A stretch of DNA of 64,000 bases from NCBI GenBank assembly GCA_910574345.1, contig CAJSZV010000010.1:62001-126000 (forward strand), in the 5' to 3' direction. The stretch's first letter is position 1, and each line of letters begins with the position of its first letter. Shown here in pieces: positions 1-64,000 of the stretch. Origin of the DNA: Clostridiaceae bacterium (GTDB lineage: Bacteria; Bacillota; Clostridia; Lachnospirales; Lachnospiraceae). The notes beneath the pieces are model-generated. The model made no database searches and was not told the origin of the DNA. It worked only from the letters and a program-made list of their open reading frames with translations. A program made the position numbers and the translations under genes.

Positions 1-2
1 AT

Positions 3-194
3 TCTTCTCTGGCAGGGAAAAAGAATAACTGGATCGACTTCAATGCGGGACGCATGGTAGAGGACAAGTCCAAGGAAGAACTGGCTCAGGAGCTGTTTGA
101 CTATGTGCTGGAGGTTGCCTCCGGCAGAAAGGTGAAGGCGGAGGAAGCCGGATTCCACGATATGGCTATCTTTAAGCAAGGCGTGACTCTTTGA
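3..194 (+). CDS. UxaA family altronate dehydratase, C-terminal end only
   Basis: The open frame enters from the left edge and stops at TGA 192-194. The visible 63 residues include NNWIDFNAGRM and end in HDMAIFKQGVTL, a tail I recognise from altronate/galactarate dehydratases of the UxaA family. These enzymes dehydrate D-altronate to 2-keto-3-deoxygluconate (KDG). The gene sits directly upstream of an IclR regulator, KDPG aldolase and KDG kinase, which fits a hexuronate pathway. The N-terminal catalytic part is outside the window, so altronate cannot be told from galactarate or a related substrate. Confidence 0.7.
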   Translation, partial: SSLAGKKNNWIDFNAGRMVEDKSKEELAQELFDYVLEVASGRKVKAEEAGFHDMAIFKQGVTL

Positions 195-243
195 TTTTGC
201 AGGTCTTTTGGGAAGCAGAAGACATTTTTGGGAGGCATGAAAG

Positions 244-1008
244 ATGAAATTAAACCGAACCACACAGAGAACTGTGGAGATTCTGAAATTGGTTTCTAAA
301 AATCCGGAGGGAATTACTCTGGATGAGATCTGCCGGCTGTTGGACCTTCCTAAGACAAGCGCGTACGATATTACCACCACATTGGTGGAGATGGGGATGG
401 TCAATGTACGGAAAGGCCAGAAACAGACTTATACCATCGGCTTGACGGCATACCGCATCGGCATTAATTATACCAACAACCTGGATTTTCTGGGAATCAT
501 AGAGCCGGAGCTGAAGACATTCGCCAGAGAGGTGGGAAAGACCGTATTCTTTGGGGTCCGGTCTGACCATGAGGTGGTATACATCTGCAAATTCGAGCCG
601 GAGAATCCCATTATTACCACAGCCACCGTGGGCACTAAGAATCCTATTTACTGTACTTCCCTGGGAAAGGCGATCTTGGCCTATATGGATGAGGATACCA
701 GACAGCAGATCATCAGCCGTATTAAGTTTCGTCAGAAGACGGCGAACACCATTATGACAAAGGAAGATCTGGAGACGGAGTTGACAAAGGTAAAAGCTCA
801 GGGCTATGCTCTGGATGCCAGAGAGATGGAAGATCATATGGAGTGCGCCGGAGCGGCGGTCTTCGGGCCTGACGGCAGCGTTATGGGGGCTATCAGCGTG
901 TCCAGTCTCTACAAGCCGGGAGAGGATTATGATGCCTTAGGCGGCCTGGTTTGTAAAAAAGCGGCGGAAGTATCGAAATTATTGGGTTTTTTAGGAAAAA
1001 CATCTTGA
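244..1008 (+). CDS. IclR family transcriptional regulator (KdgR-like)
   Basis: This 254-residue protein has the IclR architecture: an N-terminal winged helix at about residues 8-65 (helix-turn-helix around ITLDEICRLLDLPKTSAYD) and a C-terminal effector domain at about 75-250. The start at 244 follows GGGAGG at 229-235; an ATG at 237 is out of frame. IclR proteins bind small sugar-acid ligands and usually control adjacent catabolic genes. It lies between a UxaA-type gene and the eda-kdgK genes, so control of KDG catabolism is a likely role (inference). A strong promoter with a perfect inverted repeat follows the gene at 1016-1080. The ligand cannot be read from sequence. Confidence 0.88.
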   Translation: MKLNRTTQRTVEILKLVSKNPEGITLDEICRLLDLPKTSAYDITTTLVEMGMVNVRKGQKQTYTIGLTAYRIGINYTNNLDFLGIIEPELKTFAREVGKTVFFGVRSDHEVVYICKFEPENPIITTATVGTKNPIYCTSLGKAILAYMDEDTRQQIISRIKFRQKTANTIMTKEDLETELTKVKAQGYALDAREMEDHMECAGAAVFGPDGSVMGAISVSSLYKPGEDYDALGGLVCKKAAEVSKLLGFLGKTS

Positions 1009-1015
1009 AATAGTG

Positions 1016-1044
1016 TTGACAAACAGCCTGCAAAAGGTTAATAT
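1016..1044 (+). promoter_or_regulatory. Sigma-A promoter of the eda-kdgK operon
   Basis: TTGACA at 1016-1021 and TAATAT at 1039-1044 are separated by exactly 17 bp, a near-consensus vegetative promoter. It starts in the gap after the IclR gene and points at eda (1108). Confidence 0.75.
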
Positions 1045-1063
1045 TTAAGCATAAAATCGTGTT

Positions 1064-1080
1064 TGCGAAAAAGATTCGCA
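1064..1080. promoter_or_regulatory. Candidate IclR/KdgR operator
   Basis: A perfect inverted repeat TGCGAA-N5-TTCGCA occupies 1064-1080. It begins about 20 bp after the -10 box, just past the expected transcription start, where a bound repressor would block the promoter. An overlapping looser dyad TTCG-N6-CGAA is at 1075-1088. Binding by the adjacent IclR protein is inferred from position only. Confidence 0.45.
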
Positions 1081-1107
1081 TATACGAATTGAAAAGGAGA
1101 GACAATC

Positions 1108-1764
1108 ATGAAAAAAGAACAGGTGTTAGCAAGAATGAAGGAAGACTGCCTTGTGGCCGTAGTGCGTGCCAAGAATCTGGAGCAGGGCGAGAAGGTGGTT
1201 GATGCCATCATTGAGGGCGGTATCAATTTTATCGAGATTACCATGACCATGGATGAGGGCAACCCCGTTGAATTCATTGCGGCTATGGCGAAGAAGTACA
1301 AAGACAATGACAGAGTCGTAATCGGTGCGGGAACCGTTCTGGATCCGGAAACTGCAAGACAGGTTATTCTGGCGGGCGCCAACTACGTGGTGAGTCCGGG
1401 ACTGAATGTGGAGACCATTAAACTGTGCAACCGCTACAGAGTTCCCATGCTGCCGGGCGTTATGACCCCTACGGAAGCGATCACAGCTCTGGAAGCCGGG
1501 TGTGATATCATCAAGATCTTCCCCGGCAACATCTTGGGACCGGCAGCCATCAGCTCCTTTAAGGGCCCCCTTCCTCAGGGCGAGTTCATGCCTTCCGGCG
1601 GTGTGGACGTGGACAATGTGGACAAGTGGATCAAGGCAGGGGCCTACGCAGTGGGAACCGGATCCAGCCTGACTAAGGGCGCCAAGACAGGCGACTTTGC
1701 AGCAGTAACCGCAAAGGCAAAAGAGTTTGTGGAAGCAGTGGCAGCGGCCAGGAATCAGAAATAA
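1108..1764 (+). CDS. eda: Bifunctional KDPG/KHG aldolase
   Basis: The enzyme (218 residues) is a class I aldolase splitting 2-keto-3-deoxy-6-phosphogluconate into pyruvate and glyceraldehyde 3-phosphate; many members also act on 4-hydroxy-2-oxoglutarate. The family active-site residues are visible: Glu43 in FIEITMTMD and the Schiff-base Lys136 in DIIKIFPGN. Length is normal for a soluble trimeric TIM barrel. The start follows AAAGGAGAG at 1095-1103. It is the first gene after the 1016 promoter and is followed by KDG kinase, so the two catalyse consecutive steps from KDG. Confidence 0.93.
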   Translation: MKKEQVLARMKEDCLVAVVRAKNLEQGEKVVDAIIEGGINFIEITMTMDEGNPVEFIAAMAKKYKDNDRVVIGAGTVLDPETARQVILAGANYVVSPGLNVETIKLCNRYRVPMLPGVMTPTEAITALEAGCDIIKIFPGNILGPAAISSFKGPLPQGEFMPSGGVDVDNVDKWIKAGAYAVGTGSSLTKGAKTGDFAAVTAKAKEFVEAVAAARNQK

Positions 1765-1787
1765 GCGATAACCATTTCCGGTATTAC

Positions 1788-1812
1788 AGGGGCCGCAAAT
1801 GGTCCGGCCCCT
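1788..1812 (+). promoter_or_regulatory. Intercistronic hairpin between eda and kdgK
   Basis: AGGGGCCG (1788-1795) pairs perfectly with CGGCCCCT (1805-1812) around a 9-nt loop. No T-run follows, so it is more likely an mRNA-stabilising or processing hairpin than a full terminator. Confidence 0.5.
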
Positions 1813-1843
1813 ATCATAAAGAGAGCAAAAGGAGAATAAAGCG

Positions 1844-2875
1844 ATGGCAAAGATTGTAACTATGGGTGAGATTATGTTGAGACTGTCCACACCCAACAAT
1901 GAGAAATTTATCCAGGCTGACGAGTTTGATGTCAATTACGGCGGAGGTGAGGCCAATGTGGCTGTGTCTCTGGCTAATTACGGCCATGATGCAGAGTTTG
2001 TGACAGCAGTTCCGGCCAATCCTATCGGCGAGTGCGCTGTGGCTGCCCTCAGAAAATATAATGTCGGAACAAAGCATATTGCAAGAAGCGGTGAGCGTCT
2101 GGGCATCTATTATCTGGAGACAGGTTCCGCTATGAGAGCTTCCAACGTTGTTTACGACAGAGCGCACAGCTCCATTTCCACGGCTGCTCCCCAAGAGTTT
2201 GATTTTGACGAGATTTTTAAGGATGCGGACTGGTTCCATTTTACGGGTATTACACCGGCTGTCAGCGATGCGGCCATCGAACTGACCGAAGCTGCTTTAA
2301 AGGCCGCCAAGGCTCACGGCGTGACCGTATCCGTTGACTTGAATTTCCGCAAGAAACTGTGGTCTTCCGAGAAGGCTCAGAAAGTGATGACCAACCTGAT
2401 GCAGTATGTTGACGTATGCATCGGCAATGAAGAGGATGCCGAGAAGGTACTGGGCTTTAAGCCGGGCAATACCGATGTAACTTCCGGAGAGCTGGAACTG
2501 GCAGGCTATGTGGATATCTTTAACCAGATGGCTGACAAGTTCGGATTCAAGTACATCATCAGCTCTCTCCGGGAAAGTCACAGCGCTTCTGACAACGGCT
2601 GGTCCGCTTGTATCATGGACGGTAAGACAAGAGAGTTCTACCATTCCAGAAAGTATCATATCACTCCCATCGTTGATCGTGTAGGCGGCGGCGATTCCTT
2701 TGCAGCAGGCTTAATCTGCGGTCTGGTGGACGGAAAGGATATGAAGGCGGCTTTGGAGTATGCGGTGGCTGCTTCCGCTTTAAAGCATACGATTCCCGGA
2801 GACTTTAACCTGGTAACCCGTGCAGATGTAGAGAATCTGGCTGGCGGCGACGGCTCAGGACGCGTACAGAGATAA
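1844..2875 (+). CDS. kdgK: 2-keto-3-deoxygluconate kinase (PfkB family)
   Basis: This 343-residue ribokinase/PfkB-family protein phosphorylates KDG to KDPG, the substrate of the aldolase encoded upstream. Visible family signatures are the N-terminal glycine-rich GGGEANVAV and the C-terminal anion-hole/catalytic motif VGGGDSFAAGL with Asp284 as base. The motif RLGIYYLETGSAMR matches the KDG-kinase subgroup I know. The start follows AAAGGAG at 1829-1835. It is co-directional with eda and shares the 1016 promoter. The next gene is a paralog, so the tandem pair may divide related substrates. Confidence 0.88.
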   Translation: MAKIVTMGEIMLRLSTPNNEKFIQADEFDVNYGGGEANVAVSLANYGHDAEFVTAVPANPIGECAVAALRKYNVGTKHIARSGERLGIYYLETGSAMRASNVVYDRAHSSISTAAPQEFDFDEIFKDADWFHFTGITPAVSDAAIELTEAALKAAKAHGVTVSVDLNFRKKLWSSEKAQKVMTNLMQYVDVCIGNEEDAEKVLGFKPGNTDVTSGELELAGYVDIFNQMADKFGFKYIISSLRESHSASDNGWSACIMDGKTREFYHSRKYHITPIVDRVGGGDSFAAGLICGLVDGKDMKAALEYAVAASALKHTIPGDFNLVTRADVENLAGGDGSGRVQR

Positions 2876-2904
2876 GATCCATAACAGACATTGACAGCAC
2901 TGGG

Positions 2905-2946
2905 AAAGGACAGCTCTATGCTCACAGGAGCACAGACCTGTCCTTT
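2905..2946 (+). promoter_or_regulatory. Intercistronic stem between the two kinase genes
   Basis: AAAGGACAG (2905-2913) pairs with CTGTCCTTT (2938-2946), enclosing a smaller GCTC/GAGC hairpin (2920-2931). Only a short T stretch follows. It could act as a weak terminator or attenuator lowering expression of the second kinase and PFP genes. Confidence 0.4.
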
Positions 2947-2967
2947 TCTGGAGCAGAAAGCGAGAAA

Positions 2968-4008
2968 ATGAGGCGGACTATGGAAAATAAACGAACATTT
3001 GACCTTCTTACTCTGGGACAGCTCCTTTTGCGTCTTTCTCCTCCCGGCGATGAGCGTCTGGTGAGAGGCGACACCTTTGTAAAACAGGTAGGCGGTGCGG
3101 AACTGAACGTGGCTGTGGGAGGAGCTCTTTTGGGACTCCATACAGGTATTATCTCAAAACTTCCCTCCCATGATGTGGGAAGTTTCATGAAAAGTAAGAT
3201 TCGCTCTTACGGTGTCAGCGATGACTTTTTCCTGTACGATCACTCGCCGTCTGCCAGAGTAGGCATTTACTACTATGAAAACGGCGCTTATCCCAGGAAA
3301 CCCAAGGTTATCTATGACAGAACCAACAGTTCCTTTTATTCTCTGAACATTGATGAGGTTCCTGATGAGGCTTACGGGATTGCCAGATGTTTTCTCACCA
3401 GCGGAATCACGCTGGCCCTGGATGAGAGGGTAAGGGAAACTGCTATGGAGATGATTAAGCGCTTTAAGGCAGCAGGCACTTTGGTGGCCTTTGACGTAAA
3501 TTTCAGGGCGAATCTGTGGACCGGTGAGGAGGCAAGGGAGTGCATAGAGAGAATTCTTCCCTATGTGGATATTTTCTTCTGCTCCGAGGACACTGCCCGT
3601 CTGACTTTTAAGAAGACGGGAACCGCAAAGGAGATGATGAAGAGTTTTACAGAGGAGTATCCCATCTCTATTGTGGCTTCCACCCAGCGGATTGTTCACA
3701 GTCCGAAGCGCCATACTTTTGGATCGGTTATGTACGATGCCGGAAAGGATGCGTATTATGAGGAGGAACCGTACCGGGATATTGAGGTAGTGGACCGGAT
3801 CGGAAGCGGGGATGCCTATATCTCCGGTGCGCTCTATGGGCTTCTTACCAGTGACTTTGACTGTGCGAAAGCCATTCGATACGGCAATGCCACCAGCGCC
3901 GTGAAGAATACCATACCCGGAGACCTTCCGTCCTCCAACCTGGAGGAGATTGAAACTATCATAAAGGCTCACAATCAAAAGGGGCCTCAGAGCGAGATGG
4001 CCAGATAG
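2968..4008 (+). CDS. PfkB family sugar kinase, KdgK paralog
   Basis: This protein (346 residues) aligns by eye with the preceding KDG kinase along its length: GGAELNVAV near the N-terminus, RVGIYYYENGAYPR in the middle, and the catalytic DRIGSGDAYISGAL with Asp282. It is therefore an ATP-dependent sugar or sugar-acid kinase, possibly a second KDG kinase or one for 2-keto-3-deoxygalactonate (inference). An alternative in-frame ATG at 2980 follows AGGCGG very closely, so the true start may be 12 nt downstream. The KDG kinase precedes it and a PPi-phosphofructokinase follows, all on the same strand. Confidence 0.82.
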   Translation: MRRTMENKRTFDLLTLGQLLLRLSPPGDERLVRGDTFVKQVGGAELNVAVGGALLGLHTGIISKLPSHDVGSFMKSKIRSYGVSDDFFLYDHSPSARVGIYYYENGAYPRKPKVIYDRTNSSFYSLNIDEVPDEAYGIARCFLTSGITLALDERVRETAMEMIKRFKAAGTLVAFDVNFRANLWTGEEARECIERILPYVDIFFCSEDTARLTFKKTGTAKEMMKSFTEEYPISIVASTQRIVHSPKRHTFGSVMYDAGKDAYYEEEPYRDIEVVDRIGSGDAYISGALYGLLTSDFDCAKAIRYGNATSAVKNTIPGDLPSSNLEEIETIIKAHNQKGPQSEMAR

Positions 4009-4075
4009 AAAAAGCAGGGGAGGCTTTGAGGAAACGGGGGAAGACGATGAAAAATATGGACGGAGGTAAGTATTT

Positions 4076-5317
4076 ATGATACCATCAATGAAAGGCAATG
4101 TCATCGTGGGGCAGTCCGGAGGACCCACTGCGGTGATCAATTCCAGTCTTGCAGGAGTCTATAAGACGGCCATAGACAGGGGAGCCAATAAGGTCTATGG
4201 AATGCTTCACGGCATTCAGGGGCTGCTGGAAGAACGGGTAGTGGATCTTTCCGATCACATCAAAAGCGATCTGGATATCGACTTGCTGAAACGGACTCCT
4301 TCCTCTTTTTTGGGTTCCTGCCGTTACAAGCTGCCGGAGATCAAGGACGGAACCCAGCTTTACGACAAGATCTTTCAGATCCTGGACAAATTGGAGATTG
4401 AATATTTCTTCTATATCGGGGGAAATGACTCCATGGATACCATTAAGAAACTTTCCGATTATTCCCTGCTTAACGGCAGCCGGATTCGCTTTATGGGAGT
4501 TCCCAAAACCATTGACAATGATTTGGCGGTGACCGATCATACTCCTGGATTCGGCAGCGCGGCTAAGTATATTGCTTCCATTACCAAGGAAGTAATCCGG
4601 GACGGCCTTGTATATGATCAGGAGCAGGTTACGCTTCTTGAGATCATGGGGCGGAATGCAGGATGGCTGACGGGAGCGGCTGCTCTGGCTACGGGAGAGG
4701 ACTGCGAAGGCCCGGATATGCTGTTTTTGCCAGAGATAACCTTTGATGTAGACCATTTTATGAAAAAGGTTACAGATCTGCAGAAGGTTAAAAAGTCTGT
4801 GGTTGTGGCTGTCTCAGAGGGTGTGAAAGTGGCAGACGGCCGTTATGTCTGCGAACTGACAGATAACATTGACTATGTGGATGCATTTGGCCATAAGCAG
4901 CTTACGGGAACCTCCCGCTATCTGGCAGGAAGGATATCAAAGGAGATGGGCTGCAAGACCAGAGCTATTGAGTTCAACTCCCTGCAAAGATGCGCTTCCC
5001 ATATTGTGGGACGTGTGGACATTACGGAGGCCTTTCAGGTAGGCGGAGCGGCGGTGAAGGCTGCTTTTGAGGGGGAGACGGGAAAGATGATCATTTTAAA
5101 GAGAGTTTCCGATGATCCCTACATCTGTGTGACGGATATTTACGATGTCCATAAGATTGCCAACATTGAGAAGAAAGTGCCCAGAGAGTGGATTAATGAG
5201 GCGGGAGATTATGTGACCCAGGATTTTGTCAACTATGTACGGCCCTTGATTCAGGCGGAACTAACTCCCATGATGGTGGACGGACTGCCAAGACATTTAA
5301 GACTTGAGGATATCTAG
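4076..5317 (+). CDS. Pyrophosphate-dependent 6-phosphofructokinase
   Basis: The 413-residue protein belongs to phosphofructokinase family A and interconverts fructose 6-phosphate and fructose 1,6-bisphosphate. Motifs: IGGNDSMDTI with Asp118, PKTIDNDL (143-150) with the catalytic Asp147, and MGRNAGWLTG. An Asp in the GGND position together with the PKTIDND form is typical of PPi-using enzymes, so PPi is the likely phosphoryl donor. The start follows GGAGGT at 4062-4067 with 8-nt spacing. Being last in the KDG cluster suggests it serves gluconeogenic or glycolytic flux from hexuronates. Confidence 0.88.
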   Translation: MIPSMKGNVIVGQSGGPTAVINSSLAGVYKTAIDRGANKVYGMLHGIQGLLEERVVDLSDHIKSDLDIDLLKRTPSSFLGSCRYKLPEIKDGTQLYDKIFQILDKLEIEYFFYIGGNDSMDTIKKLSDYSLLNGSRIRFMGVPKTIDNDLAVTDHTPGFGSAAKYIASITKEVIRDGLVYDQEQVTLLEIMGRNAGWLTGAAALATGEDCEGPDMLFLPEITFDVDHFMKKVTDLQKVKKSVVVAVSEGVKVADGRYVCELTDNIDYVDAFGHKQLTGTSRYLAGRISKEMGCKTRAIEFNSLQRCASHIVGRVDITEAFQVGGAAVKAAFEGETGKMIILKRVSDDPYICVTDIYDVHKIANIEKKVPREWINEAGDYVTQDFVNYVRPLIQAELTPMMVDGLPRHLRLEDI

Positions 5318-5325
5318 ACAATATG

Positions 5326-5373
5326 GACAGATTACGGACAGATCATCATGATCTGCCGGGTCTGTCTTTTTTT
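5326..5373 (+). terminator. Rho-independent terminator after the PFP gene
   Basis: An inner perfect hairpin CAGATCAT-C-ATGATCTG (5339-5355) sits inside an outer GACAGA/TCTGTC pair (5326-5331 with 5361-5366), followed by seven Ts (5367-5373). It overlaps the 3' end of the convergent minus-strand gene, whose stop codon is at 5346-5348. Confidence 0.8.
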
Positions 5374-5822
5374 AGTTTCTGTATTTTTCGGGACAGATCA
5401 CAGACAGACCAGGCGATACTCATTCCTCCGCCGATGCCCAGGGCGCACTGTATGGTCTGAACGCCGTAGGCGCTGGCAAGGCTTAAGTATCCGTGAACCA
5501 TCTGGTCCATGGCATAGTACAGGGTACTTCCCGGTATGAGAGGAATCATGGCTACCACAAAAAAAGGGGTGGAAGGTACTTTTAATACCCGTGCCAGGAT
5601 CTCCGCATAGAAAGCGCCCCATGCGCTGGCCACAAAGGACGGAAGGAAATAACCTTTCATGACAGGCTGGCATACCAGGTAGATAAACCAGCAGAACAGC
5701 CCTCCGAGAGAGGCAGCTCCCAAGAGGCGTCTGGGCAGATGGAACATGACGGCAAAGCCTGCAGATCCCAACAGTGCCATCAATAACTGTATCATATTAT
5801 GCAGGGTCCAAATATCTCTCAT
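5346..5822 (-). CDS. Threonine/serine exporter, small subunit (ThrE_2/YjjB-like)
   Basis: This 158-residue protein is almost entirely hydrophobic with about five membrane helices and the signature VAMIPLIPGSTLYYAMDQM. I recognise it as the ThrE C-terminal half, which in many Bacillota is a separate gene. It pairs with the YjjP-like gene immediately upstream on the same strand (7-nt gap), and together they form an amino acid exporter for threonine/serine and possibly organic acids. Its last codons overlap the PFP terminator. Confidence 0.85.
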   Translation of the reverse strand: MRDIWTLHNMIQLLMALLGSAGFAVMFHLPRRLLGAASLGGLFCWFIYLVCQPVMKGYFLPSFVASAWGAFYAEILARVLKVPSTPFFVVAMIPLIPGSTLYYAMDQMVHGYLSLASAYGVQTIQCALGIGGGMSIAWSVCDLSRKIQKLKKDRPGRS

Positions 5823-5829
5823 CTTTCAC

Positions 5830-6633
5830 TTACCACAACTTTCCCACCATCCAAATGGCGCTCATAAATCCAAAGGCCAGACATCCGGCCCACAGCATGG
5901 CTTCAATAAAGCGCATGATTCCGGAGATGGTATCTCCGATGAGCACGTCCCGAACCGCGTTGGTGATGGCGATACCGGGAATCAGAAGCATGATATCTCC
6001 GATCATGATCATATCCATGTGAAGGCATGGAATCATATGGCTGGCAATGGAGATGCCGGTTCCTATGAAGAAAGATACCACTACATTGAAGATCATTACA
6101 TTCATGCAGATCACGGCCACATAGTCCTGCATGAGACAGATCAGAAGGGCAAAGACTGCCGCCGCCCCTCCGTCCTGGAGCCCGCCGCCGAAAAACAGGG
6201 TAAAGCTGGAGGCGGCCAGCACGCTTCCCAGATACCGGGTTTTCTTCGGCAGCTGGTCGCGGCGGATTTCCTCCAGCCGCCGCCTCAGTGTGGTTTCATC
6301 AAAGGGGGTACGGCAGTATTCCCGGCTCAGGGCATTGAGCTTCTCCAGCTTGGTAAAGTCGTTGCCGCCGGCTTCCCGGATCCGTCTTGTCTGAGTCACT
6401 TCCCTGCCGTCGGGAAATTCCATGGTGATAATAATGCTGGAAGTGATGACAAAGACATTCATCCGTCCCACACCGTAGGCCTGGCCCATGCGGTTTAACG
6501 TATCTTCCACACGGAAAACCTCCGCTCCGCAGGACTGCATCAGTTCTCCCATGACCAGGAGTTCATGGAGGAAACGGCTGTCTCTGTCAGGAGACGGCGG
6601 TGAGGAGATCCATGGGTTGGCAGTGGTATTCAT
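5830..6633 (-). CDS. Threonine/serine exporter, large subunit (ThrE/YjjP-like)
   Basis: This is a 267-residue protein with a soluble N-terminal part (about 1-120, with SCGAEVFRVEDTLNRM typical of the family) followed by several membrane helices containing MLLIPGIAITNAVRD. It corresponds to the ThrE N-terminal domain (DUF1212). It lies directly upstream of its partner subunit and 18 nt downstream of the EIIC-like gene, so all three are probably one minus-strand operon read from the promoter at 7769-7796. Confidence 0.86.
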   Translation of the reverse strand: MNTTANPWISSPPSPDRDSRFLHELLVMGELMQSCGAEVFRVEDTLNRMGQAYGVGRMNVFVITSSIIITMEFPDGREVTQTRRIREAGGNDFTKLEKLNALSREYCRTPFDETTLRRRLEEIRRDQLPKKTRYLGSVLAASSFTLFFGGGLQDGGAAAVFALLICLMQDYVAVICMNVMIFNVVVSFFIGTGISIASHMIPCLHMDMIMIGDIMLLIPGIAITNAVRDVLIGDTISGIMRFIEAMLWAGCLAFGFMSAIWMVGKLW

Positions 6634-6651
6634 AAAAACAGGGTTCCTCCT

Positions 6652-7674
6652 TTAAAGTTCCAATTTCAGATCGCCTTCTTTGATCCATCCTGTTCTGCGC
6701 AGAATCTCGCCGAAGATCCAAGTAAGGACTGCGGGGAGAAGGAAACACACAAAGAGGATAGCCGTCCACATGCCGGCGCCGCCTTCCATGGCGGTGTAGA
6801 CGCCGATAGGGCCTACCAGACCGCAGGTGCCCATGCCGGAACCGGAAGGGATATTTTTCATACGAAAGACCATGGTGGCAATGGGCCCCGTTACCATGGA
6901 AGCCAGGGTGGGCGGAATCCAGATTCTGGGGTTTTTTACGATGTTGCCCATCTGCAGCATGGAGGTGCCCAGGCCCTGAGCCAGAAGGCCTCCGATTCCG
7001 TTTTCACGAAAGCTTAAAACGGCAAATCCGATCATCTGGGCACAGCAGCCGGCTGTGGCGGCGCCGCCGGCCAGACCGTCAAGGCTCAGCATGATACAGA
7101 TCGCGGCGCTGCTGATGGGAAGAGTCAGGGCGATGCCGATGAGGGCGGATACCAGAATCCCCATGAAAAAGGGCTGCATCTCTGTGGCTGTCTTTACCAG
7201 ATTGCCGAAAGCGGTCATAAAAGCGGATACGCCGGGACCTGCAAACTGAGCCACCAGCACACCGGATATGATGGTGACACCAGGTGTAACCAGGATGTCT
7301 ATGCGGGTTTCTTTTGATACCGCCTTGCCAAGCTCTGCGGCCACGATGGCAGAGACAAAGGCACCTACAGGCCCGCCTAAGGCATTGCCTGCGATTCCCA
7401 CTGTGGCTGCGGAGAACAGGACCAGCTGGGGACTCTTTAAGGCATAGGCGATAGATACGCCCAGGGCGGCGCCGGTGGCTCCTTTGGCGTACTCGGAGAT
7501 GACATGAAAGATCTGAATTCCCGTTTTCTCCCCTAAGGTGGCAAAGATAGTACCGATCAGCAGAGATGCAAAAAGGCCGAACGCCATAGCGCCCATGGCA
7601 TCAATAAAATACGTCCTCGGTTTCAATACAATTTGTTTCCGCTCTAAAAATGCTTTGATACCTGTTTGTTTCAT
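6652..7674 (-). CDS. PTS EIIC-like integral membrane protein (PTS_EIIC_2 family)
   Basis: The protein has 340 residues and about eight to ten membrane helices rich in Gly/Ala, with motifs such as GNALGGPVGAF, LPISSAAICIMLSLDG and GPIGVYTAMEGG. I recognise these from the PTS_EIIC_2 family. No EIIA or EIIB partner is nearby, so sugar phosphotransfer is not supported by context and the substrate is unknown. The start at 7674 follows AAAGGAGAT. It is the promoter-proximal gene of the minus-strand operon ending with the threonine/serine exporter. Confidence 0.78.
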   Translation of the reverse strand: MKQTGIKAFLERKQIVLKPRTYFIDAMGAMAFGLFASLLIGTIFATLGEKTGIQIFHVISEYAKGATGAALGVSIAYALKSPQLVLFSAATVGIAGNALGGPVGAFVSAIVAAELGKAVSKETRIDILVTPGVTIISGVLVAQFAGPGVSAFMTAFGNLVKTATEMQPFFMGILVSALIGIALTLPISSAAICIMLSLDGLAGGAATAGCCAQMIGFAVLSFRENGIGGLLAQGLGTSMLQMGNIVKNPRIWIPPTLASMVTGPIATMVFRMKNIPSGSGMGTCGLVGPIGVYTAMEGGAGMWTAILFVCFLLPAVLTWIFGEILRRTGWIKEGDLKLEL

Positions 7675-7768
7675 GTGTTGTAATCTCCTTTATATGTACA
7701 TGGTATTGGGGAGGTAAAGCAGCACACATTTGACTTCCCAGGGTCAAAGCAGTTTCAAGATTAAACGA

Positions 7769-7796
7769 ATTGTACCATATATTTGAAAAATTGCAA
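7769..7796 (-). promoter_or_regulatory. Promoter of the minus-strand EIIC/ThrE operon
   Basis: On the minus strand TTGCAA (plus 7791-7796) and TACAAT (plus 7769-7774) are spaced 16 bp apart. The transcript would have a leader of about 85 nt before the ATG at 7674. Confidence 0.5.
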
Positions 7797-7825
7797 GAGT
7801 TTTGATAAATTAATAACAATCTTCT

Positions 7826-7854
7826 GTGACAAACAGGGTAACCTGTGGTATAGT
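7826..7854 (+). promoter_or_regulatory. Promoter of the hflKC operon with a dyad in its spacer
   Basis: GTGACA (7826-7831) and TATAGT (7849-7854) are spaced exactly 17 bp apart. The spacer carries ACAGG-N4-CCTGT (7833-7846), which could be an operator. The leader to the hflK ATG is about 70 nt. Confidence 0.55.
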
Positions 7855-7931
7855 AATACAATAATGCCGCGCAGGTAAAGAAGCCGGCAGCCATGACAGC
7901 ACAGAGACCATGATAAAAAGTGAGGTATCCT

Positions 7932-8945
7932 ATGGAAAGTTATAACCCGGAAACAGGGGAGAGAGTAAAAAAAGCAGTAAAGACGGTGAAACGAGGGGTT
8001 TTGACTGGCATTGGCATCATAGCAGTGCTGATTTTGGGGTTAGGCTCCTTTTACAACATTGAGGAGCAGGAGCAGGCGGTTCTGACCACCTTCGGCATGG
8101 CAGCCAGTGTGACAGAACCGGGACTTCATTTTAAGATCCCCCTGATTCAGAGGGTCCAGAAGGTGAATACCACCATCCAGGGTTTTGCTTTGGGTTACGA
8201 CTTAAATGATAACGTCAGTGATGAAGAGGATTCCCTGATGATCACTAATGACTATAATTTTGTCAATGTGGATTTTTTTATCGAGTATAAGGTGGCGGAT
8301 CCGGTGAAAGCCCTATATGCCTCGGAGGATCCGGTGCTGATTCTTCAGAATATCAGCAAAAGCTGTGTCCGCAGCGTTATCGGAAGTTATGATGTGGATT
8401 CTGTTCTGACGACGGGAAAGAATGAGATTCAGTCCGCTATCCGGGATATGATCGTGGCGAAGCTGGAAGACTATGACATCGGCCTCCAGGTATTCAACGT
8501 GACCATCCAGGATTCGGAGCCCCCTACCATGGAGGTTATGGAAGCGTTCAAGGCCGTGGAGACAGCCAAGCAGGGCAAAGAGACGGCCATCAATAACGCC
8601 AACAAATACCGCAACGAAAAGCTGCCGGGAGCGGAGGCTGAGATTGACAAGATCAAGCAGGAGGCACAAGCTCAGAAGACACAGAGGATCAATGAGGCCA
8701 ATGGGGAAGTGGCTAAATTCAATGCCATGTACGACGAATATGTGAAGAATCCTCAGGTAACAAGACAGCGAATGTTCTATGAGACCATGGAGGAGGTGCT
8801 GCCGAATCTGAAAGTGGTCATTGACGGAACGGACCAGACAAACACCATTCTGCCTCTGGACAGCTTTACGGACAGTGGGGGAGCCGGTCATGCTGCCCAA
8901 GAGACCCAGACCCAGACTCAGGAAGCAGAGAGTAAGGAGGATTAG
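7932..8945 (+). CDS. hflK: HflK-like SPFH/Band 7 membrane protein
   Basis: This 337-residue protein has one N-terminal membrane helix (about 21-42), an SPFH/Band 7 domain (EEQEQAVLTTFGMAASVTEP onward) and a coiled-coil Ala/Glu-rich tail. HflK and HflC form a large membrane complex around the FtsH protease and modulate its activity. I chose ATG 7932 because GTGAGG at 7920-7925 serves as its ribosome site, although a GTG at 7920 is also in frame. hflC starts 2 nt after the stop, so the two are translationally linked. Confidence 0.85.
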   Translation: MESYNPETGERVKKAVKTVKRGVLTGIGIIAVLILGLGSFYNIEEQEQAVLTTFGMAASVTEPGLHFKIPLIQRVQKVNTTIQGFALGYDLNDNVSDEEDSLMITNDYNFVNVDFFIEYKVADPVKALYASEDPVLILQNISKSCVRSVIGSYDVDSVLTTGKNEIQSAIRDMIVAKLEDYDIGLQVFNVTIQDSEPPTMEVMEAFKAVETAKQGKETAINNANKYRNEKLPGAEAEIDKIKQEAQAQKTQRINEANGEVAKFNAMYDEYVKNPQVTRQRMFYETMEEVLPNLKVVIDGTDQTNTILPLDSFTDSGGAGHAAQETQTQTQEAESKED

Positions 8946-8947
8946 CT

Positions 8948-9820
8948 ATGAAAAAAGTCATTGCAAAATGTTTCATGATGGTAATCATACTTGCCGCCTT
9001 CATAGGCCTTGGAGGTTCCTTGGTGGTAACCAGGGAAAATGAATATAAACTGATCCGGGAGTTTGGCCGGGTGAACCGGGTAATCGACAAGGCGGGGCTC
9101 AGCTTTAAAGTACCGTTTATTCAGATGGCTGACACTCTGCCCAAGCAGATTCTCCTCTATGATCTTGCAGCGTCAGATGTCATTACCATGGATAAGAAGA
9201 CCATGCTTACAGACAGCTATGTGCTGTGGCAGATTACGGATCCCTTAACTTTTGCCCAGACCCTGAATTCTTCCATTGCCAATGCGGAGAGAAGGATTGA
9301 CACCACGGTTTACAATTCCATTAAAAATGTGATCAGCAGCATGAGCCAGAATGACGTAATCAGCGGGAGGGACGGGGAACTGTCCCAGGCCATTATGACC
9401 AGCATCGGAGACAGCATGGAGCAGTATGGAATCAGGCTTTTGGCAGTGGAGACAAAAAGGCTGGATCTTCCGGCGGATAATAAGACGGCGGTTTATGAGA
9501 GGATGATCTCTGAGCGGGATAAGATTGCGGCCACTTACGAGGCGGAAGGTCAGGCTGAGGCCAAGGTGATACAGAATACCACAGACAGAGAGATTGCCAT
9601 CTCTATTTCCAATGCCCAGGCGGAGGCAGCCGCCATAACGGCTGAGGGCGAGGCGGAGTATATGAGGATATTGGCGGCGGCCTACAATACGCCGGAGCGG
9701 GCGGAATTCTATGGGTTTGTCAGGGCTCTTGAGGCGGCAAGGGCATCTCTTACAGGCAGCAGCAACACCTTGATTTTACCAGGGGATTCTCCTATAGCAA
9801 GTATTTTTATGAGACAGTAA
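8948..9820 (+). CDS. hflC: HflC-like SPFH/Band 7 membrane protein
   Basis: The protein has 290 residues with an N-terminal signal-anchor helix (about 5-24), the Band 7 start VVTRENEYKLIREFGRV and a helical C-terminus with EGQAEAKVIQNTTDREI, all typical of HflC. It is the partner of the upstream HflK and should sit in the same FtsH-associated membrane complex. AAGGAGG lies 7 nt before the ATG. metF follows after 56 nt without an obvious terminator, so read-through into the methionine genes is possible. Confidence 0.85.
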   Translation: MKKVIAKCFMMVIILAAFIGLGGSLVVTRENEYKLIREFGRVNRVIDKAGLSFKVPFIQMADTLPKQILLYDLAASDVITMDKKTMLTDSYVLWQITDPLTFAQTLNSSIANAERRIDTTVYNSIKNVISSMSQNDVISGRDGELSQAIMTSIGDSMEQYGIRLLAVETKRLDLPADNKTAVYERMISERDKIAATYEAEGQAEAKVIQNTTDREIAISISNAQAEAAAITAEGEAEYMRILAAAYNTPERAEFYGFVRALEAARASLTGSSNTLILPGDSPIASIFMRQ

Positions 9821-9876
9821 AAGGGTGACAAGCCTGAAGAAAAGCAGAATGCAGAATGAAAAAGGGGAAGAGAGAA

Positions 9877-10743
9877 ATGAAGATCAAAGATATACTTGGC
9901 CAGGGGAGACCCACCCTTTCTTTTGAGGTGTTTCCGCCTAAGACTGAGGATAATTACGAGACGGTGGAGAAAGCGGCGAGAGAGATTGCCGGGCTGCGGC
10001 CGGCTTTTATGAGCGTGACTTATGGGGCCGGCGGGGGGACCAGCCGGTATACGGTGGATATTGCCGCAGCGCTGAATAATGAATATCATGTGCCCACTCT
10101 GGCACATCTTACCTGTGTGTCTTCTTCCAGGGAAAAGGTTCATCAGGTGCTTAAGGAGCTGGAAGAGAAAGGGATTGAGAATGTTCTGGCTTTGAGGGGG
10201 GATATACCGAAAGACGGAAGGACAGCCCATGACTATCGGTATGCGTCGGAACTGATCCGGGAGATTAAGGAGAAAGGGGATTTCTGCATCGGAGCCGCCT
10301 GTTATCCGGAGGGGCATGTGGAATCGGCCAACAAGACGGCGGATATTGGATATCTGAAGGAGAAAGTGGAAGCGGGATGTGATTTTGTCACAACTCAGAT
10401 GTTTTTTGACAACAATATCCTTTATAATTATCTGTACCGGGTGCGGGAGAAAGGGATTACGGTCCCCGTGGTAGCGGGGATTATGCCGGTGACCAATGTT
10501 TCCCAGATTAAACGGATCTGCCAGATGTCGGGAACCTATCTGCCTTCCCGGTTTAAAGCCATTGTAGACAGGTTCGGTGACCGTCCGGCGGCTATGAAAC
10601 AGGCGGGCATCGCCTATGCTACGGAACAGATTATTGACCTTATCGCCAATGGGATCAACGGAATCCATATTTATTCCATGAACAAGCCCGATGTGGCAGC
10701 GCGAATTCAGGAAAGTCTGTCGGAAATCATAGAGCAGGCATAA
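9877..10743 (+). CDS. metF: 5,10-methylenetetrahydrofolate reductase
   Basis: This 288-residue TIM-barrel flavoprotein reduces methylene-THF to 5-methyl-THF, the methyl donor for MetH encoded two genes downstream. Visible signatures are LSFEVFPPKT near the N-terminus, the FAD/folate region NVLALRGDIPKD and TTQMFFDN. An in-frame ATG exists at 9856, but AAGGGGAAG at 9862-9870 is placed correctly for ATG 9877 and the product then starts MKIKDIL as in the family. No riboswitch is seen upstream. Confidence 0.92.
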   Translation: MKIKDILGQGRPTLSFEVFPPKTEDNYETVEKAAREIAGLRPAFMSVTYGAGGGTSRYTVDIAAALNNEYHVPTLAHLTCVSSSREKVHQVLKELEEKGIENVLALRGDIPKDGRTAHDYRYASELIREIKEKGDFCIGAACYPEGHVESANKTADIGYLKEKVEAGCDFVTTQMFFDNNILYNYLYRVREKGITVPVVAGIMPVTNVSQIKRICQMSGTYLPSRFKAIVDRFGDRPAAMKQAGIAYATEQIIDLIANGINGIHIYSMNKPDVAARIQESLSEIIEQA

Positions 10744-10764
10744 CACTGTAAGAGGAGGCGGAGG

Positions 10765-11409
10765 ATGAATCTGAGAGAGACTCTTCGATATCTGGGCTAC
10801 AGAGGACACAAGCCTGACGAGCAGACGTTGTCATTAATAGAAGAGTGCTGGCGGGAGCTGGAAGGGGCGGCGGTGAAGAAGGCTTTGTACCGGGAATTTC
10901 CACTGGGGTTTTTGGACGACGGGAGGCTTGATATGGGGTGCTTTAAGACAAAAAGTCAGGCGCTTTCAAAGAATCTGGCGGACTGCGGCCATGTCCTGTT
11001 ATTTGCAGCCACATTGGGAATCCAGGCGGATAATCTGATCCGGCGGTATACCCGCCTTAAGATGAGCAAGGCCGTAGTCATGCAGGCAGCGGCGGCGGCC
11101 ATGCTGGAGGACTACTGCGATGAGATAAACGAAGAACTGAAACAGGCCTATGAAAAGAAAGGCCTGTATCTGCGGCCCCGCTTCAGTCCGGGATACGGGG
11201 ATTTTCCTTTGGAGTGTCAGCCGGAATTTCTTAGGGGGCTGGAAGCAGGAAAACGGATGGGAATTACTCTGACAGACAGTCTTTTGATGGTGCCTTCCAA
11301 GTCTGTAACCGCAGTAATCGGCGTCAGTTCCCAGAAAGGAGACTGCAGGGTTAAGGGATGCGAATCCTGCCCCCAAAAAGAATGCCAATACAGGAGGAAG
11401 GCCATATGA
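10765..11409 (+). CDS. Stand-alone MetH reactivation domain protein
   Basis: The 214-residue product resembles the S-adenosylmethionine-binding activation domain normally fused to MetH. It carries RPRFSPGYGDFPLECQ, containing the SAM-contacting R-x3-GYG pattern, and a Cys-rich end (CESCPQKECQYR). In many Bacillota this domain is separate and reductively remethylates cob(II)alamin on MetH. Its TGA overlaps the metH ATG by 4 nt (ATGA), which fits a stoichiometric partner of the MetH that lacks this domain. Confidence 0.87.
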   Translation: MNLRETLRYLGYRGHKPDEQTLSLIEECWRELEGAAVKKALYREFPLGFLDDGRLDMGCFKTKSQALSKNLADCGHVLLFAATLGIQADNLIRRYTRLKMSKAVVMQAAAAAMLEDYCDEINEELKQAYEKKGLYLRPRFSPGYGDFPLECQPEFLRGLEAGKRMGITLTDSLLMVPSKSVTAVIGVSSQKGDCRVKGCESCPQKECQYRRKAI

Positions 11410-13889
11410 AATTATTAGATGAGATCAAAAGACGAAAAATATTCTGCGACGGCGGTATGGGAAGTCTTCTTCAGGCCAGAGGGCTAAAGGCCGGGGAACT
11501 GCCGGAGACCTGGAATCTGCTCCGCCCGGAGGTTCTGAGAGAGATTCATGAAGAATATCTCATGGCAGGATGCGATATTGTCACCACCAATACATTCGGA
11601 GCCAACAGGCTTAAATTCCCGGCCGGCGGGGAATTTGATTTGAAGGAGATCATAAAAGCAGCCGTGAACAATGCCAGAGCAGCCGTAAACAGAGCGGGAC
11701 ACGGATGGGTCGCTCTGGACATGGGACCTACAGGGAAGCTTTTAAAGCCTTTGGGGGATCTGGATTTTGACCATGCGTATGAGCTCTACAGAGAAGTGGT
11801 GGAGGCAGGATGTGAGGCAGGGGCGGACCTGATTCTGGCGGAGACCATGAGTGACGGGTATGAAGCCAAGGCGGCTGTCCTTGCGGCCAGGGAGAACAGT
11901 TCTCTTCCTGTGTTTGCCACCATGATATTTGACGAGAAAGGAAAACTTCTCACTGGCGGCGACGTGGAGTCGGCGGTGGCTATGCTGGAAGGGTTAGGTG
12001 TCCATGGCCTGGGGATCAACTGCGGTCTGGGACCGGTGCAGATGAAAGGGATTGCGGCGCAGATTCTTAAGATTGCCTCTGTGCCGGTGATTGTGAATCC
12101 CAACGCGGGCCTTCCAAGAAGCGAAGGCGGAAAAACCGTCTATGATATTGACGAGGAACAGTTTGGGGCGGTTATGGAAGAGATAGGGGACATGGGAGTC
12201 CATGTACTGGGCGGCTGTTGCGGCACCACACCGGAACATATCAGGGAGCTGGTGAGACGGTGCAGAGAGAAAGTGCAGACGCTTCCGGAAGAGAAGAACC
12301 GAACCGTGGTTTCTTCATACACCCATGCTGTGGTTATGGACAGGGACCCTGTTATTATCGGCGAGAGAATCAACCCTACGGGGAAATCCCGGTTTAAGCA
12401 GGCTCTGAAAGACCATGATCTGGAATATATCCTGCAGGAAGGCGTGACCCAGCAGGATCACGGCGCTCATATCCTGGATGTGAATGTGGGACTTCCGGGC
12501 ATCGACGAACCTCAGATGATGGAGGATACGGTGAAAGAACTCCAGAGCGTGATTGACCTTCCCCTGCAGATTGATACCTCTGATCTGAAAGCCATGGAGA
12601 GGGCCATGCGTATTTATAACGGAAAACCTTTGATTAATTCGGTTAACGGGAAGAAGGAATCTATGGAGGCCGTATTTCCTCTGGTAAAGCGGTACGGCGG
12701 CGTAGTGGTGGCTCTGACTCTTGATGAGAGCGGTATTCCTGACACGGCTCAGGGAAGGCTGGATATTGCAGAGAGAATCTATAACACGGCGGCACAGTAT
12801 GGCATAAAACCCAAAGACATCCTCATTGATGCCCTCTGTCTCACCGTAAGTTCTGACAGCAAAGGTGCCTTGACTACCCTTAAGACTCTCCAAGGCGTAA
12901 AGGAGAGGTTCGGCGGCAAGACGATTCTGGGCGTGTCCAATATCTCCTTTGGCCTTCCCCAGAGAGAGATCATCAACGCTTCCTTTTTTACCATGGCTCT
13001 GGCCCAGGGGCTCAACGCCGCCATCATGAACCCTAACTCGGAGGCCATGATGAGGGCTTACTACAGCTTCCGCGCTTTGGCTGATCTTGACCGGCAGTGC
13101 GGGGATTATATTGACCGATACGGGAAACTGCCCGCAGAGGGCGTAGGTCTGGGAAGTACGGCAGAAAAAAGCAGCCTGCCTCAGGCACAGGGACTTTCGG
13201 CTCAGGGAGCAAAAGGCCCGGCAGGAGGAAGTCTTGGGGTCCGGACAGCCATGGGCCTTTCGGACTGCATCCGGCGGGGCTTAAAGGAGCGGGCCCAGGA
13301 GGAGGTGAAAGACCTTCTTAAGGAGAGGGAAGCTCTGGACATTATTAACCATGAGATGATACCGGCTCTGGACTATGTGGGAAAAGGATTTGAGAAGGGA
13401 ACCTTGTTCCTTCCCCAGCTTCTCATGAGCGCCGAGGCGGCCAAGGCGGCCTTTGAGGTGATTAAGGACCGTATGGCAGGCACAGGGGAAAGTCAGAAAA
13501 AGAAGGGAACAGTTATTCTTGCCACGGTAAAGGGGGACATTCATGATATCGGGAAAAATATTGTGAAGGTCCTTTTGGAAAACTACAGCTATGAGGTTCT
13601 TGATCTGGGAAAGGATGTTTTGCCGGAGAAAATCGTAAGGGAGGCTGTGGAGCGTCACGTACCCTTGGTGGGATTAAGCGCGTTGATGACCACCACGGTG
13701 CCCAGCATGGAGGAAACCATCATCCGGCTGAGGCAAAAGGCTCCATGGGTGAAAGTGATGGTAGGCGGTGCGGTTCTTACAGAAGAGTATGCCAAAACCA
13801 TCGGTGCAGACCAATACTGTAAAGACGCCATGGCGTCAGTAAACTATGCGGAGTCAGTAATCGTTCAGAAAGAGAGGGCGGACAGGTGA
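11406..13889 (+). CDS. metH: Cobalamin-dependent methionine synthase without activation domain
   Basis: This 827-residue protein transfers a methyl group from methyl-THF via cobalamin to homocysteine. Domains in order: homocysteine-binding barrel (about 1-290) with zinc ligands Cys206, Cys271 and Cys272 (GGCCGTTPEH); pterin-binding barrel (about 310-580); cobalamin cap and binding domains (about 630-825) with the axial-ligand motif DIHDIG at 711-716. A Gly/Ala/Ser-rich linker at about 580-615 separates the barrels from the cobalamin module. The C-terminal activation domain is absent and encoded by the preceding gene. The start follows GGAGGAAGG at 11393-11401. Confidence 0.93.
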   Translation: MKLLDEIKRRKIFCDGGMGSLLQARGLKAGELPETWNLLRPEVLREIHEEYLMAGCDIVTTNTFGANRLKFPAGGEFDLKEIIKAAVNNARAAVNRAGHGWVALDMGPTGKLLKPLGDLDFDHAYELYREVVEAGCEAGADLILAETMSDGYEAKAAVLAARENSSLPVFATMIFDEKGKLLTGGDVESAVAMLEGLGVHGLGINCGLGPVQMKGIAAQILKIASVPVIVNPNAGLPRSEGGKTVYDIDEEQFGAVMEEIGDMGVHVLGGCCGTTPEHIRELVRRCREKVQTLPEEKNRTVVSSYTHAVVMDRDPVIIGERINPTGKSRFKQALKDHDLEYILQEGVTQQDHGAHILDVNVGLPGIDEPQMMEDTVKELQSVIDLPLQIDTSDLKAMERAMRIYNGKPLINSVNGKKESMEAVFPLVKRYGGVVVALTLDESGIPDTAQGRLDIAERIYNTAAQYGIKPKDILIDALCLTVSSDSKGALTTLKTLQGVKERFGGKTILGVSNISFGLPQREIINASFFTMALAQGLNAAIMNPNSEAMMRAYYSFRALADLDRQCGDYIDRYGKLPAEGVGLGSTAEKSSLPQAQGLSAQGAKGPAGGSLGVRTAMGLSDCIRRGLKERAQEEVKDLLKEREALDIINHEMIPALDYVGKGFEKGTLFLPQLLMSAEAAKAAFEVIKDRMAGTGESQKKKGTVILATVKGDIHDIGKNIVKVLLENYSYEVLDLGKDVLPEKIVREAVERHVPLVGLSALMTTTVPSMEETIIRLRQKAPWVKVMVGGAVLTEEYAKTIGADQYCKDAMASVNYAESVIVQKERADR

Positions 13890-14416
13890 TCTGGGAGTTT
13901 GAGTGGCTGTACGCCATACAAAAAATCCACAGCCCTCGGCTTGACCGGATTATGGTGTTTGTCACCGGCCTGGCCAATCATGGGGAACTGTGGATTGCTT
14001 TGGGACTGATACTCTTGTGCTTTGTCAGGACCAGGCGGATGGGGGCCGGGGTTCTTTTGTCCATCGCGCTGGGATATGTGACAGGCAATCTTCTGCTTAA
14101 AAACATATTCGCCAGGAGCCGTCCGTGCTGGCTGAGACCGGAGGTGCCTCTTTTAGTCCCTGTTCCCGGAGACTATTCTTTTCCGTCAGGTCATACCCTG
14201 GTATCTTTTGAAGGGGCGTTCTCTGTATTCAGAGGGAACCGGAAGTGGGGGATAGGAGCCATGGCTTTAGCGGCGCTCATTGCCTTCTCCAGGCTCTATC
14301 TTTTTGTGCACTTTCCCACAGATATTCTGGGCGGGCTCGTGCTGGCAATGGGGAATGCCTGGGCGGGGGAACAGATAATAAAGAGGGGGATTAAGGGGTC
14401 AGTACAAAACACATAA
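13886..14416 (+). CDS. PAP2 family membrane phosphatase
   Basis: The protein has 176 residues, several membrane helices and the three PAP2 phosphatase motifs: KNIFARSRP, PSGHT and RLYLFVHFPTDILGG. Such enzymes dephosphorylate lipid pyrophosphates, for example undecaprenyl pyrophosphate or phosphatidylglycerol phosphate, at the membrane surface. It begins with GTG overlapping the metH stop by 4 nt, suggesting co-transcription with metH. Its 3' end overlaps the convergent M14 gene by 26 bp. The lipid substrate is not deducible. Confidence 0.85.
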   Translation: MIWEFEWLYAIQKIHSPRLDRIMVFVTGLANHGELWIALGLILLCFVRTRRMGAGVLLSIALGYVTGNLLLKNIFARSRPCWLRPEVPLLVPVPGDYSFPSGHTLVSFEGAFSVFRGNRKWGIGAMALAALIAFSRLYLFVHFPTDILGGLVLAMGNAWAGEQIIKRGIKGSVQNT

Positions 14417-15602
14417 CCCTTGCCCATACGGACTTATTCTGATTCCATACAGACTCGTACTCACTGACAGGCATGGGGCAGGCCACGCTGCCGGTCTCAA
14501 TGGTAACGCTGGGCGCCGTCTGCCCGTTCATCTGAACCCAGTCTTTGTAACCGCCTTTTCCCCTGCTGCCGTCTAAGGGGTAACCTGTGACTTTGGAAAT
14601 GCTTTCGGCCAGGGCCAGGGAAGAATCAGCCGACTGGTTAGGATCCGTATCCCAGTATATGATATTGCCCATGGAATGGTAGCTGACAGTGGCTGCCCAG
14701 GTCCGCTGTCCGGTGAGAGAGGCAAGAGCCTGGCTTTCCGGTTCGGAAAGAGGGGAAGGGCCTTTATAATTGGCATAGGAACCGGCAGTGGTGGGAATCT
14801 GAATCTCTTCCCATCGGGCGGGAAAGTTGTGGTTCAGATCCACGCCGGCCCCATTGCTTTTCCAGTAAGGCAGATATTCCTCCAGACTTAAAACTGTTTT
14901 GCCGGCTTCCACATCCCGGTTGTAGCAGGCAAGGATCTCCTGTCTTAAGGCATCGGAACCCACAGCTGACAAGCCGTACTGGGAGATGGCCACTCCGTCG
15001 GGGTTGGTCATGGGGACATAATGGAGAGCCACCTGGGCAAACATATCCGAAAGAGCCCGATCGTCATAATGCCCTGTGTCATAATTGGCCAAAGCCAGTT
15101 CAAGCTGGTTCATCATAAGCAGAGGAGTCATGTATTCCCTTCCATGGATGGCTCCTTGGAAGAGAACATGGCTGGCGGCGTCAGGATTGCCGATGACGAT
15201 CTCATAGATGGCTCTGCCGTCACGGGACCGTCCAATCACATTCACCTGCATCTTATCACTATATCGTTCCTTTAAGGCGGAAATATCCGCCTCCATCTGT
15301 TCATGGGAATACTTATCTGTAATCTTTACAATGGGATTTTCAATAGGTTTATCCAGAAAATCATTACGAACCAATATGACGGGAAGAAGGGTGGTTCCTC
15401 CGGGAGTTTCTGTCCCGATACCAGGTCCGATTTCTTTCTTGGGAGTGTAGACATAGGAGGGCCCTTTCACCGGCCCGGCCCCGATACCAGGTCCATACTC
15501 GTAAGGTTCGTCGGCCCAGACAACGAGGGAATCGTTATGAAAAGCCGCGGTCATGCTGCCTATCAGGGCAGCGCTCAATGTGATGCACAGAAATTTTTTC
15601 AT
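14391..15602 (-). CDS. Secreted M14 family zinc carboxypeptidase
   Basis: The precursor has 403 residues and a signal peptide (MKKFLCITLSAALIGSMTAA...). The M14 catalytic domain shows the zinc motif HGREY, the substrate-binding DLNHNFPARWEE, the third zinc ligand in SYHSMGNIIYW and the catalytic Glu in VTIETGS. Family members in Bacillota cleave gamma-D-Glu-diamino acid bonds of peptidoglycan or peptides outside the cell. I chose the start at 15602 because AAGGAGA precedes it and the signal peptide then begins correctly; an upstream in-frame start at 15650 lacks this. Between signal and domain is a Gly/Pro-rich linker. Confidence 0.88.
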   Translation of the reverse strand: MKKFLCITLSAALIGSMTAAFHNDSLVVWADEPYEYGPGIGAGPVKGPSYVYTPKKEIGPGIGTETPGGTTLLPVILVRNDFLDKPIENPIVKITDKYSHEQMEADISALKERYSDKMQVNVIGRSRDGRAIYEIVIGNPDAASHVLFQGAIHGREYMTPLLMMNQLELALANYDTGHYDDRALSDMFAQVALHYVPMTNPDGVAISQYGLSAVGSDALRQEILACYNRDVEAGKTVLSLEEYLPYWKSNGAGVDLNHNFPARWEEIQIPTTAGSYANYKGPSPLSEPESQALASLTGQRTWAATVSYHSMGNIIYWDTDPNQSADSSLALAESISKVTGYPLDGSRGKGGYKDWVQMNGQTAPSVTIETGSVACPMPVSEYESVWNQNKSVWARVMCFVLTP

Positions 15603-15688
15603 GGTGAACGTCTCCTTGAACAGTAACGAAATAAATGCCGTCTCCCTCATCTGCAGAGGCGGCGCGTACCATCTTACTTATGCTATTC

Positions 15689-15717
15689 ACTGTACTCTGA
15701 ATCTATCACCGGGTCAA
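15689..15717 (-). promoter_or_regulatory. Promoter of the M14 carboxypeptidase gene
   Basis: On the minus strand TTGACC (plus 15712-15717) and TACAGT (plus 15689-15694) are spaced 17 bp apart. The leader to the ATG at 15602 is about 80 nt. Confidence 0.5.
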
Positions 15718-15788
15718 CGAAATATTTCTTACATTTTCTTATACTCTTGTCCACGGAGAGAATGCATTTCTGCAGAAAACTTTTGTTT

Positions 15789-16481
15789 TCACCGTGCATT
15801 TTCCCTGAGAATTCGGATCTCTTTGCCATATCCCTCCAGTTCATTGGGAGTTTCCAGATAGAAGGGGAGGGCTTTTAAAGCAGGATGGTTTATGATCCGC
15901 ACCATAGCCTCCAGCCCTATATACCCTTCTCCGATTTTCGCATGTCTGTCTTTGCGGGCGCCGAGAGGATTGAGACTGTCGTTGAGATGGATGGCTTTCA
16001 GCCGGGAAAGTCCGATTACCTCATCAAAATGATTCAGCACCTTATCAAGGCTATGAACAATATCATATCCTCCGTCCCAGACATGGCAGGTATCAAGGCA
16101 TACTCCCATATGATCGGACAACTCCACCCGGTCAAGGATCTCCCGAAGCTCCTCGAACTCCCGGCCAATCTCACTGCCTTTCCCCGCCATGGTTTCCAGA
16201 AGAACCGTAGTGTTTTGGTCCGGTGTTAAAATCGAATTGAGCATATGGGCAATGTGTGCGATGCCTGTCTCCGCGCCCTGCCCCACATGGCTTCCGGGAT
16301 GAAAATTGTAGTTGTTTCCCGGAGTGTATTCCATGCGCTTTAAGTCGTCCGCCATGGTATTTTGGGCAAACTCCCGAAGATGTTCATCGGCGGAAGCCCC
16401 ATTCAGAGTGTAGGGGGCATGGGCCAGGATTTTTACGATATAATGTTTTTCAAAAAGCCGGAAATGCTGAAAAATAAGCAT
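15789..16481 (-). pseudogene. nfo: Endonuclease IV, 3' part (split by the prophage)
   Basis: From about [12 protein letters not shown] to the end (214 residues) this is the C-terminal three quarters of endonuclease IV, which cuts DNA 5' of abasic sites using three zinc ions. The metal-binding motifs are all present: [46 protein letters not shown] and FYLETP. The first 16 residues of the frame are prophage sequence, and its ATG (16479-16481) lies in the right arm of a prophage terminator. The missing first 61 residues are encoded at 59163-59420. The reconstructed protein has about 276 residues, normal for the family. Activity of the fragment alone is doubtful. Confidence 0.9.
16430..16445. other. 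attL, left prophage-chromosome junction
   Basis: Comparing the two nfo halves places the crossover at TTTTT (16430-16434) followed by an imperfect match. The sequence TTTTTACGATATAATG here aligns with TTTTTGTGATGCCATG at 59231-59246, sharing TTTTT, GAT and ATG. Joining the halves at this point restores the nfo frame with no missing residues. Confidence 0.7.
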
Positions 16482-16493
16482 TTCCGGCTTTTT
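16452..16493 (-). terminator. Strong bidirectional terminator at the prophage left end
   Basis: A perfect 17-bp stem (16452-16468 with 16477-16493) with A-run and T-run flanks and an 8-nt loop lies between the integrase gene and the nfo fragment. It would stop integrase transcripts before the chromosome. The apparent start codon of the nfo fragment is inside its right arm. Confidence 0.85.
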
Positions 16494-16495
16494 CT

Positions 16496-16516
16496 GTTTC
16501 TAGTTTGTTTCTAGTT
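16496..16516. repeat. Tandem direct repeat, possible integrase arm sites
   Basis: GTTTCTAGTT occurs at 16496-16505 and again at 16507-16516, an 11-bp period, about 60 bp inside attL and touching the integrase stop codon. Position suggests arm-type integrase binding sites (inference). Confidence 0.35.
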
Positions 16517-17532
16517 CAGCGCAAAAGTTCAACCGTTTCCCGCAGCTGTTTCAGGGTTTTATGATTGTATACCCGGTTCCCCACGTCCTTTGACTTGTGG
16601 CCCATCAGCAGGTCAATACACTTCCTGTTTCCCCCGGCATTGTCAAGGTTTGTTTCAAAAGTGTGCCTTGCTTCATGGGGCGTTTTATTAGCGCCGATCT
16701 TCTCCATGACACTGTTCCAAAATTCATAGTATTTGGATTGTGACAGCTTTTTTCCCTGATAACTGAACAGATACGGATCGCCCTGCTGGATCCTCTTTTC
16801 AATGTACGGCCAGATCCGGGAATGTATGGGAACAATTCTACTTTTACCGGAAGCAGTTTTCACACCGCCTTGAAGGTACTTTTCATCCGTGTTCACCTGT
16901 TCAGTTTTCATGTTCAGCAATTCAGTGAGCCGGAACCCGGTATAAATGTAGATCAGAACCGTGTCAGTCCATTCCTGATCCGCTATCTTCCAGAGGGCAT
17001 CCACCTGTTCCACGGTAAAGGGTTCCCGTTTGGTGTCAGGTATCGGCGGGGCCGTGGTTATCTGTGAATACATTTTGTCAATGATATTCATTTCAAAGGC
17101 GAAGCGGTCAAGGTGTCCAAACAGATTTTTTATGGCCCACTGGGTAGAATATCCTTTTCCGCAGCTGTCAATGCAGTCCTGCATCTGATAGGCTTTCAAG
17201 CTGCGGTATTTCAGGCCGTAATATTTTGAACAGTGCTTGAAAGCAGATTTCAGGGAACTTTGCGTTGAGGTTCCAAGTTTAGGGGCCTTTATTTTCAGCC
17301 AGCGTTGATATAGAACCGCAAGCGTGACCTTTTCCCGGTCAATTTCCCACGGGCTATTGTTGTACTGGGCCAGAAGGATCAGGGCTTCCGTTTTGGTGGG
17401 CGCATATCCCACAGGGGCCTGTTTTGCATTTCCTTCTGCATCGTACACAGTGACCTTGACCACATAGGGCCTTGATCGCTTGCCTGATAGTTTGGTTACG
17501 CAGCCGTAACCGTTCGGATTGCGTTTTGACAT
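16516..17532 (-). CDS. Prophage tyrosine integrase
   Basis: This 338-residue site-specific recombinase has an N-terminal DNA-binding part (AP2-like beta region about 1-60), a core-binding helical domain (about 65-160) and a catalytic domain (165-338). Catalytic residues are visible: Arg201 (YTGFRLTELL), a Lys in the beta hairpin near 225-230, His286 and Arg289 (HEARHTF), His312 (LMGHKS) and the nucleophile Tyr322 (RVYNHKT). It lies at the left end of the prophage next to attL. It integrates and, with an excisionase not clearly identified, excises the phage in nfo. Confidence 0.93.
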   Translation of the reverse strand: MSKRNPNGYGCVTKLSGKRSRPYVVKVTVYDAEGNAKQAPVGYAPTKTEALILLAQYNNSPWEIDREKVTLAVLYQRWLKIKAPKLGTSTQSSLKSAFKHCSKYYGLKYRSLKAYQMQDCIDSCGKGYSTQWAIKNLFGHLDRFAFEMNIIDKMYSQITTAPPIPDTKREPFTVEQVDALWKIADQEWTDTVLIYIYTGFRLTELLNMKTEQVNTDEKYLQGGVKTASGKSRIVPIHSRIWPYIEKRIQQGDPYLFSYQGKKLSQSKYYEFWNSVMEKIGANKTPHEARHTFETNLDNAGGNRKCIDLLMGHKSKDVGNRVYNHKTLKQLRETVELLR

Positions 17533-17553
17533 AAAAAATCATTCCTTCCTGCA

Positions 17554-17582
17554 TTGTGAAATACAGAATGAAATGGTATAAT
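17554..17582 (+). promoter_or_regulatory. Strong promoter upstream of and divergent from int
   Basis: TTGTGA (17554-17559) and an extended -10 TGG-TATAAT (TATAAT at 17577-17582) are spaced 17 bp apart and read rightward, away from int. A perfect 12-bp inverted repeat (AGAATGAAATGG at 17565-17576; its complement at 17599-17610) flanks the -10 and start region and may be an operator. Confidence 0.5.
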
Positions 17583-17588
17583 GATTTT

Positions 17589-17664
17589 GCGGATCTGACC
17601 ATTTCATTCTATGGTTAGTGACTGGAACGCTGGAAGCGCCAACTTTCAGCGTTCTGTTTATTTT
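17589..17664 (+). ncRNA. Candidate small RNA next to int
   Basis: A transcript from the 17554-17582 promoter would run about 75 nt before a terminator-like hairpin: GAACGCTG (17625-17632) pairs with CAGCGTTC (17647-17654), followed by TGTTTATTTT. No reading frame fits, so this would be a short non-coding RNA. It is read divergently from int, and its 5' part contains one arm of the 12-bp inverted repeat. Confidence 0.35.
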
Positions 17665-17667
17665 AGC

Positions 17668-17938
17668 GGTTACACATGGTTACAGTTGGTTACGGTTGCG
17701 GTTACGGTTAAAAACCTTGATTTTACGGGAAAGTTACGGTTGACACGGTTAAATTCCCATCTGCTTGAATATTTCAATTTTTCAATGCACTTTTACTATA
17801 TTCAGTGTATAAAAAGAAAAATATATAGTAGTAGGGGTTTTAACCGTAACCATGTGTAACCCGTGACCGGAAACCATTGAAAATACAGCGTTTTCAGCGG
17901 TTACGGTTGAAGTATTTCAAGCGTGACCAACTGTAACC
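17668..17938. repeat. GGTTAC iteron array A
   Basis: This gene-free stretch carries direct GGTTAC units at 17668, 17678, 17688 and 17700, spaced 10, 10 and 12 bp (one helical turn). Related GTTACGG copies are near 17733 and 17899. Inverted units GTAACC lie at 17847, 17857 and 17933, with an AT-rich core in between (about 17760-17830). A second array of the same organisation is at 34057-34236. The spacing suggests cooperative protein binding; origin, integrase or regulator sites are all possible. Confidence 0.65.
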
Positions 17939-17946
17939 ACTTTTTT

Positions 17947-18210
17947 TTAATTGCTTGAAGTCTCCCATGTATGGCCGCAATCCTTACAAATTGCTATTGT
18001 GTGCCATAAACTTGCTTTACCAGAAGCCTTTGACTTTTTGAAAAATACAGAATGGAAGATACCCAAAGTGCATATATCCAGAGTAACAAGCCACCAGCCG
18101 ATGCAGATCCACCATGTAGCACCGTGTTTCTTTGAATACCGTCCCTGAACTTCCCCTGTTTTTTCACGTTTGACAGTTACCTTTGTACTGTTACATTTTG
18201 GACAAGTCAT
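17947..18210 (-). CDS. Zinc-ribbon membrane protein of the lysogeny module
   Basis: This small protein (87 residues) has a split zinc ribbon: CPKC at residues 3-6 and CKDC near residue 75. A hydrophobic, Trp-rich segment between them (about 30-55, ATWWICIGWWLVTLDICTLG) is probably one membrane helix or hairpin. I do not recognise a specific function. It is read in the same direction as the repressor and integrase and so may be expressed from the prophage; a superinfection or membrane role is conceivable but unsupported. Confidence 0.65.
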   Translation of the reverse strand: MTCPKCNSTKVTVKREKTGEVQGRYSKKHGATWWICIGWWLVTLDICTLGIFHSVFFKKSKASGKASLWHTIAICKDCGHTWETSSN

Positions 18211-18255
18211 AATTTTACCATCCTTTCACATGAATAATGTTTCCATTCTTTTCAA

Positions 18256-18657
18256 CTATACAGCTTTTTCTTTTTTCCTTTCTGGAACAGTGTTTTGTGG
18301 ATTGCCGTGCAGACTGCGTATAAGGTCAAAGGCCAGCTTGCGCCCGTTTTCGTTCATTTCCAGATACATCTTTACAACTGAATAGGCTTCCTTCCCATAG
18401 CACCTATTGATCAGATCACATATTTTTTCTTTTGTTGGATCTGGATTTATTGGTTCAAAGGAAAGAAGTTGACAGGGAGAGATCCCAAAAAGCGCCGCCA
18501 TCTGTTCTATATGGGTACGCTTAATATTTTCAACTGTTCCTTTTTCCCATTTTTGCACCGCTGCTTTATTCACGGGTGGATTTAGTCTTTTTCCTAATTC
18601 TTCCTGTGACATATCCAGCGCTATACGATGCTGCTTGATTATTTCTGACATTTCCAT
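18256..18657 (-). CDS. XRE family phage repressor (CI-like)
   Basis: The protein has 133 residues with an N-terminal helix-turn-helix (about 5-60: ALDMSQEELGKRLNPPVNKAAVQKWEKG) and a short C-terminal helical part, with no LexA-type peptidase domain. It is the leftward gene of the genetic switch. Its own promoter is at plus 18698-18726, and operators containing TAAGATAC lie between it and the rightward promoter. The start at 18657 follows GAAGGT; longer upstream frame is AT-rich and part of the operator region. As it lacks a cleavage domain, induction must work otherwise (inference). Confidence 0.88.
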   Translation of the reverse strand: MEMSEIIKQHRIALDMSQEELGKRLNPPVNKAAVQKWEKGTVENIKRTHIEQMAALFGISPCQLLSFEPINPDPTKEKICDLINRCYGKEAYSVVKMYLEMNENGRKLAFDLIRSLHGNPQNTVPERKKEKAV

Positions 18658-18697
18658 TTTATGAATACCTTCTTTCTTTGAATATGTGAGTATCTCT

Positions 18698-18726
18698 ATA
18701 GTAGCATACTTTTGGGGAAAATTCAA
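18698..18726 (-). promoter_or_regulatory. Repressor promoter (leftward)
   Basis: On the minus strand TTGAAT (plus 18721-18726) and TACTAT (plus 18698-18703) are spaced 17 bp apart, giving a leader of about 35 nt. An operator arm begins 5 bp upstream of the -35 box, suited to autoregulation. Confidence 0.6.
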
Positions 18727-18730
18727 TTTT

Positions 18731-18767
18731 TTAAGATACTTATGAAGAAAAAATTTAAGTATCTTAA
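18731..18767. promoter_or_regulatory. Repressor operator pair at the switch (inverted repeat)
   Basis: TTAAGATACTTA (18731-18742) and its exact complement TAAGTATCTTAA (18756-18767) form a perfect 12-bp inverted repeat with a 13-bp spacer. Each arm contains the half-site TAAGATAC found at all other proposed operators. Confidence 0.65.
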
Positions 18768-18787
18768 AAATTTTCATAAAAAAGTTA

Positions 18788-18816
18788 TTGACAACTATTA
18801 AGATACTTGTTATACT
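18788..18816 (+). promoter_or_regulatory. Rightward early promoter PR
   Basis: TTGACA (18788-18793) and TATACT (18811-18816) are spaced 17 bp apart. The spacer contains the half-site TAAGATACTT (18799-18808). It drives the early genes starting at 18886. Confidence 0.8.
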
Positions 18817-18822
18817 TGACTT

Positions 18823-18839
18823 GTATCTTAATAAGATAC
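18823..18839. promoter_or_regulatory. Repressor operator, perfect 17-bp palindrome
   Basis: GTATCTTAATAAGATAC is perfectly symmetric around its central base and covers the expected start site of PR. Near-identical 17-bp palindromes occur at 20886-20902 and 29157-29173. Confidence 0.75.
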
Positions 18840-18885
18840 GAAACACAAAAGACTATAGAAACCACAAAGAAAGGCGGTCAAATAT

Positions 18886-19287
18886 ATGGTAGTAAAGACT
18901 ACAGCAGAAGCATGGGAAGCGGCAAACAAGATGCTTCCTACAGATTATCAGAAGGACGAAGAAAGTAGCCAGCGGGCCGGTTATCCGATTTACAGAAGCA
19001 CCGCAGCAGACCACTACAATTTTTATATCTGTGATCTGAATGACCGTCTGGAAGTCAATATGAACGGTGAAAGCGTTAATATCTGGATCCAGCCAGAACC
19101 GGAAGGAATGGAAGTAAAAGTCTTTTTAAAAGATGGTCACATGGTCAAATATAGCAAGCCGGAACAGCCCACAGTAAACTTTGTAAATAATGGTCACATA
19201 AAGTTTTATAACATTTCAGTTTACGGTGGAAAGTTTACTACTTCCTACAGAATAGAAGATATTGAAAAAATTTCAATCGGTGAATAA
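18886..19287 (+). CDS. Hypothetical early phage protein
   Basis: This is the first gene after PR. Its 133-residue product begins MVVKTTAEAWEAANKMLP and is rich in beta-prone, charged segments, without signal peptide or membrane helix. I do not recognise a family. AAAGGCGG at 18870-18877 precedes the ATG. Its first position behind PR suggests an early regulatory or host-interaction role, but nothing in the sequence specifies one. Confidence 0.7.
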   Translation: MVVKTTAEAWEAANKMLPTDYQKDEESSQRAGYPIYRSTAADHYNFYICDLNDRLEVNMNGESVNIWIQPEPEGMEVKVFLKDGHMVKYSKPEQPTVNFVNNGHIKFYNISVYGGKFTTSYRIEDIEKISIGE

Positions 19288-19333
19288 CTACCCTTCCCCG
19301 GCAGGGTAAAGCCGGGGAGAAAGAAGGTTGAAC

Positions 19334-19525
19334 ATGACACTGGAAAAAATTTATGAAATGGGCTTGATCAAGGATAACACAGAAATATTCATTCGTCAGG
19401 GTGAAGGGTTCCATGTGCTTGCACATGGTAACTGGTATCAGGATGACATTCTGGACTATATGCACCATGAAGTTGAATCTTTCACATGGCAGGATGACAA
19501 CAAACTTTATATAGACGTGAAATAG
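19334..19525 (+). CDS. Small hypothetical early phage protein
   Basis: The product has 63 residues (MTLEKIYEMGLIKDNTEIFI...), acidic with several Trp/His residues and no recognised motif. I chose ATG 19334 because GAAGG at 19324-19328 precedes it at good distance; a TTG two codons upstream overlaps that site. It lies between two other unidentified early genes and has normal ribosome-site spacing, which supports expression. Confidence 0.6.
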   Translation: MTLEKIYEMGLIKDNTEIFIRQGEGFHVLAHGNWYQDDILDYMHHEVESFTWQDDNKLYIDVK

Positions 19526-19536
19526 GGGGGCTGAAT

Positions 19537-19872
19537 ATGAAGTATTATGATCCTGAATATGACAGAATTGTTGATGAATCTGTACCAAAGAAACAATATG
19601 AATGGTTCGCCGCACAAAGCTGGTTTCATAAAACCTATGAAGAATTTTTGAAAGATAATTTCCTGAATGAAGATATGTCGGAAATTACAGGGGGAAATAA
19701 ATATACTGAAAACCAGTTTCAGGAAGTCAAGGCTGCTATGAAATCTTTAGGTTATCCAGAAACAAAGTACATTGAACTTGAAACCGTTGATCAAGTCAGG
19801 TGCAAAGTAATTTACAGCGGCCATTTGATAATAGGGATTTATGATTTTTCCCGTCATACATTTGTTGATTGA
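19537..19872 (+). CDS. Hypothetical early phage protein
   Basis: This 111-residue soluble protein starts MKYYDPEYDRIVDES and has an aromatic-rich N-terminal half and a beta-rich C-terminal half. I recognise no domain. The ribosome site TAGGGGGG is just upstream, 11 nt after the preceding stop. It is the last gene before the ribozyme-containing intergenic region. Confidence 0.65.
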   Translation: MKYYDPEYDRIVDESVPKKQYEWFAAQSWFHKTYEEFLKDNFLNEDMSEITGGNKYTENQFQEVKAAMKSLGYPETKYIELETVDQVRCKVIYSGHLIIGIYDFSRHTFVD

Positions 19873-19882
19873 CCTGAACAAA

Positions 19883-19948
19883 GGGCCGCAAGGCCCGCCG
19901 TTAATGCAGCCGTAGACGGTCACAAGCCCGTGAAATGCAGAGTGACGG
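19883..19948 (+). ncRNA. Twister-type self-cleaving ribozyme
   Basis: The segment TTAATGCAGCC (19901-19911), GGTCACAAGCCCG (19918-19930) and AAATGCAGAG (19933-19942) matches my memory of the twister consensus in order and spacing. Pairings: P1 CCGT (19898-19901) with ACGG (19945-19948); P2 GCA (19906-19908) with TGC (19936-19938); P4 ACGG (19916-19919) with CCGT (19928-19931) closing the conserved loop TCACAAGC. A short GTAG insertion sits before P4. Cleavage is expected between T902 and A903. A GNRA-capped hairpin GGGCC-GCAA-GGCCC (19883-19896) precedes it. The 3' conserved part reads AGAGTG, slightly off consensus. Confidence 0.72.
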
Positions 19949-19960
19949 AAAATAAACAGT

Positions 19961-20180
19961 AGCAGTTCTTTTATAAACATTGTCTATTGTGTGCTGGTCA
20001 ACAAGTTTTCGCCCGGTTTTTAATGTGAAAACGGGGTAGCGGTTCAAGGGAACCAACGCTTGAAAAATCCCTTTGTTGGATAGCAAGTTTTCAGGTTTTA
20101 GGGTGAAATCTGATAGGGCAAGACACGCCTGACTGTTTCAACGTGTGCTGACAATAGACAATTTTTATAAAAGGGCTGCT
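19961..20180 (+). ncRNA. Structured element closed by a 30-bp stem (candidate ncRNA)
   Basis: The 30-nt arms 19961-19990 and 20151-20180 pair at 29 of 30 positions (27 Watson-Crick, two G-U, one C-T mismatch) and enclose 160 nt. Inside are further hairpins: CCCG-TTTT with AAAA-CGGG (about 20011-20036), GGTTC/GAACC (20041-20054), CCAAC/GTTGG (20053-20079) and GGC/GCC near 20120. CAAGTTTTC occurs twice. It starts 12 nt after the ribozyme and ends 25 nt before the next gene. No frame of useful length runs through it. A MITE with 30-bp terminal repeats is the main alternative. Confidence 0.6.
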
Positions 20181-20205
20181 AATGTCCAGAAAGGAAGGTT
20201 GAAAG

Positions 20206-20478
20206 TTGAACAAACAGAGAAGAAAACAGATCAGTGAAGTGGTCAGCCGGGTGGAATCTGTTCAGGCTGAATTGGAATCCTTGCTTGATGATATTCAGGG
20301 GATCATGGATGAAGAAACAGAATACCGTGATAATATCCCGGAAAATATGCAGGGCGGGGATCGCTATGAAATGGCTGATAATGCTTGCAGCGAACTGGAA
20401 GCAGCACATGAAACGCTGGACAATGCAAAAGACAGCCTTGAAGAAGTGGTCAGTTCATTGGAATCTGCTGCTGAATAG
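20206..20478 (+). CDS. Coiled-coil early phage protein
   Basis: The product (90 residues) is strongly acidic and helical with heptad-like Leu/Val spacing (VVSRVESVQAELESLLDD; LDNAKDSLEEVVSSLESA), so it probably forms a coiled coil. No enzymatic motif is present and I cannot name a function. It starts with TTG, preceded by AAAGGAAGG at 20190-20198. The structured element lies just upstream and would form much of its 5' leader. Confidence 0.65.
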   Translation: MNKQRRKQISEVVSRVESVQAELESLLDDIQGIMDEETEYRDNIPENMQGGDRYEMADNACSELEAAHETLDNAKDSLEEVVSSLESAAE

Positions 20479-20491
20479 GGGGGGGGTAACA

Positions 20492-20674
20492 ATGAAGCAC
20501 ATAGAAGCCGCATGGATCGAACAGATTTTGACTTTTGATGATCCGCATGAAGTTCAAAGCTATCTGGACGAACTGGACAACAAAGGGATCCAGTATTCTG
20601 TGATAAAGCGTGAAATGTCAATGTTGCGGATCCGGAAGCAGTACAACAAAAATACACTTTTAAGAAAGGGGTAA
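20492..20674 (+). CDS. Small hypothetical early phage protein
   Basis: The product has 60 residues (MKHIEAAWIEQILTFDDPHE...), mainly helical, ending in a basic tail. A run of nine Gs (20478-20486) directly upstream serves as the ribosome site. It sits 13 nt after one small gene and 4 nt before another with the same orientation. No family recognised. Confidence 0.6.
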   Translation: MKHIEAAWIEQILTFDDPHEVQSYLDELDNKGIQYSVIKREMSMLRIRKQYNKNTLLRKG

Positions 20675-20678
20675 AAGA

Positions 20679-20897
20679 ATGATTAACAGAAAATTGTTGA
20701 AATCCAAACAATCACTTTATGGTGATACAGATGCACGTTTGGCGGCATTTTTGGGAATTACACCACAGACCTTTTCCCTGAAAGTCAACAATAAAGCTGA
20801 ATTTACGGTTGGAGAAATCAAAAAGATCCGTGGAAGATACCATTTGACGGATGAGGAAGTGACTGCAATTTTTTTTAGCGAAAAAGTATCTTGTTAA
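20679..20897 (+). CDS. Cro/CI-type small DNA-binding protein
   Basis: The 72-residue protein consists of one helix-turn-helix domain: DARLAAFLGITPQTFSLKVN is a typical scaffold, with no further domain. Such short proteins in the early region act as Cro-like antagonists or modulators. A 17-bp repressor operator (20886-20902) overlaps its last four codons, so repressor binding could block transcription through its end. Confidence 0.75.
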   Translation: MINRKLLKSKQSLYGDTDARLAAFLGITPQTFSLKVNNKAEFTVGEIKKIRGRYHLTDEEVTAIFFSEKVSC

Positions 20898-20902
20898 GAT
20901 AC
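20886..20902. promoter_or_regulatory. Dispersed repressor operator 2
   Basis: GTATCTTGTTAAGATAC differs from the 18823 palindrome only at two central bases. No promoter is apparent around it. It overlaps the 3' end of the Cro-like gene and precedes the XRE gene at 20921, a stoperator-like location. Confidence 0.65.
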
Positions 20903-20920
20903 AAGAAGGGAGTGAAGTTA

Positions 20921-21358
20921 ATGTTTGCAGAGAATTTGAAAGAGATCATGACCAGAAAGAAAGTCAGCGGTGCGGTACTGGCAAGGAAAACCGGGTACAG
21001 CAAAGCGGCGATCAGTCAGTATGTGAACGGGATCAATGTCCCTTCACAGGAACGTGTGGAAGCTATCGCTGCGGTGTTGGGTGTGACGGTGGAAGAACTG
21101 ACCGCTGCACCTGTTCAGAAGCCTACAGCGCCGCCGTGTAAGTGTACTGTTCAGCCGTATGTTCAGCAGAAAGTCACGTTGACCTGTAAGGAAGCCGCTA
21201 CCCTGCTTCATAAACATGAAAGCTATGTCAGAAAAGGGTTAAGGGAAGGACGGCCCGGTTTTGAATACGGTTCAGCAGTCAAGACTTCCGGGAAATGGTC
21301 ATATTGCATTTATGCTAATAAGTTCACAGAGATAACCGGGATCCCGGTAAATGTTTGA
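20921..21358 (+). CDS. XRE regulator with second C-terminal DNA-binding-like domain
   Basis: This 145-residue protein has an N-terminal XRE helix-turn-helix (about 5-60: VSGAVLARKTGYSKAAISQY), a Pro/Cys-rich linker (about 67-80) and a C-terminal region (VTLTCKEAATLLHKHESYVRKGLREG) resembling excisionase or MerR-like winged helices. It could be the early regulator or an excisionase-type factor; no other excisionase candidate is seen. ATG 20921 follows AAGAAGGGAGTG, whereas a TTG ten codons upstream lies inside the operator. Confidence 0.72.
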   Translation: MFAENLKEIMTRKKVSGAVLARKTGYSKAAISQYVNGINVPSQERVEAIAAVLGVTVEELTAAPVQKPTAPPCKCTVQPYVQQKVTLTCKEAATLLHKHESYVRKGLREGRPGFEYGSAVKTSGKWSYCIYANKFTEITGIPVNV

Positions 21359-21375
21359 GAAAGGATAGAAGAAAA

Positions 21376-22188
21376 ATGGGTGAAGGAATCAAAGGTTATA
21401 AAGTATTTAATTCTGACTGGACGTGTAGGGGCTTTCAGTATGAAGTAGGGAAAATATTTGAAGAAGATGTTACACCTTCCTGTTGTGACAGAGGCTTTCA
21501 CTTTTGCCTGAAAGCGTCAGACTGCTTCAATTATTACAAGTTCTGTTCGGATAATAAAGTGGCAGAAGTTGTTGCTTTAGGGGATGTGGATTATGCAGAT
21601 GCCAATACAAAATGCTGTACCAACAGGATTCGCATTGTCCGTGAAATACCGTGGGATGAAGTCTTGCGGATCGTGAACGAAGGAAAAGATTGCACTGGAC
21701 TCTGCAACACCGGGAACCGGAACACCGGGGACTGGAACACCGGGGACTGGAACACCGGGGACTGCAACACCGGGGACTGGAACACCGGGGACTGGAACAC
21801 CGGGGACTGGAACCGTTCTTCTTTCAATGCGGGATGCTTCAATACAGAGGAACAGAAAGTAACCATGTTCAATAAACCTTCTGACTGGACATACAGGCAA
21901 TGGCTGAACAGTGACGCAAGGTATTTGTTGAATCAGATCCCTAAAAGTGTTGTTGAGTGGGTTTGTTCCTCTGATATGACAGATGAAGAAAAGGCGGCAC
22001 ATCCGACACATGAAACGACTGGCGGCTACCTTAAAGTTTTGGATGAATCAGAGTGTGGTCAATTATGGTGGGATGGACTGAACGAACAGCAGCGAGAAGT
22101 TATTTTCTCTTTGCCGAATTTTGATCCTGATATTTTTGAACAGTGTACTGGTATCAAAGTACAGAAAGCAGGTGAAAACGATGCCTAA
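21376..22188 (+). CDS. DUF7666-like protein with NTGDW pentapeptide repeats
   Basis: The protein has 270 residues. Its N-terminal part (about 1-105, IKGYKVFNSDWTCRGFQYEVG) resembles a domain often found in front of repeats in phage proteins. The middle (about 111-146) is seven tandem NTGxx pentapeptides, mostly NTGDW, encoded by 15-bp DNA repeats. The C-terminal part (about 155-270) is a separate unknown domain with many Trp. Pentapeptide repeats can fold into a right-handed beta helix, but NTGxx units are not the classical A(D/N)LxX type. Function unknown. Confidence 0.7.
   Translation: MGEGIKGYKVFNSDWTCRGFQYEVGKIFEEDVTPSCCDRGFHFCLKASDCFNYYKFCSDNKVAEVVALGDVDYADANTKCCTNRIRIVREIPWDEVLRIVNEGKDCTGLCNTGNRNTGDWNTGDWNTGDCNTGDWNTGDWNTGDWNRSSFNAGCFNTEEQKVTMFNKPSDWTYRQWLNSDARYLLNQIPKSVVEWVCSSDMTDEEKAAHPTHETTGGYLKVLDESECGQLWWDGLNEQQREVIFSLPNFDPDIFEQCTGIKVQKAGENDA
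21706..21810 (+). repeat. Seven tandem 15-bp repeats within the pentapeptide gene
   Basis: Units AACACCGGGGACTGG begin at 21706, 21721, 21736, 21751, 21766, 21781 and 21796. The first differs at two bases and the fourth ends ACTGC instead of ACTGG. Unit gain or loss keeps the reading frame. Confidence 0.95.
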
Positions 22189-23083
22189 AATTCAGTATAA
22201 AGAAATAGCGTTCAGACAGAAAAGCCTTGACTTGATCAACCTGATCAATGGGGTTGTTACTGAATACAGCAAACAGGGGTATGAACTGACATTAAGACAG
22301 GTTTATTACCAGCTTGTAGCCCGTGGTTACATTGAGAACAACGAACGCAGCTATAAGAACATAGGGAACCTGATCAACGATGGCCGTCTGGCCGGTCTGA
22401 TTGACTGGAACAGTATCACGGACAGAACCCGGAACTTGCGCCACAATTCACACTGGGACAAACCGCAGGACGTGATCTACAGTGCAAAATATTCTTATTT
22501 GCTGGATAAATGGGAAGGTCAGCCGAACTATGTTGAAGTATGGGTTGAGAAGGATGCGCTGGTTGATATTGTCGGTCAGGCTTGTCAGCCGATTGACACG
22601 CCATATTTCAGCTGTAGGGGCTACACTTCACAGTCAGAAATGTGGACAGCTGCACAGCGTTTTTTGCGTCAGAACTACAGGGAAGGCCGTTACATTATCC
22701 ATTTAGGGGATCATGATCCATCCGGTATTGATATGACAAGGGACATTCAGGAACGGCTTGAAATGTTTGGCGCTGCTGTAAAGGTGAAGCGTGTAGCCCT
22801 GACAATGAATCAGGTCAAGACCTATAACCCGCCGCCGAACCCGGCAAAGATTACGGACAGCCGATGCGGGAAGTATATTGACCAGTACGGTGAAGAAAGC
22901 TGGGAACTTGACGCACTGGAACCGCAGATGCTTGTGAATCTGATCAGGAATGAAGTCACGGCCCTGCGGGATGATGCACTCTATCAGGCGATATGTGAAC
23001 GGGAAGCGCAGGAAAAGGAAGAATTGCAGCTGTTAGTGGATAATTACGACATGGCTATTGATCACATAAGGGAGTGGCAATAA
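22181..23083 (+). CDS. Toprim-domain protein (topoisomerase VI A/Spo11-like fold)
   Basis: This 300-residue protein has an N-terminal winged-helix-like region (LTLRQVYYQLVARGYI, about 36-51) and a Toprim core with IHLGDHDPSGIDMTRDI (Asp177, Asp179), the acidic metal-binding pattern of Spo11/TopoVI-A and related nucleases. The order winged helix then Toprim resembles TopoVI-A, but the catalytic Tyr cannot be assigned with certainty. It overlaps the pentapeptide gene by 8 nt and the helicase start by 1 nt (TAATG), so it is part of the replication operon. A DNA nicking or cleavage role is inferred. Confidence 0.68.
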   Translation: MPKIQYKEIAFRQKSLDLINLINGVVTEYSKQGYELTLRQVYYQLVARGYIENNERSYKNIGNLINDGRLAGLIDWNSITDRTRNLRHNSHWDKPQDVIYSAKYSYLLDKWEGQPNYVEVWVEKDALVDIVGQACQPIDTPYFSCRGYTSQSEMWTAAQRFLRQNYREGRYIIHLGDHDPSGIDMTRDIQERLEMFGAAVKVKRVALTMNQVKTYNPPPNPAKITDSRCGKYIDQYGEESWELDALEPQMLVNLIRNEVTALRDDALYQAICEREAQEKEELQLLVDNYDMAIDHIREWQ

Positions 23084-24435
23084 TGCGGCTATATGAACAC
23101 CAGAAGCAGGTACTTGAACAGACTGAACGGTTCAACCGTGTGGGGTATTTCCTTGATATGGGACTGGGGAAAACCTTTGTCGGATCTGAAAAAATGTGGG
23201 ATCTGAATACGGCGGTCAATCTGCTGATATGCCAGAAATCAAAAATAGATGACTGGGTTCAGCATTTCACTGAACACTATCCTGACTATAAAGTGTATGA
23301 CCTGACAAGGAAAACGCAGTCAATCCAGTTCCGGCAGCTGGTGAACAGTGGACACATAGAGGATGATCAGTCAGTGTTGGGTGTTATCAACTATGAATTA
23401 GCCTTTAGGCGCTCATATATCGCCCATATAGGCACCTTTACACTAATGCTTGATGAATCGCAGTATATCCAAAATGAAACGGCTAAACGGTCAAAATTCG
23501 TGCTTTCCTTGCAGCCGGAAAATGTGATCCTTTTATCCGGTACACCAACGTCAGGGAAATATGAAAAGCTGTGGTCACAATGTAAGCTGCTGGGCTGGGG
23601 AATCAGCAAGGATGCGTTCTGGAACACCTATGTTGAAACAGAATGGATTGAAGATCCTGCAAGTGGATATAAAAGACAGACCGTGACCGGATATAAAAAC
23701 ATTGAAAGGTTGAAGCGCAAGCTGGCCCAACATGGGGCGGTGTTTATGAAAACAGAAGAAGCCTTTGATCTTCCTGAACAGCAAGAAACTGTGATCAAGG
23801 TTCCCGTATCAAAAGAGTACCAGCGTTTTATGAAAAATTCATACATTGACTTTGATCTGCGGAATATGTGTGAATTTCACGATGATTCAGATTTTTGGGG
23901 AAATGATGTTACGCCACACATTGAATTAGTGGGTGACACGGTTCTGACAAAGTTTTTATATGCCCGTCAGTTATGTGGCCAGTATTCCCCGGATAAAGTG
24001 GGAGCCGTTGCAGACTTGATTGACAGCACGGATGAACGCATGGTGATCTTCTACAATTTTAATGCTGAACTTGAAATATTGAAACAGCTGGCAGCAAAAA
24101 GGGAAAGACCGTTCAGTGAAGTCAACGGAAAAAAGCGGGACTTGACCGCATATGAACAGCAGCCTGACAGCCTGACCTTTGTTCAATATCAGGCAGGAGC
24201 AACGGGCCTGAACCTACAGAAAGCCCATATCACAGTATATTTCACTTTACCATTTGGAAAAGGCAGCTGTGCAATATGGGAACAGTCAAAGAAACGGACA
24301 CACAGGATCGGGCAAGGTCAAAAATGTTTCTACTACTACCCTATTTGTAAAGGGAGCATTGAAGAAAAGAACCTGATCAATTTGCGGCTGGGGAAAGAAT
24401 ACAATGAAAAATTATTTGAAAAAGAATTTTGTTAG
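23083..24435 (+). CDS. SNF2-like superfamily 2 helicase
   Basis: The protein has 450 residues with helicase motif I GLGKT (27-31), motif II LDESQ (about 129-133), motif III LSGTPTSG, and a C-terminal half with QAGATGLNLQ and the motif VI-like QSKKRTHRIGQ. The last is characteristic of SNF2/Rad54-type translocases. I chose ATG 23083, preceded by AAGGGAG; an in-frame GTG at 23074 overlaps this site. It likely remodels or unwinds DNA during phage replication, working with the D5 primase-helicase further downstream. Confidence 0.88.
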   Translation: MRLYEHQKQVLEQTERFNRVGYFLDMGLGKTFVGSEKMWDLNTAVNLLICQKSKIDDWVQHFTEHYPDYKVYDLTRKTQSIQFRQLVNSGHIEDDQSVLGVINYELAFRRSYIAHIGTFTLMLDESQYIQNETAKRSKFVLSLQPENVILLSGTPTSGKYEKLWSQCKLLGWGISKDAFWNTYVETEWIEDPASGYKRQTVTGYKNIERLKRKLAQHGAVFMKTEEAFDLPEQQETVIKVPVSKEYQRFMKNSYIDFDLRNMCEFHDDSDFWGNDVTPHIELVGDTVLTKFLYARQLCGQYSPDKVGAVADLIDSTDERMVIFYNFNAELEILKQLAAKRERPFSEVNGKKRDLTAYEQQPDSLTFVQYQAGATGLNLQKAHITVYFTLPFGKGSCAIWEQSKKRTHRIGQGQKCFYYYPICKGSIEEKNLINLRLGKEYNEKLFEKEFC

Positions 24436-24982
24436 TTTCCTGATCGGCTGTGTGATCGGTTTGCCAGTGTCAATATATGCGGTGAATCATCAGGAACCGG
24501 CCACAATTCCAGTATATTATGATCCGGGACTGTTTGAACAGTTCAGCGTGGAACCTGAACAGCCTGAACCAACGGAACCGGGGGAAATCATTGAAACCTG
24601 TGAAATGACAGCGGAAGAACTGGAAGAAGAACTTTTCTATGATAGTCTTGAACTTCTGGCCCTGTGTGTGGAATCAGAAGCCGGGAATCAGGGGTTATAT
24701 GGTAAAAAGCTGGTGGTGGATGTAGTCCTGAACAGGGTGGACGATCCAAACTATCCTGACAATATCGCAGATGTGATAATGCAACAAAATCAGTTCAGTG
24801 TAGTGCTGGACGGTAGGATCTGGACGGTGGAACCGTCAGAAGAAACCTTTGAAGCAATCCGGGAAGAACTGGAAGTAAGGACGAACACGGAAATAATTTT
24901 CTTTACGTCAGAAGGTTATTCACCATATGGGGAACCGTGGGGGAAGGTAGGGGATCACTATTTCAGTACAGAAAGAAGGTGA
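24404..24982 (+). CDS. Membrane-anchored SleB/CwlJ-type cell wall hydrolase
   Basis: The product (192 residues) has an N-terminal signal-anchor (about 9-27), an acidic Pro/Glu-rich linker (about 45-75) and a Hydrolase_2 domain (LALCVESEAGNQGLYGKKLV onward, catalytic Glu in CVESEAG). Related enzymes are spore cortex and cell wall lytic transglycosylases. It overlaps the helicase gene by 32 nt. Placement in the early replication region, far from the lysis cassette at 57366-59131, is unusual. Confidence 0.78.
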   Translation: MKNYLKKNFVSFLIGCVIGLPVSIYAVNHQEPATIPVYYDPGLFEQFSVEPEQPEPTEPGEIIETCEMTAEELEEELFYDSLELLALCVESEAGNQGLYGKKLVVDVVLNRVDDPNYPDNIADVIMQQNQFSVVLDGRIWTVEPSEETFEAIREELEVRTNTEIIFFTSEGYSPYGEPWGKVGDHYFSTERR

Positions 24983-24987
24983 AAAAG

Positions 24988-25584
24988 ATGGTCATTGATA
25001 TTTTCAACACTGATAAAAAATACAATGTTATTTATGCGGATCCTCCGTGGCGCTATGGTGATCGATCATGTGATGGGGCTTGCGCTCGTCACTATGAGAC
25101 AATGAGCCTACAAGAGATCAAGGATCTTCCAGTTCCGCAGCTGTGTGAAAAAGACTGTGTTCTGTTTTTGTGGACTACTTACCCAATGTTAAGAGAGGCT
25201 TTACAGGTCATTGAAGCGTGGGGATTCAAATATAAAAGCATAGGTTTTCAATGGTTGAAACTGAATAAAAGCGGCAAGGGTTACTTTTTCGGGCTGGGGC
25301 GCTGGACACGGGGGAACACAGAACCCTGTTTGTTAGCGGTCAAAGGGAAGCCGTCAAGGAAGAATAATGGAGTTTCACAACTGATTGAATGGCCCATTGG
25401 CGCACATTCTGAAAAACCTCCAATAACCCGTGACAAAATCAAAACCCTGCTGGGGGGGGATCTGGTAAAAGGTATAGAACTTTTCGCCCGTACTACAGCA
25501 GATGGGTGGGACTGCTGGGGAAATGAAGTTTTTGACGCAAGAGAAGCGGCCAGACAGCGCCGCAGAAAGAAGGTGAATCAATGA
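24988..25584 (+). CDS. MT-A70 family adenine methyltransferase
   Basis: The enzyme (198 residues) contains the catalytic DPPW at 18-21 and later WPIGAHSEKP and TRGNTEPCLL segments typical of MT-A70 N6-adenine methylases. It probably methylates phage DNA, perhaps to protect against host restriction (inference). No cognate endonuclease is adjacent, so it is an orphan. The start at 24988 follows AGAAGGTG, and the gene overlaps the next by 4 nt (ATGA). Confidence 0.88.
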   Translation: MVIDIFNTDKKYNVIYADPPWRYGDRSCDGACARHYETMSLQEIKDLPVPQLCEKDCVLFLWTTYPMLREALQVIEAWGFKYKSIGFQWLKLNKSGKGYFFGLGRWTRGNTEPCLLAVKGKPSRKNNGVSQLIEWPIGAHSEKPPITRDKIKTLLGGDLVKGIELFARTTADGWDCWGNEVFDAREAARQRRRKKVNQ

Positions 25585-26096
25585 TTTATTATGTTTGTTC
25601 CCCGTACCGTGGGAAAACGCCTGAACAGGTTCAGGTACATTTTGATTATGCGGTACAGCTGACACGGGAAATGTTGTTATACGGCCACTGTCCCATTACA
25701 CCGCATTTGTATATTACCGCTTGTCTGAATGACAATGAACCGGACGAACGCAAGATCGGACTTGAAGCAGCCCTTGAACTTCTGGAAAAATGCGATGCGG
25801 TTATTGTTGGTCAAAGGTATGGGTTCAGTGAGGGGATGGCGGCTGAAATCGAAAAAGCCAAACAGCTGAATATACCAGTCTTTTACCGTGATCGGAACAT
25901 AGCTGATTTCAAAAATTTGACAATCGTATGCGATAAGTCATCCGGTTATGCAAAAACAAGAATCATTCAGGACGATGTGGAGTTGCAGCGGGTTACAAGT
26001 TTTTCATTTACCCATGAAGCCGGGGAAAATCCGGTCTTTAATGTGGATATGGTGGAACCGGAAAAGGAAGGTGAAACCAGTGAAGATGAAATATAA
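25581..26096 (+). CDS. DUF4406-like nucleoside deoxyribosyltransferase-fold protein
   Basis: The 171-residue product starts MIYYVCSPYRG and contains CDAVIVGQRYGFSEGMAAEIEKA, the fold signature of nucleoside 2-deoxyribosyltransferase-like proteins. The C-terminal 45 residues (SFSFTHEAGENPVFNVDM...) form an added acidic region. Phages carry such proteins in nucleotide metabolism modules; the precise substrate is unknown. The start overlaps the methylase stop (ATGA). Confidence 0.72.
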   Translation: MIYYVCSPYRGKTPEQVQVHFDYAVQLTREMLLYGHCPITPHLYITACLNDNEPDERKIGLEAALELLEKCDAVIVGQRYGFSEGMAAEIEKAKQLNIPVFYRDRNIADFKNLTIVCDKSSGYAKTRIIQDDVELQRVTSFSFTHEAGENPVFNVDMVEPEKEGETSEDEI

Positions 26097-26289
26097 ACGT
26101 TGTATCGTATGCGGAAAAAGAATAGGGGCCGCTTATACAAGATGCTGGGACTGCCATAGAAAAAATTTAGGTTACCCAAAACAGTGTAAACTTTGCGGGG
26201 CTGTCATTGACGAAAAATATATTTACTGTTGCTCATGTGCAGTCAGTAAAAAGCTGATACCAGCAGAACAGAAAGATGGTGATTATTGA
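26086..26289 (+). CDS. Small double zinc-ribbon protein
   Basis: The 67-residue basic protein has four CxxC-type pairs (CIVC, CWDC, CKLC, CCSC), consistent with two zinc ribbons. It overlaps the preceding gene by 11 nt and the next by 1 nt. Such proteins often bind nucleic acid or a replication partner, but no specific function is visible. An in-frame GTG two codons earlier is an alternative start. Confidence 0.65.
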   Translation: MKYKRCIVCGKRIGAAYTRCWDCHRKNLGYPKQCKLCGAVIDEKYIYCCSCAVSKKLIPAEQKDGDY

Positions 26290-26648
26290 TGGCACAAGAA
26301 AAGCAATTTGAAGAAAAGGTCAAGAAGTATCTGAAAGAAAATGGCTGCTGGTTCCTGAAATACTGGGGCGGCGGTGGCTTTACAAAATCAGGGATCCCGG
26401 ATCTGCTGGTATGTTGTAAAGGCTGGTTCATGGGGGTGGAAATCAAAGGCCCGGATGGGAAGCCGTCTGACTTGCAGATTTACAACTTGCGAAAGATTGA
26501 CAGCGCCGGGGGCAGGGCCATCCTGCTATATCCAAAAGATTTTGATCTTTTCAAGCGTCTGGTGGAAGATCCGGGCAATCAGAAACTTTATGAAGTGCTG
26601 AAAACGAAGTGGAAACACTTTGAAAATATAATGAAAAAAGGAGAATAA
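26289..26648 (+). CDS. VRR-NUC domain nuclease
   Basis: The protein has 119 residues. The VRR-NUC pattern is clear: GGGGFTKSGIPDLLVC with the catalytic Asp, followed by MGVEIKGPDGKPSDLQ containing the ExK motif. These small Holliday-junction or flap nucleases are common in phage replication modules. ATG 26289 overlaps the previous stop (TGATG). Confidence 0.88.
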   Translation: MAQEKQFEEKVKKYLKENGCWFLKYWGGGGFTKSGIPDLLVCCKGWFMGVEIKGPDGKPSDLQIYNLRKIDSAGGRAILLYPKDFDLFKRLVEDPGNQKLYEVLKTKWKHFENIMKKGE

Positions 26649-26652
26649 AACA

Positions 26653-27327
26653 ATGGCAAAGAAAAAAGAAGAAGTAGTTCAGGATCAGGTACAGGAGCAG
26701 ACAGCGGAAACCGCAGCACCGGCCCCGGCAGCTAACAAGGGAATGAACCCGGTTGACATTTTCCGGGATGCCCTTATGAAAACCGAACGGGAAGGGATGG
26801 AGGACTTTCTGGACTTTGTTCAGTCAATAGGTTTTCTGGATGCGCCTTGCAGCGGCGGCAATCATTTGGCGAAAAAGGGCGGCTTGCTTGAACATTCAGT
26901 GAACGTTCTGAAATACGCTGAAAAGATCGGTGTTGCTCTGCTGGGTGGTGCGGAGTACAACAAGATTCAGGACAGCGTGGTTATTGCCGCCCTGCTGCAT
27001 GATTTAGGCAAATGCGGGGACTATGGCAAGTCGATGTATGTTGACAATATCCTGAAATCTGGAAAACCGTCAGAAGCAAAGCCCTTCAAGCGGAACCCTG
27101 ATCTGCTGGCAGTTCCCCACGCTGTACGGTCAATCAAGCTGGCTACACTGTACATTGACCTGACAGAAGATGAAGAATGGGCGATCCTGTGTCACGATGG
27201 CCTGTACGACTTCATGTATAAGGATTTAAAGGGCAAAGAAACGTGGTTACAGCTGATCATTCACTGGGCTGATATGTGGGCCAGCCACATTATTGAAGGT
27301 GGCAGCGATAAGGAAGGGACTGAATAA
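26653..27327 (+). CDS. HD-domain phosphohydrolase
   Basis: The product (224 residues) has a low-complexity Ala/Gln/Glu-rich N-terminus (about 1-30) and an HD domain with GGLLEHSVNVL and ALLHDLGKCGDYG (the His-Asp pair) plus LCHDGLYDF. HD proteins hydrolyse nucleotides or cyclic nucleotides using metal ions. In a phage replication operon a role in nucleotide pools or defence-signal removal is possible, but the substrate is unknown. Its TAA overlaps the next ATG (TAATG). Confidence 0.8.
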   Translation: MAKKKEEVVQDQVQEQTAETAAPAPAANKGMNPVDIFRDALMKTEREGMEDFLDFVQSIGFLDAPCSGGNHLAKKGGLLEHSVNVLKYAEKIGVALLGGAEYNKIQDSVVIAALLHDLGKCGDYGKSMYVDNILKSGKPSEAKPFKRNPDLLAVPHAVRSIKLATLYIDLTEDEEWAILCHDGLYDFMYKDLKGKETWLQLIIHWADMWASHIIEGGSDKEGTE

Positions 27328-27446
27328 TGAATACAGCCGTTACAATAACTTTGATTATCTGTATCACCATAGTGGTGATCGGAATTGTCAGTGAAGTGGG
27401 AAAAACAATCAGATACAAAATTTATCAGGAAAGTGAGGAAAAATAA
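27327..27446 (+). CDS. Single-span membrane peptide
   Basis: This 39-residue product (MNTAVTITLIICITIVVIGI...) is one membrane helix followed by a charged tail. It overlaps the HD gene by 1 nt (TAATG) and is followed 1 nt later by the ATPase gene, which supports translation through coupling. No known function. Confidence 0.55.
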   Translation: MNTAVTITLIICITIVVIGIVSEVGKTIRYKIYQESEEK

Positions 27447-27447
27447 G

Positions 27448-28638
27448 ATGGCACAGAAAACTTTAGTAATGGGTGAATCTGGAACCGGGAAAAGTACCAG
27501 TATGAGGAACCTTGATCCGGCGATCACTTCCATTGTGAACCCGGTAGGGAAGCCGTTACCCTTCAAAAGCAAAAACGGCAAGTTCACCATGCTGAACAAT
27601 GAAACGAAGTCCAGCAACATTGTTTCATGGATGAAAGGTCAGGTCAAGGCTGGGAAGAAAATTCTGGTGGTGGATGACTTTCAGTATTTGCTTTCTATCC
27701 CCTATATGAACCGGATCCATGAAGGGGGCTGGGATAAATGGAACGATTTCGGGGATGACTACTTCCGGCTGATTGATGTATGTGCAGAACTTCCGGCTGA
27801 TGTGCGTGTTTATTACCTGTCCCACTGTGAAACGCTGGACAATGGGATCACTACCATTAAGCTGATCGGTAAGCTGCTGCGGGAGAAAATCACCATTGAA
27901 GGACTTTTCACCACAGTGCTGCGTACTTCTGTGATTGACCAGAAATATTATTTCCTGACGCAGAACAGCGGGAAAGATACGGTCAAGTCACCTATGGGAA
28001 TGTTTGAAGCCTATGCGGTGGAAAATGACCTTGCCTATATTGATGACAAAATCTGCAACTATTATGAAATCGGCGATTTCAAGTCTGATGAAGAAATGGC
28101 AGCACGGGATCAGGAAGTTGCCGGAGAGGTTCAGAAGCCTGACAGCAAGGGCAGACGGGCAAGGGGAACCGCTGGCACGTCTGGAAGCACAGGAACCACG
28201 GGAAGCACCAGAAAGACACGGGCGCAGGTGGAAGCTGAAAACAATGAAAAGATCGGTCAGTATATGGAACAGGTTGACAAGGCCGTTACAGAAGCGTGTG
28301 GAGATCGTGAAGAAATCCCGTTTGAGGAAGCCGCCGCTGCTGCTGATACCGTACCGAAGCCGGATCTGGAAAAGCCGCCCCGCCGCACACGCCGGGAACG
28401 TCAGGAACAGACCACAGAAGCCGCAGGAAATACCCTTGATAAGTTTATGGACATTCCTGACGGACAGGACGAAGAAACGCTTCCCATGAACCCGCCTGAG
28501 CAGCCTGAACAGAATACCAGACAGCGCCGGTCAAGGGAGATTCAGCCCACAGGGGAAGCACCTACAGAAACACCGCCGCAGGAAGCCGCAGCCGGTGAAA
28601 CAGCTGGCCGGAGCCGCCGCACAAGACGCACAAGGTAA
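27448..28638 (+). CDS. Phage P-loop ATPase (AAA_24/Sak4-like)
   Basis: The protein has 396 residues. The first about 215 form a RecA-like ATPase with Walker A GESGTGKST (9-17) and Walker B ILVVDD (about 71-76). The remaining about 180 residues are disordered, rich in Thr/Gly/Glu/Pro and ending RSRRTRRTR. Sak4-type ATPases assist single-strand annealing and recombination, and the next gene encodes a likely ssDNA-binding protein, as in many siphophages. Recombination or replication support is the likely role. Confidence 0.8.
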   Translation: MAQKTLVMGESGTGKSTSMRNLDPAITSIVNPVGKPLPFKSKNGKFTMLNNETKSSNIVSWMKGQVKAGKKILVVDDFQYLLSIPYMNRIHEGGWDKWNDFGDDYFRLIDVCAELPADVRVYYLSHCETLDNGITTIKLIGKLLREKITIEGLFTTVLRTSVIDQKYYFLTQNSGKDTVKSPMGMFEAYAVENDLAYIDDKICNYYEIGDFKSDEEMAARDQEVAGEVQKPDSKGRRARGTAGTSGSTGTTGSTRKTRAQVEAENNEKIGQYMEQVDKAVTEACGDREEIPFEEAAAAADTVPKPDLEKPPRRTRRERQEQTTEAAGNTLDKFMDIPDGQDEETLPMNPPEQPEQNTRQRRSREIQPTGEAPTETPPQEAAAGETAGRSRRTRRTR

Positions 28639-28692
28639 CAAGTAACATAAAAATAAATTTTTACAGCGCAAAAGCGCAGAAAGGATGTTATA

Positions 28693-29139
28693 ATGGCAGT
28701 AGATTTTTCCGCATTGGACAGAGAAGTTGATCAGGAGCAGTTGAGAAAAGACGTAGAGGAAGCAAAGAACAACAGCGGGGACATCCCCAAAGGAACCTAT
28801 ATTGTGGGGATTGACAAGATGGAGATCCGGGCCACGAAGGATGGCCGGCCTATGTTCTTCATTCAGTGCCGTGTCAAAGAAGGGGAATACAAGAATAAGT
28901 GTGTATTTATGAACCGGGTTATTTACGGGACAAAGAATGACGGCAGCATGATCCAGTCTGTTATTACCCTGCTTGACAAGCTGGAAACGGAAACCATCCC
29001 GGAGTTCAACGGGTATCAGGATTTTGTGGATGTGGTGGCTGACATTTACGAAGAAATTCAGGGCAAGGTTGAATGTGAAATTGACTATGACAAGGACGCT
29101 TTCAACAGTGTCAGCATAAAGGAAGTATTTGACGTATAA
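28693..29139 (+). CDS. DUF669-like probable ssDNA-binding protein
   Basis: The product (148 residues) begins MAVDFSALDREVDQEQL and has a central beta-rich core (GTYIVGIDKMEIRATKDGRP, FFIQCRVKEGEYKNK) resembling phage DUF669/OB-fold single-strand binding proteins. It follows the P-loop ATPase and precedes the polymerase, a common phage order. A ribosome site AGAAAGGA is at 28677-28684. Confidence 0.72.
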   Translation: MAVDFSALDREVDQEQLRKDVEEAKNNSGDIPKGTYIVGIDKMEIRATKDGRPMFFIQCRVKEGEYKNKCVFMNRVIYGTKNDGSMIQSVITLLDKLETETIPEFNGYQDFVDVVADIYEEIQGKVECEIDYDKDAFNSVSIKEVFDV

Positions 29140-29150
29140 ATTTTTTTAGC

Positions 29151-29179
29151 TTGAAGGTATCTTCCTAAGATACTATAAA
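29151..29179 (+). promoter_or_regulatory. Repressor-controlled promoter with operator 3 as its spacer
   Basis: TTGAAG (29151-29156) and TATAAA (29174-29179) are spaced exactly 17 bp apart, and those 17 bp are GTATCTTCCTAAGATAC, the repressor palindrome. Repressor binding would cover the promoter fully. It lies upstream of the DNA polymerase gene. Confidence 0.6.
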
Positions 29180-29185
29180 AGTAGA

Positions 29186-29222
29186 ATGGTGGTTGCTGTA
29201 TCTTTGCAGCAGCCATCATTTT
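29186..29222 (+). terminator. Terminator-like hairpin before the polymerase gene
   Basis: A 13-nt arm at 29186-29198 pairs (with G-U pairs) with 29207-29219, followed by TTTT. It ends just upstream of the polymerase ribosome site and immediately follows the operator/promoter, so it could attenuate polymerase expression. Confidence 0.5.
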
Positions 29223-29232
29223 CCAAAGGAAG

Positions 29233-31083
29233 GTGATCAAGATTTTATTTTATGACTTTGAAGTTTTCAAATATGACTGGCTGGTTGTAGTGATTGACAG
29301 CGACACGCACAAGGAACACGTCATAATAAATAACCGTGACCAGTTAGAACGGCTATATGAAGCAAATAAATACAACATATGGGTGGGGTACAATTCCCGC
29401 CACTATGATCAATATATCCTGAAAGGGATCCTTTGTGGTTTTGATCCAAAAGAAATAAATGATTTTATCATTGTTCAGCACATGGACGGCTGGCAGTTTT
29501 CTGACCAGCTGCGGAAGATCCCCTTGAATAACTATGACGTGATGCCGAACCCGCCCGTAGGATTGAAAACACTGGAAGGATTTTTAGGATCCGACATAAG
29601 GGAAACGGAAGTTCCTTTTGACATAAACCGGAAGCTGACACGGAAAGAAATTGAACAGACGGTGTTCTATTGCCACCATGACGTAGAGGAAACCATAAAA
29701 GTGTTCATTGAAAAAATTGATGATTTTCATGCTATGTATGGGATCGTCAAGGCTTTCCCGGACATGGTGAACTTGTCAAATATAGGCGATACGGAAGCCC
29801 GGATCACTTCTAAAGTTCTGGGGTGTGTCAGAAAGAATTTCAGGGATGAATTTGACTACTTCTTTCTGCCCTGCATACAGCTGAAAAAATATAAAGCAGT
29901 TCAGGACTGGTTTGAAGAAAAGAAACGGGAAGCCCTGTCAAACAATATTCAGGGGAAAAACGATGCCGCAAAAAAGGCATGGTATAAAGCGCAATCTTTT
30001 GAAATGATTGTAGCCGGTGTTCCGCACGTTTTTGGTTTTGGTGGGCTGCATGGTGCGCCTGATAAGCCTATACACAAGAAGGGCCTATTGCTTCATGTTG
30101 ATGTAGGCAGCTACTACCCTTCTTTGCTGCTGGCGTGGGAACTTGTCACCAGAGCAGCCACAAATGACAACTACAGACGTGTATATGACACCAGAATGAG
30201 CCTGAAAGCCGCTGGTAAGAAGAAAGAACAGGCCCCGTATAAAAAACTGTTAAATGCCCTATCTGGAGCCATGAAGGACATCACTAACCCGGCATATGAT
30301 CCACGGAACAATAACTGTATGTGTATCAATGGACAGTTAATGCTGCTTGACCTGATTGAACACCTTGAAGTAGTTCCGGGCCTTGAACTGATTCAGAGTA
30401 ATACAGACGGCTTGATTATATGGATCCCTGATACTGACGAAGCCTTCAACATGGTGGATGATATTTGTTATGACTGGGAGTGCAGATGCAGCACTGAAAA
30501 ATGCAATATCAGTCTGGGGCTGGATGTCGTTTCAGAGATATTCCAGAAAGACGTAAATAACTACTTATGGATTGACGCAAAGGGCAAAGTGGAGCGCAAA
30601 GGGGCCTATGTGAAGGAACTATCCCGGATAGACAACGATCTGCCTATTCTGAACACCGCACTGGTGGAGTATATGACGCACGGGACACCGATTGAAAAGA
30701 CCATCAATGACTGTACTGACCTGATCCAGTTCCAGAAAATTGTGAAGCTGTCAGACAGCTATAAATGGGTGGAGCATGAACACGGGAACCCTGAACTGGT
30801 GCAGAAGGGTGTGCGGGTGGTCAAGACCTATTATAACTATACCCATACAAAACGGTACACTTACAAGTCATACCGTGTCTTTGCTTCCAAAGATATGACG
30901 GACGGGCGGATCCTGCGGTGCGGCGGGAAGCGTGGACGGCCTGAAAAGTTTGGAAACACGCCGGATCACTGTTATATCTTCAATGAAAGCGTGGAAGGGG
31001 TTCAGACACCGGAAAAACTGGATCGTCAATGGTATATAGATTTTGCCCGGAAGCGCCTGAAAGATTATGGGGTGAGCGCATGA
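29233..31083 (+). CDS. Family B-like phage DNA polymerase with exonuclease domain
   Basis: The protein has 616 residues. N-terminal 3'-5' exonuclease motifs: YDFEVFKYD (metal-binding D-x-E) and YCHHDVEETI. Polymerase motifs: A DVGSYYPSLLL, B KKLLNALSGAMKD, C QSNTDGLII. Motif C has Asn-Thr-Asp where classical family B has Asp-Thr-Asp. It is shorter than cellular enzymes. The start is uncertain: GTG 29233 sits only 1 nt after AAAGGAA, while a better spaced in-frame ATT exists at 29242. It copies phage DNA together with the D5 primase-helicase encoded two genes downstream. Confidence 0.85.
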   Translation: MIKILFYDFEVFKYDWLVVVIDSDTHKEHVIINNRDQLERLYEANKYNIWVGYNSRHYDQYILKGILCGFDPKEINDFIIVQHMDGWQFSDQLRKIPLNNYDVMPNPPVGLKTLEGFLGSDIRETEVPFDINRKLTRKEIEQTVFYCHHDVEETIKVFIEKIDDFHAMYGIVKAFPDMVNLSNIGDTEARITSKVLGCVRKNFRDEFDYFFLPCIQLKKYKAVQDWFEEKKREALSNNIQGKNDAAKKAWYKAQSFEMIVAGVPHVFGFGGLHGAPDKPIHKKGLLLHVDVGSYYPSLLLAWELVTRAATNDNYRRVYDTRMSLKAAGKKKEQAPYKKLLNALSGAMKDITNPAYDPRNNNCMCINGQLMLLDLIEHLEVVPGLELIQSNTDGLIIWIPDTDEAFNMVDDICYDWECRCSTEKCNISLGLDVVSEIFQKDVNNYLWIDAKGKVERKGAYVKELSRIDNDLPILNTALVEYMTHGTPIEKTINDCTDLIQFQKIVKLSDSYKWVEHEHGNPELVQKGVRVVKTYYNYTHTKRYTYKSYRVFASKDMTDGRILRCGGKRGRPEKFGNTPDHCYIFNESVEGVQTPEKLDRQWYIDFARKRLKDYGVSA

Positions 31084-31358
31084 GGGAATATAGAAAAGCA
31101 GATGCCCGGAATCCGCACATGGGACTGAATAACCGTATATGTCGGAATCCTGAATACTGGTGCAAGCTGCATCAGGTATGGCTTTCTGAAAATGACGTAG
31201 CAAAGAAACAATGTAAACATAAGCCCACTTTTGACATGATAGGCACAGTCAGGTGCGGCAATCTAGTGAAAAGATCGGACTGGGAGAAAGGACGGGTGAA
31301 AAAGAATGAACACTATAAACATAAAAACCGGAAACGGCAGCATGACAATAAACATTGA
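31080..31358 (+). CDS. Small Cys/His-rich protein
   Basis: This 92-residue, strongly basic protein has Cys/His pairs (CRNPEYWCKLHQVW, QCKHKPTFDM, VRCGNLV) that could bind one zinc, and a Lys/His-rich tail. It overlaps the polymerase stop by 4 nt (ATGA) and the next gene by 53 nt. Function unknown; nucleic acid binding is plausible. Confidence 0.6.
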   Translation: MREYRKADARNPHMGLNNRICRNPEYWCKLHQVWLSENDVAKKQCKHKPTFDMIGTVRCGNLVKRSDWEKGRVKKNEHYKHKNRKRQHDNKH

Positions 31359-31746
31359 CAACTTCTTTCCTTGCAGTCAGGCCCGGTTCAATAAGCTGTT
31401 CAAAATCGTTCGTCAATTTTCGTGGCTGAATGATGTTCAGGCAATCGCTGAACAGCTGAACCAACACTTTACGGAACAGATTCAGGACAATGAGATCACA
31501 AAGGCGGGATATGCAAAAAGGTATTTCAGGCAAATGCAGGCACACGCTGACTACAGGGACATGGTGGAATCAGGAAAGCATCCCAACGGGATCCCGCTGA
31601 CAAAAGAGGAATTGAAAGACTTCAAGAAAAGGATGGTCGATGCTGGGCGCTGGGCGAAACAGTACCTTTGTGAGACAAAAAAAATAGATCGTGAAATATC
31701 GGCATTAAAGAAGAATCTGGAAATGCTGGGAAGTTTGGAGATGTAA
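31306..31746 (+). CDS. Hypothetical replication-module protein
   Basis: This 146-residue, mostly helical protein is basic, with long amphipathic segments and no motif I can name. It overlaps the preceding small gene by 53 nt, a larger overlap than usual. An internal ATG at residue 13 (31342) would give a shorter product and smaller overlap, but the ribosome site GAAAGGACGGG at 31285-31295 supports 31306. It lies directly before the D5 primase gene. Confidence 0.6.
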   Translation: MNTINIKTGNGSMTINIDNFFPCSQARFNKLFKIVRQFSWLNDVQAIAEQLNQHFTEQIQDNEITKAGYAKRYFRQMQAHADYRDMVESGKHPNGIPLTKEELKDFKKRMVDAGRWAKQYLCETKKIDREISALKKNLEMLGSLEM

Positions 31747-31749
31747 CAC

Positions 31750-33663
31750 ATGGCTGATCTGTATAAGGGATATATAAAAACCAAAAATAAACAGGCTGCG
31801 GAGAGGTTCAAAGACAGGACTGACTTCAAGACGCTGGATGAAGTCAGTTCCCTTCCTGAATATGCTGGTATTCTTGAAAAAGATACCATGTTTATTGATA
31901 TTGACGATCCCGATCAGTCTGAAATACTAATGGACATTGTGGAAGCGCTACAACTGGATTGCCGGGTGATCTGCACCAGCAGGGGAAAGCATTTCATTTT
32001 TAAGAACACGCAGCTGCACCAGTGCAAGACAAAGGCAACGCTGGCCTGTGGCCTGACCGCTGATATAAAGGTGGGTTATGTGAACGCCTATGAAGTGCTG
32101 AAAGTAGACGGTGAAGAACGTTTCTGTGAATGGGACATTGAACCGGGCGCACATTATCAGGAAGTTCCGAAGTGGCTTTTACCTGTAGGGAAGAAAAAAC
32201 TGGGTTTTATTGACATGGAAGCCGGGGATGGCCGGAATCAGGAACTTTTCAACTATATTTTGACGCTGCAAAGTAATGATTTCAGCGTGGAAGAATCACG
32301 GGAAACGATCCGCATTATCAACAATTATGTCCTGAAGGATCCCTTGTCAGATCAGGAAATAGAAACTATTTTACGGGATGACGCTTTCAAAAAGCCGGTA
32401 TTCTTCAACGGTTCCCGCTTCCTGTTTGACCGTTTCGCCGCTTATATGAAGAATACGCAGCACGTTGTCATTATCAACGGGAATCTGCATATATACCGGG
32501 ATGGTGTGTACCTGAACGGTTACAGGCACATTGAAGCGGAAATGATCCGCACTATCCCGGATCTGTCTGACGCAAAGCGCAAGGAAGTATTGAAGTATAT
32601 GCAGCTGATATGTGAAAAGGTGGAACCTGCGGATGCCCGTTATATAGCGTTCAGGAATGGTATATATGACGTGGTAACGGACACCATGCAGGACTTTTCC
32701 CCTTCCATTGTTATCACCAACAAAATACCGTGGGACTATAACCCGCAGGCGTTCAATGAACTGACTGAACAAACACTGAACAAATTAGCGTGTGACGATC
32801 CAACAATCCGGGCGCTGCTTGAGGAATGTATTGGTTACTGTTTTTACAGGCGTTCGGAACTGGGAAAAGCGTTCATTCTGACCGGGGAAAAGAACAACGG
32901 AAAAAGTACCTTCCTTGATCTGGTCAAGGCCGTTGTGGGTGAGGATAACATATCAGCCCTTGACCTGAAAGAACTGGGGGACAGGTTCACCACTTCAATG
33001 ATGTTCGGAAAGCTGGCAAATATTGGTGACGATATAGGGGATGACTTCATGCAGGGTACACAGGTAGCCATGTTCAAAAAGATTGTGACAGGAAACCGGA
33101 TCAAGGCAGAAAGAAAAGGTCAGGATCCGTTTGAATTTAACCCATATATAAAGCTGCTGTTTTCTGCTAATGACATACCACGGATGAAGGATAAGACCGG
33201 GGCTGTTTTGCGGCGGCTGGTCATCATTCCTTTTAATGCACAGTTTTCAAAAGAAGATCCTGACTATGATCCGTTTATCAAATATAAACTGATTGAACCG
33301 GGTTCTATAGAATACCTGATCAAGCTGGGAATCATGGGCTTGCGCCGTGTTCTGGAAAATCAGGACTTCACCAGATCAGACCGTGTTGATCGGCAACTGG
33401 AGGAATATGAAGAAGAAAATAACCCTATTGTGGCTTTCCTTCACGATCTGGAACATGGGGAAAATGACATAATCAATGAAACAACGGCTGATGTATACGC
33501 CAAATATAAAATATTCTGTAACGCTGCTAATATGCAGCCCATGTCAAAGGTTGTTTTTTCAAAGCAGATAAATAAACGGTTATTGACAGAAGCAGTTGTT
33601 AAAAAAATAAACGGTAGGCCGGAAAGAGTTTTTGTAAAAGTGAAAGGAATTATGAAAGAATGA
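31750..33663 (+). CDS. D5-type primase-helicase (superfamily 3)
   Basis: The protein has 637 residues. The N-terminal part (about 1-210) resembles a primase/polymerase-type domain with FIDIDDPDQSE and TSRGKHFIFK. A D5_N region follows, then a superfamily 3 helicase with Walker A GEKNNGKST (379-387), Walker B NIGDDIGDDF and the motif C segment IKLLFSANDIPR. It unwinds and primes phage DNA. The next gene overlaps by 4 nt. Confidence 0.9.
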   Translation: MADLYKGYIKTKNKQAAERFKDRTDFKTLDEVSSLPEYAGILEKDTMFIDIDDPDQSEILMDIVEALQLDCRVICTSRGKHFIFKNTQLHQCKTKATLACGLTADIKVGYVNAYEVLKVDGEERFCEWDIEPGAHYQEVPKWLLPVGKKKLGFIDMEAGDGRNQELFNYILTLQSNDFSVEESRETIRIINNYVLKDPLSDQEIETILRDDAFKKPVFFNGSRFLFDRFAAYMKNTQHVVIINGNLHIYRDGVYLNGYRHIEAEMIRTIPDLSDAKRKEVLKYMQLICEKVEPADARYIAFRNGIYDVVTDTMQDFSPSIVITNKIPWDYNPQAFNELTEQTLNKLACDDPTIRALLEECIGYCFYRRSELGKAFILTGEKNNGKSTFLDLVKAVVGEDNISALDLKELGDRFTTSMMFGKLANIGDDIGDDFMQGTQVAMFKKIVTGNRIKAERKGQDPFEFNPYIKLLFSANDIPRMKDKTGAVLRRLVIIPFNAQFSKEDPDYDPFIKYKLIEPGSIEYLIKLGIMGLRRVLENQDFTRSDRVDRQLEEYEEENNPIVAFLHDLEHGENDIINETTADVYAKYKIFCNAANMQPMSKVVFSKQINKRLLTEAVVKKINGRPERVFVKVKGIMKE

Positions 33664-33953
33664 AAACCTGTATATGTGATAAATGCAGCACGGAAATTGA
33701 AATGAATGTTCAGGAAGAAGTTATTGATCAGGATAAGGACGGGAAGGACATCACGGAACAGTTCTTTGTCTGCCCGGAGTGCGGCCAGCGCTACACTATA
33801 TTCATTTCTGATCAGTTCATGCAGCAGAAAATAGCAGCCAGAAAGCGCCTGAAACGGATGCCAAAGAATTACAATCCGGCGCTGGATGCTGCACTGGTGA
33901 AAGAAATGCAGAAGCATTTTAAGAAGCTGAAAAGAAAATACGGGAGGGAGTGA
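33660..33953 (+). CDS. Zinc-ribbon protein following the primase
   Basis: The product (97 residues) has a four-Cys ribbon (CDKC at 6-9 and CPEC at about 38-41), an acidic insert between, and a basic helical C-terminus (KHFKKLKRKYG). The start overlaps the primase stop (ATGA). It is probably a small DNA-binding replication or transcription accessory; no closer assignment. Confidence 0.68.
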   Translation: MKTCICDKCSTEIEMNVQEEVIDQDKDGKDITEQFFVCPECGQRYTIFISDQFMQQKIAARKRLKRMPKNYNPALDAALVKEMQKHFKKLKRKYGRE

Positions 33954-33958
33954 CACGG

Positions 33959-34054
33959 ATGAAAAAAGTTGCAGTGACAGCCAGTATTCTGCTGGTGGTT
34001 GTGGTGGTTTATAAAGTGTGCATATGGGACTATTACAAGGCGGCTATAATTTAA
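33959..34054 (+). CDS. Single-span membrane peptide
   Basis: The product has 31 residues: MKKVAVTASILLVVVVVYKV followed by CIWDYYKAAII. GGGAGGGAG sits 7 nt upstream. It lies at the end of the early operon just before iteron array B. Function unknown; it is short enough to be a chance frame, but the ribosome site is strong. Confidence 0.45.
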   Translation: MKKVAVTASILLVVVVVYKVCIWDYYKAAII

Positions 34055-34056
34055 AA

Positions 34057-34236
34057 GTTACAGTTGGTTACACATGGTTACAGTTAAAGTTACAGTTAAA
34101 AGTATTGATTTTATGGGCGGTTACACATGGTTACAGTTAAATTCAATGTTCTTTTATATTATGTTTAACAGCGTATATTGTACTTTGTTTAAATATAAAA
34201 AATTAAGAATATAGACATTAAGTGTAACCTGTAACC
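34057..34236. repeat. GGTTAC iteron array B
   Basis: GTTAC units start at 34057 (AGTTAC), 34066, 34076, 34088, 34119 and 34129, with 10-bp steps inside each group and the exact GGTTACACATGGTTACAGTT string twice. Inverted GTAACC units close it at 34224 and 34231 after an AT-rich core (34150-34215). The order of units, the TTGATTTTA(C/T)GGG segment and the GTTAAATTC segment are shared with array A at 17668-17938. Confidence 0.65.
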
Positions 34237-34259
34237 GAACGGAAAGGAAGGTTCAAGAA

Positions 34260-34727
34260 ATGGCTGAAAATAAAGGAAAAAGTGCGGTTACACTTTATGA
34301 CAGAACTGTGAAGTATCTGTCACAGATCGAATATATAGACGAAATGATCGGTGAAAAGCAGGATATTATTGACAGTCTGCGGAGCAGCATCACAGGAACG
34401 TCAGCCAGTACGGAAAGTGAACGTGTGCAGACTTCCCCTAAAGACCGTTTAGGTGAAACCTGTGCAAAGATCGTTGACCTGTGCGAACAGCTGAACAAAG
34501 ACATTGATTCTTTTGTAGATATGAAAGCGGAAGTCATACAGACCATAGATCAGTATGTCGATGACTTGAAAGAAAGACGTTTGCTGTATTTGCGCTATTT
34601 AAAGTTTATCCCTATTGAATCATGTGCTAAAGAATTGCACGTTTCACGGCGCACAGCATACAATTTACACAAGGCCGGTATTCACAAAATTTCTAACAAA
34701 TTTAAAGACTTGCACAAAATTACATAA
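34260..34727 (+). CDS. Sigma-70 region 4-like late regulator (RinA/ArpU type)
   Basis: This protein (155 residues) has an N-terminal coiled-coil (about 10-50) and a C-terminal sigma region 4-like helix-turn-helix (RRLLYLRYLKFIPIESCAKELHVSRRTAYNLH). Such DUF1492/RinA-like proteins activate late transcription in phages of Bacillota. It lies between array B and the terminase genes, just upstream of a candidate late promoter (34746-34774), the usual location. Confidence 0.8.
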   Translation: MAENKGKSAVTLYDRTVKYLSQIEYIDEMIGEKQDIIDSLRSSITGTSASTESERVQTSPKDRLGETCAKIVDLCEQLNKDIDSFVDMKAEVIQTIDQYVDDLKERRLLYLRYLKFIPIESCAKELHVSRRTAYNLHKAGIHKISNKFKDLHKIT

Positions 34728-34745
34728 ACTTGTACATACAGATAC

Positions 34746-34774
34746 TTGTATTGCATTGTTTTCTGTAATATAGT
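34746..34774 (+). promoter_or_regulatory. Candidate late promoter upstream of terminase
   Basis: TTGTAT (34746-34751) and TATAGT (34769-34774) are spaced 17 bp apart. The sequence AGATACTTG overlapping the -35 box resembles one repressor half-site, but no full palindrome is present. Confidence 0.5.
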
Positions 34775-34799
34775 GTAGGTGTCGAACAATACATGAATG

Positions 34800-34837
34800 A
34801 CCTTCAAGGCGGGACGCTTTGAAGGTTGTTTTGTTTT
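34800..34837 (+). terminator. Terminator in the late leader
   Basis: ACCTTCAA (34800-34807) pairs with TTGAAGGT (34819-34826), followed by TGTTTTGTTTT. It lies between the candidate late promoter and the terminase gene, so it may end early transcripts or require antitermination. Confidence 0.6.
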
Positions 34838-34865
34838 AAAGAGAAAATAAGGGGGTGTGTTTCCT

Positions 34866-35747
34866 TTGTCAGACGGTAAGGATCTGCGGAAGGAAGCCTT
34901 TGAAATGTTCCAGCAAGGTTTTAAGCTGGTGGACATAGCAAAGCAGCTGAATGTTCCTGCTGGCACTGTCAGACGATGGAAGCACAGTGACAAGTGGGAA
35001 ATGAACGGGGGAACGAACGGGGCGGGCGAACGTTCGGAAAAAGCGAACGCACAGACGAACGTTCACGAAGTATTTAAGCAGAAACGCCGTAAAAGGGTTT
35101 ATTCAGATGTGCAGCAGGTAGAAAAGAACGCCGGACTTACTGAAAAACAGCGGCTTTTCTGCCTTTTTTATGTCCGGTACTTCAATGCAACAAAGGCATA
35201 TCAGAAAGCATATGGGTGTGCCTATTCAACGGCGTGTGCTGCGGGCTGGAAGTTATTGCAAAATACTGAAATCAAGGCGGCAATCATGGAACTGAAACAA
35301 GGCCGGTTGAATCAGCAGCTATTGGATGAATCGGACATTTTTCAGAAGTACATGGACATAGCTTTTTCGGACATAACCGACTTTCTGACGTTCGGACAAA
35401 AGGAAGTTCCGGTCATGGGTGCGTTCGGCCCGATCAAGGTTGAAGATCCAGACACCGGAGAAAAGATACCTGTCACCAAAATAGTGAACGTTGTCCAGTT
35501 CAGGGAATCGGACGAAGTTGACGGGACACTGATCAGTGAGGTCAGACAGGGGAAAGACGGGGCCAGCATAAAACTGGCTGACCGTATGAAAGCGCTTGAA
35601 TGGCTGTCTGAACATATGGACATGGCAACGCCTGAACAAAAGGCCCGTATGAAGAAGCTGGAAGCGGAAACTGAACGGATCAGGAACAGCGGCGGCGCAG
35701 AAGGTGAGGATGATGGCGTTGAAATCATTAACGACTGCCCCACCTAA
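34866..35747 (+). CDS. Terminase small subunit
   Basis: The protein has 293 residues: a helix-turn-helix N-terminus (FKLVDIAKQLNVPAGTVRRW), then a Terminase_2-like core (LTEKQRLFCLFYVRYFNATKAYQKAYG) and an acidic C-terminus. It recognises phage DNA for packaging with the large subunit, whose gene overlaps by 38 nt. I chose TTG 34866, spaced 8 nt from AAGGGGGTG; a GTG at 34857 overlaps that site. Confidence 0.85.
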   Translation: MSDGKDLRKEAFEMFQQGFKLVDIAKQLNVPAGTVRRWKHSDKWEMNGGTNGAGERSEKANAQTNVHEVFKQKRRKRVYSDVQQVEKNAGLTEKQRLFCLFYVRYFNATKAYQKAYGCAYSTACAAGWKLLQNTEIKAAIMELKQGRLNQQLLDESDIFQKYMDIAFSDITDFLTFGQKEVPVMGAFGPIKVEDPDTGEKIPVTKIVNVVQFRESDEVDGTLISEVRQGKDGASIKLADRMKALEWLSEHMDMATPEQKARMKKLEAETERIRNSGGAEGEDDGVEIINDCPT

Positions 35748-37098
35748 AAAGAAACAGGTGCGGATCAGTGAAATTATAATACCGAAATATCAGGCTATAT
35801 TCAATAATCGCACATATAAGCACATTATATTGACTTCTGGCCGTGCCGGTACGAAGTCCAGTTTTGCAGGTGTGCGTGGTATATATCAGCTTGTCAATGA
35901 TGGTTCCGGTTCCGTGGTGGTGTTGCGTAAACGGCACAATAAGCTGCGGAAAACGGTATACAAGGAAATGCTGCGGGGTATTAACCGACTGGGGATCAGC
36001 AAGAAAAAGTTTGAGATCACAAAGTCCCCTATGGAAATCACCTATAAAAAGCACGGCAGCACAATGTACTTTGCCGGTTCTGACGGTATAGACGATACAA
36101 AAGGAATCATTGACGAAGATAAACCGATCAAGCTGGTCATACTGGACGAACTGACAGAGTTCTTTGACGATGGCGAAGGTGAGGATGAACTTCTGAACAT
36201 TGAAGCGACTTTTGCCCGTGGAAACAAGGGTGATTTTCAAATGATCTATCTGTTCAATCCACCAAAGAACCCGAACAGCGACATTATGAAGTGGCTGACC
36301 AAAATGAAGCAGCGGCCAGACACCATCCACATTCACACGGACTACAGGGATGTTCCGGCTGACTGGCTGGGGCCTGACCTGATACAGTCAGCGGAAACGC
36401 TGCACCTGATAGATCCCCGTCAATATGAATGGGTATGGCTGGGGAAGTGCATCGGCATAGACGAAGTTATTTACTATATGTTCAGCCAGAAGCACATTGA
36501 CCGGCCACTTGCAAGAATTGACCGCTTTCCTATTATCGCCATCGGCGGGGACTATGGACAGCAGAACGCCACGACATTTCAGGCGGCAGGTCTGGACATG
36601 GCACACAGGAAGCTGCGGGGCCTGAATGAATATTACCACAGCGGCAGGGAAAGCGGAAAACAGAAAGCCCCTTCCTTGTATGCAAAGGATTTTGTTCAGT
36701 TCGTTCAGTTGTTGGGTAAACAGTACGGAACGGAAGGTGTACGCTTCCTGCTGTTTCTGGATCCTTCTGCTAAAGGTTTAGCGGAAGAAATCAAGCGGGC
36801 CTGTAGGGTTGCGGGGGTTCCTGTATCTGTCCGGGAAGCTGACAATGATGTGAAGCTGGGGATCAGCCGGACACAAAAGGCGCTGACCTTCAACATTTTA
36901 TCCATTTCCCCCAAACAGGAAAACGCCATTGATGAATTTGGGGTGTACGGGTACGATCCAAAGTCCATTGAAAAGGGCAAGGAAGAACCGATCAAGTTAG
37001 ACGATCACTGTATGGACGCTATCCGGTATATGGTCATGGGTATGTGGACGAAAATCAAGGCGTGGTTGCCTGTTTCGGAACAGGAAGATGAAAAATAA
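35710..37098 (+). CDS. Terminase large subunit
   Basis: This 462-residue packaging motor has the ATPase part (about 35-220: Walker A-like TSGRAGTKSSF, Walker B LVILDELTEF, coupling motif YLFNPPKNP) and a C-terminal RNase H-fold nuclease (about 260-440: AIGGDYGQQNATTF, FLDPSAKGL, LDDHCMDAIRY). It belongs to the PBSX/SPP1-type Terminase_3 group. ATG 35710 or 35713 are equally possible starts after AAGGTGAGG. Confidence 0.92.
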   Translation: MMALKSLTTAPPKKKQVRISEIIIPKYQAIFNNRTYKHIILTSGRAGTKSSFAGVRGIYQLVNDGSGSVVVLRKRHNKLRKTVYKEMLRGINRLGISKKKFEITKSPMEITYKKHGSTMYFAGSDGIDDTKGIIDEDKPIKLVILDELTEFFDDGEGEDELLNIEATFARGNKGDFQMIYLFNPPKNPNSDIMKWLTKMKQRPDTIHIHTDYRDVPADWLGPDLIQSAETLHLIDPRQYEWVWLGKCIGIDEVIYYMFSQKHIDRPLARIDRFPIIAIGGDYGQQNATTFQAAGLDMAHRKLRGLNEYYHSGRESGKQKAPSLYAKDFVQFVQLLGKQYGTEGVRFLLFLDPSAKGLAEEIKRACRVAGVPVSVREADNDVKLGISRTQKALTFNILSISPKQENAIDEFGVYGYDPKSIEKGKEEPIKLDDHCMDAIRYMVMGMWTKIKAWLPVSEQEDEK

Positions 37099-37115
37099 TC
37101 AGGGAGTGAAAGACA

Positions 37116-38561
37116 ATGGATATTTTCAGTTATTTCCGGGATAAGGGGATCGACACGGTGAAGCCCACCTATTACCGGCAAATAGAGATCTGGCGCAGCT
37201 GGTACAATTCCAATGTGAAGAAATTTCATAAGTACAAAGTATACCGTGGGAACGGTACTTCTGTGAACTGCCTGCGGCACTCTTTAGGCATGGCTAAAAA
37301 AGTCTGTGAGGATATGGCGGATCTGCTGCTGAATGAGCGTGTGACAATCACCATAGCAGACCAGACCACGGATGCCTTTGTGAAGGGTGTGCTGGAAACT
37401 AACACATGGGAAGAACTGGGGAATGAATTTCAGGAATGGAAGTCAGCGCTGGGAACCGTGGCCTATGTGGTGTATATCAAGGATGCCGTGGTGGACGAAG
37501 CCGGGAACATGACCGGGGGCAGCGTGGGGATCAACTATGTGGAAGCAGCCCACATCTACCCTACCAGCTGGCAGAATAAAGTGATCACTGAATGTATTTT
37601 CACGTTTCCAAAAACTTACAAGCGTAAGAAATACGTTCATTTTCAATATCACCGGATTGAGGATGTACCCGGTGAGAACCGGAAACAGTATGTGATTGAA
37701 AACACGGTTGTGGAGAACACCAGCGGTTCAGGCCGGGAACTGACACCTGACCAGTGGGAAGAAATACCCACTTTCAGTGGGTTGGCTGAACGCATTGAAA
37801 CGGGTTCAGATCAGCCGCTTTTCATTATTGACCGGCTGAACATGGTGAATAATGCAGACGATGACACCACTAACCCGATGGGTGTTTCCCTGTTTGCAAA
37901 TGCTATTGATATTATCAGGAAAATTGATCTTGAATATGACAGTTACGCAAACGAATTTTCTTTAGGGCGCAAGCGCATATTTGTGGCCCCGGAATTTTTA
38001 TCAAACACCAACGGTTCCCCGGTCTTTGATCCGAACGATTCAGTGTTTTATGAATTGCCGGAAGATTATTTCAAAAATGCGGAATCGAAGGAAGCGATCC
38101 GGGAAATAAACATGGAACTGCGGATTGAGGAACACAGCAAAGCGATCAATGACGATCTGAACTGGCTTTCTTTCAAGTGCGGTTTTGGCACTGACCGGTA
38201 CAAGTTTGAAGCTGGCAGCGTGAAAACGGCCACGGAAGTGATCAGTGAAAATTCAGATATGTACAGGAGCCTGACGAAGCATGAACTGGTACTGAACCGG
38301 GTGCTGATCCAGCTGATTCAGACAATCATCCGGGCCGGTATCAGCATAGGGATCCCAGGCCTACAGGAAAATACGGACGTGACCATTCAGTTTGACGATT
38401 CGATCATTGAAGATAAGGTCACAGAACGTCAGAATGACCGTCAGGACGTGGCGATGGGTGCTATGGGTTTAGCTGAATACCGGGCTAAGTGGTACGGGGA
38501 AACACCTGAACAGGCACAGAAGAACCTTCCTGAACAGTTTGACAATGGGGTGATCCAGTGA
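37116..38561 (+). CDS. Portal protein (SPP1 gp6-like)
   Basis: The product (481 residues) resembles the SPP1-type portal family: an N-terminal MDIFSYFRDKGID, a wing/stem region with SFKCGFGTDRYKFEAGSVKTATEV and a C-terminal tunnel region. It forms the dodecameric DNA entry ring, docking terminase. It directly follows terL and overlaps the MuF gene by 4 nt. Confidence 0.87.
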   Translation: MDIFSYFRDKGIDTVKPTYYRQIEIWRSWYNSNVKKFHKYKVYRGNGTSVNCLRHSLGMAKKVCEDMADLLLNERVTITIADQTTDAFVKGVLETNTWEELGNEFQEWKSALGTVAYVVYIKDAVVDEAGNMTGGSVGINYVEAAHIYPTSWQNKVITECIFTFPKTYKRKKYVHFQYHRIEDVPGENRKQYVIENTVVENTSGSGRELTPDQWEEIPTFSGLAERIETGSDQPLFIIDRLNMVNNADDDTTNPMGVSLFANAIDIIRKIDLEYDSYANEFSLGRKRIFVAPEFLSNTNGSPVFDPNDSVFYELPEDYFKNAESKEAIREINMELRIEEHSKAINDDLNWLSFKCGFGTDRYKFEAGSVKTATEVISENSDMYRSLTKHELVLNRVLIQLIQTIIRAGISIGIPGLQENTDVTIQFDDSIIEDKVTERQNDRQDVAMGAMGLAEYRAKWYGETPEQAQKNLPEQFDNGVIQ

Positions 38562-40657
38562 AACGGGAATACCAGTCAATCCTACAAAACGGCATTGAAA
38601 AGAAATACCTGATGCTGGAAGAAGAAATTGAAAAGGACATAGTGCGCCGGATCCAAAAGGCCGGAAAAATTACTTCTACAGCTGACTGGCAGATTCAGCG
38701 CTATATGGTGCTGGGACACAGTACGGAAGATGTTGAAAATATCATCCGTTCAGCTGTAGGCGGTGACTGGGCTGACACTTTCAAGCTGTATGATGAAGTC
38801 ATAGAACAGGAATATGTCAGGTGCAAGGCCCTGTATGAGCAGGTCAACGCCCACTTTGTCCCATATGAACAGAATTATGAATTGCAGCAACTTACCAATG
38901 CACTGATCCAGCAATCCAATGACGAACTTTTCAACATAAGCAAGTCACTGGGGTTCATGGTGGACATGGGCGGCGGGCGCAAGGTATTCACACCGCTGTC
39001 AGAGATATACAACGGGTATCTGGACAATGCGATCACCATGATGGCATCCGGGGCCTTTGATTACAACACCATGATCCGCAAGGTTGTGGGAGAAATGACC
39101 GCTTCCGGGCTGCGAACGGTTGACTATGCTTCCGGCCACAGTAACAGGGTGGATGTAGCCGTCAGGCGGGCGCTGCTGACCGGGATGGGACAGCTGACCG
39201 GGCAAATATCCAGAATGAACGGTCAAGCGCTGGGAACAGACAAATATGAAGTTGACTGGCATCCCGGAGCAAGGCCGGATCATGCAAAATGGCAGGGCCG
39301 TGTCTGGACATACCAGCAGCTTGTAGATGTCTGCGGGCTGGGTTCCGGCCCCGGTCTGCTGGGTTGGAATTGCCGTCATACCTACTACCCTTTTCTGGAA
39401 GGGATTTCTGTCAGAAATTATTCTGATCAATGGCTGGCAGAAATGGATAGGAAGGAAGCGCAGAAAATCCCGTACAGGGGGAAGGAATACAATACCTATG
39501 AAGCCACGCAGAAACAGCGGCAAATGGAAACGGCGATGCGGGCGCAACGGGAAAAGGTGCAGCTGCTAAAACAGGGCGGCGCTGATCCTGACGATATTTT
39601 GAACGCACGGTGTAAATATCAGGCCATGCTTGATGAATATTCAGAGTTCAGTAAAAAGTTCAAACTTCCTGAACAGCGTGAACGGATATATTATGACCTG
39701 CGGGGCCGTGTAGCACCTTCACAGCGAACATATAAGAAATGGCAAGCGGAACAGCTGGAAAAGAAATTGAAGCGTGAAGCGGAAAAGGCAAGGCGTGAGG
39801 AAAGGGCTAGACAGAGAGCCGCCGCCAATGCTACAATGAAAGGTAAACGGGAAACCATTCAGGAATTAAGCAGGTTAAAACAGTCTGGCATGGCTGGCAC
39901 TGAATACGCTGAATACCTGAATATGATCAATACCCACAGAAATGAAAACATTACCAGACTGTATAAAGGGTATGCTGACAATATTAACAGTGTCAGTAAA
40001 ACAAGTTCAGGCGGTGTGTACTATCCTGCGGAAAACAGGTTGAACTTTGATTACCCTAAATACAGTGATATGAATAAATACGGCACACTTGCACATGAAT
40101 ACGGCCATTTCTTTGATTCACAGGTGTCTTTCAGCAATCTGACCTTCAATGAAATGGAAGCTGTCAGGAAAGCAACTGGCCTTGACCGTTCTTTCCCAAA
40201 TGTTGCAAGTTCCAGTGATGCGTTTCTGGCTGCTTTGCGTAAAGATAAGCAGCACATCCGGGATATACTGACCGCAGAAGCAAAAGCTGACCTTGCGGCG
40301 CACAATGCCAGCAACGGGGTACAGGATGCCATTGACGGGCTTTTCCCAAAATCAAGGATCCGCTGGGGACATGGTGAAAAATACTATAACCGTAAGTATT
40401 CCGCTGTGGAATCTATGGATAGAATGATAGGCGGCACAAGGAAGAAAGACTTGCAGCAGGTGTATAAGGATCTAGGGCTGGATGCCAGCAATCAGGCAAA
40501 AACGAAAGTTATCTGTAGACAGTATGAAACAGCATCGGAAGCATGGGCCAATATTATGAGTGCGGAAGTATGCGGCGGTGAATCATTGGAATATGTGAAA
40601 AAGTACCTGCCAAACTCTTATGAAACCATGCTTGAAATATTGAAAGGGGTGAACTAG
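38558..40657 (+). CDS. MuF-type minor head protein with C-terminal metallopeptidase-like domain
   Basis: The 699-residue protein has a phage minor capsid/MuF head domain up to about residue 320 (DWHPGARPDHAKWQGRVW near 230-247; LLGWNCRHTYYPF). A coiled, Arg/Lys-rich linker (about 330-440) follows, then an extra C-terminal domain with the zinc-protease signature HEYGH at 513-517. MuF proteins with exchangeable C-terminal toxin domains are known in temperate phages of Bacillota. The extra domain is about twice the length of a plain MuF head protein. A small gene follows at once. Cleavage target unknown. Confidence 0.85.
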   Translation: MKREYQSILQNGIEKKYLMLEEEIEKDIVRRIQKAGKITSTADWQIQRYMVLGHSTEDVENIIRSAVGGDWADTFKLYDEVIEQEYVRCKALYEQVNAHFVPYEQNYELQQLTNALIQQSNDELFNISKSLGFMVDMGGGRKVFTPLSEIYNGYLDNAITMMASGAFDYNTMIRKVVGEMTASGLRTVDYASGHSNRVDVAVRRALLTGMGQLTGQISRMNGQALGTDKYEVDWHPGARPDHAKWQGRVWTYQQLVDVCGLGSGPGLLGWNCRHTYYPFLEGISVRNYSDQWLAEMDRKEAQKIPYRGKEYNTYEATQKQRQMETAMRAQREKVQLLKQGGADPDDILNARCKYQAMLDEYSEFSKKFKLPEQRERIYYDLRGRVAPSQRTYKKWQAEQLEKKLKREAEKARREERARQRAAANATMKGKRETIQELSRLKQSGMAGTEYAEYLNMINTHRNENITRLYKGYADNINSVSKTSSGGVYYPAENRLNFDYPKYSDMNKYGTLAHEYGHFFDSQVSFSNLTFNEMEAVRKATGLDRSFPNVASSSDAFLAALRKDKQHIRDILTAEAKADLAAHNASNGVQDAIDGLFPKSRIRWGHGEKYYNRKYSAVESMDRMIGGTRKKDLQQVYKDLGLDASNQAKTKVICRQYETASEAWANIMSAEVCGGESLEYVKKYLPNSYETMLEILKGVN

Positions 40658-40837
40658 ATGGGCAATAAGCTGATACAGGCGTTAGAACTGTATGAAAATA
40701 CTTTTGATGATTCTTTCCCGACTATCCCCATGAGCGGGCGCACGGAAGAAGAAATGATTGACATGATCAATAAATGTGTTTCCGCAAAGAAAGATGTTTA
40801 TGACATGGGTTATCTGGATATTGAAGCGGTTTATTAA
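40658..40837 (+). CDS. Small acidic protein after the MuF gene
   Basis: The product (59 residues, MGNKLIQALELYENTFDDSF...) is acidic and predicted helical. It starts directly after the MuF stop codon (TAG-ATG) and ends inside a terminator. The position suggests a partner of the MuF C-terminal domain, for example an immunity protein, but similar short proteins also occur beside other head genes. Not named with certainty. Confidence 0.65.
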   Translation: MGNKLIQALELYENTFDDSFPTIPMSGRTEEEMIDMINKCVSAKKDVYDMGYLDIEAVY

Positions 40838-40866
40838 AGCACTGTCACAAATGACGGTGCTTTTTC
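40836..40866 (+). terminator. Terminator after the MuF cassette
   Basis: AAAGCACTGTC (40836-40846) pairs with GACGGTGCTTT (40853-40863), with one G-T pair and a 6-nt loop, ending in five Ts (40861-40865). The stop codon of the small gene lies at its left edge. Confidence 0.8.
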
Positions 40867-40885
40867 TATGAAAGGCGGTGAAGTT

Positions 40886-41170
40886 GTGATCACGGTTTTG
40901 GTAGCACCAAACAGGATCCATATATCAGGCCATGCAAACACGGCCCCACGGGGTTCAGATATTGTTTGTAGCGCCGTTTCTGCCCTTACCCTTACACTTA
41001 TTAGGGGGCTGAAAGAAATCGCCCATATGGGGCTATATGAAAGCGTAGAAGGGGGAAATATCTGTATTGAGTGGCAGAACATAAACGACACCGGCAAAGC
41101 GCTGGTTGATACATGGTTTTTAGGTATCTGCGGGATCGCTGCGGAATACCCGGTAATTGAATTTTTATAA
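40886..41170 (+). CDS. Phage-encoded Prp-type cysteine protease
   Basis: The product has 94 residues. ISGHANTAPRGSDIVCSAVS holds the catalytic His16 and Cys28, twelve residues apart as in ribosomal-processing protease Prp. Host Prp removes the N-terminal extension of ribosomal protein L27 after a LNLQFFA-type site. This phage has LQLF motifs at the N-termini of scaffold, capsid and tail tube proteins, so the enzyme probably matures them. I chose GTG 40886 over ATG 40868 because AAAGGCGGTG fits it and the product then begins as Prp does. It is flanked by two terminators. Confidence 0.85.
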   Translation: MITVLVAPNRIHISGHANTAPRGSDIVCSAVSALTLTLIRGLKEIAHMGLYESVEGGNICIEWQNINDTGKALVDTWFLGICGIAAEYPVIEFL

Positions 41171-41182
41171 TGAGTGAATGAC

Positions 41183-41206
41183 GCATCCTGAAAAGGGTGC
41201 TTTTTT
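41183..41206 (+). terminator. Terminator between the Prp and scaffold genes
   Basis: GCATCC (41183-41188) pairs with GGGTGC (41195-41200), with one G-T pair and a 6-nt loop, followed by six Ts. As head genes downstream must still be made, read-through or another promoter is needed. Confidence 0.7.
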
Positions 41207-41261
41207 CATGCCTGACGGGGCAATAAATACGGGACTATCACAGGAAAGTGAGGATGAAACC

Positions 41262-41858
41262 ATGAGAAAGAGATTTTTTGATTTACAGCTTTTCACTGAC
41301 GGCGGTGAAGGTGGCGCTGGCGCTGCGGGTGCTGGTGCAGGAACAGCCGGGAATGGCAACGGCAGCCAGAACAATGCCGGGGGTGCAACTTACAGTTATG
41401 AACAGGCCGAACAGATCGCACAGGCACGGGCTGACCGGGCAGAAAAGGCGGCGCTGGCTGATTTCTTCAAGCGTCAGGGAATGAGTGAGGATGAAGTTAC
41501 TGCTGCCCTTGCTGATTTCAGGGCAAAAAAGGCCGCACAACAGCCCAATGTCACCGCCGTGGAAAAAGAACGGGATGCGGCGCTGGCACAGGTGGAAGAA
41601 ATGAAGAACACCAACTACCTGCGTGACAAAGGCGTGAAGCCTGACGATCTGGACTATGTGCTTTTCAAAGTCAGCAAACAGGTGGATGACAAGACCGACT
41701 TCAAGAAAGCGGCTGACGCTTTCCTGAAAGAGAATCCCCGTTTTACGGGACAGGGGATGAAGGTTGTTTCCACCGGCAAGCCTGACGGCGGTTCTGGCAC
41801 AGGCCAGACAGTCAATGATTCAATCAACGCTTCCATTCGTTCAGCGTTTGGAAGATAA
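41262..41858 (+). CDS. Phage scaffold protein
   Basis: The 198-residue protein is typical of GPO/Gp20-type scaffolds: a Gly/Ala-rich segment after the N-terminus, then a long helical region (about 50-150) and an acidic/Gly tail. It precedes the capsid gene as expected. The N-terminus MRKRFFDLQLFTDGG carries a Prp-like cleavage motif. I chose ATG 41262 because GTGAGGATG precedes it and the motif then lies at the extreme N-terminus, as in L27; earlier in-frame ATGs (41178, 41208) lie in the terminator region. Confidence 0.85.
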   Translation: MRKRFFDLQLFTDGGEGGAGAAGAGAGTAGNGNGSQNNAGGATYSYEQAEQIAQARADRAEKAALADFFKRQGMSEDEVTAALADFRAKKAAQQPNVTAVEKERDAALAQVEEMKNTNYLRDKGVKPDDLDYVLFKVSKQVDDKTDFKKAADAFLKENPRFTGQGMKVVSTGKPDGGSGTGQTVNDSINASIRSAFGR

Positions 41859-41876
41859 AGAAGGGAGAACAGGAAC

Positions 41877-43049
41877 ATGAACAGAAACAAGAAACTTTTT
41901 AATTTACAGCTGTTTACCGGTGGTACTGCTATCACCAGAAGCAACGCAGAAGCATTGATCCCGGTACAGGAAAGCCACGACATCATTCAGGGCGTGGTTG
42001 AACAGTCCACTGTGTTACAGCGTGGCCGCAGGCTGGCAAACATGACGGCGGCGCAGTATAAAATGCCCGTGCTTGACCTGCTTCCGGTGGCGTACTTTGT
42101 CAACGGTGAGGGCGGATCCGCAAAGAAGAAGCTGACAACGATGGCATGGGATAAAAAGGTGATCTATGCAGAAGAAATTGCGGTCATTGTACCGATTTCC
42201 GAAGCTGTCCTTGACGATGCTGACTATGATATTTGGGGAGAAGTACGGCCCCGCCTGATTGAAGCGTTCGGCCAGAAGATTGACGGCGCTATTCTGTTCG
42301 GTCAGGATAAACCGCAGACATGGCGGGATGACGTTGTGACCACGGCCACAAGCGCCGGGGCTGTTGTGACGCTGGGATCCGATCTGTATGATTCTATTTT
42401 GGGTGAAGGTGGCGTGATCGCAAAGGTTGAGGAAAGCAGCTACTTTGTGAACGGCCACATGGCTGACATTACCATGCGGGCAAAGCTGCGGGGCCTGAAA
42501 GACACCACGGGACAGCCCGTGTTCAAGTCTGATATGCAGACCGGCACGACCTACACACTGGACGGTTCCCCGATGAACTTCCCCCGCAACGGAGCCTTTG
42601 ACAGAAGCAAGGCCCTGATGATTTCCGGGGACTTTTCACAGCTGGCATACAGCATCCGTCAGGACATTACTTTCAAGATTTTTGATCAGGGTGTGATTCA
42701 GGATCCGGCAACGGGTGAAATCCTGTATAACCTGATGCAGAATGACATGGTGGCGCTGCGGGCCGTCATGCGTTTGGGCTGGGAGATCCCGAACCCGATC
42801 AACGCTATGGTTCCTGATAAGACAAAGCGCTGCCCGTTCGCTATCCTGACAAGCGCTGCATCCGGCGCTTCCGTTGCGGCATATTCAACGGATGACGGAC
42901 AGGGTGATGGGCCTTATACAGAAGCGCAGCTTTCCCGCATGAAGGTGGATGACATTAAGGCGCTGGCAGCTGCAAAGGGTTACGTTATCACCAAAGAACT
43001 GAAAGCTGAAATTATTGCGGAGTTTTTGGAGCAGCAGAACGAAGGATAA
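41877..43049 (+). CDS. Major capsid protein (HK97-type fold)
   Basis: The protein has 390 residues and begins MNRNKKLFNLQLFTGGTAIT with a Prp-like site (LQLF). The main body, with VPISEAVLDDADYDIWGEV and the later DGSPMNFPRNGAF and GDFSQLAYSIRQDITFKIFD, resembles the phage capsid family used by SPP1/phi105-type phages. The last 35 residues (SRMKVDDIKALAAAKGY) form an added HeH/SAP-like helical module. It builds the icosahedral shell after scaffold-directed assembly. Confidence 0.9.
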   Translation: MNRNKKLFNLQLFTGGTAITRSNAEALIPVQESHDIIQGVVEQSTVLQRGRRLANMTAAQYKMPVLDLLPVAYFVNGEGGSAKKKLTTMAWDKKVIYAEEIAVIVPISEAVLDDADYDIWGEVRPRLIEAFGQKIDGAILFGQDKPQTWRDDVVTTATSAGAVVTLGSDLYDSILGEGGVIAKVEESSYFVNGHMADITMRAKLRGLKDTTGQPVFKSDMQTGTTYTLDGSPMNFPRNGAFDRSKALMISGDFSQLAYSIRQDITFKIFDQGVIQDPATGEILYNLMQNDMVALRAVMRLGWEIPNPINAMVPDKTKRCPFAILTSAASGASVAAYSTDDGQGDGPYTEAQLSRMKVDDIKALAAAKGYVITKELKAEIIAEFLEQQNEG

Positions 43050-43061
43050 GGGGGATCGGAA

Positions 43062-43481
43062 ATGTACGTTGATTTTGAATATTATTCCAGCGTGTTCAGT
43101 GGTTCAGTCCTGTCAGAAGGGGCTTTCCAGAAAGCTGAACAGGAAGCTGAAACGTACATCCGGTATCTGACATACCTGAACGGTGATATTTTCGCAGATA
43201 CGGCACAGGCTGACGCTATAAAGGGCGCTGTCTGTGCTGCTGCGGATGCCTATCATATGGCAGTCAGGGAAACAGCGGAAGGTGGGAATGTCAAGTCTGA
43301 AAGCAAAGACGGGCTTTCTGTGTCGTTTGTTGTGGCCCGTAAAGACGGGGAGACAGCGGATGACTATGTAAAACGCTGTATGTATCAGGTGATCCGGATC
43401 CGGCTGCTTCCTACTGGCTGGCTTTCACGGAAAGCGGGGTGTAAACATGATCACAAATGTGGATGCTGTGACTGTCTTTAA
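43062..43481 (+). CDS. Head-tail connector protein
   Basis: The product (139 residues) starts MYVDFEYYSSVFSGSVLSEG and is helical with an AFQKAEQEAETYIRYLTYLN segment, fitting the gp6/YqbG-like head completion adaptor following the capsid gene. An unusual Cys/His tail (CKHDHKCGCCDC) could bind a metal. It overlaps the next gene by 35 nt. Confidence 0.75.
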   Translation: MYVDFEYYSSVFSGSVLSEGAFQKAEQEAETYIRYLTYLNGDIFADTAQADAIKGAVCAAADAYHMAVRETAEGGNVKSESKDGLSVSFVVARKDGETADDYVKRCMYQVIRIRLLPTGWLSRKAGCKHDHKCGCCDCL

Positions 43482-43896
43482 TGGCAGGACGGATAAAGCG
43501 ACACGAAGAAAAATTTATATCCCCACGGTGATCAGGGGTGTTTCCTATGTCGAAGGGAAAGGATCCAAAGTGGCCGACAATGGGGTGTGGAGTGACGATG
43601 TTCAGTATAAAATCAGGGTTCCCCTGATCGCCGTGGTTCAGGATAACCGGGAATATATGCGGGATCTGAACTATGCAAAGCTGGACAATGAAGAAGCAGC
43701 AAAATACTGGACAATACAGAAGGGGGATCTGGTTGTCCGGGGTGAATATGCCGGTGACAGTCCCCTGCTGGGTGAGGATGAAATATCTGCATACGCAAAG
43801 GAACAGGGGCTTGACCTGATTCACGTCACGGAATACGCCGATGACACGTCAGGGGGGAGCCTGTACACAAGACACTGGCGGATCGGAGGTAAATAA
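43447..43896 (+). CDS. Minor capsid protein 1-type head closure protein
   Basis: The protein (149 residues) has a beta-rich core (TRRKIYIPTVIRGVSYVEGKG) and matches the Minor_capsid_1 family I know from siphophages. It belongs to the connector gene set 43062-44721. It begins within the previous gene and its stop touches the next ATG (TAATG). Confidence 0.75.
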   Translation: MITNVDAVTVFNGRTDKATRRKIYIPTVIRGVSYVEGKGSKVADNGVWSDDVQYKIRVPLIAVVQDNREYMRDLNYAKLDNEEAAKYWTIQKGDLVVRGEYAGDSPLLGEDEISAYAKEQGLDLIHVTEYADDTSGGSLYTRHWRIGGK

Positions 43897-44273
43897 TGGA
43901 TATACACAACATTGTGACACCGGTGAACCGGGTGATCAATTTCGTGGGCGGCAGCGTCAAATTATGCTGGTCAAGTACGTTTGGACGGAACCGCAGCGCC
44001 ATGTTCAGCAGAAAACAGAAAATTGTTGACAGTGAAGTGCTGCGGTACTGTGCGCCGCTGATCCCCTTCCGTACTGGGACACTGACACGTTCCGGGACAA
44101 TCGGAACTGTGATCGGCAGCGGGAATGTTCAGTATGCGACACCATACGCACGTTTTCAGTATTACCAGACGGCACAGTCACGGTCTTATGATTCACGCCG
44201 GGGCGCTAAATGGTTTGAACGCATGAAAACAGCGCACAAAGCAGACATTCAGAGGGCTGCGGAAAGGGGGTAA
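43896..44273 (+). CDS. Minor capsid protein 2-type protein
   Basis: The product has 125 residues and includes IVDSEVLRYCAPLIPFRTGTL, typical of the Minor_capsid_2 family (HK97 gp10-like tail completion). Its order directly after Minor_capsid_1 and before Minor_capsid_3 supports this. It likely joins head connector and tail. Confidence 0.78.
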   Translation: MDIHNIVTPVNRVINFVGGSVKLCWSSTFGRNRSAMFSRKQKIVDSEVLRYCAPLIPFRTGTLTRSGTIGTVIGSGNVQYATPYARFQYYQTAQSRSYDSRRGAKWFERMKTAHKADIQRAAERG

Positions 44274-44277
44274 AAGT

Positions 44278-44721
44278 TTGGTCAACTCAATCATTGAAGG
44301 GCTGACAGATTATTTTTTACAGTGTCCCCTTCTGAAAGACGGAGTTTTCCGGGTGGATGCGCTGGGAAGTGAACCCGTGGAATATGCGCTTGAAACGGGG
44401 ATGACTTCCCCGGTTGTACGAACTTATGTTGATGGTTCCAGTATCAGACAGTATCAGTTCAATTTCAACAGCCGGGAAGCCTATTCAATGGATCGGATTC
44501 TGGCAATACAAAATGAAAGTTTTTATGAAGATTTCTGCAACTGGGTGGAAGAACAAAGCATGATCGGGAACCTTCCTGAAATACCGGAAGGGTGCGAAGC
44601 GCAAGCCCTGACTGTTCTGACACCGGGGTTCATGCTGGACGCAACGATGGAAAATGCTTTCTATCAGGTTCAGCTGCAACTACAATATTTCAAGGAGGCA
44701 CCGAAAAATGAAAAATTTTGA
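44278..44721 (+). CDS. Minor capsid protein 3-type tail terminator
   Basis: The product (147 residues) starts with TTG after GGAAAGGGGG (44261-44270) and resembles the Minor_capsid_3 family, tail terminator proteins capping the tail tube. Features: VNSIIEGLTDYFLQCPLL at the N-terminus and a central beta segment SIRQYQFNFNSREAYS. It overlaps the tail tube gene by 14 nt. Confidence 0.75.
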   Translation: MVNSIIEGLTDYFLQCPLLKDGVFRVDALGSEPVEYALETGMTSPVVRTYVDGSSIRQYQFNFNSREAYSMDRILAIQNESFYEDFCNWVEEQSMIGNLPEIPEGCEAQALTVLTPGFMLDATMENAFYQVQLQLQYFKEAPKNEKF

Positions 44722-45277
44722 TTTACAGCTTTTTACGGGCGGCAGAAGTGCGCTGATCCGTAACATGATCGCCGACTATCTGGAAGTAAACGGAAAGATG
44801 GAACTGTGCGGGATCGGCTTTACAAAGTTAGACGAAAGCCCCGGCGCACAGAGCGACAACACCACCTATATCAATGAAACCACGTCCAGCGCTGACATTA
44901 TAGGGTATGAAACAGAATTTCCCTATGAATTTGACGCTGTTCCCGCACAGAAAGCGCTTTATACTTTGTGGAAGGACGGACGGGATCACCATACCGGGGA
45001 AGCTGCACAGCATACCTATGTACGGGTTGAACTTTTTAACCCCATCGGTACACCATCAAAGACGGCGGCTGAATACACGGCCCGTCAGTTTATCGTGTCA
45101 AATGAAGTCAGCGACTTCACCGGGGACGGGGGACAGAAGATCAACGCTTCCGGTACTCTCCACGCTGTAGGCGATCCGGTTTTCGGCAAGTTTGACACCG
45201 TGAGCATGACTTTCACAGAAGGGGAGTTCAAAGGGAAATTTGACCTTGACGGAGAACCCGCAGTACCTACAGAGTAA
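44708..45277 (+). CDS. Major tail tube protein
   Basis: The protein (189 residues) has a beta-rich body (TKLDESPGAQSDNTTYINET; YETEFPYEFD) as in siphovirus tail tube proteins. The N-terminus MKNFDLQLFTGGRSAL has the same LQLF Prp-like motif as scaffold and capsid, suggesting proteolytic trimming of the tail tube too. I chose ATG 44708, after AAGGAGG at 44692-44698; earlier in-frame starts lie within the preceding gene. Confidence 0.85.
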   Translation: MKNFDLQLFTGGRSALIRNMIADYLEVNGKMELCGIGFTKLDESPGAQSDNTTYINETTSSADIIGYETEFPYEFDAVPAQKALYTLWKDGRDHHTGEAAQHTYVRVELFNPIGTPSKTAAEYTARQFIVSNEVSDFTGDGGQKINASGTLHAVGDPVFGKFDTVSMTFTEGEFKGKFDLDGEPAVPTE

Positions 45278-45341
45278 CACAAAAACCATATAGACAACTA
45301 CTGAAAACGACAACTGATCTATATGACAGTGGACGTTCAGG

Positions 45342-45378
45342 ACAGCGCAGGGTATCACCACGGCCTTGCGCTGTTTTT
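45342..45378 (+). terminator. Terminator after the tail tube gene
   Basis: ACAGCGCAGG (45342-45351) pairs with CCTTGCGCTGT (45364-45374, one bulge), followed by five Ts. A leaky terminator here would give more tail tube than downstream tail proteins. Confidence 0.7.
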
Positions 45379-45409
45379 ATATGCTGTGGTGATTGAAAGG
45401 ATGAAGAAA

Positions 45410-45802
45410 ATGAATATAGAAATCAATGGAGTAACTTTGCAGGCGGATTTCATGGATGCGGATTTCATGGAAGTGTTTGAACCGGCTATTTTTACAATGC
45501 GGGAAGGAATCAATGCAAGTAAGACTATGCAGGGCATGGTTGCGGCAAAGTACAAGGCGATGAACCAGACGATTGAAACATTTTTTGATACAGCGTTCGG
45601 TGAAGGTACTGCTGACAGTATCTTTCAGGGCAGTAAAAATGTTATGGTGCATCTGGAAGCGGTGGCCAAAATTGAGGAAGCGCAGAGGGCTGAAAAGAAA
45701 CAGTTCAACGATTTTTCCAACAAATACACGCAGCGTCAGAACAGTTTCCAGTCTATGCAGGGACACCAGAAGAAACAGAGAAACCAGCCTAACCGCACAT
45801 GA
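45410..45802 (+). CDS. Tail assembly chaperone (gpG-like)
   Basis: The product (130 residues) begins MNIEINGVTLQADFMDADFM and is acidic and helical with a Gln/Asn/Lys-rich end. Position between tail tube and Gp15/tape measure genes fits the first tail assembly chaperone. ATG 45410 is spaced 7 nt from AAAGGA; ATG 45401 lies too close. It overlaps the next gene by 4 nt, and I saw no convincing slippery site for a -1 frameshift fusion. Confidence 0.75.
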   Translation: MNIEINGVTLQADFMDADFMEVFEPAIFTMREGINASKTMQGMVAAKYKAMNQTIETFFDTAFGEGTADSIFQGSKNVMVHLEAVAKIEEAQRAEKKQFNDFSNKYTQRQNSFQSMQGHQKKQRNQPNRT

Positions 45803-46419
45803 ATGTCTTAATGGATGACTTGCCTTGTACCGTCATTGTGGCAGACGTTGAGATCCCCATAGATACAGACTATAGAACGGGTATTCTTTTTGAACAGACT
45901 TTGAGTGATCCGGCCATGCCGGATAATGAAAAGCTGAACACGGTTCTGAAACTGTACTATGGGGATGCTGTTTTTCCGCTGCTGGGCGATATGGACACGG
46001 TACAGGAAGCATTGAACGGGATCATGTGGTTTTACCGCTGCGGTGCTGATGAAACGGCGGGATCTGAAACGGAAGGGGGCGCTTCCGGTAAGGATCCGCC
46101 GTTTTCTTATGAGCATGATGCCGGTTATATTTACGCTGCGTTTGTTGAAGCATATGGAATTGACCTGACAAAGAACAGACTTCATTGGTGGCAATTTCGG
46201 GCCTTATTTTTAGGATTGCCGGAAACGGTTCTTTTCTGCAAGATCATGGCGTACCGCACTATGGAAATACCAGCGAAGATGCCAAAGGAAAAGAAAAGGT
46301 TCTATCAGCGCATGAAACGGATCTACAGGATCCCTGAACCTGCTGAACAAATAAGGCTTGAAAAGGAAATGGAAGCCATCCTTGCGAACGGGGGTGACAT
46401 TTCACAGCTGATCAAGTGA
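45799..46419 (+). CDS. Bacteriophage Gp15 family tail protein
   Basis: The 206-residue protein includes PIDTDYRTGILFEQTLSDP, the acidic loop DETAGSETEGG and LHWWQFRALFLGLPETVLF, the signature of the Gp15 family. It lies between the chaperone and tape measure genes, where the second tail assembly chaperone is normally found. It starts in the ATGA overlap. Confidence 0.85.
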   Translation: MNVLMDDLPCTVIVADVEIPIDTDYRTGILFEQTLSDPAMPDNEKLNTVLKLYYGDAVFPLLGDMDTVQEALNGIMWFYRCGADETAGSETEGGASGKDPPFSYEHDAGYIYAAFVEAYGIDLTKNRLHWWQFRALFLGLPETVLFCKIMAYRTMEIPAKMPKEKKRFYQRMKRIYRIPEPAEQIRLEKEMEAILANGGDISQLIK

Positions 46420-46429
46420 GGTTTTGTAA

Positions 46430-49400
46430 ATGGCAGGTAATGACGGAACATTAAATTTTGATACGAAAATAGACAGTTCAGGCTTTCAAAAAGGTCTTGA
46501 CGGAATAGGGGGCGCTGCACAAAAAGGGTTATCAGTCACCAGTAAAGTGCTAGGCGGGGCCGCTACTGCTGTCACCGCACTGGGCGGGGCTGCGATCAAA
46601 GTAGGTTCAGACTTTGAAGCGGGGATGTCAGAGGTTCAGGCCGTGTCTGGCGCTTCCGGTGAAGCCCTTGAACAATTAAAAGAAAAAGCCAAAGAGATGG
46701 GCGCAAAGACGAAGTTCAGCGCCACGGAATCAGCCGAAGCTATGAACTACATGGCGATGGCCGGCTGGAAAACAGAGGAAATGCTGGGCGGTATTGAAGG
46801 TATTATGAACCTTGCCGCCGCTTCCGGTGAAGATCTTGCCACTACTTCCGACATTGTGACGGATGCCCTGACAGCGTTTGGTATGTCTGCATCCGATTCA
46901 ACACACTTTGCTGATATACTGGCGGCAGCTTCCAGCAACGCAAACACGAATGTGGGCCTTATGGGTGAAACATTCAAATACGTTGCACCGCTGGCCGGTT
47001 CACTGGGCTATTCTGCGGAAGATACGGCCACGGCCATCGGGCTTATGGCAAATGCCGGTATTAAGGGTTCACAGGCCGGTACTGCCCTGCGTTCCATTAT
47101 GACAAGGCTTGCAAAGCCCACAAAGGAGTCACAGGCGGCGATGGATGCGCTGGGCCTGTCCATAACGGACAGTTCCGGGAAAATGAAACCGCTGTCTGAA
47201 ATTGTGGGCGATATGCGGGAAGGCTTTTCTGGTCTTACAGAGGACGAAAAAGCCAGCTATGCCGCTATGCTGGGCGGTCAGGAAGCCATGTCTGGATTGC
47301 TGGCAATCGTTAATGCGTCAGATAAAGATTTTGAAAAGCTGTCCGGCGCAATCAATGACTGCAACGGATCCGCCGCTGAAATGGCTGAAATCATGCAGGA
47401 CAATTTACAGGGGCAGATCACTATTCTGCAATCCGGCCTTGAAGGTTTAGGCGTTTCCCTGTATGAAACCATGCAGGACACGGCAAAGGACGTTGTAAAA
47501 GAAGCACAGGGGATGGTTCAGCAGTTACAGGATGCGTTCAATGAGGGCGGCTTTCAGGGCCTTGTGGGTGCGTTCGGTAACGTTCTGGCGCAGATAGTCC
47601 AGCGGATAGCGGAAGCGGCCCCAACGGTCATTGAAGCCGCCGTCAGTCTGGTCATGTCCTTTTGTGACGGCCTGAAAAGTGCGCCGGGGATCGGGGAATC
47701 GGGCGCAAGCCTGATCACGTCACTTGTCACTGGCCTGATGTCCTGTGTCGGTGAGATATGGACAACGGCCATAGTCCTGATCGGCAAGCTGGCAGAAGGG
47801 ATTGCTGCGGGTGCGCCGCAGATGGTTCAGGCAGCTTCCACGGCGATCACTGACATTGTGGAATGTATTGTTGACTGGATGCCGGATATTCTACAGGCCG
47901 GTGCTGATATTATTGTAGCACTGGCAGAAGGGATTGCTGGCGCACTTCCCACACTGATATATCAGGCGGCGGTCATTGTGTCAGACATAGCGCTGGCGCT
48001 GGTTGAAAATCTTCCGGCACTGGTGGATGCTGCCTTGCAGCTGGTCATGGGACTGGTGCAAGGTCTGGTTGACGGGATCCCCGTTCTGCTGGAAGGTGCT
48101 ATTCAGTTATTCATGGCAATACTGGATGCGCTGCCCGTTATCATAGAAAAATTACTGCAAGCGCTGCCTGACCTGATAACCACAATCATTGACTTTTTCA
48201 CGCAGAACATACCGCTGATCGTTGACGGAGCAATTCAGCTGTTAATGGGTATCATTGACGCTATTCCCACGATCATTCAGGCAATCGTGAATAATTTGCC
48301 GCAGATCATAACGGCGCTTGTCAATGGGCTTGTGGGTGCGCTTCCGCAGCTGTTAGAAGCAGCCATCACGCTGCTGATGGCAATTATTGAAGCAATCCCT
48401 GATATTGTGGTGGCGATTGCTGAAAACCTTCCGCAGATCATAACGGCGATTGCTACAGGTTTAGCACAGGCCATCCCGCAGATATTCACGGCAGCAAAGG
48501 ATCTGTTGTGGCAGATTATTGAAGCGGTTCCTGAAATTGTGGTAGGTATCGCCGGGGCTGTACCGGATATTATAGCCGGAATTGTGAACGGCCTGATCGG
48601 TGGAATCAGCGCAGTATGGGATGCGGCTTGTGAACTGGGTTCCGGTATACTGGACGGGATCAAGTCATTTTTCGGTATTAACAGCCCTTCAACCGTAATG
48701 GCTGAACAGGGTGATTATTTGGTACAGGGGCTAGTCAATGGCATCGCAAGTATGCCCGCAGAACTGGCCGCATATCTGGATCAGACAGTCCAGAAGATCA
48801 TAGCATGGGGACAGCAAATGTTCAGCAACGTTCAGAACATAATTCAGAACGTGGTGAACACAGCTGTAAACCTGATCGCACAGCTGCCCGGTAAAATCTG
48901 GACATGGCTTGTTAATGTGGTGACAAAAACTGTTCAATGGGGACAGCAGATGTTGACCACGGCCACAAATGCGATTCAAAACATGATTTCCAGCATTATT
49001 TCCCTGCTGTCTGAACTTCCGGGGAAGGTCTGGACATGGCTTGTCAATGTAGTTACGAAAGTAACTGCATGGGGCCAACAAATGCTGAATACCGCAAAAA
49101 GCGCAATCAGCAGTATGATTTCAGCCATCGTCAGCTTGATTTCTGAATTACCGGGAAAAGTCTGGACGTGGTTAGTCAACACAGTAACAAAGGTGACAGC
49201 ATGGGGACAGCAAATGTTGAGCGCTGCGAAAACAGCGATCAGCAATATGATTTCTTCCGTTGTTTCCCTTATGTCAGAACTACCGGGAAAAGTTGCAACG
49301 CACTTGTCAAATGTCGTTTCAAAGGTTGTCGCATGGGGCAGCGAACTGGCATCCAAAGGGGCTGCTGCTGCTAAAGGGCTGTTTGATGCCGTGGTCAACG

Positions 49401-49900
49401 GTGTCAGCGGTTTACCTTCCAAAATGGCAGAGGTAGGAAGTAATATAGTCAGCGGTATTTGGAACGGTATTAGTTCAGGCTGGAACTGGCTGAAAGATAA
49501 AGTTTCAAGCCTTGCAAATAGTCTGCTGGATGCCGCAAAGGACGCACTGGGTATAAATTCCCCTTCAAAGGCGTTCCGTGATGAATTTGGACGCTGGCTA
49601 ATGCCCGGAACTGTAGAGGGCGTGAAACAGTCAATGCCTAAAGCGTTGCGGGAAATGGAAGCACAGGCCGGGGAACTTCTGGCAGCTATGCAGGGAACCG
49701 TGGACGCTTCCATGAATGAAGTTTCTTTGAACGCTTCAAGTTTTGGGGATGCAAAGGCCCTGAACAATGGGGGAACCACTGTCTATAATGACAATCATCA
49801 GGAACAGGAAAACAACTACCATGTACCTGTAGCAACACCAGCAGAAACAGCAAAGTCACAGCGGGAAGCGTTCAGGAAGATGGCCGGGGGTGTGAAGTAA
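46430..49900 (+). CDS. Tail tape measure protein
   Basis: The protein has 1156 residues. N-terminal TP901-type tape measure core (about 60-330: GAKTKFSATESAEAMNYMA, LGGQEAMSGLL). Long hydrophobic region (about 390-760) of repeated membrane-like helices (AIPDIVVAIAENLPQIITAI). Then five 44-residue repeats around AWGQQM (about 790-985) and a C-terminal part with two INSPS motifs (SFFGINSPSTVM; ALGINSPSKAF). It sets tail length, roughly 170 nm if 0.15 nm per residue, and may form a channel at DNA entry. Confidence 0.93.
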   Translation: MAGNDGTLNFDTKIDSSGFQKGLDGIGGAAQKGLSVTSKVLGGAATAVTALGGAAIKVGSDFEAGMSEVQAVSGASGEALEQLKEKAKEMGAKTKFSATESAEAMNYMAMAGWKTEEMLGGIEGIMNLAAASGEDLATTSDIVTDALTAFGMSASDSTHFADILAAASSNANTNVGLMGETFKYVAPLAGSLGYSAEDTATAIGLMANAGIKGSQAGTALRSIMTRLAKPTKESQAAMDALGLSITDSSGKMKPLSEIVGDMREGFSGLTEDEKASYAAMLGGQEAMSGLLAIVNASDKDFEKLSGAINDCNGSAAEMAEIMQDNLQGQITILQSGLEGLGVSLYETMQDTAKDVVKEAQGMVQQLQDAFNEGGFQGLVGAFGNVLAQIVQRIAEAAPTVIEAAVSLVMSFCDGLKSAPGIGESGASLITSLVTGLMSCVGEIWTTAIVLIGKLAEGIAAGAPQMVQAASTAITDIVECIVDWMPDILQAGADIIVALAEGIAGALPTLIYQAAVIVSDIALALVENLPALVDAALQLVMGLVQGLVDGIPVLLEGAIQLFMAILDALPVIIEKLLQALPDLITTIIDFFTQNIPLIVDGAIQLLMGIIDAIPTIIQAIVNNLPQIITALVNGLVGALPQLLEAAITLLMAIIEAIPDIVVAIAENLPQIITAIATGLAQAIPQIFTAAKDLLWQIIEAVPEIVVGIAGAVPDIIAGIVNGLIGGISAVWDAACELGSGILDGIKSFFGINSPSTVMAEQGDYLVQGLVNGIASMPAELAAYLDQTVQKIIAWGQQMFSNVQNIIQNVVNTAVNLIAQLPGKIWTWLVNVVTKTVQWGQQMLTTATNAIQNMISSIISLLSELPGKVWTWLVNVVTKVTAWGQQMLNTAKSAISSMISAIVSLISELPGKVWTWLVNTVTKVTAWGQQMLSAAKTAISNMISSVVSLMSELPGKVATHLSNVVSKVVAWGSELASKGAAAAKGLFDAVVNGVSGLPSKMAEVGSNIVSGIWNGISSGWNWLKDKVSSLANSLLDAAKDALGINSPSKAFRDEFGRWLMPGTVEGVKQSMPKALREMEAQAGELLAAMQGTVDASMNEVSLNASSFGDAKALNNGGTTVYNDNHQEQENNYHVPVATPAETAKSQREAFRKMAGGVK
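48803..49376 (+). repeat. Five 132-bp repeats in the tape measure gene
   Basis: The codons for (A/Q)WG recur at 48803, 48935, 49067, 49199 and 49331, exactly 132 nt (44 codons) apart. Each unit reads AWGQQM, an amphipathic helix, then ELPGKVWTWLVN. The fifth copy is diverged. Confidence 0.9.
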
Positions 49901-50817
49901 TGACAATTAACACATTAAAAATTGAATTGACGTGCAACGGCAGAACGCTGGCGATGGGGCCGGGACTTGATATTGACATAACCAAAGTTTCCGGCCTTGA
50001 ATCTTCCGAACTGGAAATAAGCACGTCAGACAATGCACTGGTGGATGGGGTGTCTGTAGACGGTAAGAAAATAGGCAAGCGCCCCATCCACATTGAAGCG
50101 AAGTTCAAAAGTGGCCGCAATAACCCGGAAAACCGGGCTGCGGTCATTAAATTTTTTAACCCTAAGTATACCGGGAAAGCCCTGATCACAAATATGGGGA
50201 TTTCCCGGAATATTGAATATGAACTGGAAGGATGGACGTTTGCGGAGCAGCGGAACCTTGACACAAGGCTGGGGATCATTGTGGATCTGATATGTCCGGA
50301 TCCTTATATGCTGAATGTTGATAATTTTGGTAAGAACATGGCCCACTATACAAAGCAGTTTCATTTTCCGTGGCACTCTTTAGCAAAACGGGCCACAAAT
50401 AAAAACCAGTACCCGGAGAAAGCAAGGGGGCTGATGCTGGGCGGCATGATTATGGGCTACAGGACGCTGCACAAGGAAGTTGTGCTTGCCAACGATGGGG
50501 ACGTTTCAACGGGCGTTCAGATTCAGTTTGTAGCGAAACGGGGAACTGTAAAGAATCCGAAAATCACCAGCGTAAAGACTGGTCAATTCATGCGGGTTGT
50601 GTGTGATATGGTGGCCGGTGATGTTCTGCTGATAGATACGAACCCACGCCATCAGGTCATTGAACTGAACGGGGTGAACTTCTACCACCACATTGACCGG
50701 CGATCAGAACCTTTTGAACTGGAAGTTGGGGACAATTACCTTGAATATGACGCTGATGAAAATTACACAAATTTGGACGTGAATCTATATTACCGGCCTA
50801 AATATTTGGGGGTGTGA
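49900..50817 (+). CDS. Distal tail protein (Dit, SPP1 gp19.1-like)
   Basis: The product (305 residues) begins MTINTLKIELTCNGRTLAMG and contains KFFNPKYTGKALITNMGISR and LDTRLGIIVDLICPDPYM, typical of siphovirus Dit proteins. It forms the hub at the end of the tail tube to which baseplate proteins attach. It overlaps the tape measure stop by 1 nt (TAATG). Confidence 0.85.
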   Translation: MTINTLKIELTCNGRTLAMGPGLDIDITKVSGLESSELEISTSDNALVDGVSVDGKKIGKRPIHIEAKFKSGRNNPENRAAVIKFFNPKYTGKALITNMGISRNIEYELEGWTFAEQRNLDTRLGIIVDLICPDPYMLNVDNFGKNMAHYTKQFHFPWHSLAKRATNKNQYPEKARGLMLGGMIMGYRTLHKEVVLANDGDVSTGVQIQFVAKRGTVKNPKITSVKTGQFMRVVCDMVAGDVLLIDTNPRHQVIELNGVNFYHHIDRRSEPFELEVGDNYLEYDADENYTNLDVNLYYRPKYLGV

Positions 50818-50819
50818 TT

Positions 50820-51914
50820 ATGCAGTTTATTATATTTGACAGCAGCTTCCAGACAACGGGATCCATCCGGGTATTCAATACGCTTTTATGGTATCGCAGG
50901 TATTACAGCCCCGGTATATTTGAACTTCATGTACCGGCTGAATATTTTGACCTGATCAACAGCGGCAGGTATCTGTACAGGAATGACCGCACGGAACTGG
51001 GGGTGATCCGGGAAGTCAATTTCATGCGTGGGGATAAAAGCCAGAAAACGGCATACTGTAAAGGCTTTTTTGCTGAACACCTGCTGAACAATAACGTGAT
51101 CTACCCCACTTTTAACCGGACAGGGACACCGGAAGCGCTGGCCCGTGGGGTAATTGATCAGTATATTATCAATCCGGCCAACGCAGGCAGGAAGATCAAA
51201 CACATTCAGCTGGGACAGCTGCAAGGCGGCGGCACTTCCATCGCCTTGCAGAATACCGGGGACAATGTAGGGGATCGGTTATATGACACGCTGAAAACAC
51301 AGGAAATGTCACAGCGCCTTGTTTTTGATTATCTGGAAAATACGCTGACATATGAGGTCTGGAAGGGCCTTGATCGCACGGACACACAGACAGAAAACAG
51401 CTGGGCGATTTTTTCAGACAGCTTCAGGAACATAAAAAATGCACAGTATGACCGGGATGAATCGGATTGCAAAAATGTGGCATATGTGGCCGGAGAAGGT
51501 GAAGGATCCGCCCGGAAGGTGGTTGAAGTGGACATCCGGCAAAGTCCTGACGAAGAACGCCGGGAACTGTGGGTTGATGCTAGGGACTTGCAGCAACATT
51601 CTGACAATGTAAACTATACGGATGCACAGTACAGGGATCTGCTGTTTCAGCGTGGTCTTGAAAAACTGGCTGACTATGCGGGCATTGAAAAGGTTGATAG
51701 TGATGTAGATCCTGCTGCTAATCTCATTTACGGAACTGACTATGATTTAGGGGATCTGTGTACTTACAGGTACAGCGATGTGAATATAGAATGTTCAAAA
51801 CGGATCACTGAAATTCAGGAAGTGTTGGAAGGTTCCAAAAGAACGTTGAGTGTTATTTTTGGGAATGACAGCGCAACGGATTTTAAAAAGATTATCAGAA
51901 AGGAGACAACATAA
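50820..51914 (+). CDS. Tail protein of the ReqiPepy6 Gp37-like family
   Basis: The protein (364 residues) has MQFIIFDSSFQTTGSIRVFN at its start and a mid region with DNVGDRLYDTLKTQEMSQRL and FDYLENTLTYEVWKG, which I recognise from the Gp37-like tail family (Tal/baseplate hub position). It follows Dit as expected. ATG 50820 is preferred; GTG 50814 overlaps GGGGGTG, the likely ribosome site. Confidence 0.82.
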   Translation: MQFIIFDSSFQTTGSIRVFNTLLWYRRYYSPGIFELHVPAEYFDLINSGRYLYRNDRTELGVIREVNFMRGDKSQKTAYCKGFFAEHLLNNNVIYPTFNRTGTPEALARGVIDQYIINPANAGRKIKHIQLGQLQGGGTSIALQNTGDNVGDRLYDTLKTQEMSQRLVFDYLENTLTYEVWKGLDRTDTQTENSWAIFSDSFRNIKNAQYDRDESDCKNVAYVAGEGEGSARKVVEVDIRQSPDEERRELWVDARDLQQHSDNVNYTDAQYRDLLFQRGLEKLADYAGIEKVDSDVDPAANLIYGTDYDLGDLCTYRYSDVNIECSKRITEIQEVLEGSKRTLSVIFGNDSATDFKKIIRKETT

Positions 51915-51916
51915 AA

Positions 51917-53032
51917 ATGGCTTTTAGATTTGGATATTTCGATTCAGAAATTACAGGGATAGACGATGAGGGGATGCCGATTTTTGATCGGGCTGAAACG
52001 TCTGACCTGTTCGCCCTTCTCTTTGCTAATTTAGTCAGTGACGGGGTTCTTGCCCTTCCTTCAAACTGTTTCCGGGTACGGGCTGCGGGGAATGGCCTGA
52101 ACCTTGAACTGGATCCGGGTTTTGGTATGGTGAAGGGACACTTCTGTTACAATGACGAAGTTGACCATTTAACCATAGAATCAGCGCCGCAGCAGTATAA
52201 CAGAATTGACCGGGTTGTTATGCGGTGCAACTATCTGGAAAGAATGGTTGAAATTTTAATAAAAACCGGTATAGAAGCGGCTAACCCTGTACCGCCTGAA
52301 CTGATCCGGCCAGCAGCCGGTGACTATTTTGAATTATGCCTTGCAAATATCCGGTTGACCGCAGGGCAGAAAGTGATCACACAAAGCAGTATCACAGACA
52401 CACGGCCAGACAGCGCCGTTTGTGGCTACATTACGCAGCTGATTGACCATCTTGACACAGCTGTTTTCTTTGAACAGCTGAATAAATTCTATGAAGAATT
52501 TGTTGACAAGTCCAACACCAGCTATAAAGAGTTCACACAGATGGCGGCTGACGCTTTCAAAGCGTTCACGGATGACATATCACAGTATATTGCCACGCTG
52601 AAACAGGACAGCACAGACGCATATAACAATTTGCTGAATACTATGAACAGCTTTTACACCACGCTTTCACAGCAAGGAAAAGACCTTCATGATCAGTATT
52701 CCGCTGAACTGTCTGAATATCTGACTGAACTTGAAACGAAAGGAAACAATGACCTGTTAGCAATCACACAGCAGTTGATTCTTTTCAAGTCTACAAATGA
52801 AGCGGCTTTCCTTGAGTGGTTTGAACATATCAAGGGGATGCTGGGCGAAGATCCAGCCGGAAAGCTACAGATTCAGGTTGACGCACTGACCGCACAGTTG
52901 GAAGATACACAAAGTATGTTGATCAGTGGTATGGTGCGGGCGAAGCTGAAAACGGATCAGAATGATTTCATAACAGACAGTACGGGAAAACCGCTGCTGA
53001 TCGGCTGGCCGATCTGCGGTTGTAATAAATGA
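51917..53032 (+). CDS. Baseplate upper protein / helical tail fibre adaptor
   Basis: The 371-residue protein has a beta-rich N-terminal third (about 1-165: MAFRFGYFDSEITGIDDEGM; AGNGLNLELDPGFGMVKGH) resembling baseplate attachment domains, then a long helical rod (about 170-330) and a short C-terminal cap with two Cys (GWPICGCNK). It probably links the tail tip with the diversified protein encoded next. The gene pair is contiguous, 19 nt apart. Confidence 0.75.
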   Translation: MAFRFGYFDSEITGIDDEGMPIFDRAETSDLFALLFANLVSDGVLALPSNCFRVRAAGNGLNLELDPGFGMVKGHFCYNDEVDHLTIESAPQQYNRIDRVVMRCNYLERMVEILIKTGIEAANPVPPELIRPAAGDYFELCLANIRLTAGQKVITQSSITDTRPDSAVCGYITQLIDHLDTAVFFEQLNKFYEEFVDKSNTSYKEFTQMAADAFKAFTDDISQYIATLKQDSTDAYNNLLNTMNSFYTTLSQQGKDLHDQYSAELSEYLTELETKGNNDLLAITQQLILFKSTNEAAFLEWFEHIKGMLGEDPAGKLQIQVDALTAQLEDTQSMLISGMVRAKLKTDQNDFITDSTGKPLLIGWPICGCNK

Positions 53033-53051
53033 AACAGGAGGTAATACGACA

Positions 53052-55172
53052 ATGAATGAAGGAAAAACTTTTTTTGATTTACCACAGGCGCAGACCGTAC
53101 CGGCTGGTAGCCGGTACGCCGTGGAAATGGGGGACGGTTCCGGGACTAAAAGCGTGACACATGAAGATGTGGTCAAGGCCGTGGGCGGGGATCTTCCGCT
53201 GGGCGATACAAAAGACCTTGAAACCATAGCAAAAGACAATTTTGTTAATGCAATCAATGAGATCAAGCGCCGGACAGATTCAGCGTCAGGCGGTGCGGCC
53301 ATCAGGGTGCTGACCACAGATCCGGCCCTGTATGGGCGTGTTGTATCAGTGACGGATGGCAAAACCACGCTGACCGGTTCCATGTCTTACACTGGTGAAT
53401 GTATGATAACCGGCATACTGATCAATGGTAATCTGACGGTATCTGCATCCACGGAAGAAGGGGCCACAGCTGAAACCACTGTCACGGTCACGAATTACGC
53501 CACATATAGCGCAGAACTGGACACAAGGGGAGAATATAACCGTATAGACGTGAAAACGGCTGAAACGGGCTTATATGGACGTACAGTGACCGTTTCCAAC
53601 GGTACAGACAGCGCAACGGGGACAATCGGAAATGACGGTACAGCAAAGATCCGCTTTTCCTTTTCCGGGGCGGTTACAGTGACCGCTTCCGATGGTACGA
53701 ACACGGCCAGCGCTTCCCTGAATGTGTCAGGGGAAAGCGTGGGTGTCTACAGTGTGGATCTGCAACTGTATCACTTGACCGTGACCACGGCTGACAAAAA
53801 GCTGAACGGGAAGATGGTCACGCTGGTATGTGGAAGCTACAGCAGGACGGGAACTTTTGCGGGCGGTGTCGCTGCTATCACCTTTGACAGTAATTTCAGG
53901 GGTGAGTGTTTGATCGGTGCGTCAGACGGTTCCAGAACTGGCACGGTCAAGATCCATCCGGTTCCTTCCATGTATGCCTACAGTGTCACAATGACGCTTG
54001 CGGTTGTGTATTCTGCCCTGATTGATTTTTCAAAGTCTGCACCGGATAAAATGATCACTTATGCGGACGATGCGGAAGGTATGGAACACAGTTTTGCGTC
54101 ATGGCGTGATATGCCGATTTTTAAGGATATGCGGCCCTGTGTCCTGAAAAATGGGGAAGTGCTGTACTACCTGAATCCTGATAATTACACACAGAAAGCA
54201 GACAGGACAGCCGCAGACATTACCACACTGGGAAATGATGTCATGCTGGAAATTCCCTACAGGGTGGGCTACAGTATTGAATGGGTGAACACTGGAAAAA
54301 ATCTGCTGAAAGTGTCCGTGACCAACGAACCGGACAACGCAGCGTTCAAATATGACGCTTTCAGCCTTGACAGCTATAACGATTGTGACCGGATCTATAT
54401 TGGTGTTTATAAAGGCCACTGTTCCGGGAATAGAGCATATTCCAGTTCAGGAAAAGCCGTCACCGTATCACAAACCATTGACACGTTCAGAACATGGTGC
54501 AGGGCAAGGGGCGCAGGCTATCAGCAGCGCACATATGGCAGCTTGAAACTGATGCAGTGCCTTTTCATTATCAGTCATGGCACATTAAACAGTCAGGCGG
54601 CTGTGGGAACCGGATATGTGAAAAGCAGTCACAGCGCTGGCGTTAATACTGGCGGTACAAATGCGTATGGTTTTGACAGTGAAGTGATCCGCACTTCTGC
54701 CCCGGCCTATATGACCGATCAGGAACATCAGGTGAAATGTTTGGGCCTTGAAGATTTTTGGGGGAATTATTGGGAATTTATTGACGGCCTGACTTCTGAC
54801 GCAAACAGAAACGTGATGACCTGCGATATTGCAAAGAACTTTGTCACCAACGGAACCGGCTATAAAAATAACGGAAACGGCGGTGTGACAGCGAATATTG
54901 CGAACTATATGAAGTTACCGCAGGGCGGCAGCGATGCAGGTTTTACAGCCCGTGACGTATCAGGATCAGACAGCACCTATTTTACCGATTCTGCTTATTT
55001 GTATGCGTCCTGTCTTGCTGTTTTCGGTGGTGGTTGGGCTGATGCTCTTGGTGCGGGCGCTTTTCGGCTGGCTGTGAGTACTGCTTTTTCGTTATCGAGT
55101 GTGGGTGTCGGGTGTCGCCTGATGTTTATGCACAAAGAGGAACCGAAGGAAACAGAGGAAGAAGCCGCCTAA
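53052..55172 (+). CDS. DGR-diversified tail protein (receptor-binding candidate)
   Basis: The protein has 706 residues. N-terminal attachment part (about 1-80), three tandem beta-sandwich repeats (about 83-155, 163-240, 241-315; each with LYGRxV/LNGKMV and a T-V-S-A core), and a large C-terminal domain (about 335-706) of the FGE-sulfatase/C-type-lectin type with LGLEDFWGNYWEF at 564-576. The last 60 residues contain the variable repeat (645-692). DGR targets of this fold display variable residues on a ligand-binding face, so this is probably the receptor-binding protein. RT and template lie directly downstream. Confidence 0.9.
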   Translation: MNEGKTFFDLPQAQTVPAGSRYAVEMGDGSGTKSVTHEDVVKAVGGDLPLGDTKDLETIAKDNFVNAINEIKRRTDSASGGAAIRVLTTDPALYGRVVSVTDGKTTLTGSMSYTGECMITGILINGNLTVSASTEEGATAETTVTVTNYATYSAELDTRGEYNRIDVKTAETGLYGRTVTVSNGTDSATGTIGNDGTAKIRFSFSGAVTVTASDGTNTASASLNVSGESVGVYSVDLQLYHLTVTTADKKLNGKMVTLVCGSYSRTGTFAGGVAAITFDSNFRGECLIGASDGSRTGTVKIHPVPSMYAYSVTMTLAVVYSALIDFSKSAPDKMITYADDAEGMEHSFASWRDMPIFKDMRPCVLKNGEVLYYLNPDNYTQKADRTAADITTLGNDVMLEIPYRVGYSIEWVNTGKNLLKVSVTNEPDNAAFKYDAFSLDSYNDCDRIYIGVYKGHCSGNRAYSSSGKAVTVSQTIDTFRTWCRARGAGYQQRTYGSLKLMQCLFIISHGTLNSQAAVGTGYVKSSHSAGVNTGGTNAYGFDSEVIRTSAPAYMTDQEHQVKCLGLEDFWGNYWEFIDGLTSDANRNVMTCDIAKNFVTNGTGYKNNGNGGVTANIANYMKLPQGGSDAGFTARDVSGSDSTYFTDSAYLYASCLAVFGGGWADALGAGAFRLAVSTAFSLSSVGVGCRLMFMHKEEPKETEEEAA
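54984..55127 (+). other. DGR variable repeat (VR)
   Basis: This 144-bp segment aligns without gaps with 55271-55414. The 30 mismatches comprise 29 at positions where the template has A (23 A to G, five A to C, one A to T) and one T to A at the far 3' edge. In protein terms 21 residues differ through adenine changes, mostly AAT or ACT template codons. Adenine-only mismatches may extend the match upstream to 54976. The C/G-richer, almost unchanged 3' end (55110-55120) is the likely initiation-of-mutagenic-homing site. Confidence 0.95.
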
Positions 55173-55185
55173 AAAGCGGCTTTTT
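55162..55185 (+). terminator. Hairpin downstream of the VR
   Basis: AAGCCGC (55162-55168) and GCGGCTT (55176-55182) form a perfect 7-bp stem with a 7-nt loop containing the stop codon, followed by Ts to 55185. It can serve as a terminator. It also matches the position of the DNA hairpin needed for efficient DGR homing in phage BPP-1, about 35 bp after the VR. Confidence 0.75.
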
Positions 55186-55270
55186 AATATAACTAAAAAC
55201 CGGGTAGTGAAAGCATGACATAAAGTTGATTTTTACATTCACTTATTGCCATTAAAGAACAGACAAAAAA

Positions 55271-55414
55271 AACGATTATACTAATTTGTATACGTCCTGT
55301 CTTACTATTTTCAGTGGTAATTGGAATAATGCTCTTAATGCAGGCACTTTTCAACTGAATGTGAATAATACTTTTTCGTTATCGAATGTGAATGTCGGGT
55401 GTCACCTATTGTTT
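55271..55414 (+). other. DGR template repeat (TR) within a non-coding RNA region
   Basis: This is the adenine-rich template of the VR at 54984-55127. In the VR frame it reads as a plausible lectin tail with many Asn (AAT) codons, the usual DGR design giving the widest amino acid range. It lies in the 373-nt gap between the target gene and the RT gene. The template RNA probably spans about 55190-55545. The rest of this gap (55186-55262 and 55415-55545) shows no gene. Confidence 0.93.
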
Positions 55415-55545
55415 TCCACAATAGATATTTTTTAAACACGGTGAACTTCCACTACCCTGCCACTAGGCAAAACACAAAGAATCCCGTTATCTGTATTAGT
55501 AGCAGAAGCGAACGTTCAGGGGACGGAAAACATCAGGGGTGTTGC

Positions 55546-56664
55546 ATGAAAAGACATGGTGATATTTTTTATAAAATTTGCGCCATGGAAAACCTACGGG
55601 AAGCACACCGAAATGCCAGAAAAGATAAATTGTTTTATAAAGAAGTCAAGATGGTTGATCAGGATCCTGACAAGTACCTGAAAGAAATTCAGGAAATGTT
55701 GCTGAATGATACTTACGAAGTGTCAGAATACACGGTGTCGATCATCAATGACAAAGGCAAGGAACGAGAACTTGAAAAACTTCCATACTTTCCAGACAGG
55801 ATCATTCAATGGGCGATCATGCTACAGATTGAACCGATCTTCATGGAAACGTTTTGCACTCATACCTGTGCATCCATAAAGGACAGAGGGATCAGCAAGG
55901 CCCTTGATCTTCTTCATGGGTATCTGGAAGATGTACCCGGTACACAATACTGTCTGAAAATTGATGTCAGAAAATTCTATCCTAGTATAGATCACGATAT
56001 TTTGAAGCAACTGCTGGCCCGCAAGATTAAAGACCAGCGGCTGCTTTCACTATTGTATAAAATTGTTGACAGTGTTCCCGGTACTGGTGTACCGATTGGA
56101 TCCTATCTTTCACAATACCTTGCGAATTTTTATCTGGCATATTTTGACCACTATTTGAAGGAAGAACTGCATCAAAGGTATGTGGTGCGGTATATGGATG
56201 ACATTATCATATTATCGGACAGCAAGGAACAGCTGCATGAGGTCAGAAGAAAGATGGGTGAATATCTGGAAACACGTCTGAACCTTGTTTTGAAAGACAA
56301 CTGGCAAGTCTTTCCTGTAGATGTCCGTGGTATTGATTTTATAGGGTTCCGCTGCTTCCACGGCTACACGCTGTTACGGAAACGAACCTGTATAAAGTTT
56401 AAAAATATAATGCGCCGGATTCAGAAAAAGCAGGAAGCCGGACTTCTGATCAGTTATTCAGAATTTTGTTCAGCTAATTCATATTGTGGATGGCTGGATA
56501 TGTGCAACGGCTACAGGCTGAAAGAAAAATATATTGTACCGGTTGCGCCGTCCCTGATGCGGTACTATGAAGAAGTTATTGCTGACGGGAAAAAGAATAA
56601 GGTTGTGAAAATCAACAAATATAGAAAGAAGCTAGAAAAGAAAGGATTGGTGAAAGCTGCATGA
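55546..56664 (+). CDS. Diversity-generating retroelement reverse transcriptase
   Basis: The RT has 372 residues with finger-palm motifs in order: FPDRIIQWAIMLQIEPIF, CLKIDVRKFYPSIDHDIL (first catalytic Asp), IGSYLSQYLANFYL with the DGR-typical IGxxxSQ at 184-190, YMDD at 216-219, and GIDFIGFRCFHGYTLLRK. IGxxxSQ instead of the QG of retroviral or group II enzymes marks the DGR clade. It copies TR RNA with adenine-specific errors into VR cDNA. I chose ATG 55546, preceded by AGGGGTG; the frame extends upstream to 55399 but there covers the TR end. It ends in an ATGA overlap. Confidence 0.95.
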   Translation: MKRHGDIFYKICAMENLREAHRNARKDKLFYKEVKMVDQDPDKYLKEIQEMLLNDTYEVSEYTVSIINDKGKERELEKLPYFPDRIIQWAIMLQIEPIFMETFCTHTCASIKDRGISKALDLLHGYLEDVPGTQYCLKIDVRKFYPSIDHDILKQLLARKIKDQRLLSLLYKIVDSVPGTGVPIGSYLSQYLANFYLAYFDHYLKEELHQRYVVRYMDDIIILSDSKEQLHEVRRKMGEYLETRLNLVLKDNWQVFPVDVRGIDFIGFRCFHGYTLLRKRTCIKFKNIMRRIQKKQEAGLLISYSEFCSANSYCGWLDMCNGYRLKEKYIVPVAPSLMRYYEEVIADGKKNKVVKINKYRKKLEKKGLVKAA

Positions 56665-56957
56665 AAGATTTAGGAATCAGACAGGGAAGTGCCGCCTTTG
56701 CCGTTCCGGTGGTTGTTATGCCGGATGCGGTGTATGTCCACAAGGATATACAGAAGGTGGAGCCGCAGGAGGGAATGGAGAACGCCGGGGACGTGTACCA
56801 GTATCACGAATTTGTATATGAACCTGACGAATACATTCAGCTGATCGGAAGTGAAAACGACACACTGAAAAAGAATCTGTCCAGTATGTCGGAAGAACTG
56901 ACCAGCACACAGATGGCATTGACAGAAGTTTTTGAAATGATAGGGGGTGCAGAATAA
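56661..56957 (+). CDS. Small phage protein after the RT gene
   Basis: The 98-residue protein has a beta-prone N-terminal half (GSAAFAVPVVVMPDAVYVHK) and a C-terminal coiled coil (ENDTLKKNLSSMSEELTSTQ). It does not look like the DGR accessory protein Avd, a basic four-helix bundle, because it is acidic and mixed. Such proteins are common between tail fibre and holin genes of clostridial phages. It overlaps both neighbours (ATGA; TAATG). Confidence 0.7.
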   Translation: MKDLGIRQGSAAFAVPVVVMPDAVYVHKDIQKVEPQEGMENAGDVYQYHEFVYEPDEYIQLIGSENDTLKKNLSSMSEELTSTQMALTEVFEMIGGAE

Positions 56958-57076
56958 TGAGCATGATGGCAAAGGTTTATGCTGACCTGATCCGCAAGGG
57001 TAAAAAGACGGTCAAGGACGTTCCCAAAAGTTTGCAGAAGGAAGTCAAGGCGCTGCTGGCGGGTGACACAAAATGA
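56957..57076 (+). CDS. CD1375-like small phage protein, copy 1
   Basis: The product (39 residues, MSMMAKVYADLIRKGKKTVK...) ends shortly after VKDVPKSLQKEVKALL. I recognise this as the short XkdX/CD1375-like type found before holins. It overlaps the previous stop by 1 nt, and a paralog follows at 57127. Confidence 0.65.
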   Translation: MSMMAKVYADLIRKGKKTVKDVPKSLQKEVKALLAGDTK

Positions 57077-57126
57077 TCCTGCTGGAAGTCCTGCTTTATT
57101 TCATACTGGGAAAGGGGGTGGATAAT

Positions 57127-57255
57127 ATGGCAATCGTTTATGCGCTGCTGATCATCAAAGGCAAGAAAACCTATGGTGATGTTCCGGCAAAGCTGAAAGA
57201 ACAGGTCAAGGAAGTTCTGATTGACATGGAAGTGCCTGAACTGGCCGCAGATTGA
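57127..57255 (+). CDS. CD1375-like small phage protein, copy 2
   Basis: The 42-residue product (MAIVYALLIIKGKKTYGDVP...) is clearly related to the preceding copy: A-x-VYAxLIxKGKKT, DVPxxL and EVKxxL align. ATG 57127 follows AAAGGGGGTGGA. A longer in-frame start at 57073 would add an 18-residue hydrophobic N-terminus and overlap the previous stop; I consider it less likely. Confidence 0.65.
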   Translation: MAIVYALLIIKGKKTYGDVPAKLKEQVKEVLIDMEVPELAAD

Positions 57256-57296
57256 TTTTTTCAGCTACATGGACAAATTATCAAAGACACACGTTA

Positions 57297-57341
57297 AAGC
57301 ACCTATATGACGTTATATGAGCGTCAGACGGGTGCCTTTTT
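57297..57341 (+). terminator. Terminator before the holin gene
   Basis: GCACC (57299-57303) pairs with GGTGC (57331-57335), around an inner GACG/CGTC pair (57309-57312 with 57322-57325), followed by a T5 run. It separates the tail/DGR transcript from the lysis cassette. Confidence 0.65.
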
Positions 57342-57365
57342 CGTGTGCAGAAAGGATGGAAAGAC

Positions 57366-57794
57366 ATGAAAATGAAACTTTTAACTTTTATCGGTGTAGT
57401 TGGAAGCTGGATCGCTTCCCTGTTCGGGGGCTGGGATGCCGCACTGGTGACGCTGCTGATCTTCATGGGAATTGATTATGTGACAGGTCTGATCGTTGCC
57501 GGGGTATTTAAGGCCAGTGAAAAGACAGAGAACGGCGCACTGGAAAGCACAGCAGGATGGAAAGGTCTTTGCAGAAAAGGCGTGACCTTGCTTGTGGTTT
57601 TGGTGGCGTGTCGGCTGGATCTGGTCATGGGTTCCAACTTTATCAGGGATGCCGTGGTGATCGCATTTATCGCAAATGAAACTATTTCAATTATCGAAAA
57701 TGCCGGTCTTATGGGGATCCCCATTCCCGCAGTTATCACAAAGGCCATCGAAGTGCTGAAAAGCAAAGCAGAAAGTGAAGGTGATCACCAGTGA
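57366..57794 (+). CDS. Phage holin (TcdE/phi-LC3-like, holin_4 family)
   Basis: The 142-residue protein has three membrane helices (about 5-25, 28-48 and 70-110), with LIFMGIDYVTGLIVAGVFK and IRDAVVIAFIANETISIIEN, typical of the toxin-secretion/phage-lysis holin family. It permeabilises the membrane so that the endolysin encoded next reaches the wall. The next gene starts in its stop codon (GTGA). Confidence 0.9.
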   Translation: MKMKLLTFIGVVGSWIASLFGGWDAALVTLLIFMGIDYVTGLIVAGVFKASEKTENGALESTAGWKGLCRKGVTLLVVLVACRLDLVMGSNFIRDAVVIAFIANETISIIENAGLMGIPIPAVITKAIEVLKSKAESEGDHQ

Positions 57795-59131
57795 AGATCG
57801 TTGAACATTTCCTGACAAGGAACCGCTGCTATCAGGCAGCAAAGCAGAATACAAAGGGCGGCTTAATGCTTCATAGCGTAGGCTGCCCGCAGCCTTCCGC
57901 ACAGGTATTTGTGAACAGCTGGAACAGTGCTGACAAGTCTGTGTGTGTTCATGCGTTCATTGACGCAAATACCGGGGACGTGTACCAAACTTTGCCGTGG
58001 GAATACCGGGGATGGCATTGTGGATCCGGGCCAAACGGATCCGGCAATAATACGCATATCGGTGTTGAAATGTGTGAACCGGCCTGTATCAGATACACGG
58101 GCGGCGCACGTTTTACCTGTTCCAATGTAGAGGAAGCACGGGCCGCAGTCAGGCGCACATATGAAAGCGCTGTTCAGTTGTTTGCTGAACTGTGTGAACG
58201 GTTCAGGCTTGATCCGCTGGCCGATGGGGTTATTCTCTCCCACGAAGAAGGACACAAACGGGGGATTGCCAACAATCACGGCGATCCGGTTCATTTATGG
58301 AATCAGCTGAACATGGGGTATACTATGGACGGATTCAGAAAAGCGGTCAAGGCTGCTATGGGTTCCGCAGCTGTACCAGCAGAACCGGCAGCTGTAGACA
58401 ATGCCGCTGTGATCTGGAACTTCCTGAAAAGTAAAGGGCTGAATGATTACGCCGTGGCCGGTATCATGGGGAATCTGGAAAAGGAAAGCGGGCTGGATCC
58501 CTGCAATCTGCAAAACAGCTATAACAAAAAGCTGAATATTTCGGATGCCGATTATACCGCCGTTGTGGATGCTGGGGCTTACCCTGATTTTGTTACAGAC
58601 AAGGCCGGTTATGGTTTGGTACAGTGGACGTATTGGAGCCGGAAAAAGGCCCTGCTGGACTATGCAAAGGCGGCTGGTACTTCCATCGGTGATCTGAATA
58701 TGCAGCTGGCTTTCATGTGGCAGGAGTTACAGGGGTACAAAACTGTTATGACTGTACTGAATAGCGCCGCATCCGTCAGGGAAGCGTCAGACATTGTTCT
58801 GCATAAGTATGAACAGCCGGGGGATCAGAGTGTAGCTGTAGAGGAAAAGCGGGCTGCATCCGGTCAGACATTTTTTGACCGGTTCACTGGTTCCGGCGCT
58901 TCCCCCTTCCCCGTTGTTCCTTTTCTGGTCAGAGTTGTCATCCCGGATCTGAATATCAGAACAAGCCCCGGTTCCGCAGATAACAGCAATTTGTCAGGCA
59001 AGTACACGGACATCGGAACCTTCACTATTGTGGAGACTTCCGGCAGTTGGGGCCTGCTGAAATCATACCGGGAAAAGCGCAACGGATGGATCTATTTGGG
59101 GAACCCTGACTACTGTGAAATCTGTTCCTAA
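57791..59131 (+). CDS. Three-domain endolysin: amidase, tail-lysozyme-like, SH3
   Basis: The protein has 446 residues. N-terminal Amidase_2/PGRP domain (about 20-175) with zinc ligand His in LMLHSVGCPQ and IGVEMCEP. Central phage tail lysozyme-like domain (about 205-365: VAGIMGNLEKESGLDP with the catalytic Glu, GLVQWTYWSRKKAL). C-terminal SH3b cell wall binding domain (about 380-446: LNIRTSPG, GWIYLG). Two different cleavage activities are predicted, an amide and a glycosidic bond. It starts with GTG overlapping the holin stop. Confidence 0.92.
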   Translation: MKIVEHFLTRNRCYQAAKQNTKGGLMLHSVGCPQPSAQVFVNSWNSADKSVCVHAFIDANTGDVYQTLPWEYRGWHCGSGPNGSGNNTHIGVEMCEPACIRYTGGARFTCSNVEEARAAVRRTYESAVQLFAELCERFRLDPLADGVILSHEEGHKRGIANNHGDPVHLWNQLNMGYTMDGFRKAVKAAMGSAAVPAEPAAVDNAAVIWNFLKSKGLNDYAVAGIMGNLEKESGLDPCNLQNSYNKKLNISDADYTAVVDAGAYPDFVTDKAGYGLVQWTYWSRKKALLDYAKAAGTSIGDLNMQLAFMWQELQGYKTVMTVLNSAASVREASDIVLHKYEQPGDQSVAVEEKRAASGQTFFDRFTGSGASPFPVVPFLVRVVIPDLNIRTSPGSADNSNLSGKYTDIGTFTIVETSGSWGLLKSYREKRNGWIYLGNPDYCEICS

Positions 59132-59162
59132 TTTGTTACTAATTGAGGGGATTTTGACAGAT

Positions 59163-59420
59163 TTAGTTAGCGTGTAAAGACTGAACTTTTCCCATAAATA
59201 CAGTATTTGCGCTATGTTGTACTGAACCCTTTTTTGTGATGCCATGATTTCGGGCGTAGTCGAGAAAGGCGGATACGTCTGCAGGATTTATGGCCTTTGC
59301 TTTGGCCCCTCTGGGATTGCGGGTGAAGAACTGGAATGTGTTGGCATTAATTGTTGACGCGTCCTTTCCCATGGCAAGGTAGCCTTTGGATGAGGACAGA
59401 TGACAGCCGATGGTTAACAT
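59163..59420 (-). pseudogene. nfo: Endonuclease IV, 5' part (split by the prophage)
   Basis: This is the N-terminal 61 residues of endonuclease IV ([20 protein letters not shown] ... YARNHGI), with the conserved His-x-Ser DNA-binding loop, followed by about 24 residues of prophage-encoded tail to a stop at 59163. The native start at 59420 follows AGGAGGT. It keeps the nfo promoter side, while the metal-binding remainder is at 15789-16481. Precise excision would restore ARNHGI(T/V)KILAHAPY in frame. Confidence 0.9.
59231..59246. other. attR, right prophage-chromosome junction
   Basis: TTTTTGTGATGCCATG aligns with attL at 16430-16445 (TTTTT, GAT and ATG shared). The stretch 59180-59215 inside it contains GAACTTTT, the complement of AAAAGTTC near attL (16523-16530), possibly integrase arm sites. 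Confidence 0.65.
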
Positions 59421-59506
59421 ATATTGTATACCTCCTGAGTTTGCTGGCATTATTGTAGCATGAAGACAGTGCTGATTCAATGGGGATTTCCGATTATATG
59501 CAATGC

Positions 59507-59535
59507 TTGAATTTTGCAGCTAACTGTCCTATAAT
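59507..59535 (+). promoter_or_regulatory. Promoter of the HAD-kinase operon
   Basis: TTGAAT (59507-59512) and the consensus TATAAT (59530-59535) are spaced 17 bp apart. The leader to the ATG at 59593 is about 50 nt. Confidence 0.7.
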
Positions 59536-59592
59536 GTGATTGTAGACAAACAAAATGCTTATTCGGAAAGGGTATGAAAGCTGAGGGAAATT

Positions 59593-60261
59593 ATGAAATA
59601 TAAGTGCTGTATTTTTGATCTGGACGGTACATTAATAAACACTATTCATGCATTAAATAGAACAATCAATCTGACCCTGGGTCAGTTCGGTTATGCTCCC
59701 ATTGATGAGGCTCACACCAAGATTTTTGTGGGAGACGGGTACAAGACTTTTGTGGAACGGGCCCTGGTATACAGAGGTGATGAGGAGAGAGTTCATCTTG
59801 AGGAAGCGCTGCCTGTATACTGTCAAAACTTTGAAAAGAACTGTCTTTATAGGGTCGAGGCCTATGATGGAATGAGGGAACTTTTGGGGTGGCTTAAAAA
59901 TAAGGGCATCAAAATTGCGGTGCTGACCAACAAAGCGGATGCCCAGGCAGTGGTGAATATTGAGACGGTTTACGGCAAAGGATATTTTGACCTGATTACA
60001 GGAGAAAGACCGGACATGAAGCGCAAGCCTGACCCTGAAGGAGCGTGGTATACGGCCAGGATGCTGGGAGTCGAACCAAAGAGGTGTCTGTATCTGGGAG
60101 ACACCAACACGGATATGAGGACGGGAATTGCAGCGGGAATGGATACGGTGGGAGTTACCTGGGGATTTCGGGAGAGGGAAGAGCTGGAGGCTTTTCATCC
60201 TGAATTTCTGGCAGATGATCCCCGTCAAGTGATAGAGATCGTTGGAGGAAGATGTTCATGA
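59593..60261 (+). CDS. HAD-superfamily phosphatase (phosphoglycolate phosphatase-like)
   Basis: The 222-residue protein carries HAD motifs: I FDLDGTLIN (Asp9 nucleophile, Asp11), II VLTNK, III KRKPDP, IV YLGDTNTDM. The helical cap after motif I is typical of the Gph/PpaX subgroup. It hydrolyses small phosphoesters, possibly phosphoglycolate or pyrophosphate. Its stop overlaps the kinase start (ATGA), so the two genes are one operon. Confidence 0.85.
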   Translation: MKYKCCIFDLDGTLINTIHALNRTINLTLGQFGYAPIDEAHTKIFVGDGYKTFVERALVYRGDEERVHLEEALPVYCQNFEKNCLYRVEAYDGMRELLGWLKNKGIKIAVLTNKADAQAVVNIETVYGKGYFDLITGERPDMKRKPDPEGAWYTARMLGVEPKRCLYLGDTNTDMRTGIAAGMDTVGVTWGFREREELEAFHPEFLADDPRQVIEIVGGRCS

Positions 60262-63200
60262 GAACAAGGAAGTCTCTGAGAGAAATCGGTTATGTACTGG
60301 TCCTTCTGGCAGTTATCATCGTTCTGTTTGGATGGTATACATCTCAAAACCGCAAAAGAATGGAAGAGAGGAATAAAAACTATGGAGCGGATTCGGCGCG
60401 CCTGCTGGCTGTTAAGATAGACGATGAGCTGAACAATGCCAAAAACTTAATCAACACCTATGCCTATTTTGTGGGAGAAAGCCTGACGGAGCCTGCGGTT
60501 ACGACAGAGATGTTAAAGGACATGGAGAAGAATTCCCTGTTCGACACCCTCATGTACATGGATAAGAACGGCACGGACCATGCCTCTGACGGACGGACGG
60601 CTGATGTGACAAACCGTACCTTTTACGAGAAGGGAATCAATGGGGAAAGCGGCATGGATATTATATTCGATCACCATTTTTTTGATGAGACCATGGCCTG
60701 TTTTTATGCGCCTCTTAGATGGAAGGGGCAAACCATCGGCGTGCTGAGGGGGGCTTACCTGGCGGAGGAATATCTGAAACGTATGCTTACCACTACATAT
60801 TTTGGGGAGAATGCAGACGTATTCCTGTGTACGCCGCAGGGAAGGGTGATCGCCAGTTCCGACAGTCAGGTTTATGACAGAAATCTTATGGATATGCTGG
60901 AAGAGTCCTCTGTAATTGATCATCTTACGGCAGTCAATGCAAAAGCGGTCTTTGAGCATGGAGGCGAAGGGGCCTTTGTCTGCGATTCTGAAAGCAGGAC
61001 AGATAATATCTGTGTCATGTATCTGCCGGGCAATGAATTTGTTCTGGTTCAGACATTTCCCAAAAACGTTACACAGCGGATGATAAGAGATGAGAATCTG
61101 GTTGGAATCCGGTTGGAAACCATGATGATCCTGGCGTTTATCATCTATATCATAGCGCTGCTTCTTCGGGCGGACAGAGAAAAAAAGGCTCTGGAGAGGG
61201 AGAAGCAGGAGCTGGGATACATTATCAACGGCGTCAACACGTTGTTCAGCCGCTTTGCTATGGCGGATTTTGAGTCTGATACCTATGAGTATCTGAGCGG
61301 CACAAGGCCGGAAGATGAAAATATGGCAGTCAGAGGCACATATGAGGAGTTATGTCAATACCTGTGTTCGGCTATGGTTGAGGACAGTGCCCGCCAGGAG
61401 TTTACGGCGTCTATGGAAAGGGATTCCATTATTCAGCAGCTGTCTGAACAGAATGATGTGCGCATGGAAAACTGCGTTATGAGAAAAGGGCATAAGGAGT
61501 GGGAACATATCAATGCCATCTGTCTGGAAAGAAGACAGGGAAAAGCAAGTAAGGTTTTATTTATCCGTCAGAATATTACAGAGCTGAAGGAAAAAGAACT
61601 GAGTATTCAGGCAGAAAGAGCTCTGGCGGACCGCAAAGAAAGGCAATATCGGATTGCTGTTACCGCCAATGCATTTTCCACCTTTGAATTCAATCTGACG
61701 AAAGACAGGATCGACCATGACGTGATCCGTATCATAGACGGACAGGAGCTGTCCCTATTGGAAAGAGCCGGACTGGGAATCCCATGCAGGGCCTCAGAAT
61801 GTTTTGAAAAATGTAAATCCTTTATATTAAAGGAATCTTTGGAAGAGTACAGCATGGTGGTGAACACTGAGTACTTAAAAGAGCGTTTCAGGCAGGGGGA
61901 CGCGGAGGTGTCCGTTGACTATTGGGCAATGGGAGCCGGGGAAGAGAGCATGTGCGTCAGGCAGTCATTTATTATGACTCAGGATTATGATACCAATGAT
62001 ATTATGGTTATGGTGGTGGCGAAGGAGATCACGGATATTGTCAGGAAGCAGAAGGAGCAGACCCAGGCTCTTCAGGACGCTCTTTTGCAGGCTCAGCATG
62101 CCAACCGGGCCAAGACCACATTCCTTTCCAACATGTCCCATGACATTCGTACGCCTATGAATGCCATTATAGGATTTACTACCATCGCCGTCAGCCATAT
62201 TGACAATAAGGATCAGGTAAGAGACTGTCTGCAGAAAGTTCTTTCTTCCAGCAACCATCTGCTGAGCCTGATCAATGACATTCTCGATATGAGCAGAATC
62301 GAGAGCGGGAAGGTTCAGATCAAGGAACAGGAGTGCAATATTCCTGAGCTGATGCACAATCTGGTTAATATTATTCAGCCTCAGGTGAAGGCAAAGCAGC
62401 TGGAGCTGTTTATTGATACCTTTGAGGTGGTCAATGAGGATGTGATTGCAGATGCTTTGAAGCTGAATCAGGTGTTTATCAATTTGATGAGCAATGCGGT
62501 GAAATACACACCGGCCGGAGGTACCATTTCTTTCCGGATTCAACAGAAAACTACTTTCCGCCATGGATATGGGGATTATACCTTCATCGTTAAGGACACA
62601 GGCATCGGTATGTCCGAGGAATTTGTGAAGCATATTTTCGAGCCTTTTGAGCGGGAGGCAACGGCGACCCAGTCCGGCATCCAGGGAACAGGTCTTGGAA
62701 TGGCTATTACCAAAAATATTGTGGAGATGATGAACGGAACCATCTCTGTGGAAAGCGAGCTGGGCAAAGGGAGTACATTTTTTGTGGAGTTCACTTTAAA
62801 GCTGCAGGATACGAAAAAGAATGCGGAGCAGCTGAAAGAACTGGAAGGCCTGCGCTCTCTGGTGGTGGATGATGATTTCAACGTATGCGACAGCGTGAGC
62901 AAGATGCTAAAGCAGCTGGGGCTGCGGGCGGACTGGACCACATCCGGAAGGGAAGCGGTCTACAGGGCAAAACTGGCCTGCGAGGAAGGGGATTCCTACC
63001 ATACTTATATCATTGACTGGCAGATGCCGGAGCTTAACGGTCTGGAGACAGCCAGAAGAATCCGCAGTACTGTGGGAGAATCCGCGCCGATTATTATATT
63101 GACTGCATATGACTGGTCGGATATTGAGGATGAGGCCAGGGCGGCAGGAGTGACTGCTTTCTGTGCAAAGCCGCTTTTCATGTCTGATCTGAAATCGGCG

Positions 63201-63650
63201 CTGCTGGCAGCCAATAATCTGAGTGAGAAGGAAGAGAATGCAGCCCTCTGGACCATGGCTGATTTTCAGGGCAGGAGAGTCCTTCTTGTGGAAGATATCG
63301 AACTGAATCGGGAGATCGCGGAAGTGATCCTGACTGAGGCAGGATTCCTTGTGGAGTCCGTACCGGATGGTACGGATGCGGTGGCAAGGATGGAGAAGGT
63401 GGAGGAACATTATTATGACATTATTCTTATGGATGTGCAGATGCCTATAATGAACGGATATGAGGCAACCAGAGCCATAAGAAACCTGCGCCGTAAGGAT
63501 GTGAAGGATCTGCCCATTATTGCCATGACGGCCAACGCCCTGGACGAGGATAAAGAGATGGCTCTGAAGAACGGAATGAGTGCCCATATATCGAAACCGC
63601 TGGATATGGACTTGTTTATCGGGGTGTTGAAGAGGTTTGTGAATGGATAG
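60258..63650 (+). CDS. Hybrid sensor histidine kinase with two receiver domains
   Basis: The protein has 1130 residues. Membrane helix (about 10-28), extracellular Cache-like sensor (about 30-285), second membrane helix (about 292-310), PAS-like cytoplasmic regions (about 330-600), HisKA with SNMSHDIRTP (His628), HATPase_c (GTGLGMAITKNIVEMM), then two receivers with phospho-acceptors Asp920 (IIDWQMPELNG) and Asp1059 (IILMDVQMPIMNG). No HPt or output domain is fused, so phosphate is presumably passed on elsewhere. I chose ATG 60258 (8 nt after GGAGGA) over ATG 60252. Confidence 0.9.
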   Translation: MRTRKSLREIGYVLVLLAVIIVLFGWYTSQNRKRMEERNKNYGADSARLLAVKIDDELNNAKNLINTYAYFVGESLTEPAVTTEMLKDMEKNSLFDTLMYMDKNGTDHASDGRTADVTNRTFYEKGINGESGMDIIFDHHFFDETMACFYAPLRWKGQTIGVLRGAYLAEEYLKRMLTTTYFGENADVFLCTPQGRVIASSDSQVYDRNLMDMLEESSVIDHLTAVNAKAVFEHGGEGAFVCDSESRTDNICVMYLPGNEFVLVQTFPKNVTQRMIRDENLVGIRLETMMILAFIIYIIALLLRADREKKALEREKQELGYIINGVNTLFSRFAMADFESDTYEYLSGTRPEDENMAVRGTYEELCQYLCSAMVEDSARQEFTASMERDSIIQQLSEQNDVRMENCVMRKGHKEWEHINAICLERRQGKASKVLFIRQNITELKEKELSIQAERALADRKERQYRIAVTANAFSTFEFNLTKDRIDHDVIRIIDGQELSLLERAGLGIPCRASECFEKCKSFILKESLEEYSMVVNTEYLKERFRQGDAEVSVDYWAMGAGEESMCVRQSFIMTQDYDTNDIMVMVVAKEITDIVRKQKEQTQALQDALLQAQHANRAKTTFLSNMSHDIRTPMNAIIGFTTIAVSHIDNKDQVRDCLQKVLSSSNHLLSLINDILDMSRIESGKVQIKEQECNIPELMHNLVNIIQPQVKAKQLELFIDTFEVVNEDVIADALKLNQVFINLMSNAVKYTPAGGTISFRIQQKTTFRHGYGDYTFIVKDTGIGMSEEFVKHIFEPFEREATATQSGIQGTGLGMAITKNIVEMMNGTISVESELGKGSTFFVEFTLKLQDTKKNAEQLKELEGLRSLVVDDDFNVCDSVSKMLKQLGLRADWTTSGREAVYRAKLACEEGDSYHTYIIDWQMPELNGLETARRIRSTVGESAPIIILTAYDWSDIEDEARAAGVTAFCAKPLFMSDLKSALLAANNLSEKEENAALWTMADFQGRRVLLVEDIELNREIAEVILTEAGFLVESVPDGTDAVARMEKVEEHYYDIILMDVQMPIMNGYEATRAIRNLRRKDVKDLPIIAMTANALDEDKEMALKNGMSAHISKPLDMDLFIGVLKRFVNG

Positions 63651-63681
63651 AGGATTATGACAGAATTGAAAAGGTTTTAAA

Positions 63682-63718
63682 CAAAAAGTCAGTTCCCAAG
63701 GGGGCTGGCTTTTTGTGA
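63682..63718 (+). terminator. Terminator after the hybrid kinase gene
   Basis: The arm at 63682-63697 pairs (including G-T pairs) with 63700-63715, and a T-run lies within the right arm. It begins about 30 nt after the kinase stop. Confidence 0.7.
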
Positions 63719-63745
63719 TAGAGTCTTTGGCTTATGGAGTGGGTG

Positions 63746-63892
63746 TCAAAAAGTGTACCTTTTGATACTTCCATAATAAATACAAAATCTACTATATTCT
63801 ATTACATTATCGTCAAAAAATCAAGAAAGTTAATTTATTTTTCTGTCCAATTTGTTCCATAAAAATATCTTCTCAAAAGGTACACTTTTTGA
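63746..63892. repeat. Perfect 20-bp inverted repeat pair upstream of the last gene
   Basis: TCAAAAAGTGTACCTTTTGA (63746-63765) has its exact reverse complement at 63873-63892, 107 bp apart. Each arm is itself nearly palindromic (TCAAAA...TTTTGA), and both are followed by TACTT. The AT-rich gap 63766-63872 has no gene. The pair could be operators, ends of a small mobile element or part of a transposase leader. Confidence 0.7.
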
Positions 63893-63932
63893 TACTTATC
63901 CCTGTAATTATAGAATTGCCAAGTGAGGTAAG

Positions 63933-64000
63933 ATGTCTGAAGACAAGATATATAAGACCGTCCGCCAATATAATAAAACCCCGATTACAGTGGAAAATAT
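63933..64000 (+). CDS. Start of an unidentified gene, cut by the window edge
   Basis: An ATG at 63933 after GTGAGGT opens a frame running off the window; 22 residues are visible (MSEDKIYKTVRQYNKTPITV...). The sequence vaguely resembles the N-terminus of transposase-like TnpB proteins of clostridia, but that is a weak recollection. The inverted repeats upstream would fit either a mobile element or a regulated gene. Confidence 0.5.
   Translation, partial: MSEDKIYKTVRQYNKTPITVEN

Follow-up and report, generated by a model that had tools for sequence, protein, structure and literature searches.

The question raised by this locus is whether a prophage tail gene, a pair of related repeats and a neighbouring reverse transcriptase (RT) gene constitute a working diversity-generating retroelement (DGR), and, if so, how and to what end the tail gene is changed. 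The locus lies in a stretch of 64,000 nucleotides, here called the window, from a genome assigned to the Lachnospiraceae. The best explanation overall, with a probability of about 0.93, is a recently active phage DGR, apparently independent of Avd, that rewrites a lectin-fold tail protein. As an element it is typical of phage DGRs, and its type of spacer RNA is already known; new are the proposed error code and the setting, which is Avd-less and associated with an RT-17 RNA.

Anatomy of the cassette

The repeats and the target gene are arranged as follows.

53052..55172, + strand, DGR target gene, 706 aa
54984-55127, + strand, variable repeat (VR), 144 bp
55162..55182, + strand, 7-bp hairpin with a T-run, 34 nt past the VR, stop codon inside the loop
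55271-55414, + strand, template repeat (TR), 144 bp

The VR and TR align without gaps at an offset of 287 and differ at 30 of 144 bp. TR adenines, of which there are 38, hold 29 of the 30 mismatches (hypergeometric p 2e-21); these are 23 A>G, five A>C and one A>T changes, plus a single T>A close to the 3' end, and the VR side carries A in just one mismatch. The repeat positions and the 29/30 count had been given in an earlier note on this DNA, and a recount returns the same values. A repeat finder recovers the identical pair (80% identity). Used as a DNA query against the host genome, the TR matches only itself and the VR, with no third repeat copy or second target. Adenine changes can alter 24 codons of the TR and convert none of them to a stop. 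The identification of the locus as a DGR stands on this adenine signature, on an RT of the DGR group, on a target with a predicted C-type-lectin fold, and on a VR that has been rewritten with the TR unchanged, as described below.

The N-terminus of the target protein consists of repeats of Ig-like appearance, as judged by eye. The C-terminus is a variable domain with a predicted C-type-lectin/FGE fold (CLec/FGE; VIA-align), which agrees with the lectin-like domain proposed earlier. The product is probably a tail-tip receptor-binding protein, and as such would bind a receptor. A relative of the target (L076:2328-5546) shares the variable domain but has a different and longer N-terminus (open frame 1073 aa), from which the receptor domain appears to be modular. 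With respect to the hairpin downstream of the VR, the DNA fold of 55120-55195 has a z of -2.0, and 8 of 200 shuffles are equally stable; the hairpin may act as a terminator and/or as an analogue of the post-IMH stem-loop.

The cassette resembles the DGR of the Bordetella phage BPP-1 (mtd-avd-TR-brt) in that the TR is upstream of the RT, the element is in the phage tail region, and the VR is at the C-terminus of a tail receptor protein of the same fold class. It differs in that BPP-1 has avd between mtd and the TR, whereas the window cassette has no bAvd.

The reverse transcriptase and its placement

55546..56664, + strand, DGR reverse transcriptase, 372 aa from ATG; reading frame open from GTG 55399; phrog_1423, E 1.8e-119
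56661..56957, + strand, 98-aa open reading frame with a 4-nt overlap at the RT stop; match to phrog_18126, function not known

The RT reading frame as listed, 55399-56664, opens at a GTG within the TR. The ATG at 55546 is the more likely start, since M, K and R at positions 1-3 are invariant among eight aligned RTs. The motifs IGxxxSQ and YMDD noted earlier are both present, as IGSYLSQ and YMDD, and [I/L]GxxxSQ is found in all ten other RTs aligned with the window RT. The best solved chain is 8ub7 (E 1.5e-36), listed as 'Reverse transcriptase', which we take to be BPP-1 bRT. In a phylogenetic tree, 64 of 66 rows, BPP-1 Brt included, separate from two other RTs of the host with support of 100/99; these two serve as an outgroup without a classification of their own, and there are long-branch warnings, Brt being among the branches concerned. 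The window RT thus groups with DGR RTs, and a position outside the DGR clade, which the earlier note had named as grounds for refutation, is not what the tree gives. Matches to PADLOC and NCBIfam RT models look like generic RT similarity, with none of eight NCBIfam matches at the cut-off. The 98-aa reading frame was considered as an Avd replacement or DGR member and set aside, its phrog_18126 match being all that could be cited for it.

Four related DGR RTs (L019:5001-6080, L020, L021 and L024) have seven in-frame TGA codons apiece and no TAA or TAG. Several TGA codons of the L019 RT coincide with glycine positions of the window RT, e.g. in IGSYLSQ, and this coincidence suggests that the phages carrying these RTs may live in hosts where UGA is translated as glycine.

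A DGR without a recognizable avd gene

The earlier note described the DGR as complete. This holds for the cassette parts but not for an avd gene: neither the prophage nor any related record that was searched has a recognizable one. A search for bAvd (Pfam PF22296) gives no match in the prophage and two genes elsewhere in the host genome, each ~0.5 kb from the RT of one of two other DGRs. In the host genome (G000), four RT loci are accompanied by a TR/VR pair: C10 (the window), C6:230915 (L002), C6:172418 (L004) and C27:50121 (L006); bAvd is close to two of the three loci outside the window. Among other carriers of the phage, described below, bAvd is found 0 times in G062 and G064, where the phage is integrated, 0 times in the G063 bin, whose host is unproven, and once in G061. 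Records related to the window RT group gave 0 matches in 47, many of these records being fragments and the bins possibly incomplete; as controls in this 50-record search, BPP-1 matched and one of two outside records matched below the cut-off. A further 20 relatives also gave no match, versus 29 of 30 records of an Avd-type control clade.

Some DGRs have no Avd, and the window DGR apparently works without an Avd protein. A diverged Avd may lie beneath the reach of the HMM, and a supply of Avd in trans is possible in the window host, with two bAvd genes beside other DGRs, and in G061, with one. In an E. coli reconstitution, BPP-1 needs avd (PMC12875486). An RT lineage that may mutagenize without Avd would simplify study of the mechanism.

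The spacer RNA

55453..55533, + strand, RT-17-type RNA in the TR-RT spacer; RF03020, 34 bits, E 7e-4, gathering score 40.4; stem 55458-55469

The 131-nt spacer between TR and RT contains an RNA that resembles a known Rfam type, RT-17 (RF03020), and the idea of a new structured RNA was dropped on this account. The window copy scores below the gathering threshold, but 13 of 17 sources reach it, i.e. 13 of 15 related sources and neither of two Avd-type sources; the misses are L168, L022, L241 and L246. For comparisons between loci, 'AB' denotes those whose RT resembles that of the window (about 45-100% similarity), which are not a strict tree clade, and 'Avd-type' those for which the RT of host locus L006 served as query. 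A spacer hairpin motif, first spotted by eye in some loci and then counted, occurs in 71 of 85 AB loci, in 22 of 42 loci of a second related group (C) and in none of 80 Avd-type loci, some loci being on the same contig; a shuffled AB locus would yield ~0.001. Three of the four stem pairs show two-sided changes across 33 aligned rows, and the covariation score is 0.261 versus 0.073 in shuffled alignments, while further pair types show no excess (3 observed, 3.0 in shuffles); the rows were chosen by a pattern demanding the pairs, so that 100% pairing is by construction. The Rfam match is independent support for this conserved, putative spacer RNA, which is probably what the RT grips.

Copies of the prophage and rewriting of the VR

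16430..59240, prophage, ends to ~10 nt, deduced from two circular (excised) copies joining 59240 to ~16430
16516-17532, integrase (phrog_1 match)

The same phage is found as an IMG/VR sequence (L016) and in four other genomes (L088-L091, here G061-G064). The alignment of L016 runs through 50550-59240 and then 16430-17939 without a break, and the G063 contig has the same junction; both are therefore excised or circular copies, which sets the prophage at ~16430-59240. G063 as an Oscillospiraceae host is accordingly ruled out, the contig being circular phage. Past 59240, the window, G061, G062 and G064 enter other DNA, and the four flanks have no mutual blastn similarity (E 1e-3). RpoB identity to the window host is 83% for G064, 81% for G062 and 78% for G061, and the four hosts would therefore represent different genera by this marker. 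Aligned parts of the prophage are 97-99% identical between copies; out of 42.8 kb, the aligned lengths are 40.6 kb for G063, 39.1 kb for G064, 18.4 kb for G061 and 10.3 kb for G062, only parts of the last two having been fetched. A sample of 397 family genomes has no further copy of the region, with short weak matches in eight. Integration sites differ between hosts (window ~16437 and 59240; L016, L088, L089, L091, L148, L150), and few bases (GAT) are common to the two window ends and the circular copies.

In five copies, variable columns number 0 of 144 in the TR, 0 of 131 in the spacer, 10 of 1119 in the RT, 18 of 941 in the upstream target gene and 24 of 144 in the VR. Variable VR columns comprise 23 of the 38 at template adenines and one of the other 106 (p 1e-15), so that the confinement of VR differences to template adenines, suggested earlier as a check, is seen in 23 of 24 columns. 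The window and G062 differ at 13 VR positions, all on TR adenines, and at 0 of 5,053 compared positions outside the VR (54043 to 59239). Since the VR varies and the TR is unchanged among copies 97-99% identical, some retrohoming has taken place after their divergence, and the DGR has been recently active.

G061 was left out of this strict count because its TR 5' end, at a contig end, has VR letters. With G061 added, 26 of 144 VR columns vary (24 on template adenines), as do 8 of 143 TR columns, and one A-before-C site becomes variable. The G061 assembly (L088, L121) breaks between VR and TR, and its TR end is a probable assembly chimera; repeat-driven misassembly of this kind is a pitfall for DGR surveys.

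Two proposed classes of template adenine

The template adenines do not behave alike. The ten columns with a template A before C or G are constant across the five clean copies (nine are G and one is C in all), whereas 23 of 28 vary where the A precedes A or T. The pattern was followed in the 188 loci with a repeat-finder pair, 172 of which have a reading frame. Removal of identical TR plus VR pairs left 50 AB, 31 C, 64 Avd-type and 13 other loci; from these, 39 AB, 25 C and 46 Avd-type representatives were taken and trimmed by 10 positions at the start and 30 at the end. In the 39 trimmed representatives of the RT group, 242 cells have a template A before C or G, and of these 209 are G, 30 are A and 3 are T; of 722 cells with A before A or T, 198 are G, 336 A, 80 C and 108 T. 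Not one of the 39 loci departs from this direction (Wilcoxon p 5e-8); all A-before-C/G sites are G in 19 of the 39, and the weakest locus has 2 of 5. Group C shares the AG part (CAG 34/34) and is weaker in the AC part, with G in 71 of 137 before C or G overall; in 19 of 25 loci the G share is higher before C/G than before A/T (p 7.5e-4). The Avd-type group has no clear split (98/355 versus 92/421; 28 of 45 loci; p 0.056). Third positions in the second group seemed to follow an A>T rule, but this disappeared on trimming of the repeat ends.

The pattern suggests a context code, a property of the RT lineage of Avd-less, RT-17-associated phage DGRs, whereby A before C or G would almost always become G, a fixed recoding, and A before A or T would be randomized. 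Variable codons (AAT) would thus be separated from silent adenines by one neighbouring base. This code, which is unseen in Avd-bearing DGRs even of the same cell and differs from that of BPP-1 bRT, is regarded as fairly likely; it is deduced from evolved alleles, as distinct from measured error rates. Its simplest account is that the RT may insert C opposite a template A after copying C or G, the readout of an adenine seemingly being set by the next template base.

Could purifying selection on the protein fix A>G before C or G, with nothing except Ala, Gly or Arg tolerated at these codons? Several such codons do encode strongly conserved fold residues, among them the glycine of FGG and the invariant arginine of RL. 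However, synonymous third positions are biased as well, with G in 49 of 53 before C/G versus 4 of 19 before A/T in trimmed representatives (97/101 versus 39/74 untrimmed), which argues against protein selection. Selection should also lead the TR to shed these adenines, yet related TRs retain many; this explanation is distinctly unlikely. Under the context code, G>A changes in the TR before C or G would be nearly silent, which would explain why these TR adenines persist.

That the G positions are common to all five clean copies might also mean that they are ancestral VR letters never overwritten by retrohoming. Yet rewritten sites are interspersed among them at distances of a few bases. Moreover, 86 aligned sites have T or C in place of A in the TR of a relative; there, the relative's VR carries the letter of its own TR in every pair (353 of 353), and G stands in the A-bearing locus at 77 of these sites. 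The positions are therefore overwritten, and the G is likelier to have been made anew than inherited, which makes persistence of ancestral letters quite improbable.

A third explanation is A-to-I editing of the TR RNA before copying. Inosine would be copied as G, and an editing enzyme would bring a strong neighbour preference. But three other DGRs in the same host, two with bAvd adjacent, lack the pattern, with G at 7 of 29 A-before-C/G sites versus 9 of 10 in the window DGR (untrimmed, p 4e-4). A cause specific to the RT is therefore simpler, and editing is very improbable.

Errors of BPP-1 bRT also depend most on the 3' neighbour, but in the NAC context BPP-1 cDNA has more G misincorporation, equivalent to C in the VR (PMC12875486), whereas the window DGR mostly has G in the VR. 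Substitutions were judged essentially random in a 2012 survey (PMC3521204), and about half of changed adenines became G according to a 2019 survey (PMC6642488). No report of the context pattern was found in the literature searched, most subscription papers lying outside its coverage. A naturally occurring RT whose error code differs from that of BPP-1 bRT and is sharper would offer a way to ask how DGR enzymes choose errors.

Proposed mechanism and possible host tropism

A sequence of events can be proposed. The TR would be transcribed together with the RT-17-type spacer RNA, and the phage RT, probably holding the spacer RNA and needing no Avd protein, would make a cDNA of the TR with errors opposite adenines. 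Rewriting would in this way pass through an RNA intermediate. The cDNA would then replace the VR and re-randomize chiefly ten AAT codons of the lectin-fold tail protein.

Host-range retargeting, proposed earlier for this prophage, would be the likely use of the DGR. The presence of the same phage, with different VRs, in genera that differ by RpoB fits tropism switching. The VR differences among hosts could also be neutral turnover, as a VR can diversify with or without a change of tropism, and L016 and G063 are excised copies that are not tied to a host. Set against this are the lectin fold and tail-protein match of the target, and the fact that the remaining 5 kb compared can be identical across genera; neutral turnover is a possibility, though an unlikely one. 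The near-isogenic natural pair, with 13 VR changes between what are two genera by RpoB, allows one to ask whether the VR alone determines tropism.

Precedents for host retargeting are provided by the Hankyphage and the Bacuni phages. The Hankyphage is likewise one temperate phage with an unchanged TR and VRs differing at adenines, in 13 Bacteroides species (PMC6199706). It is Mu-like and stays within one genus, whereas the hosts of the window phage are further apart (RpoB 78-83%) and one pair of its copies is identical outside the VR over the positions compared. Bacuni phages F1 and F4 are also near-identical, differ mainly in the VR and infect different hosts (PMC8143477). Their hosts are strains of one species, and their DGR has Avd and two targets.

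The early region beside the integrase (window ~17940-22160 versus L155, L157 and L161) is mosaic, in copies otherwise 97-99% identical; as a guess, this mosaicism might reflect immunity switching.
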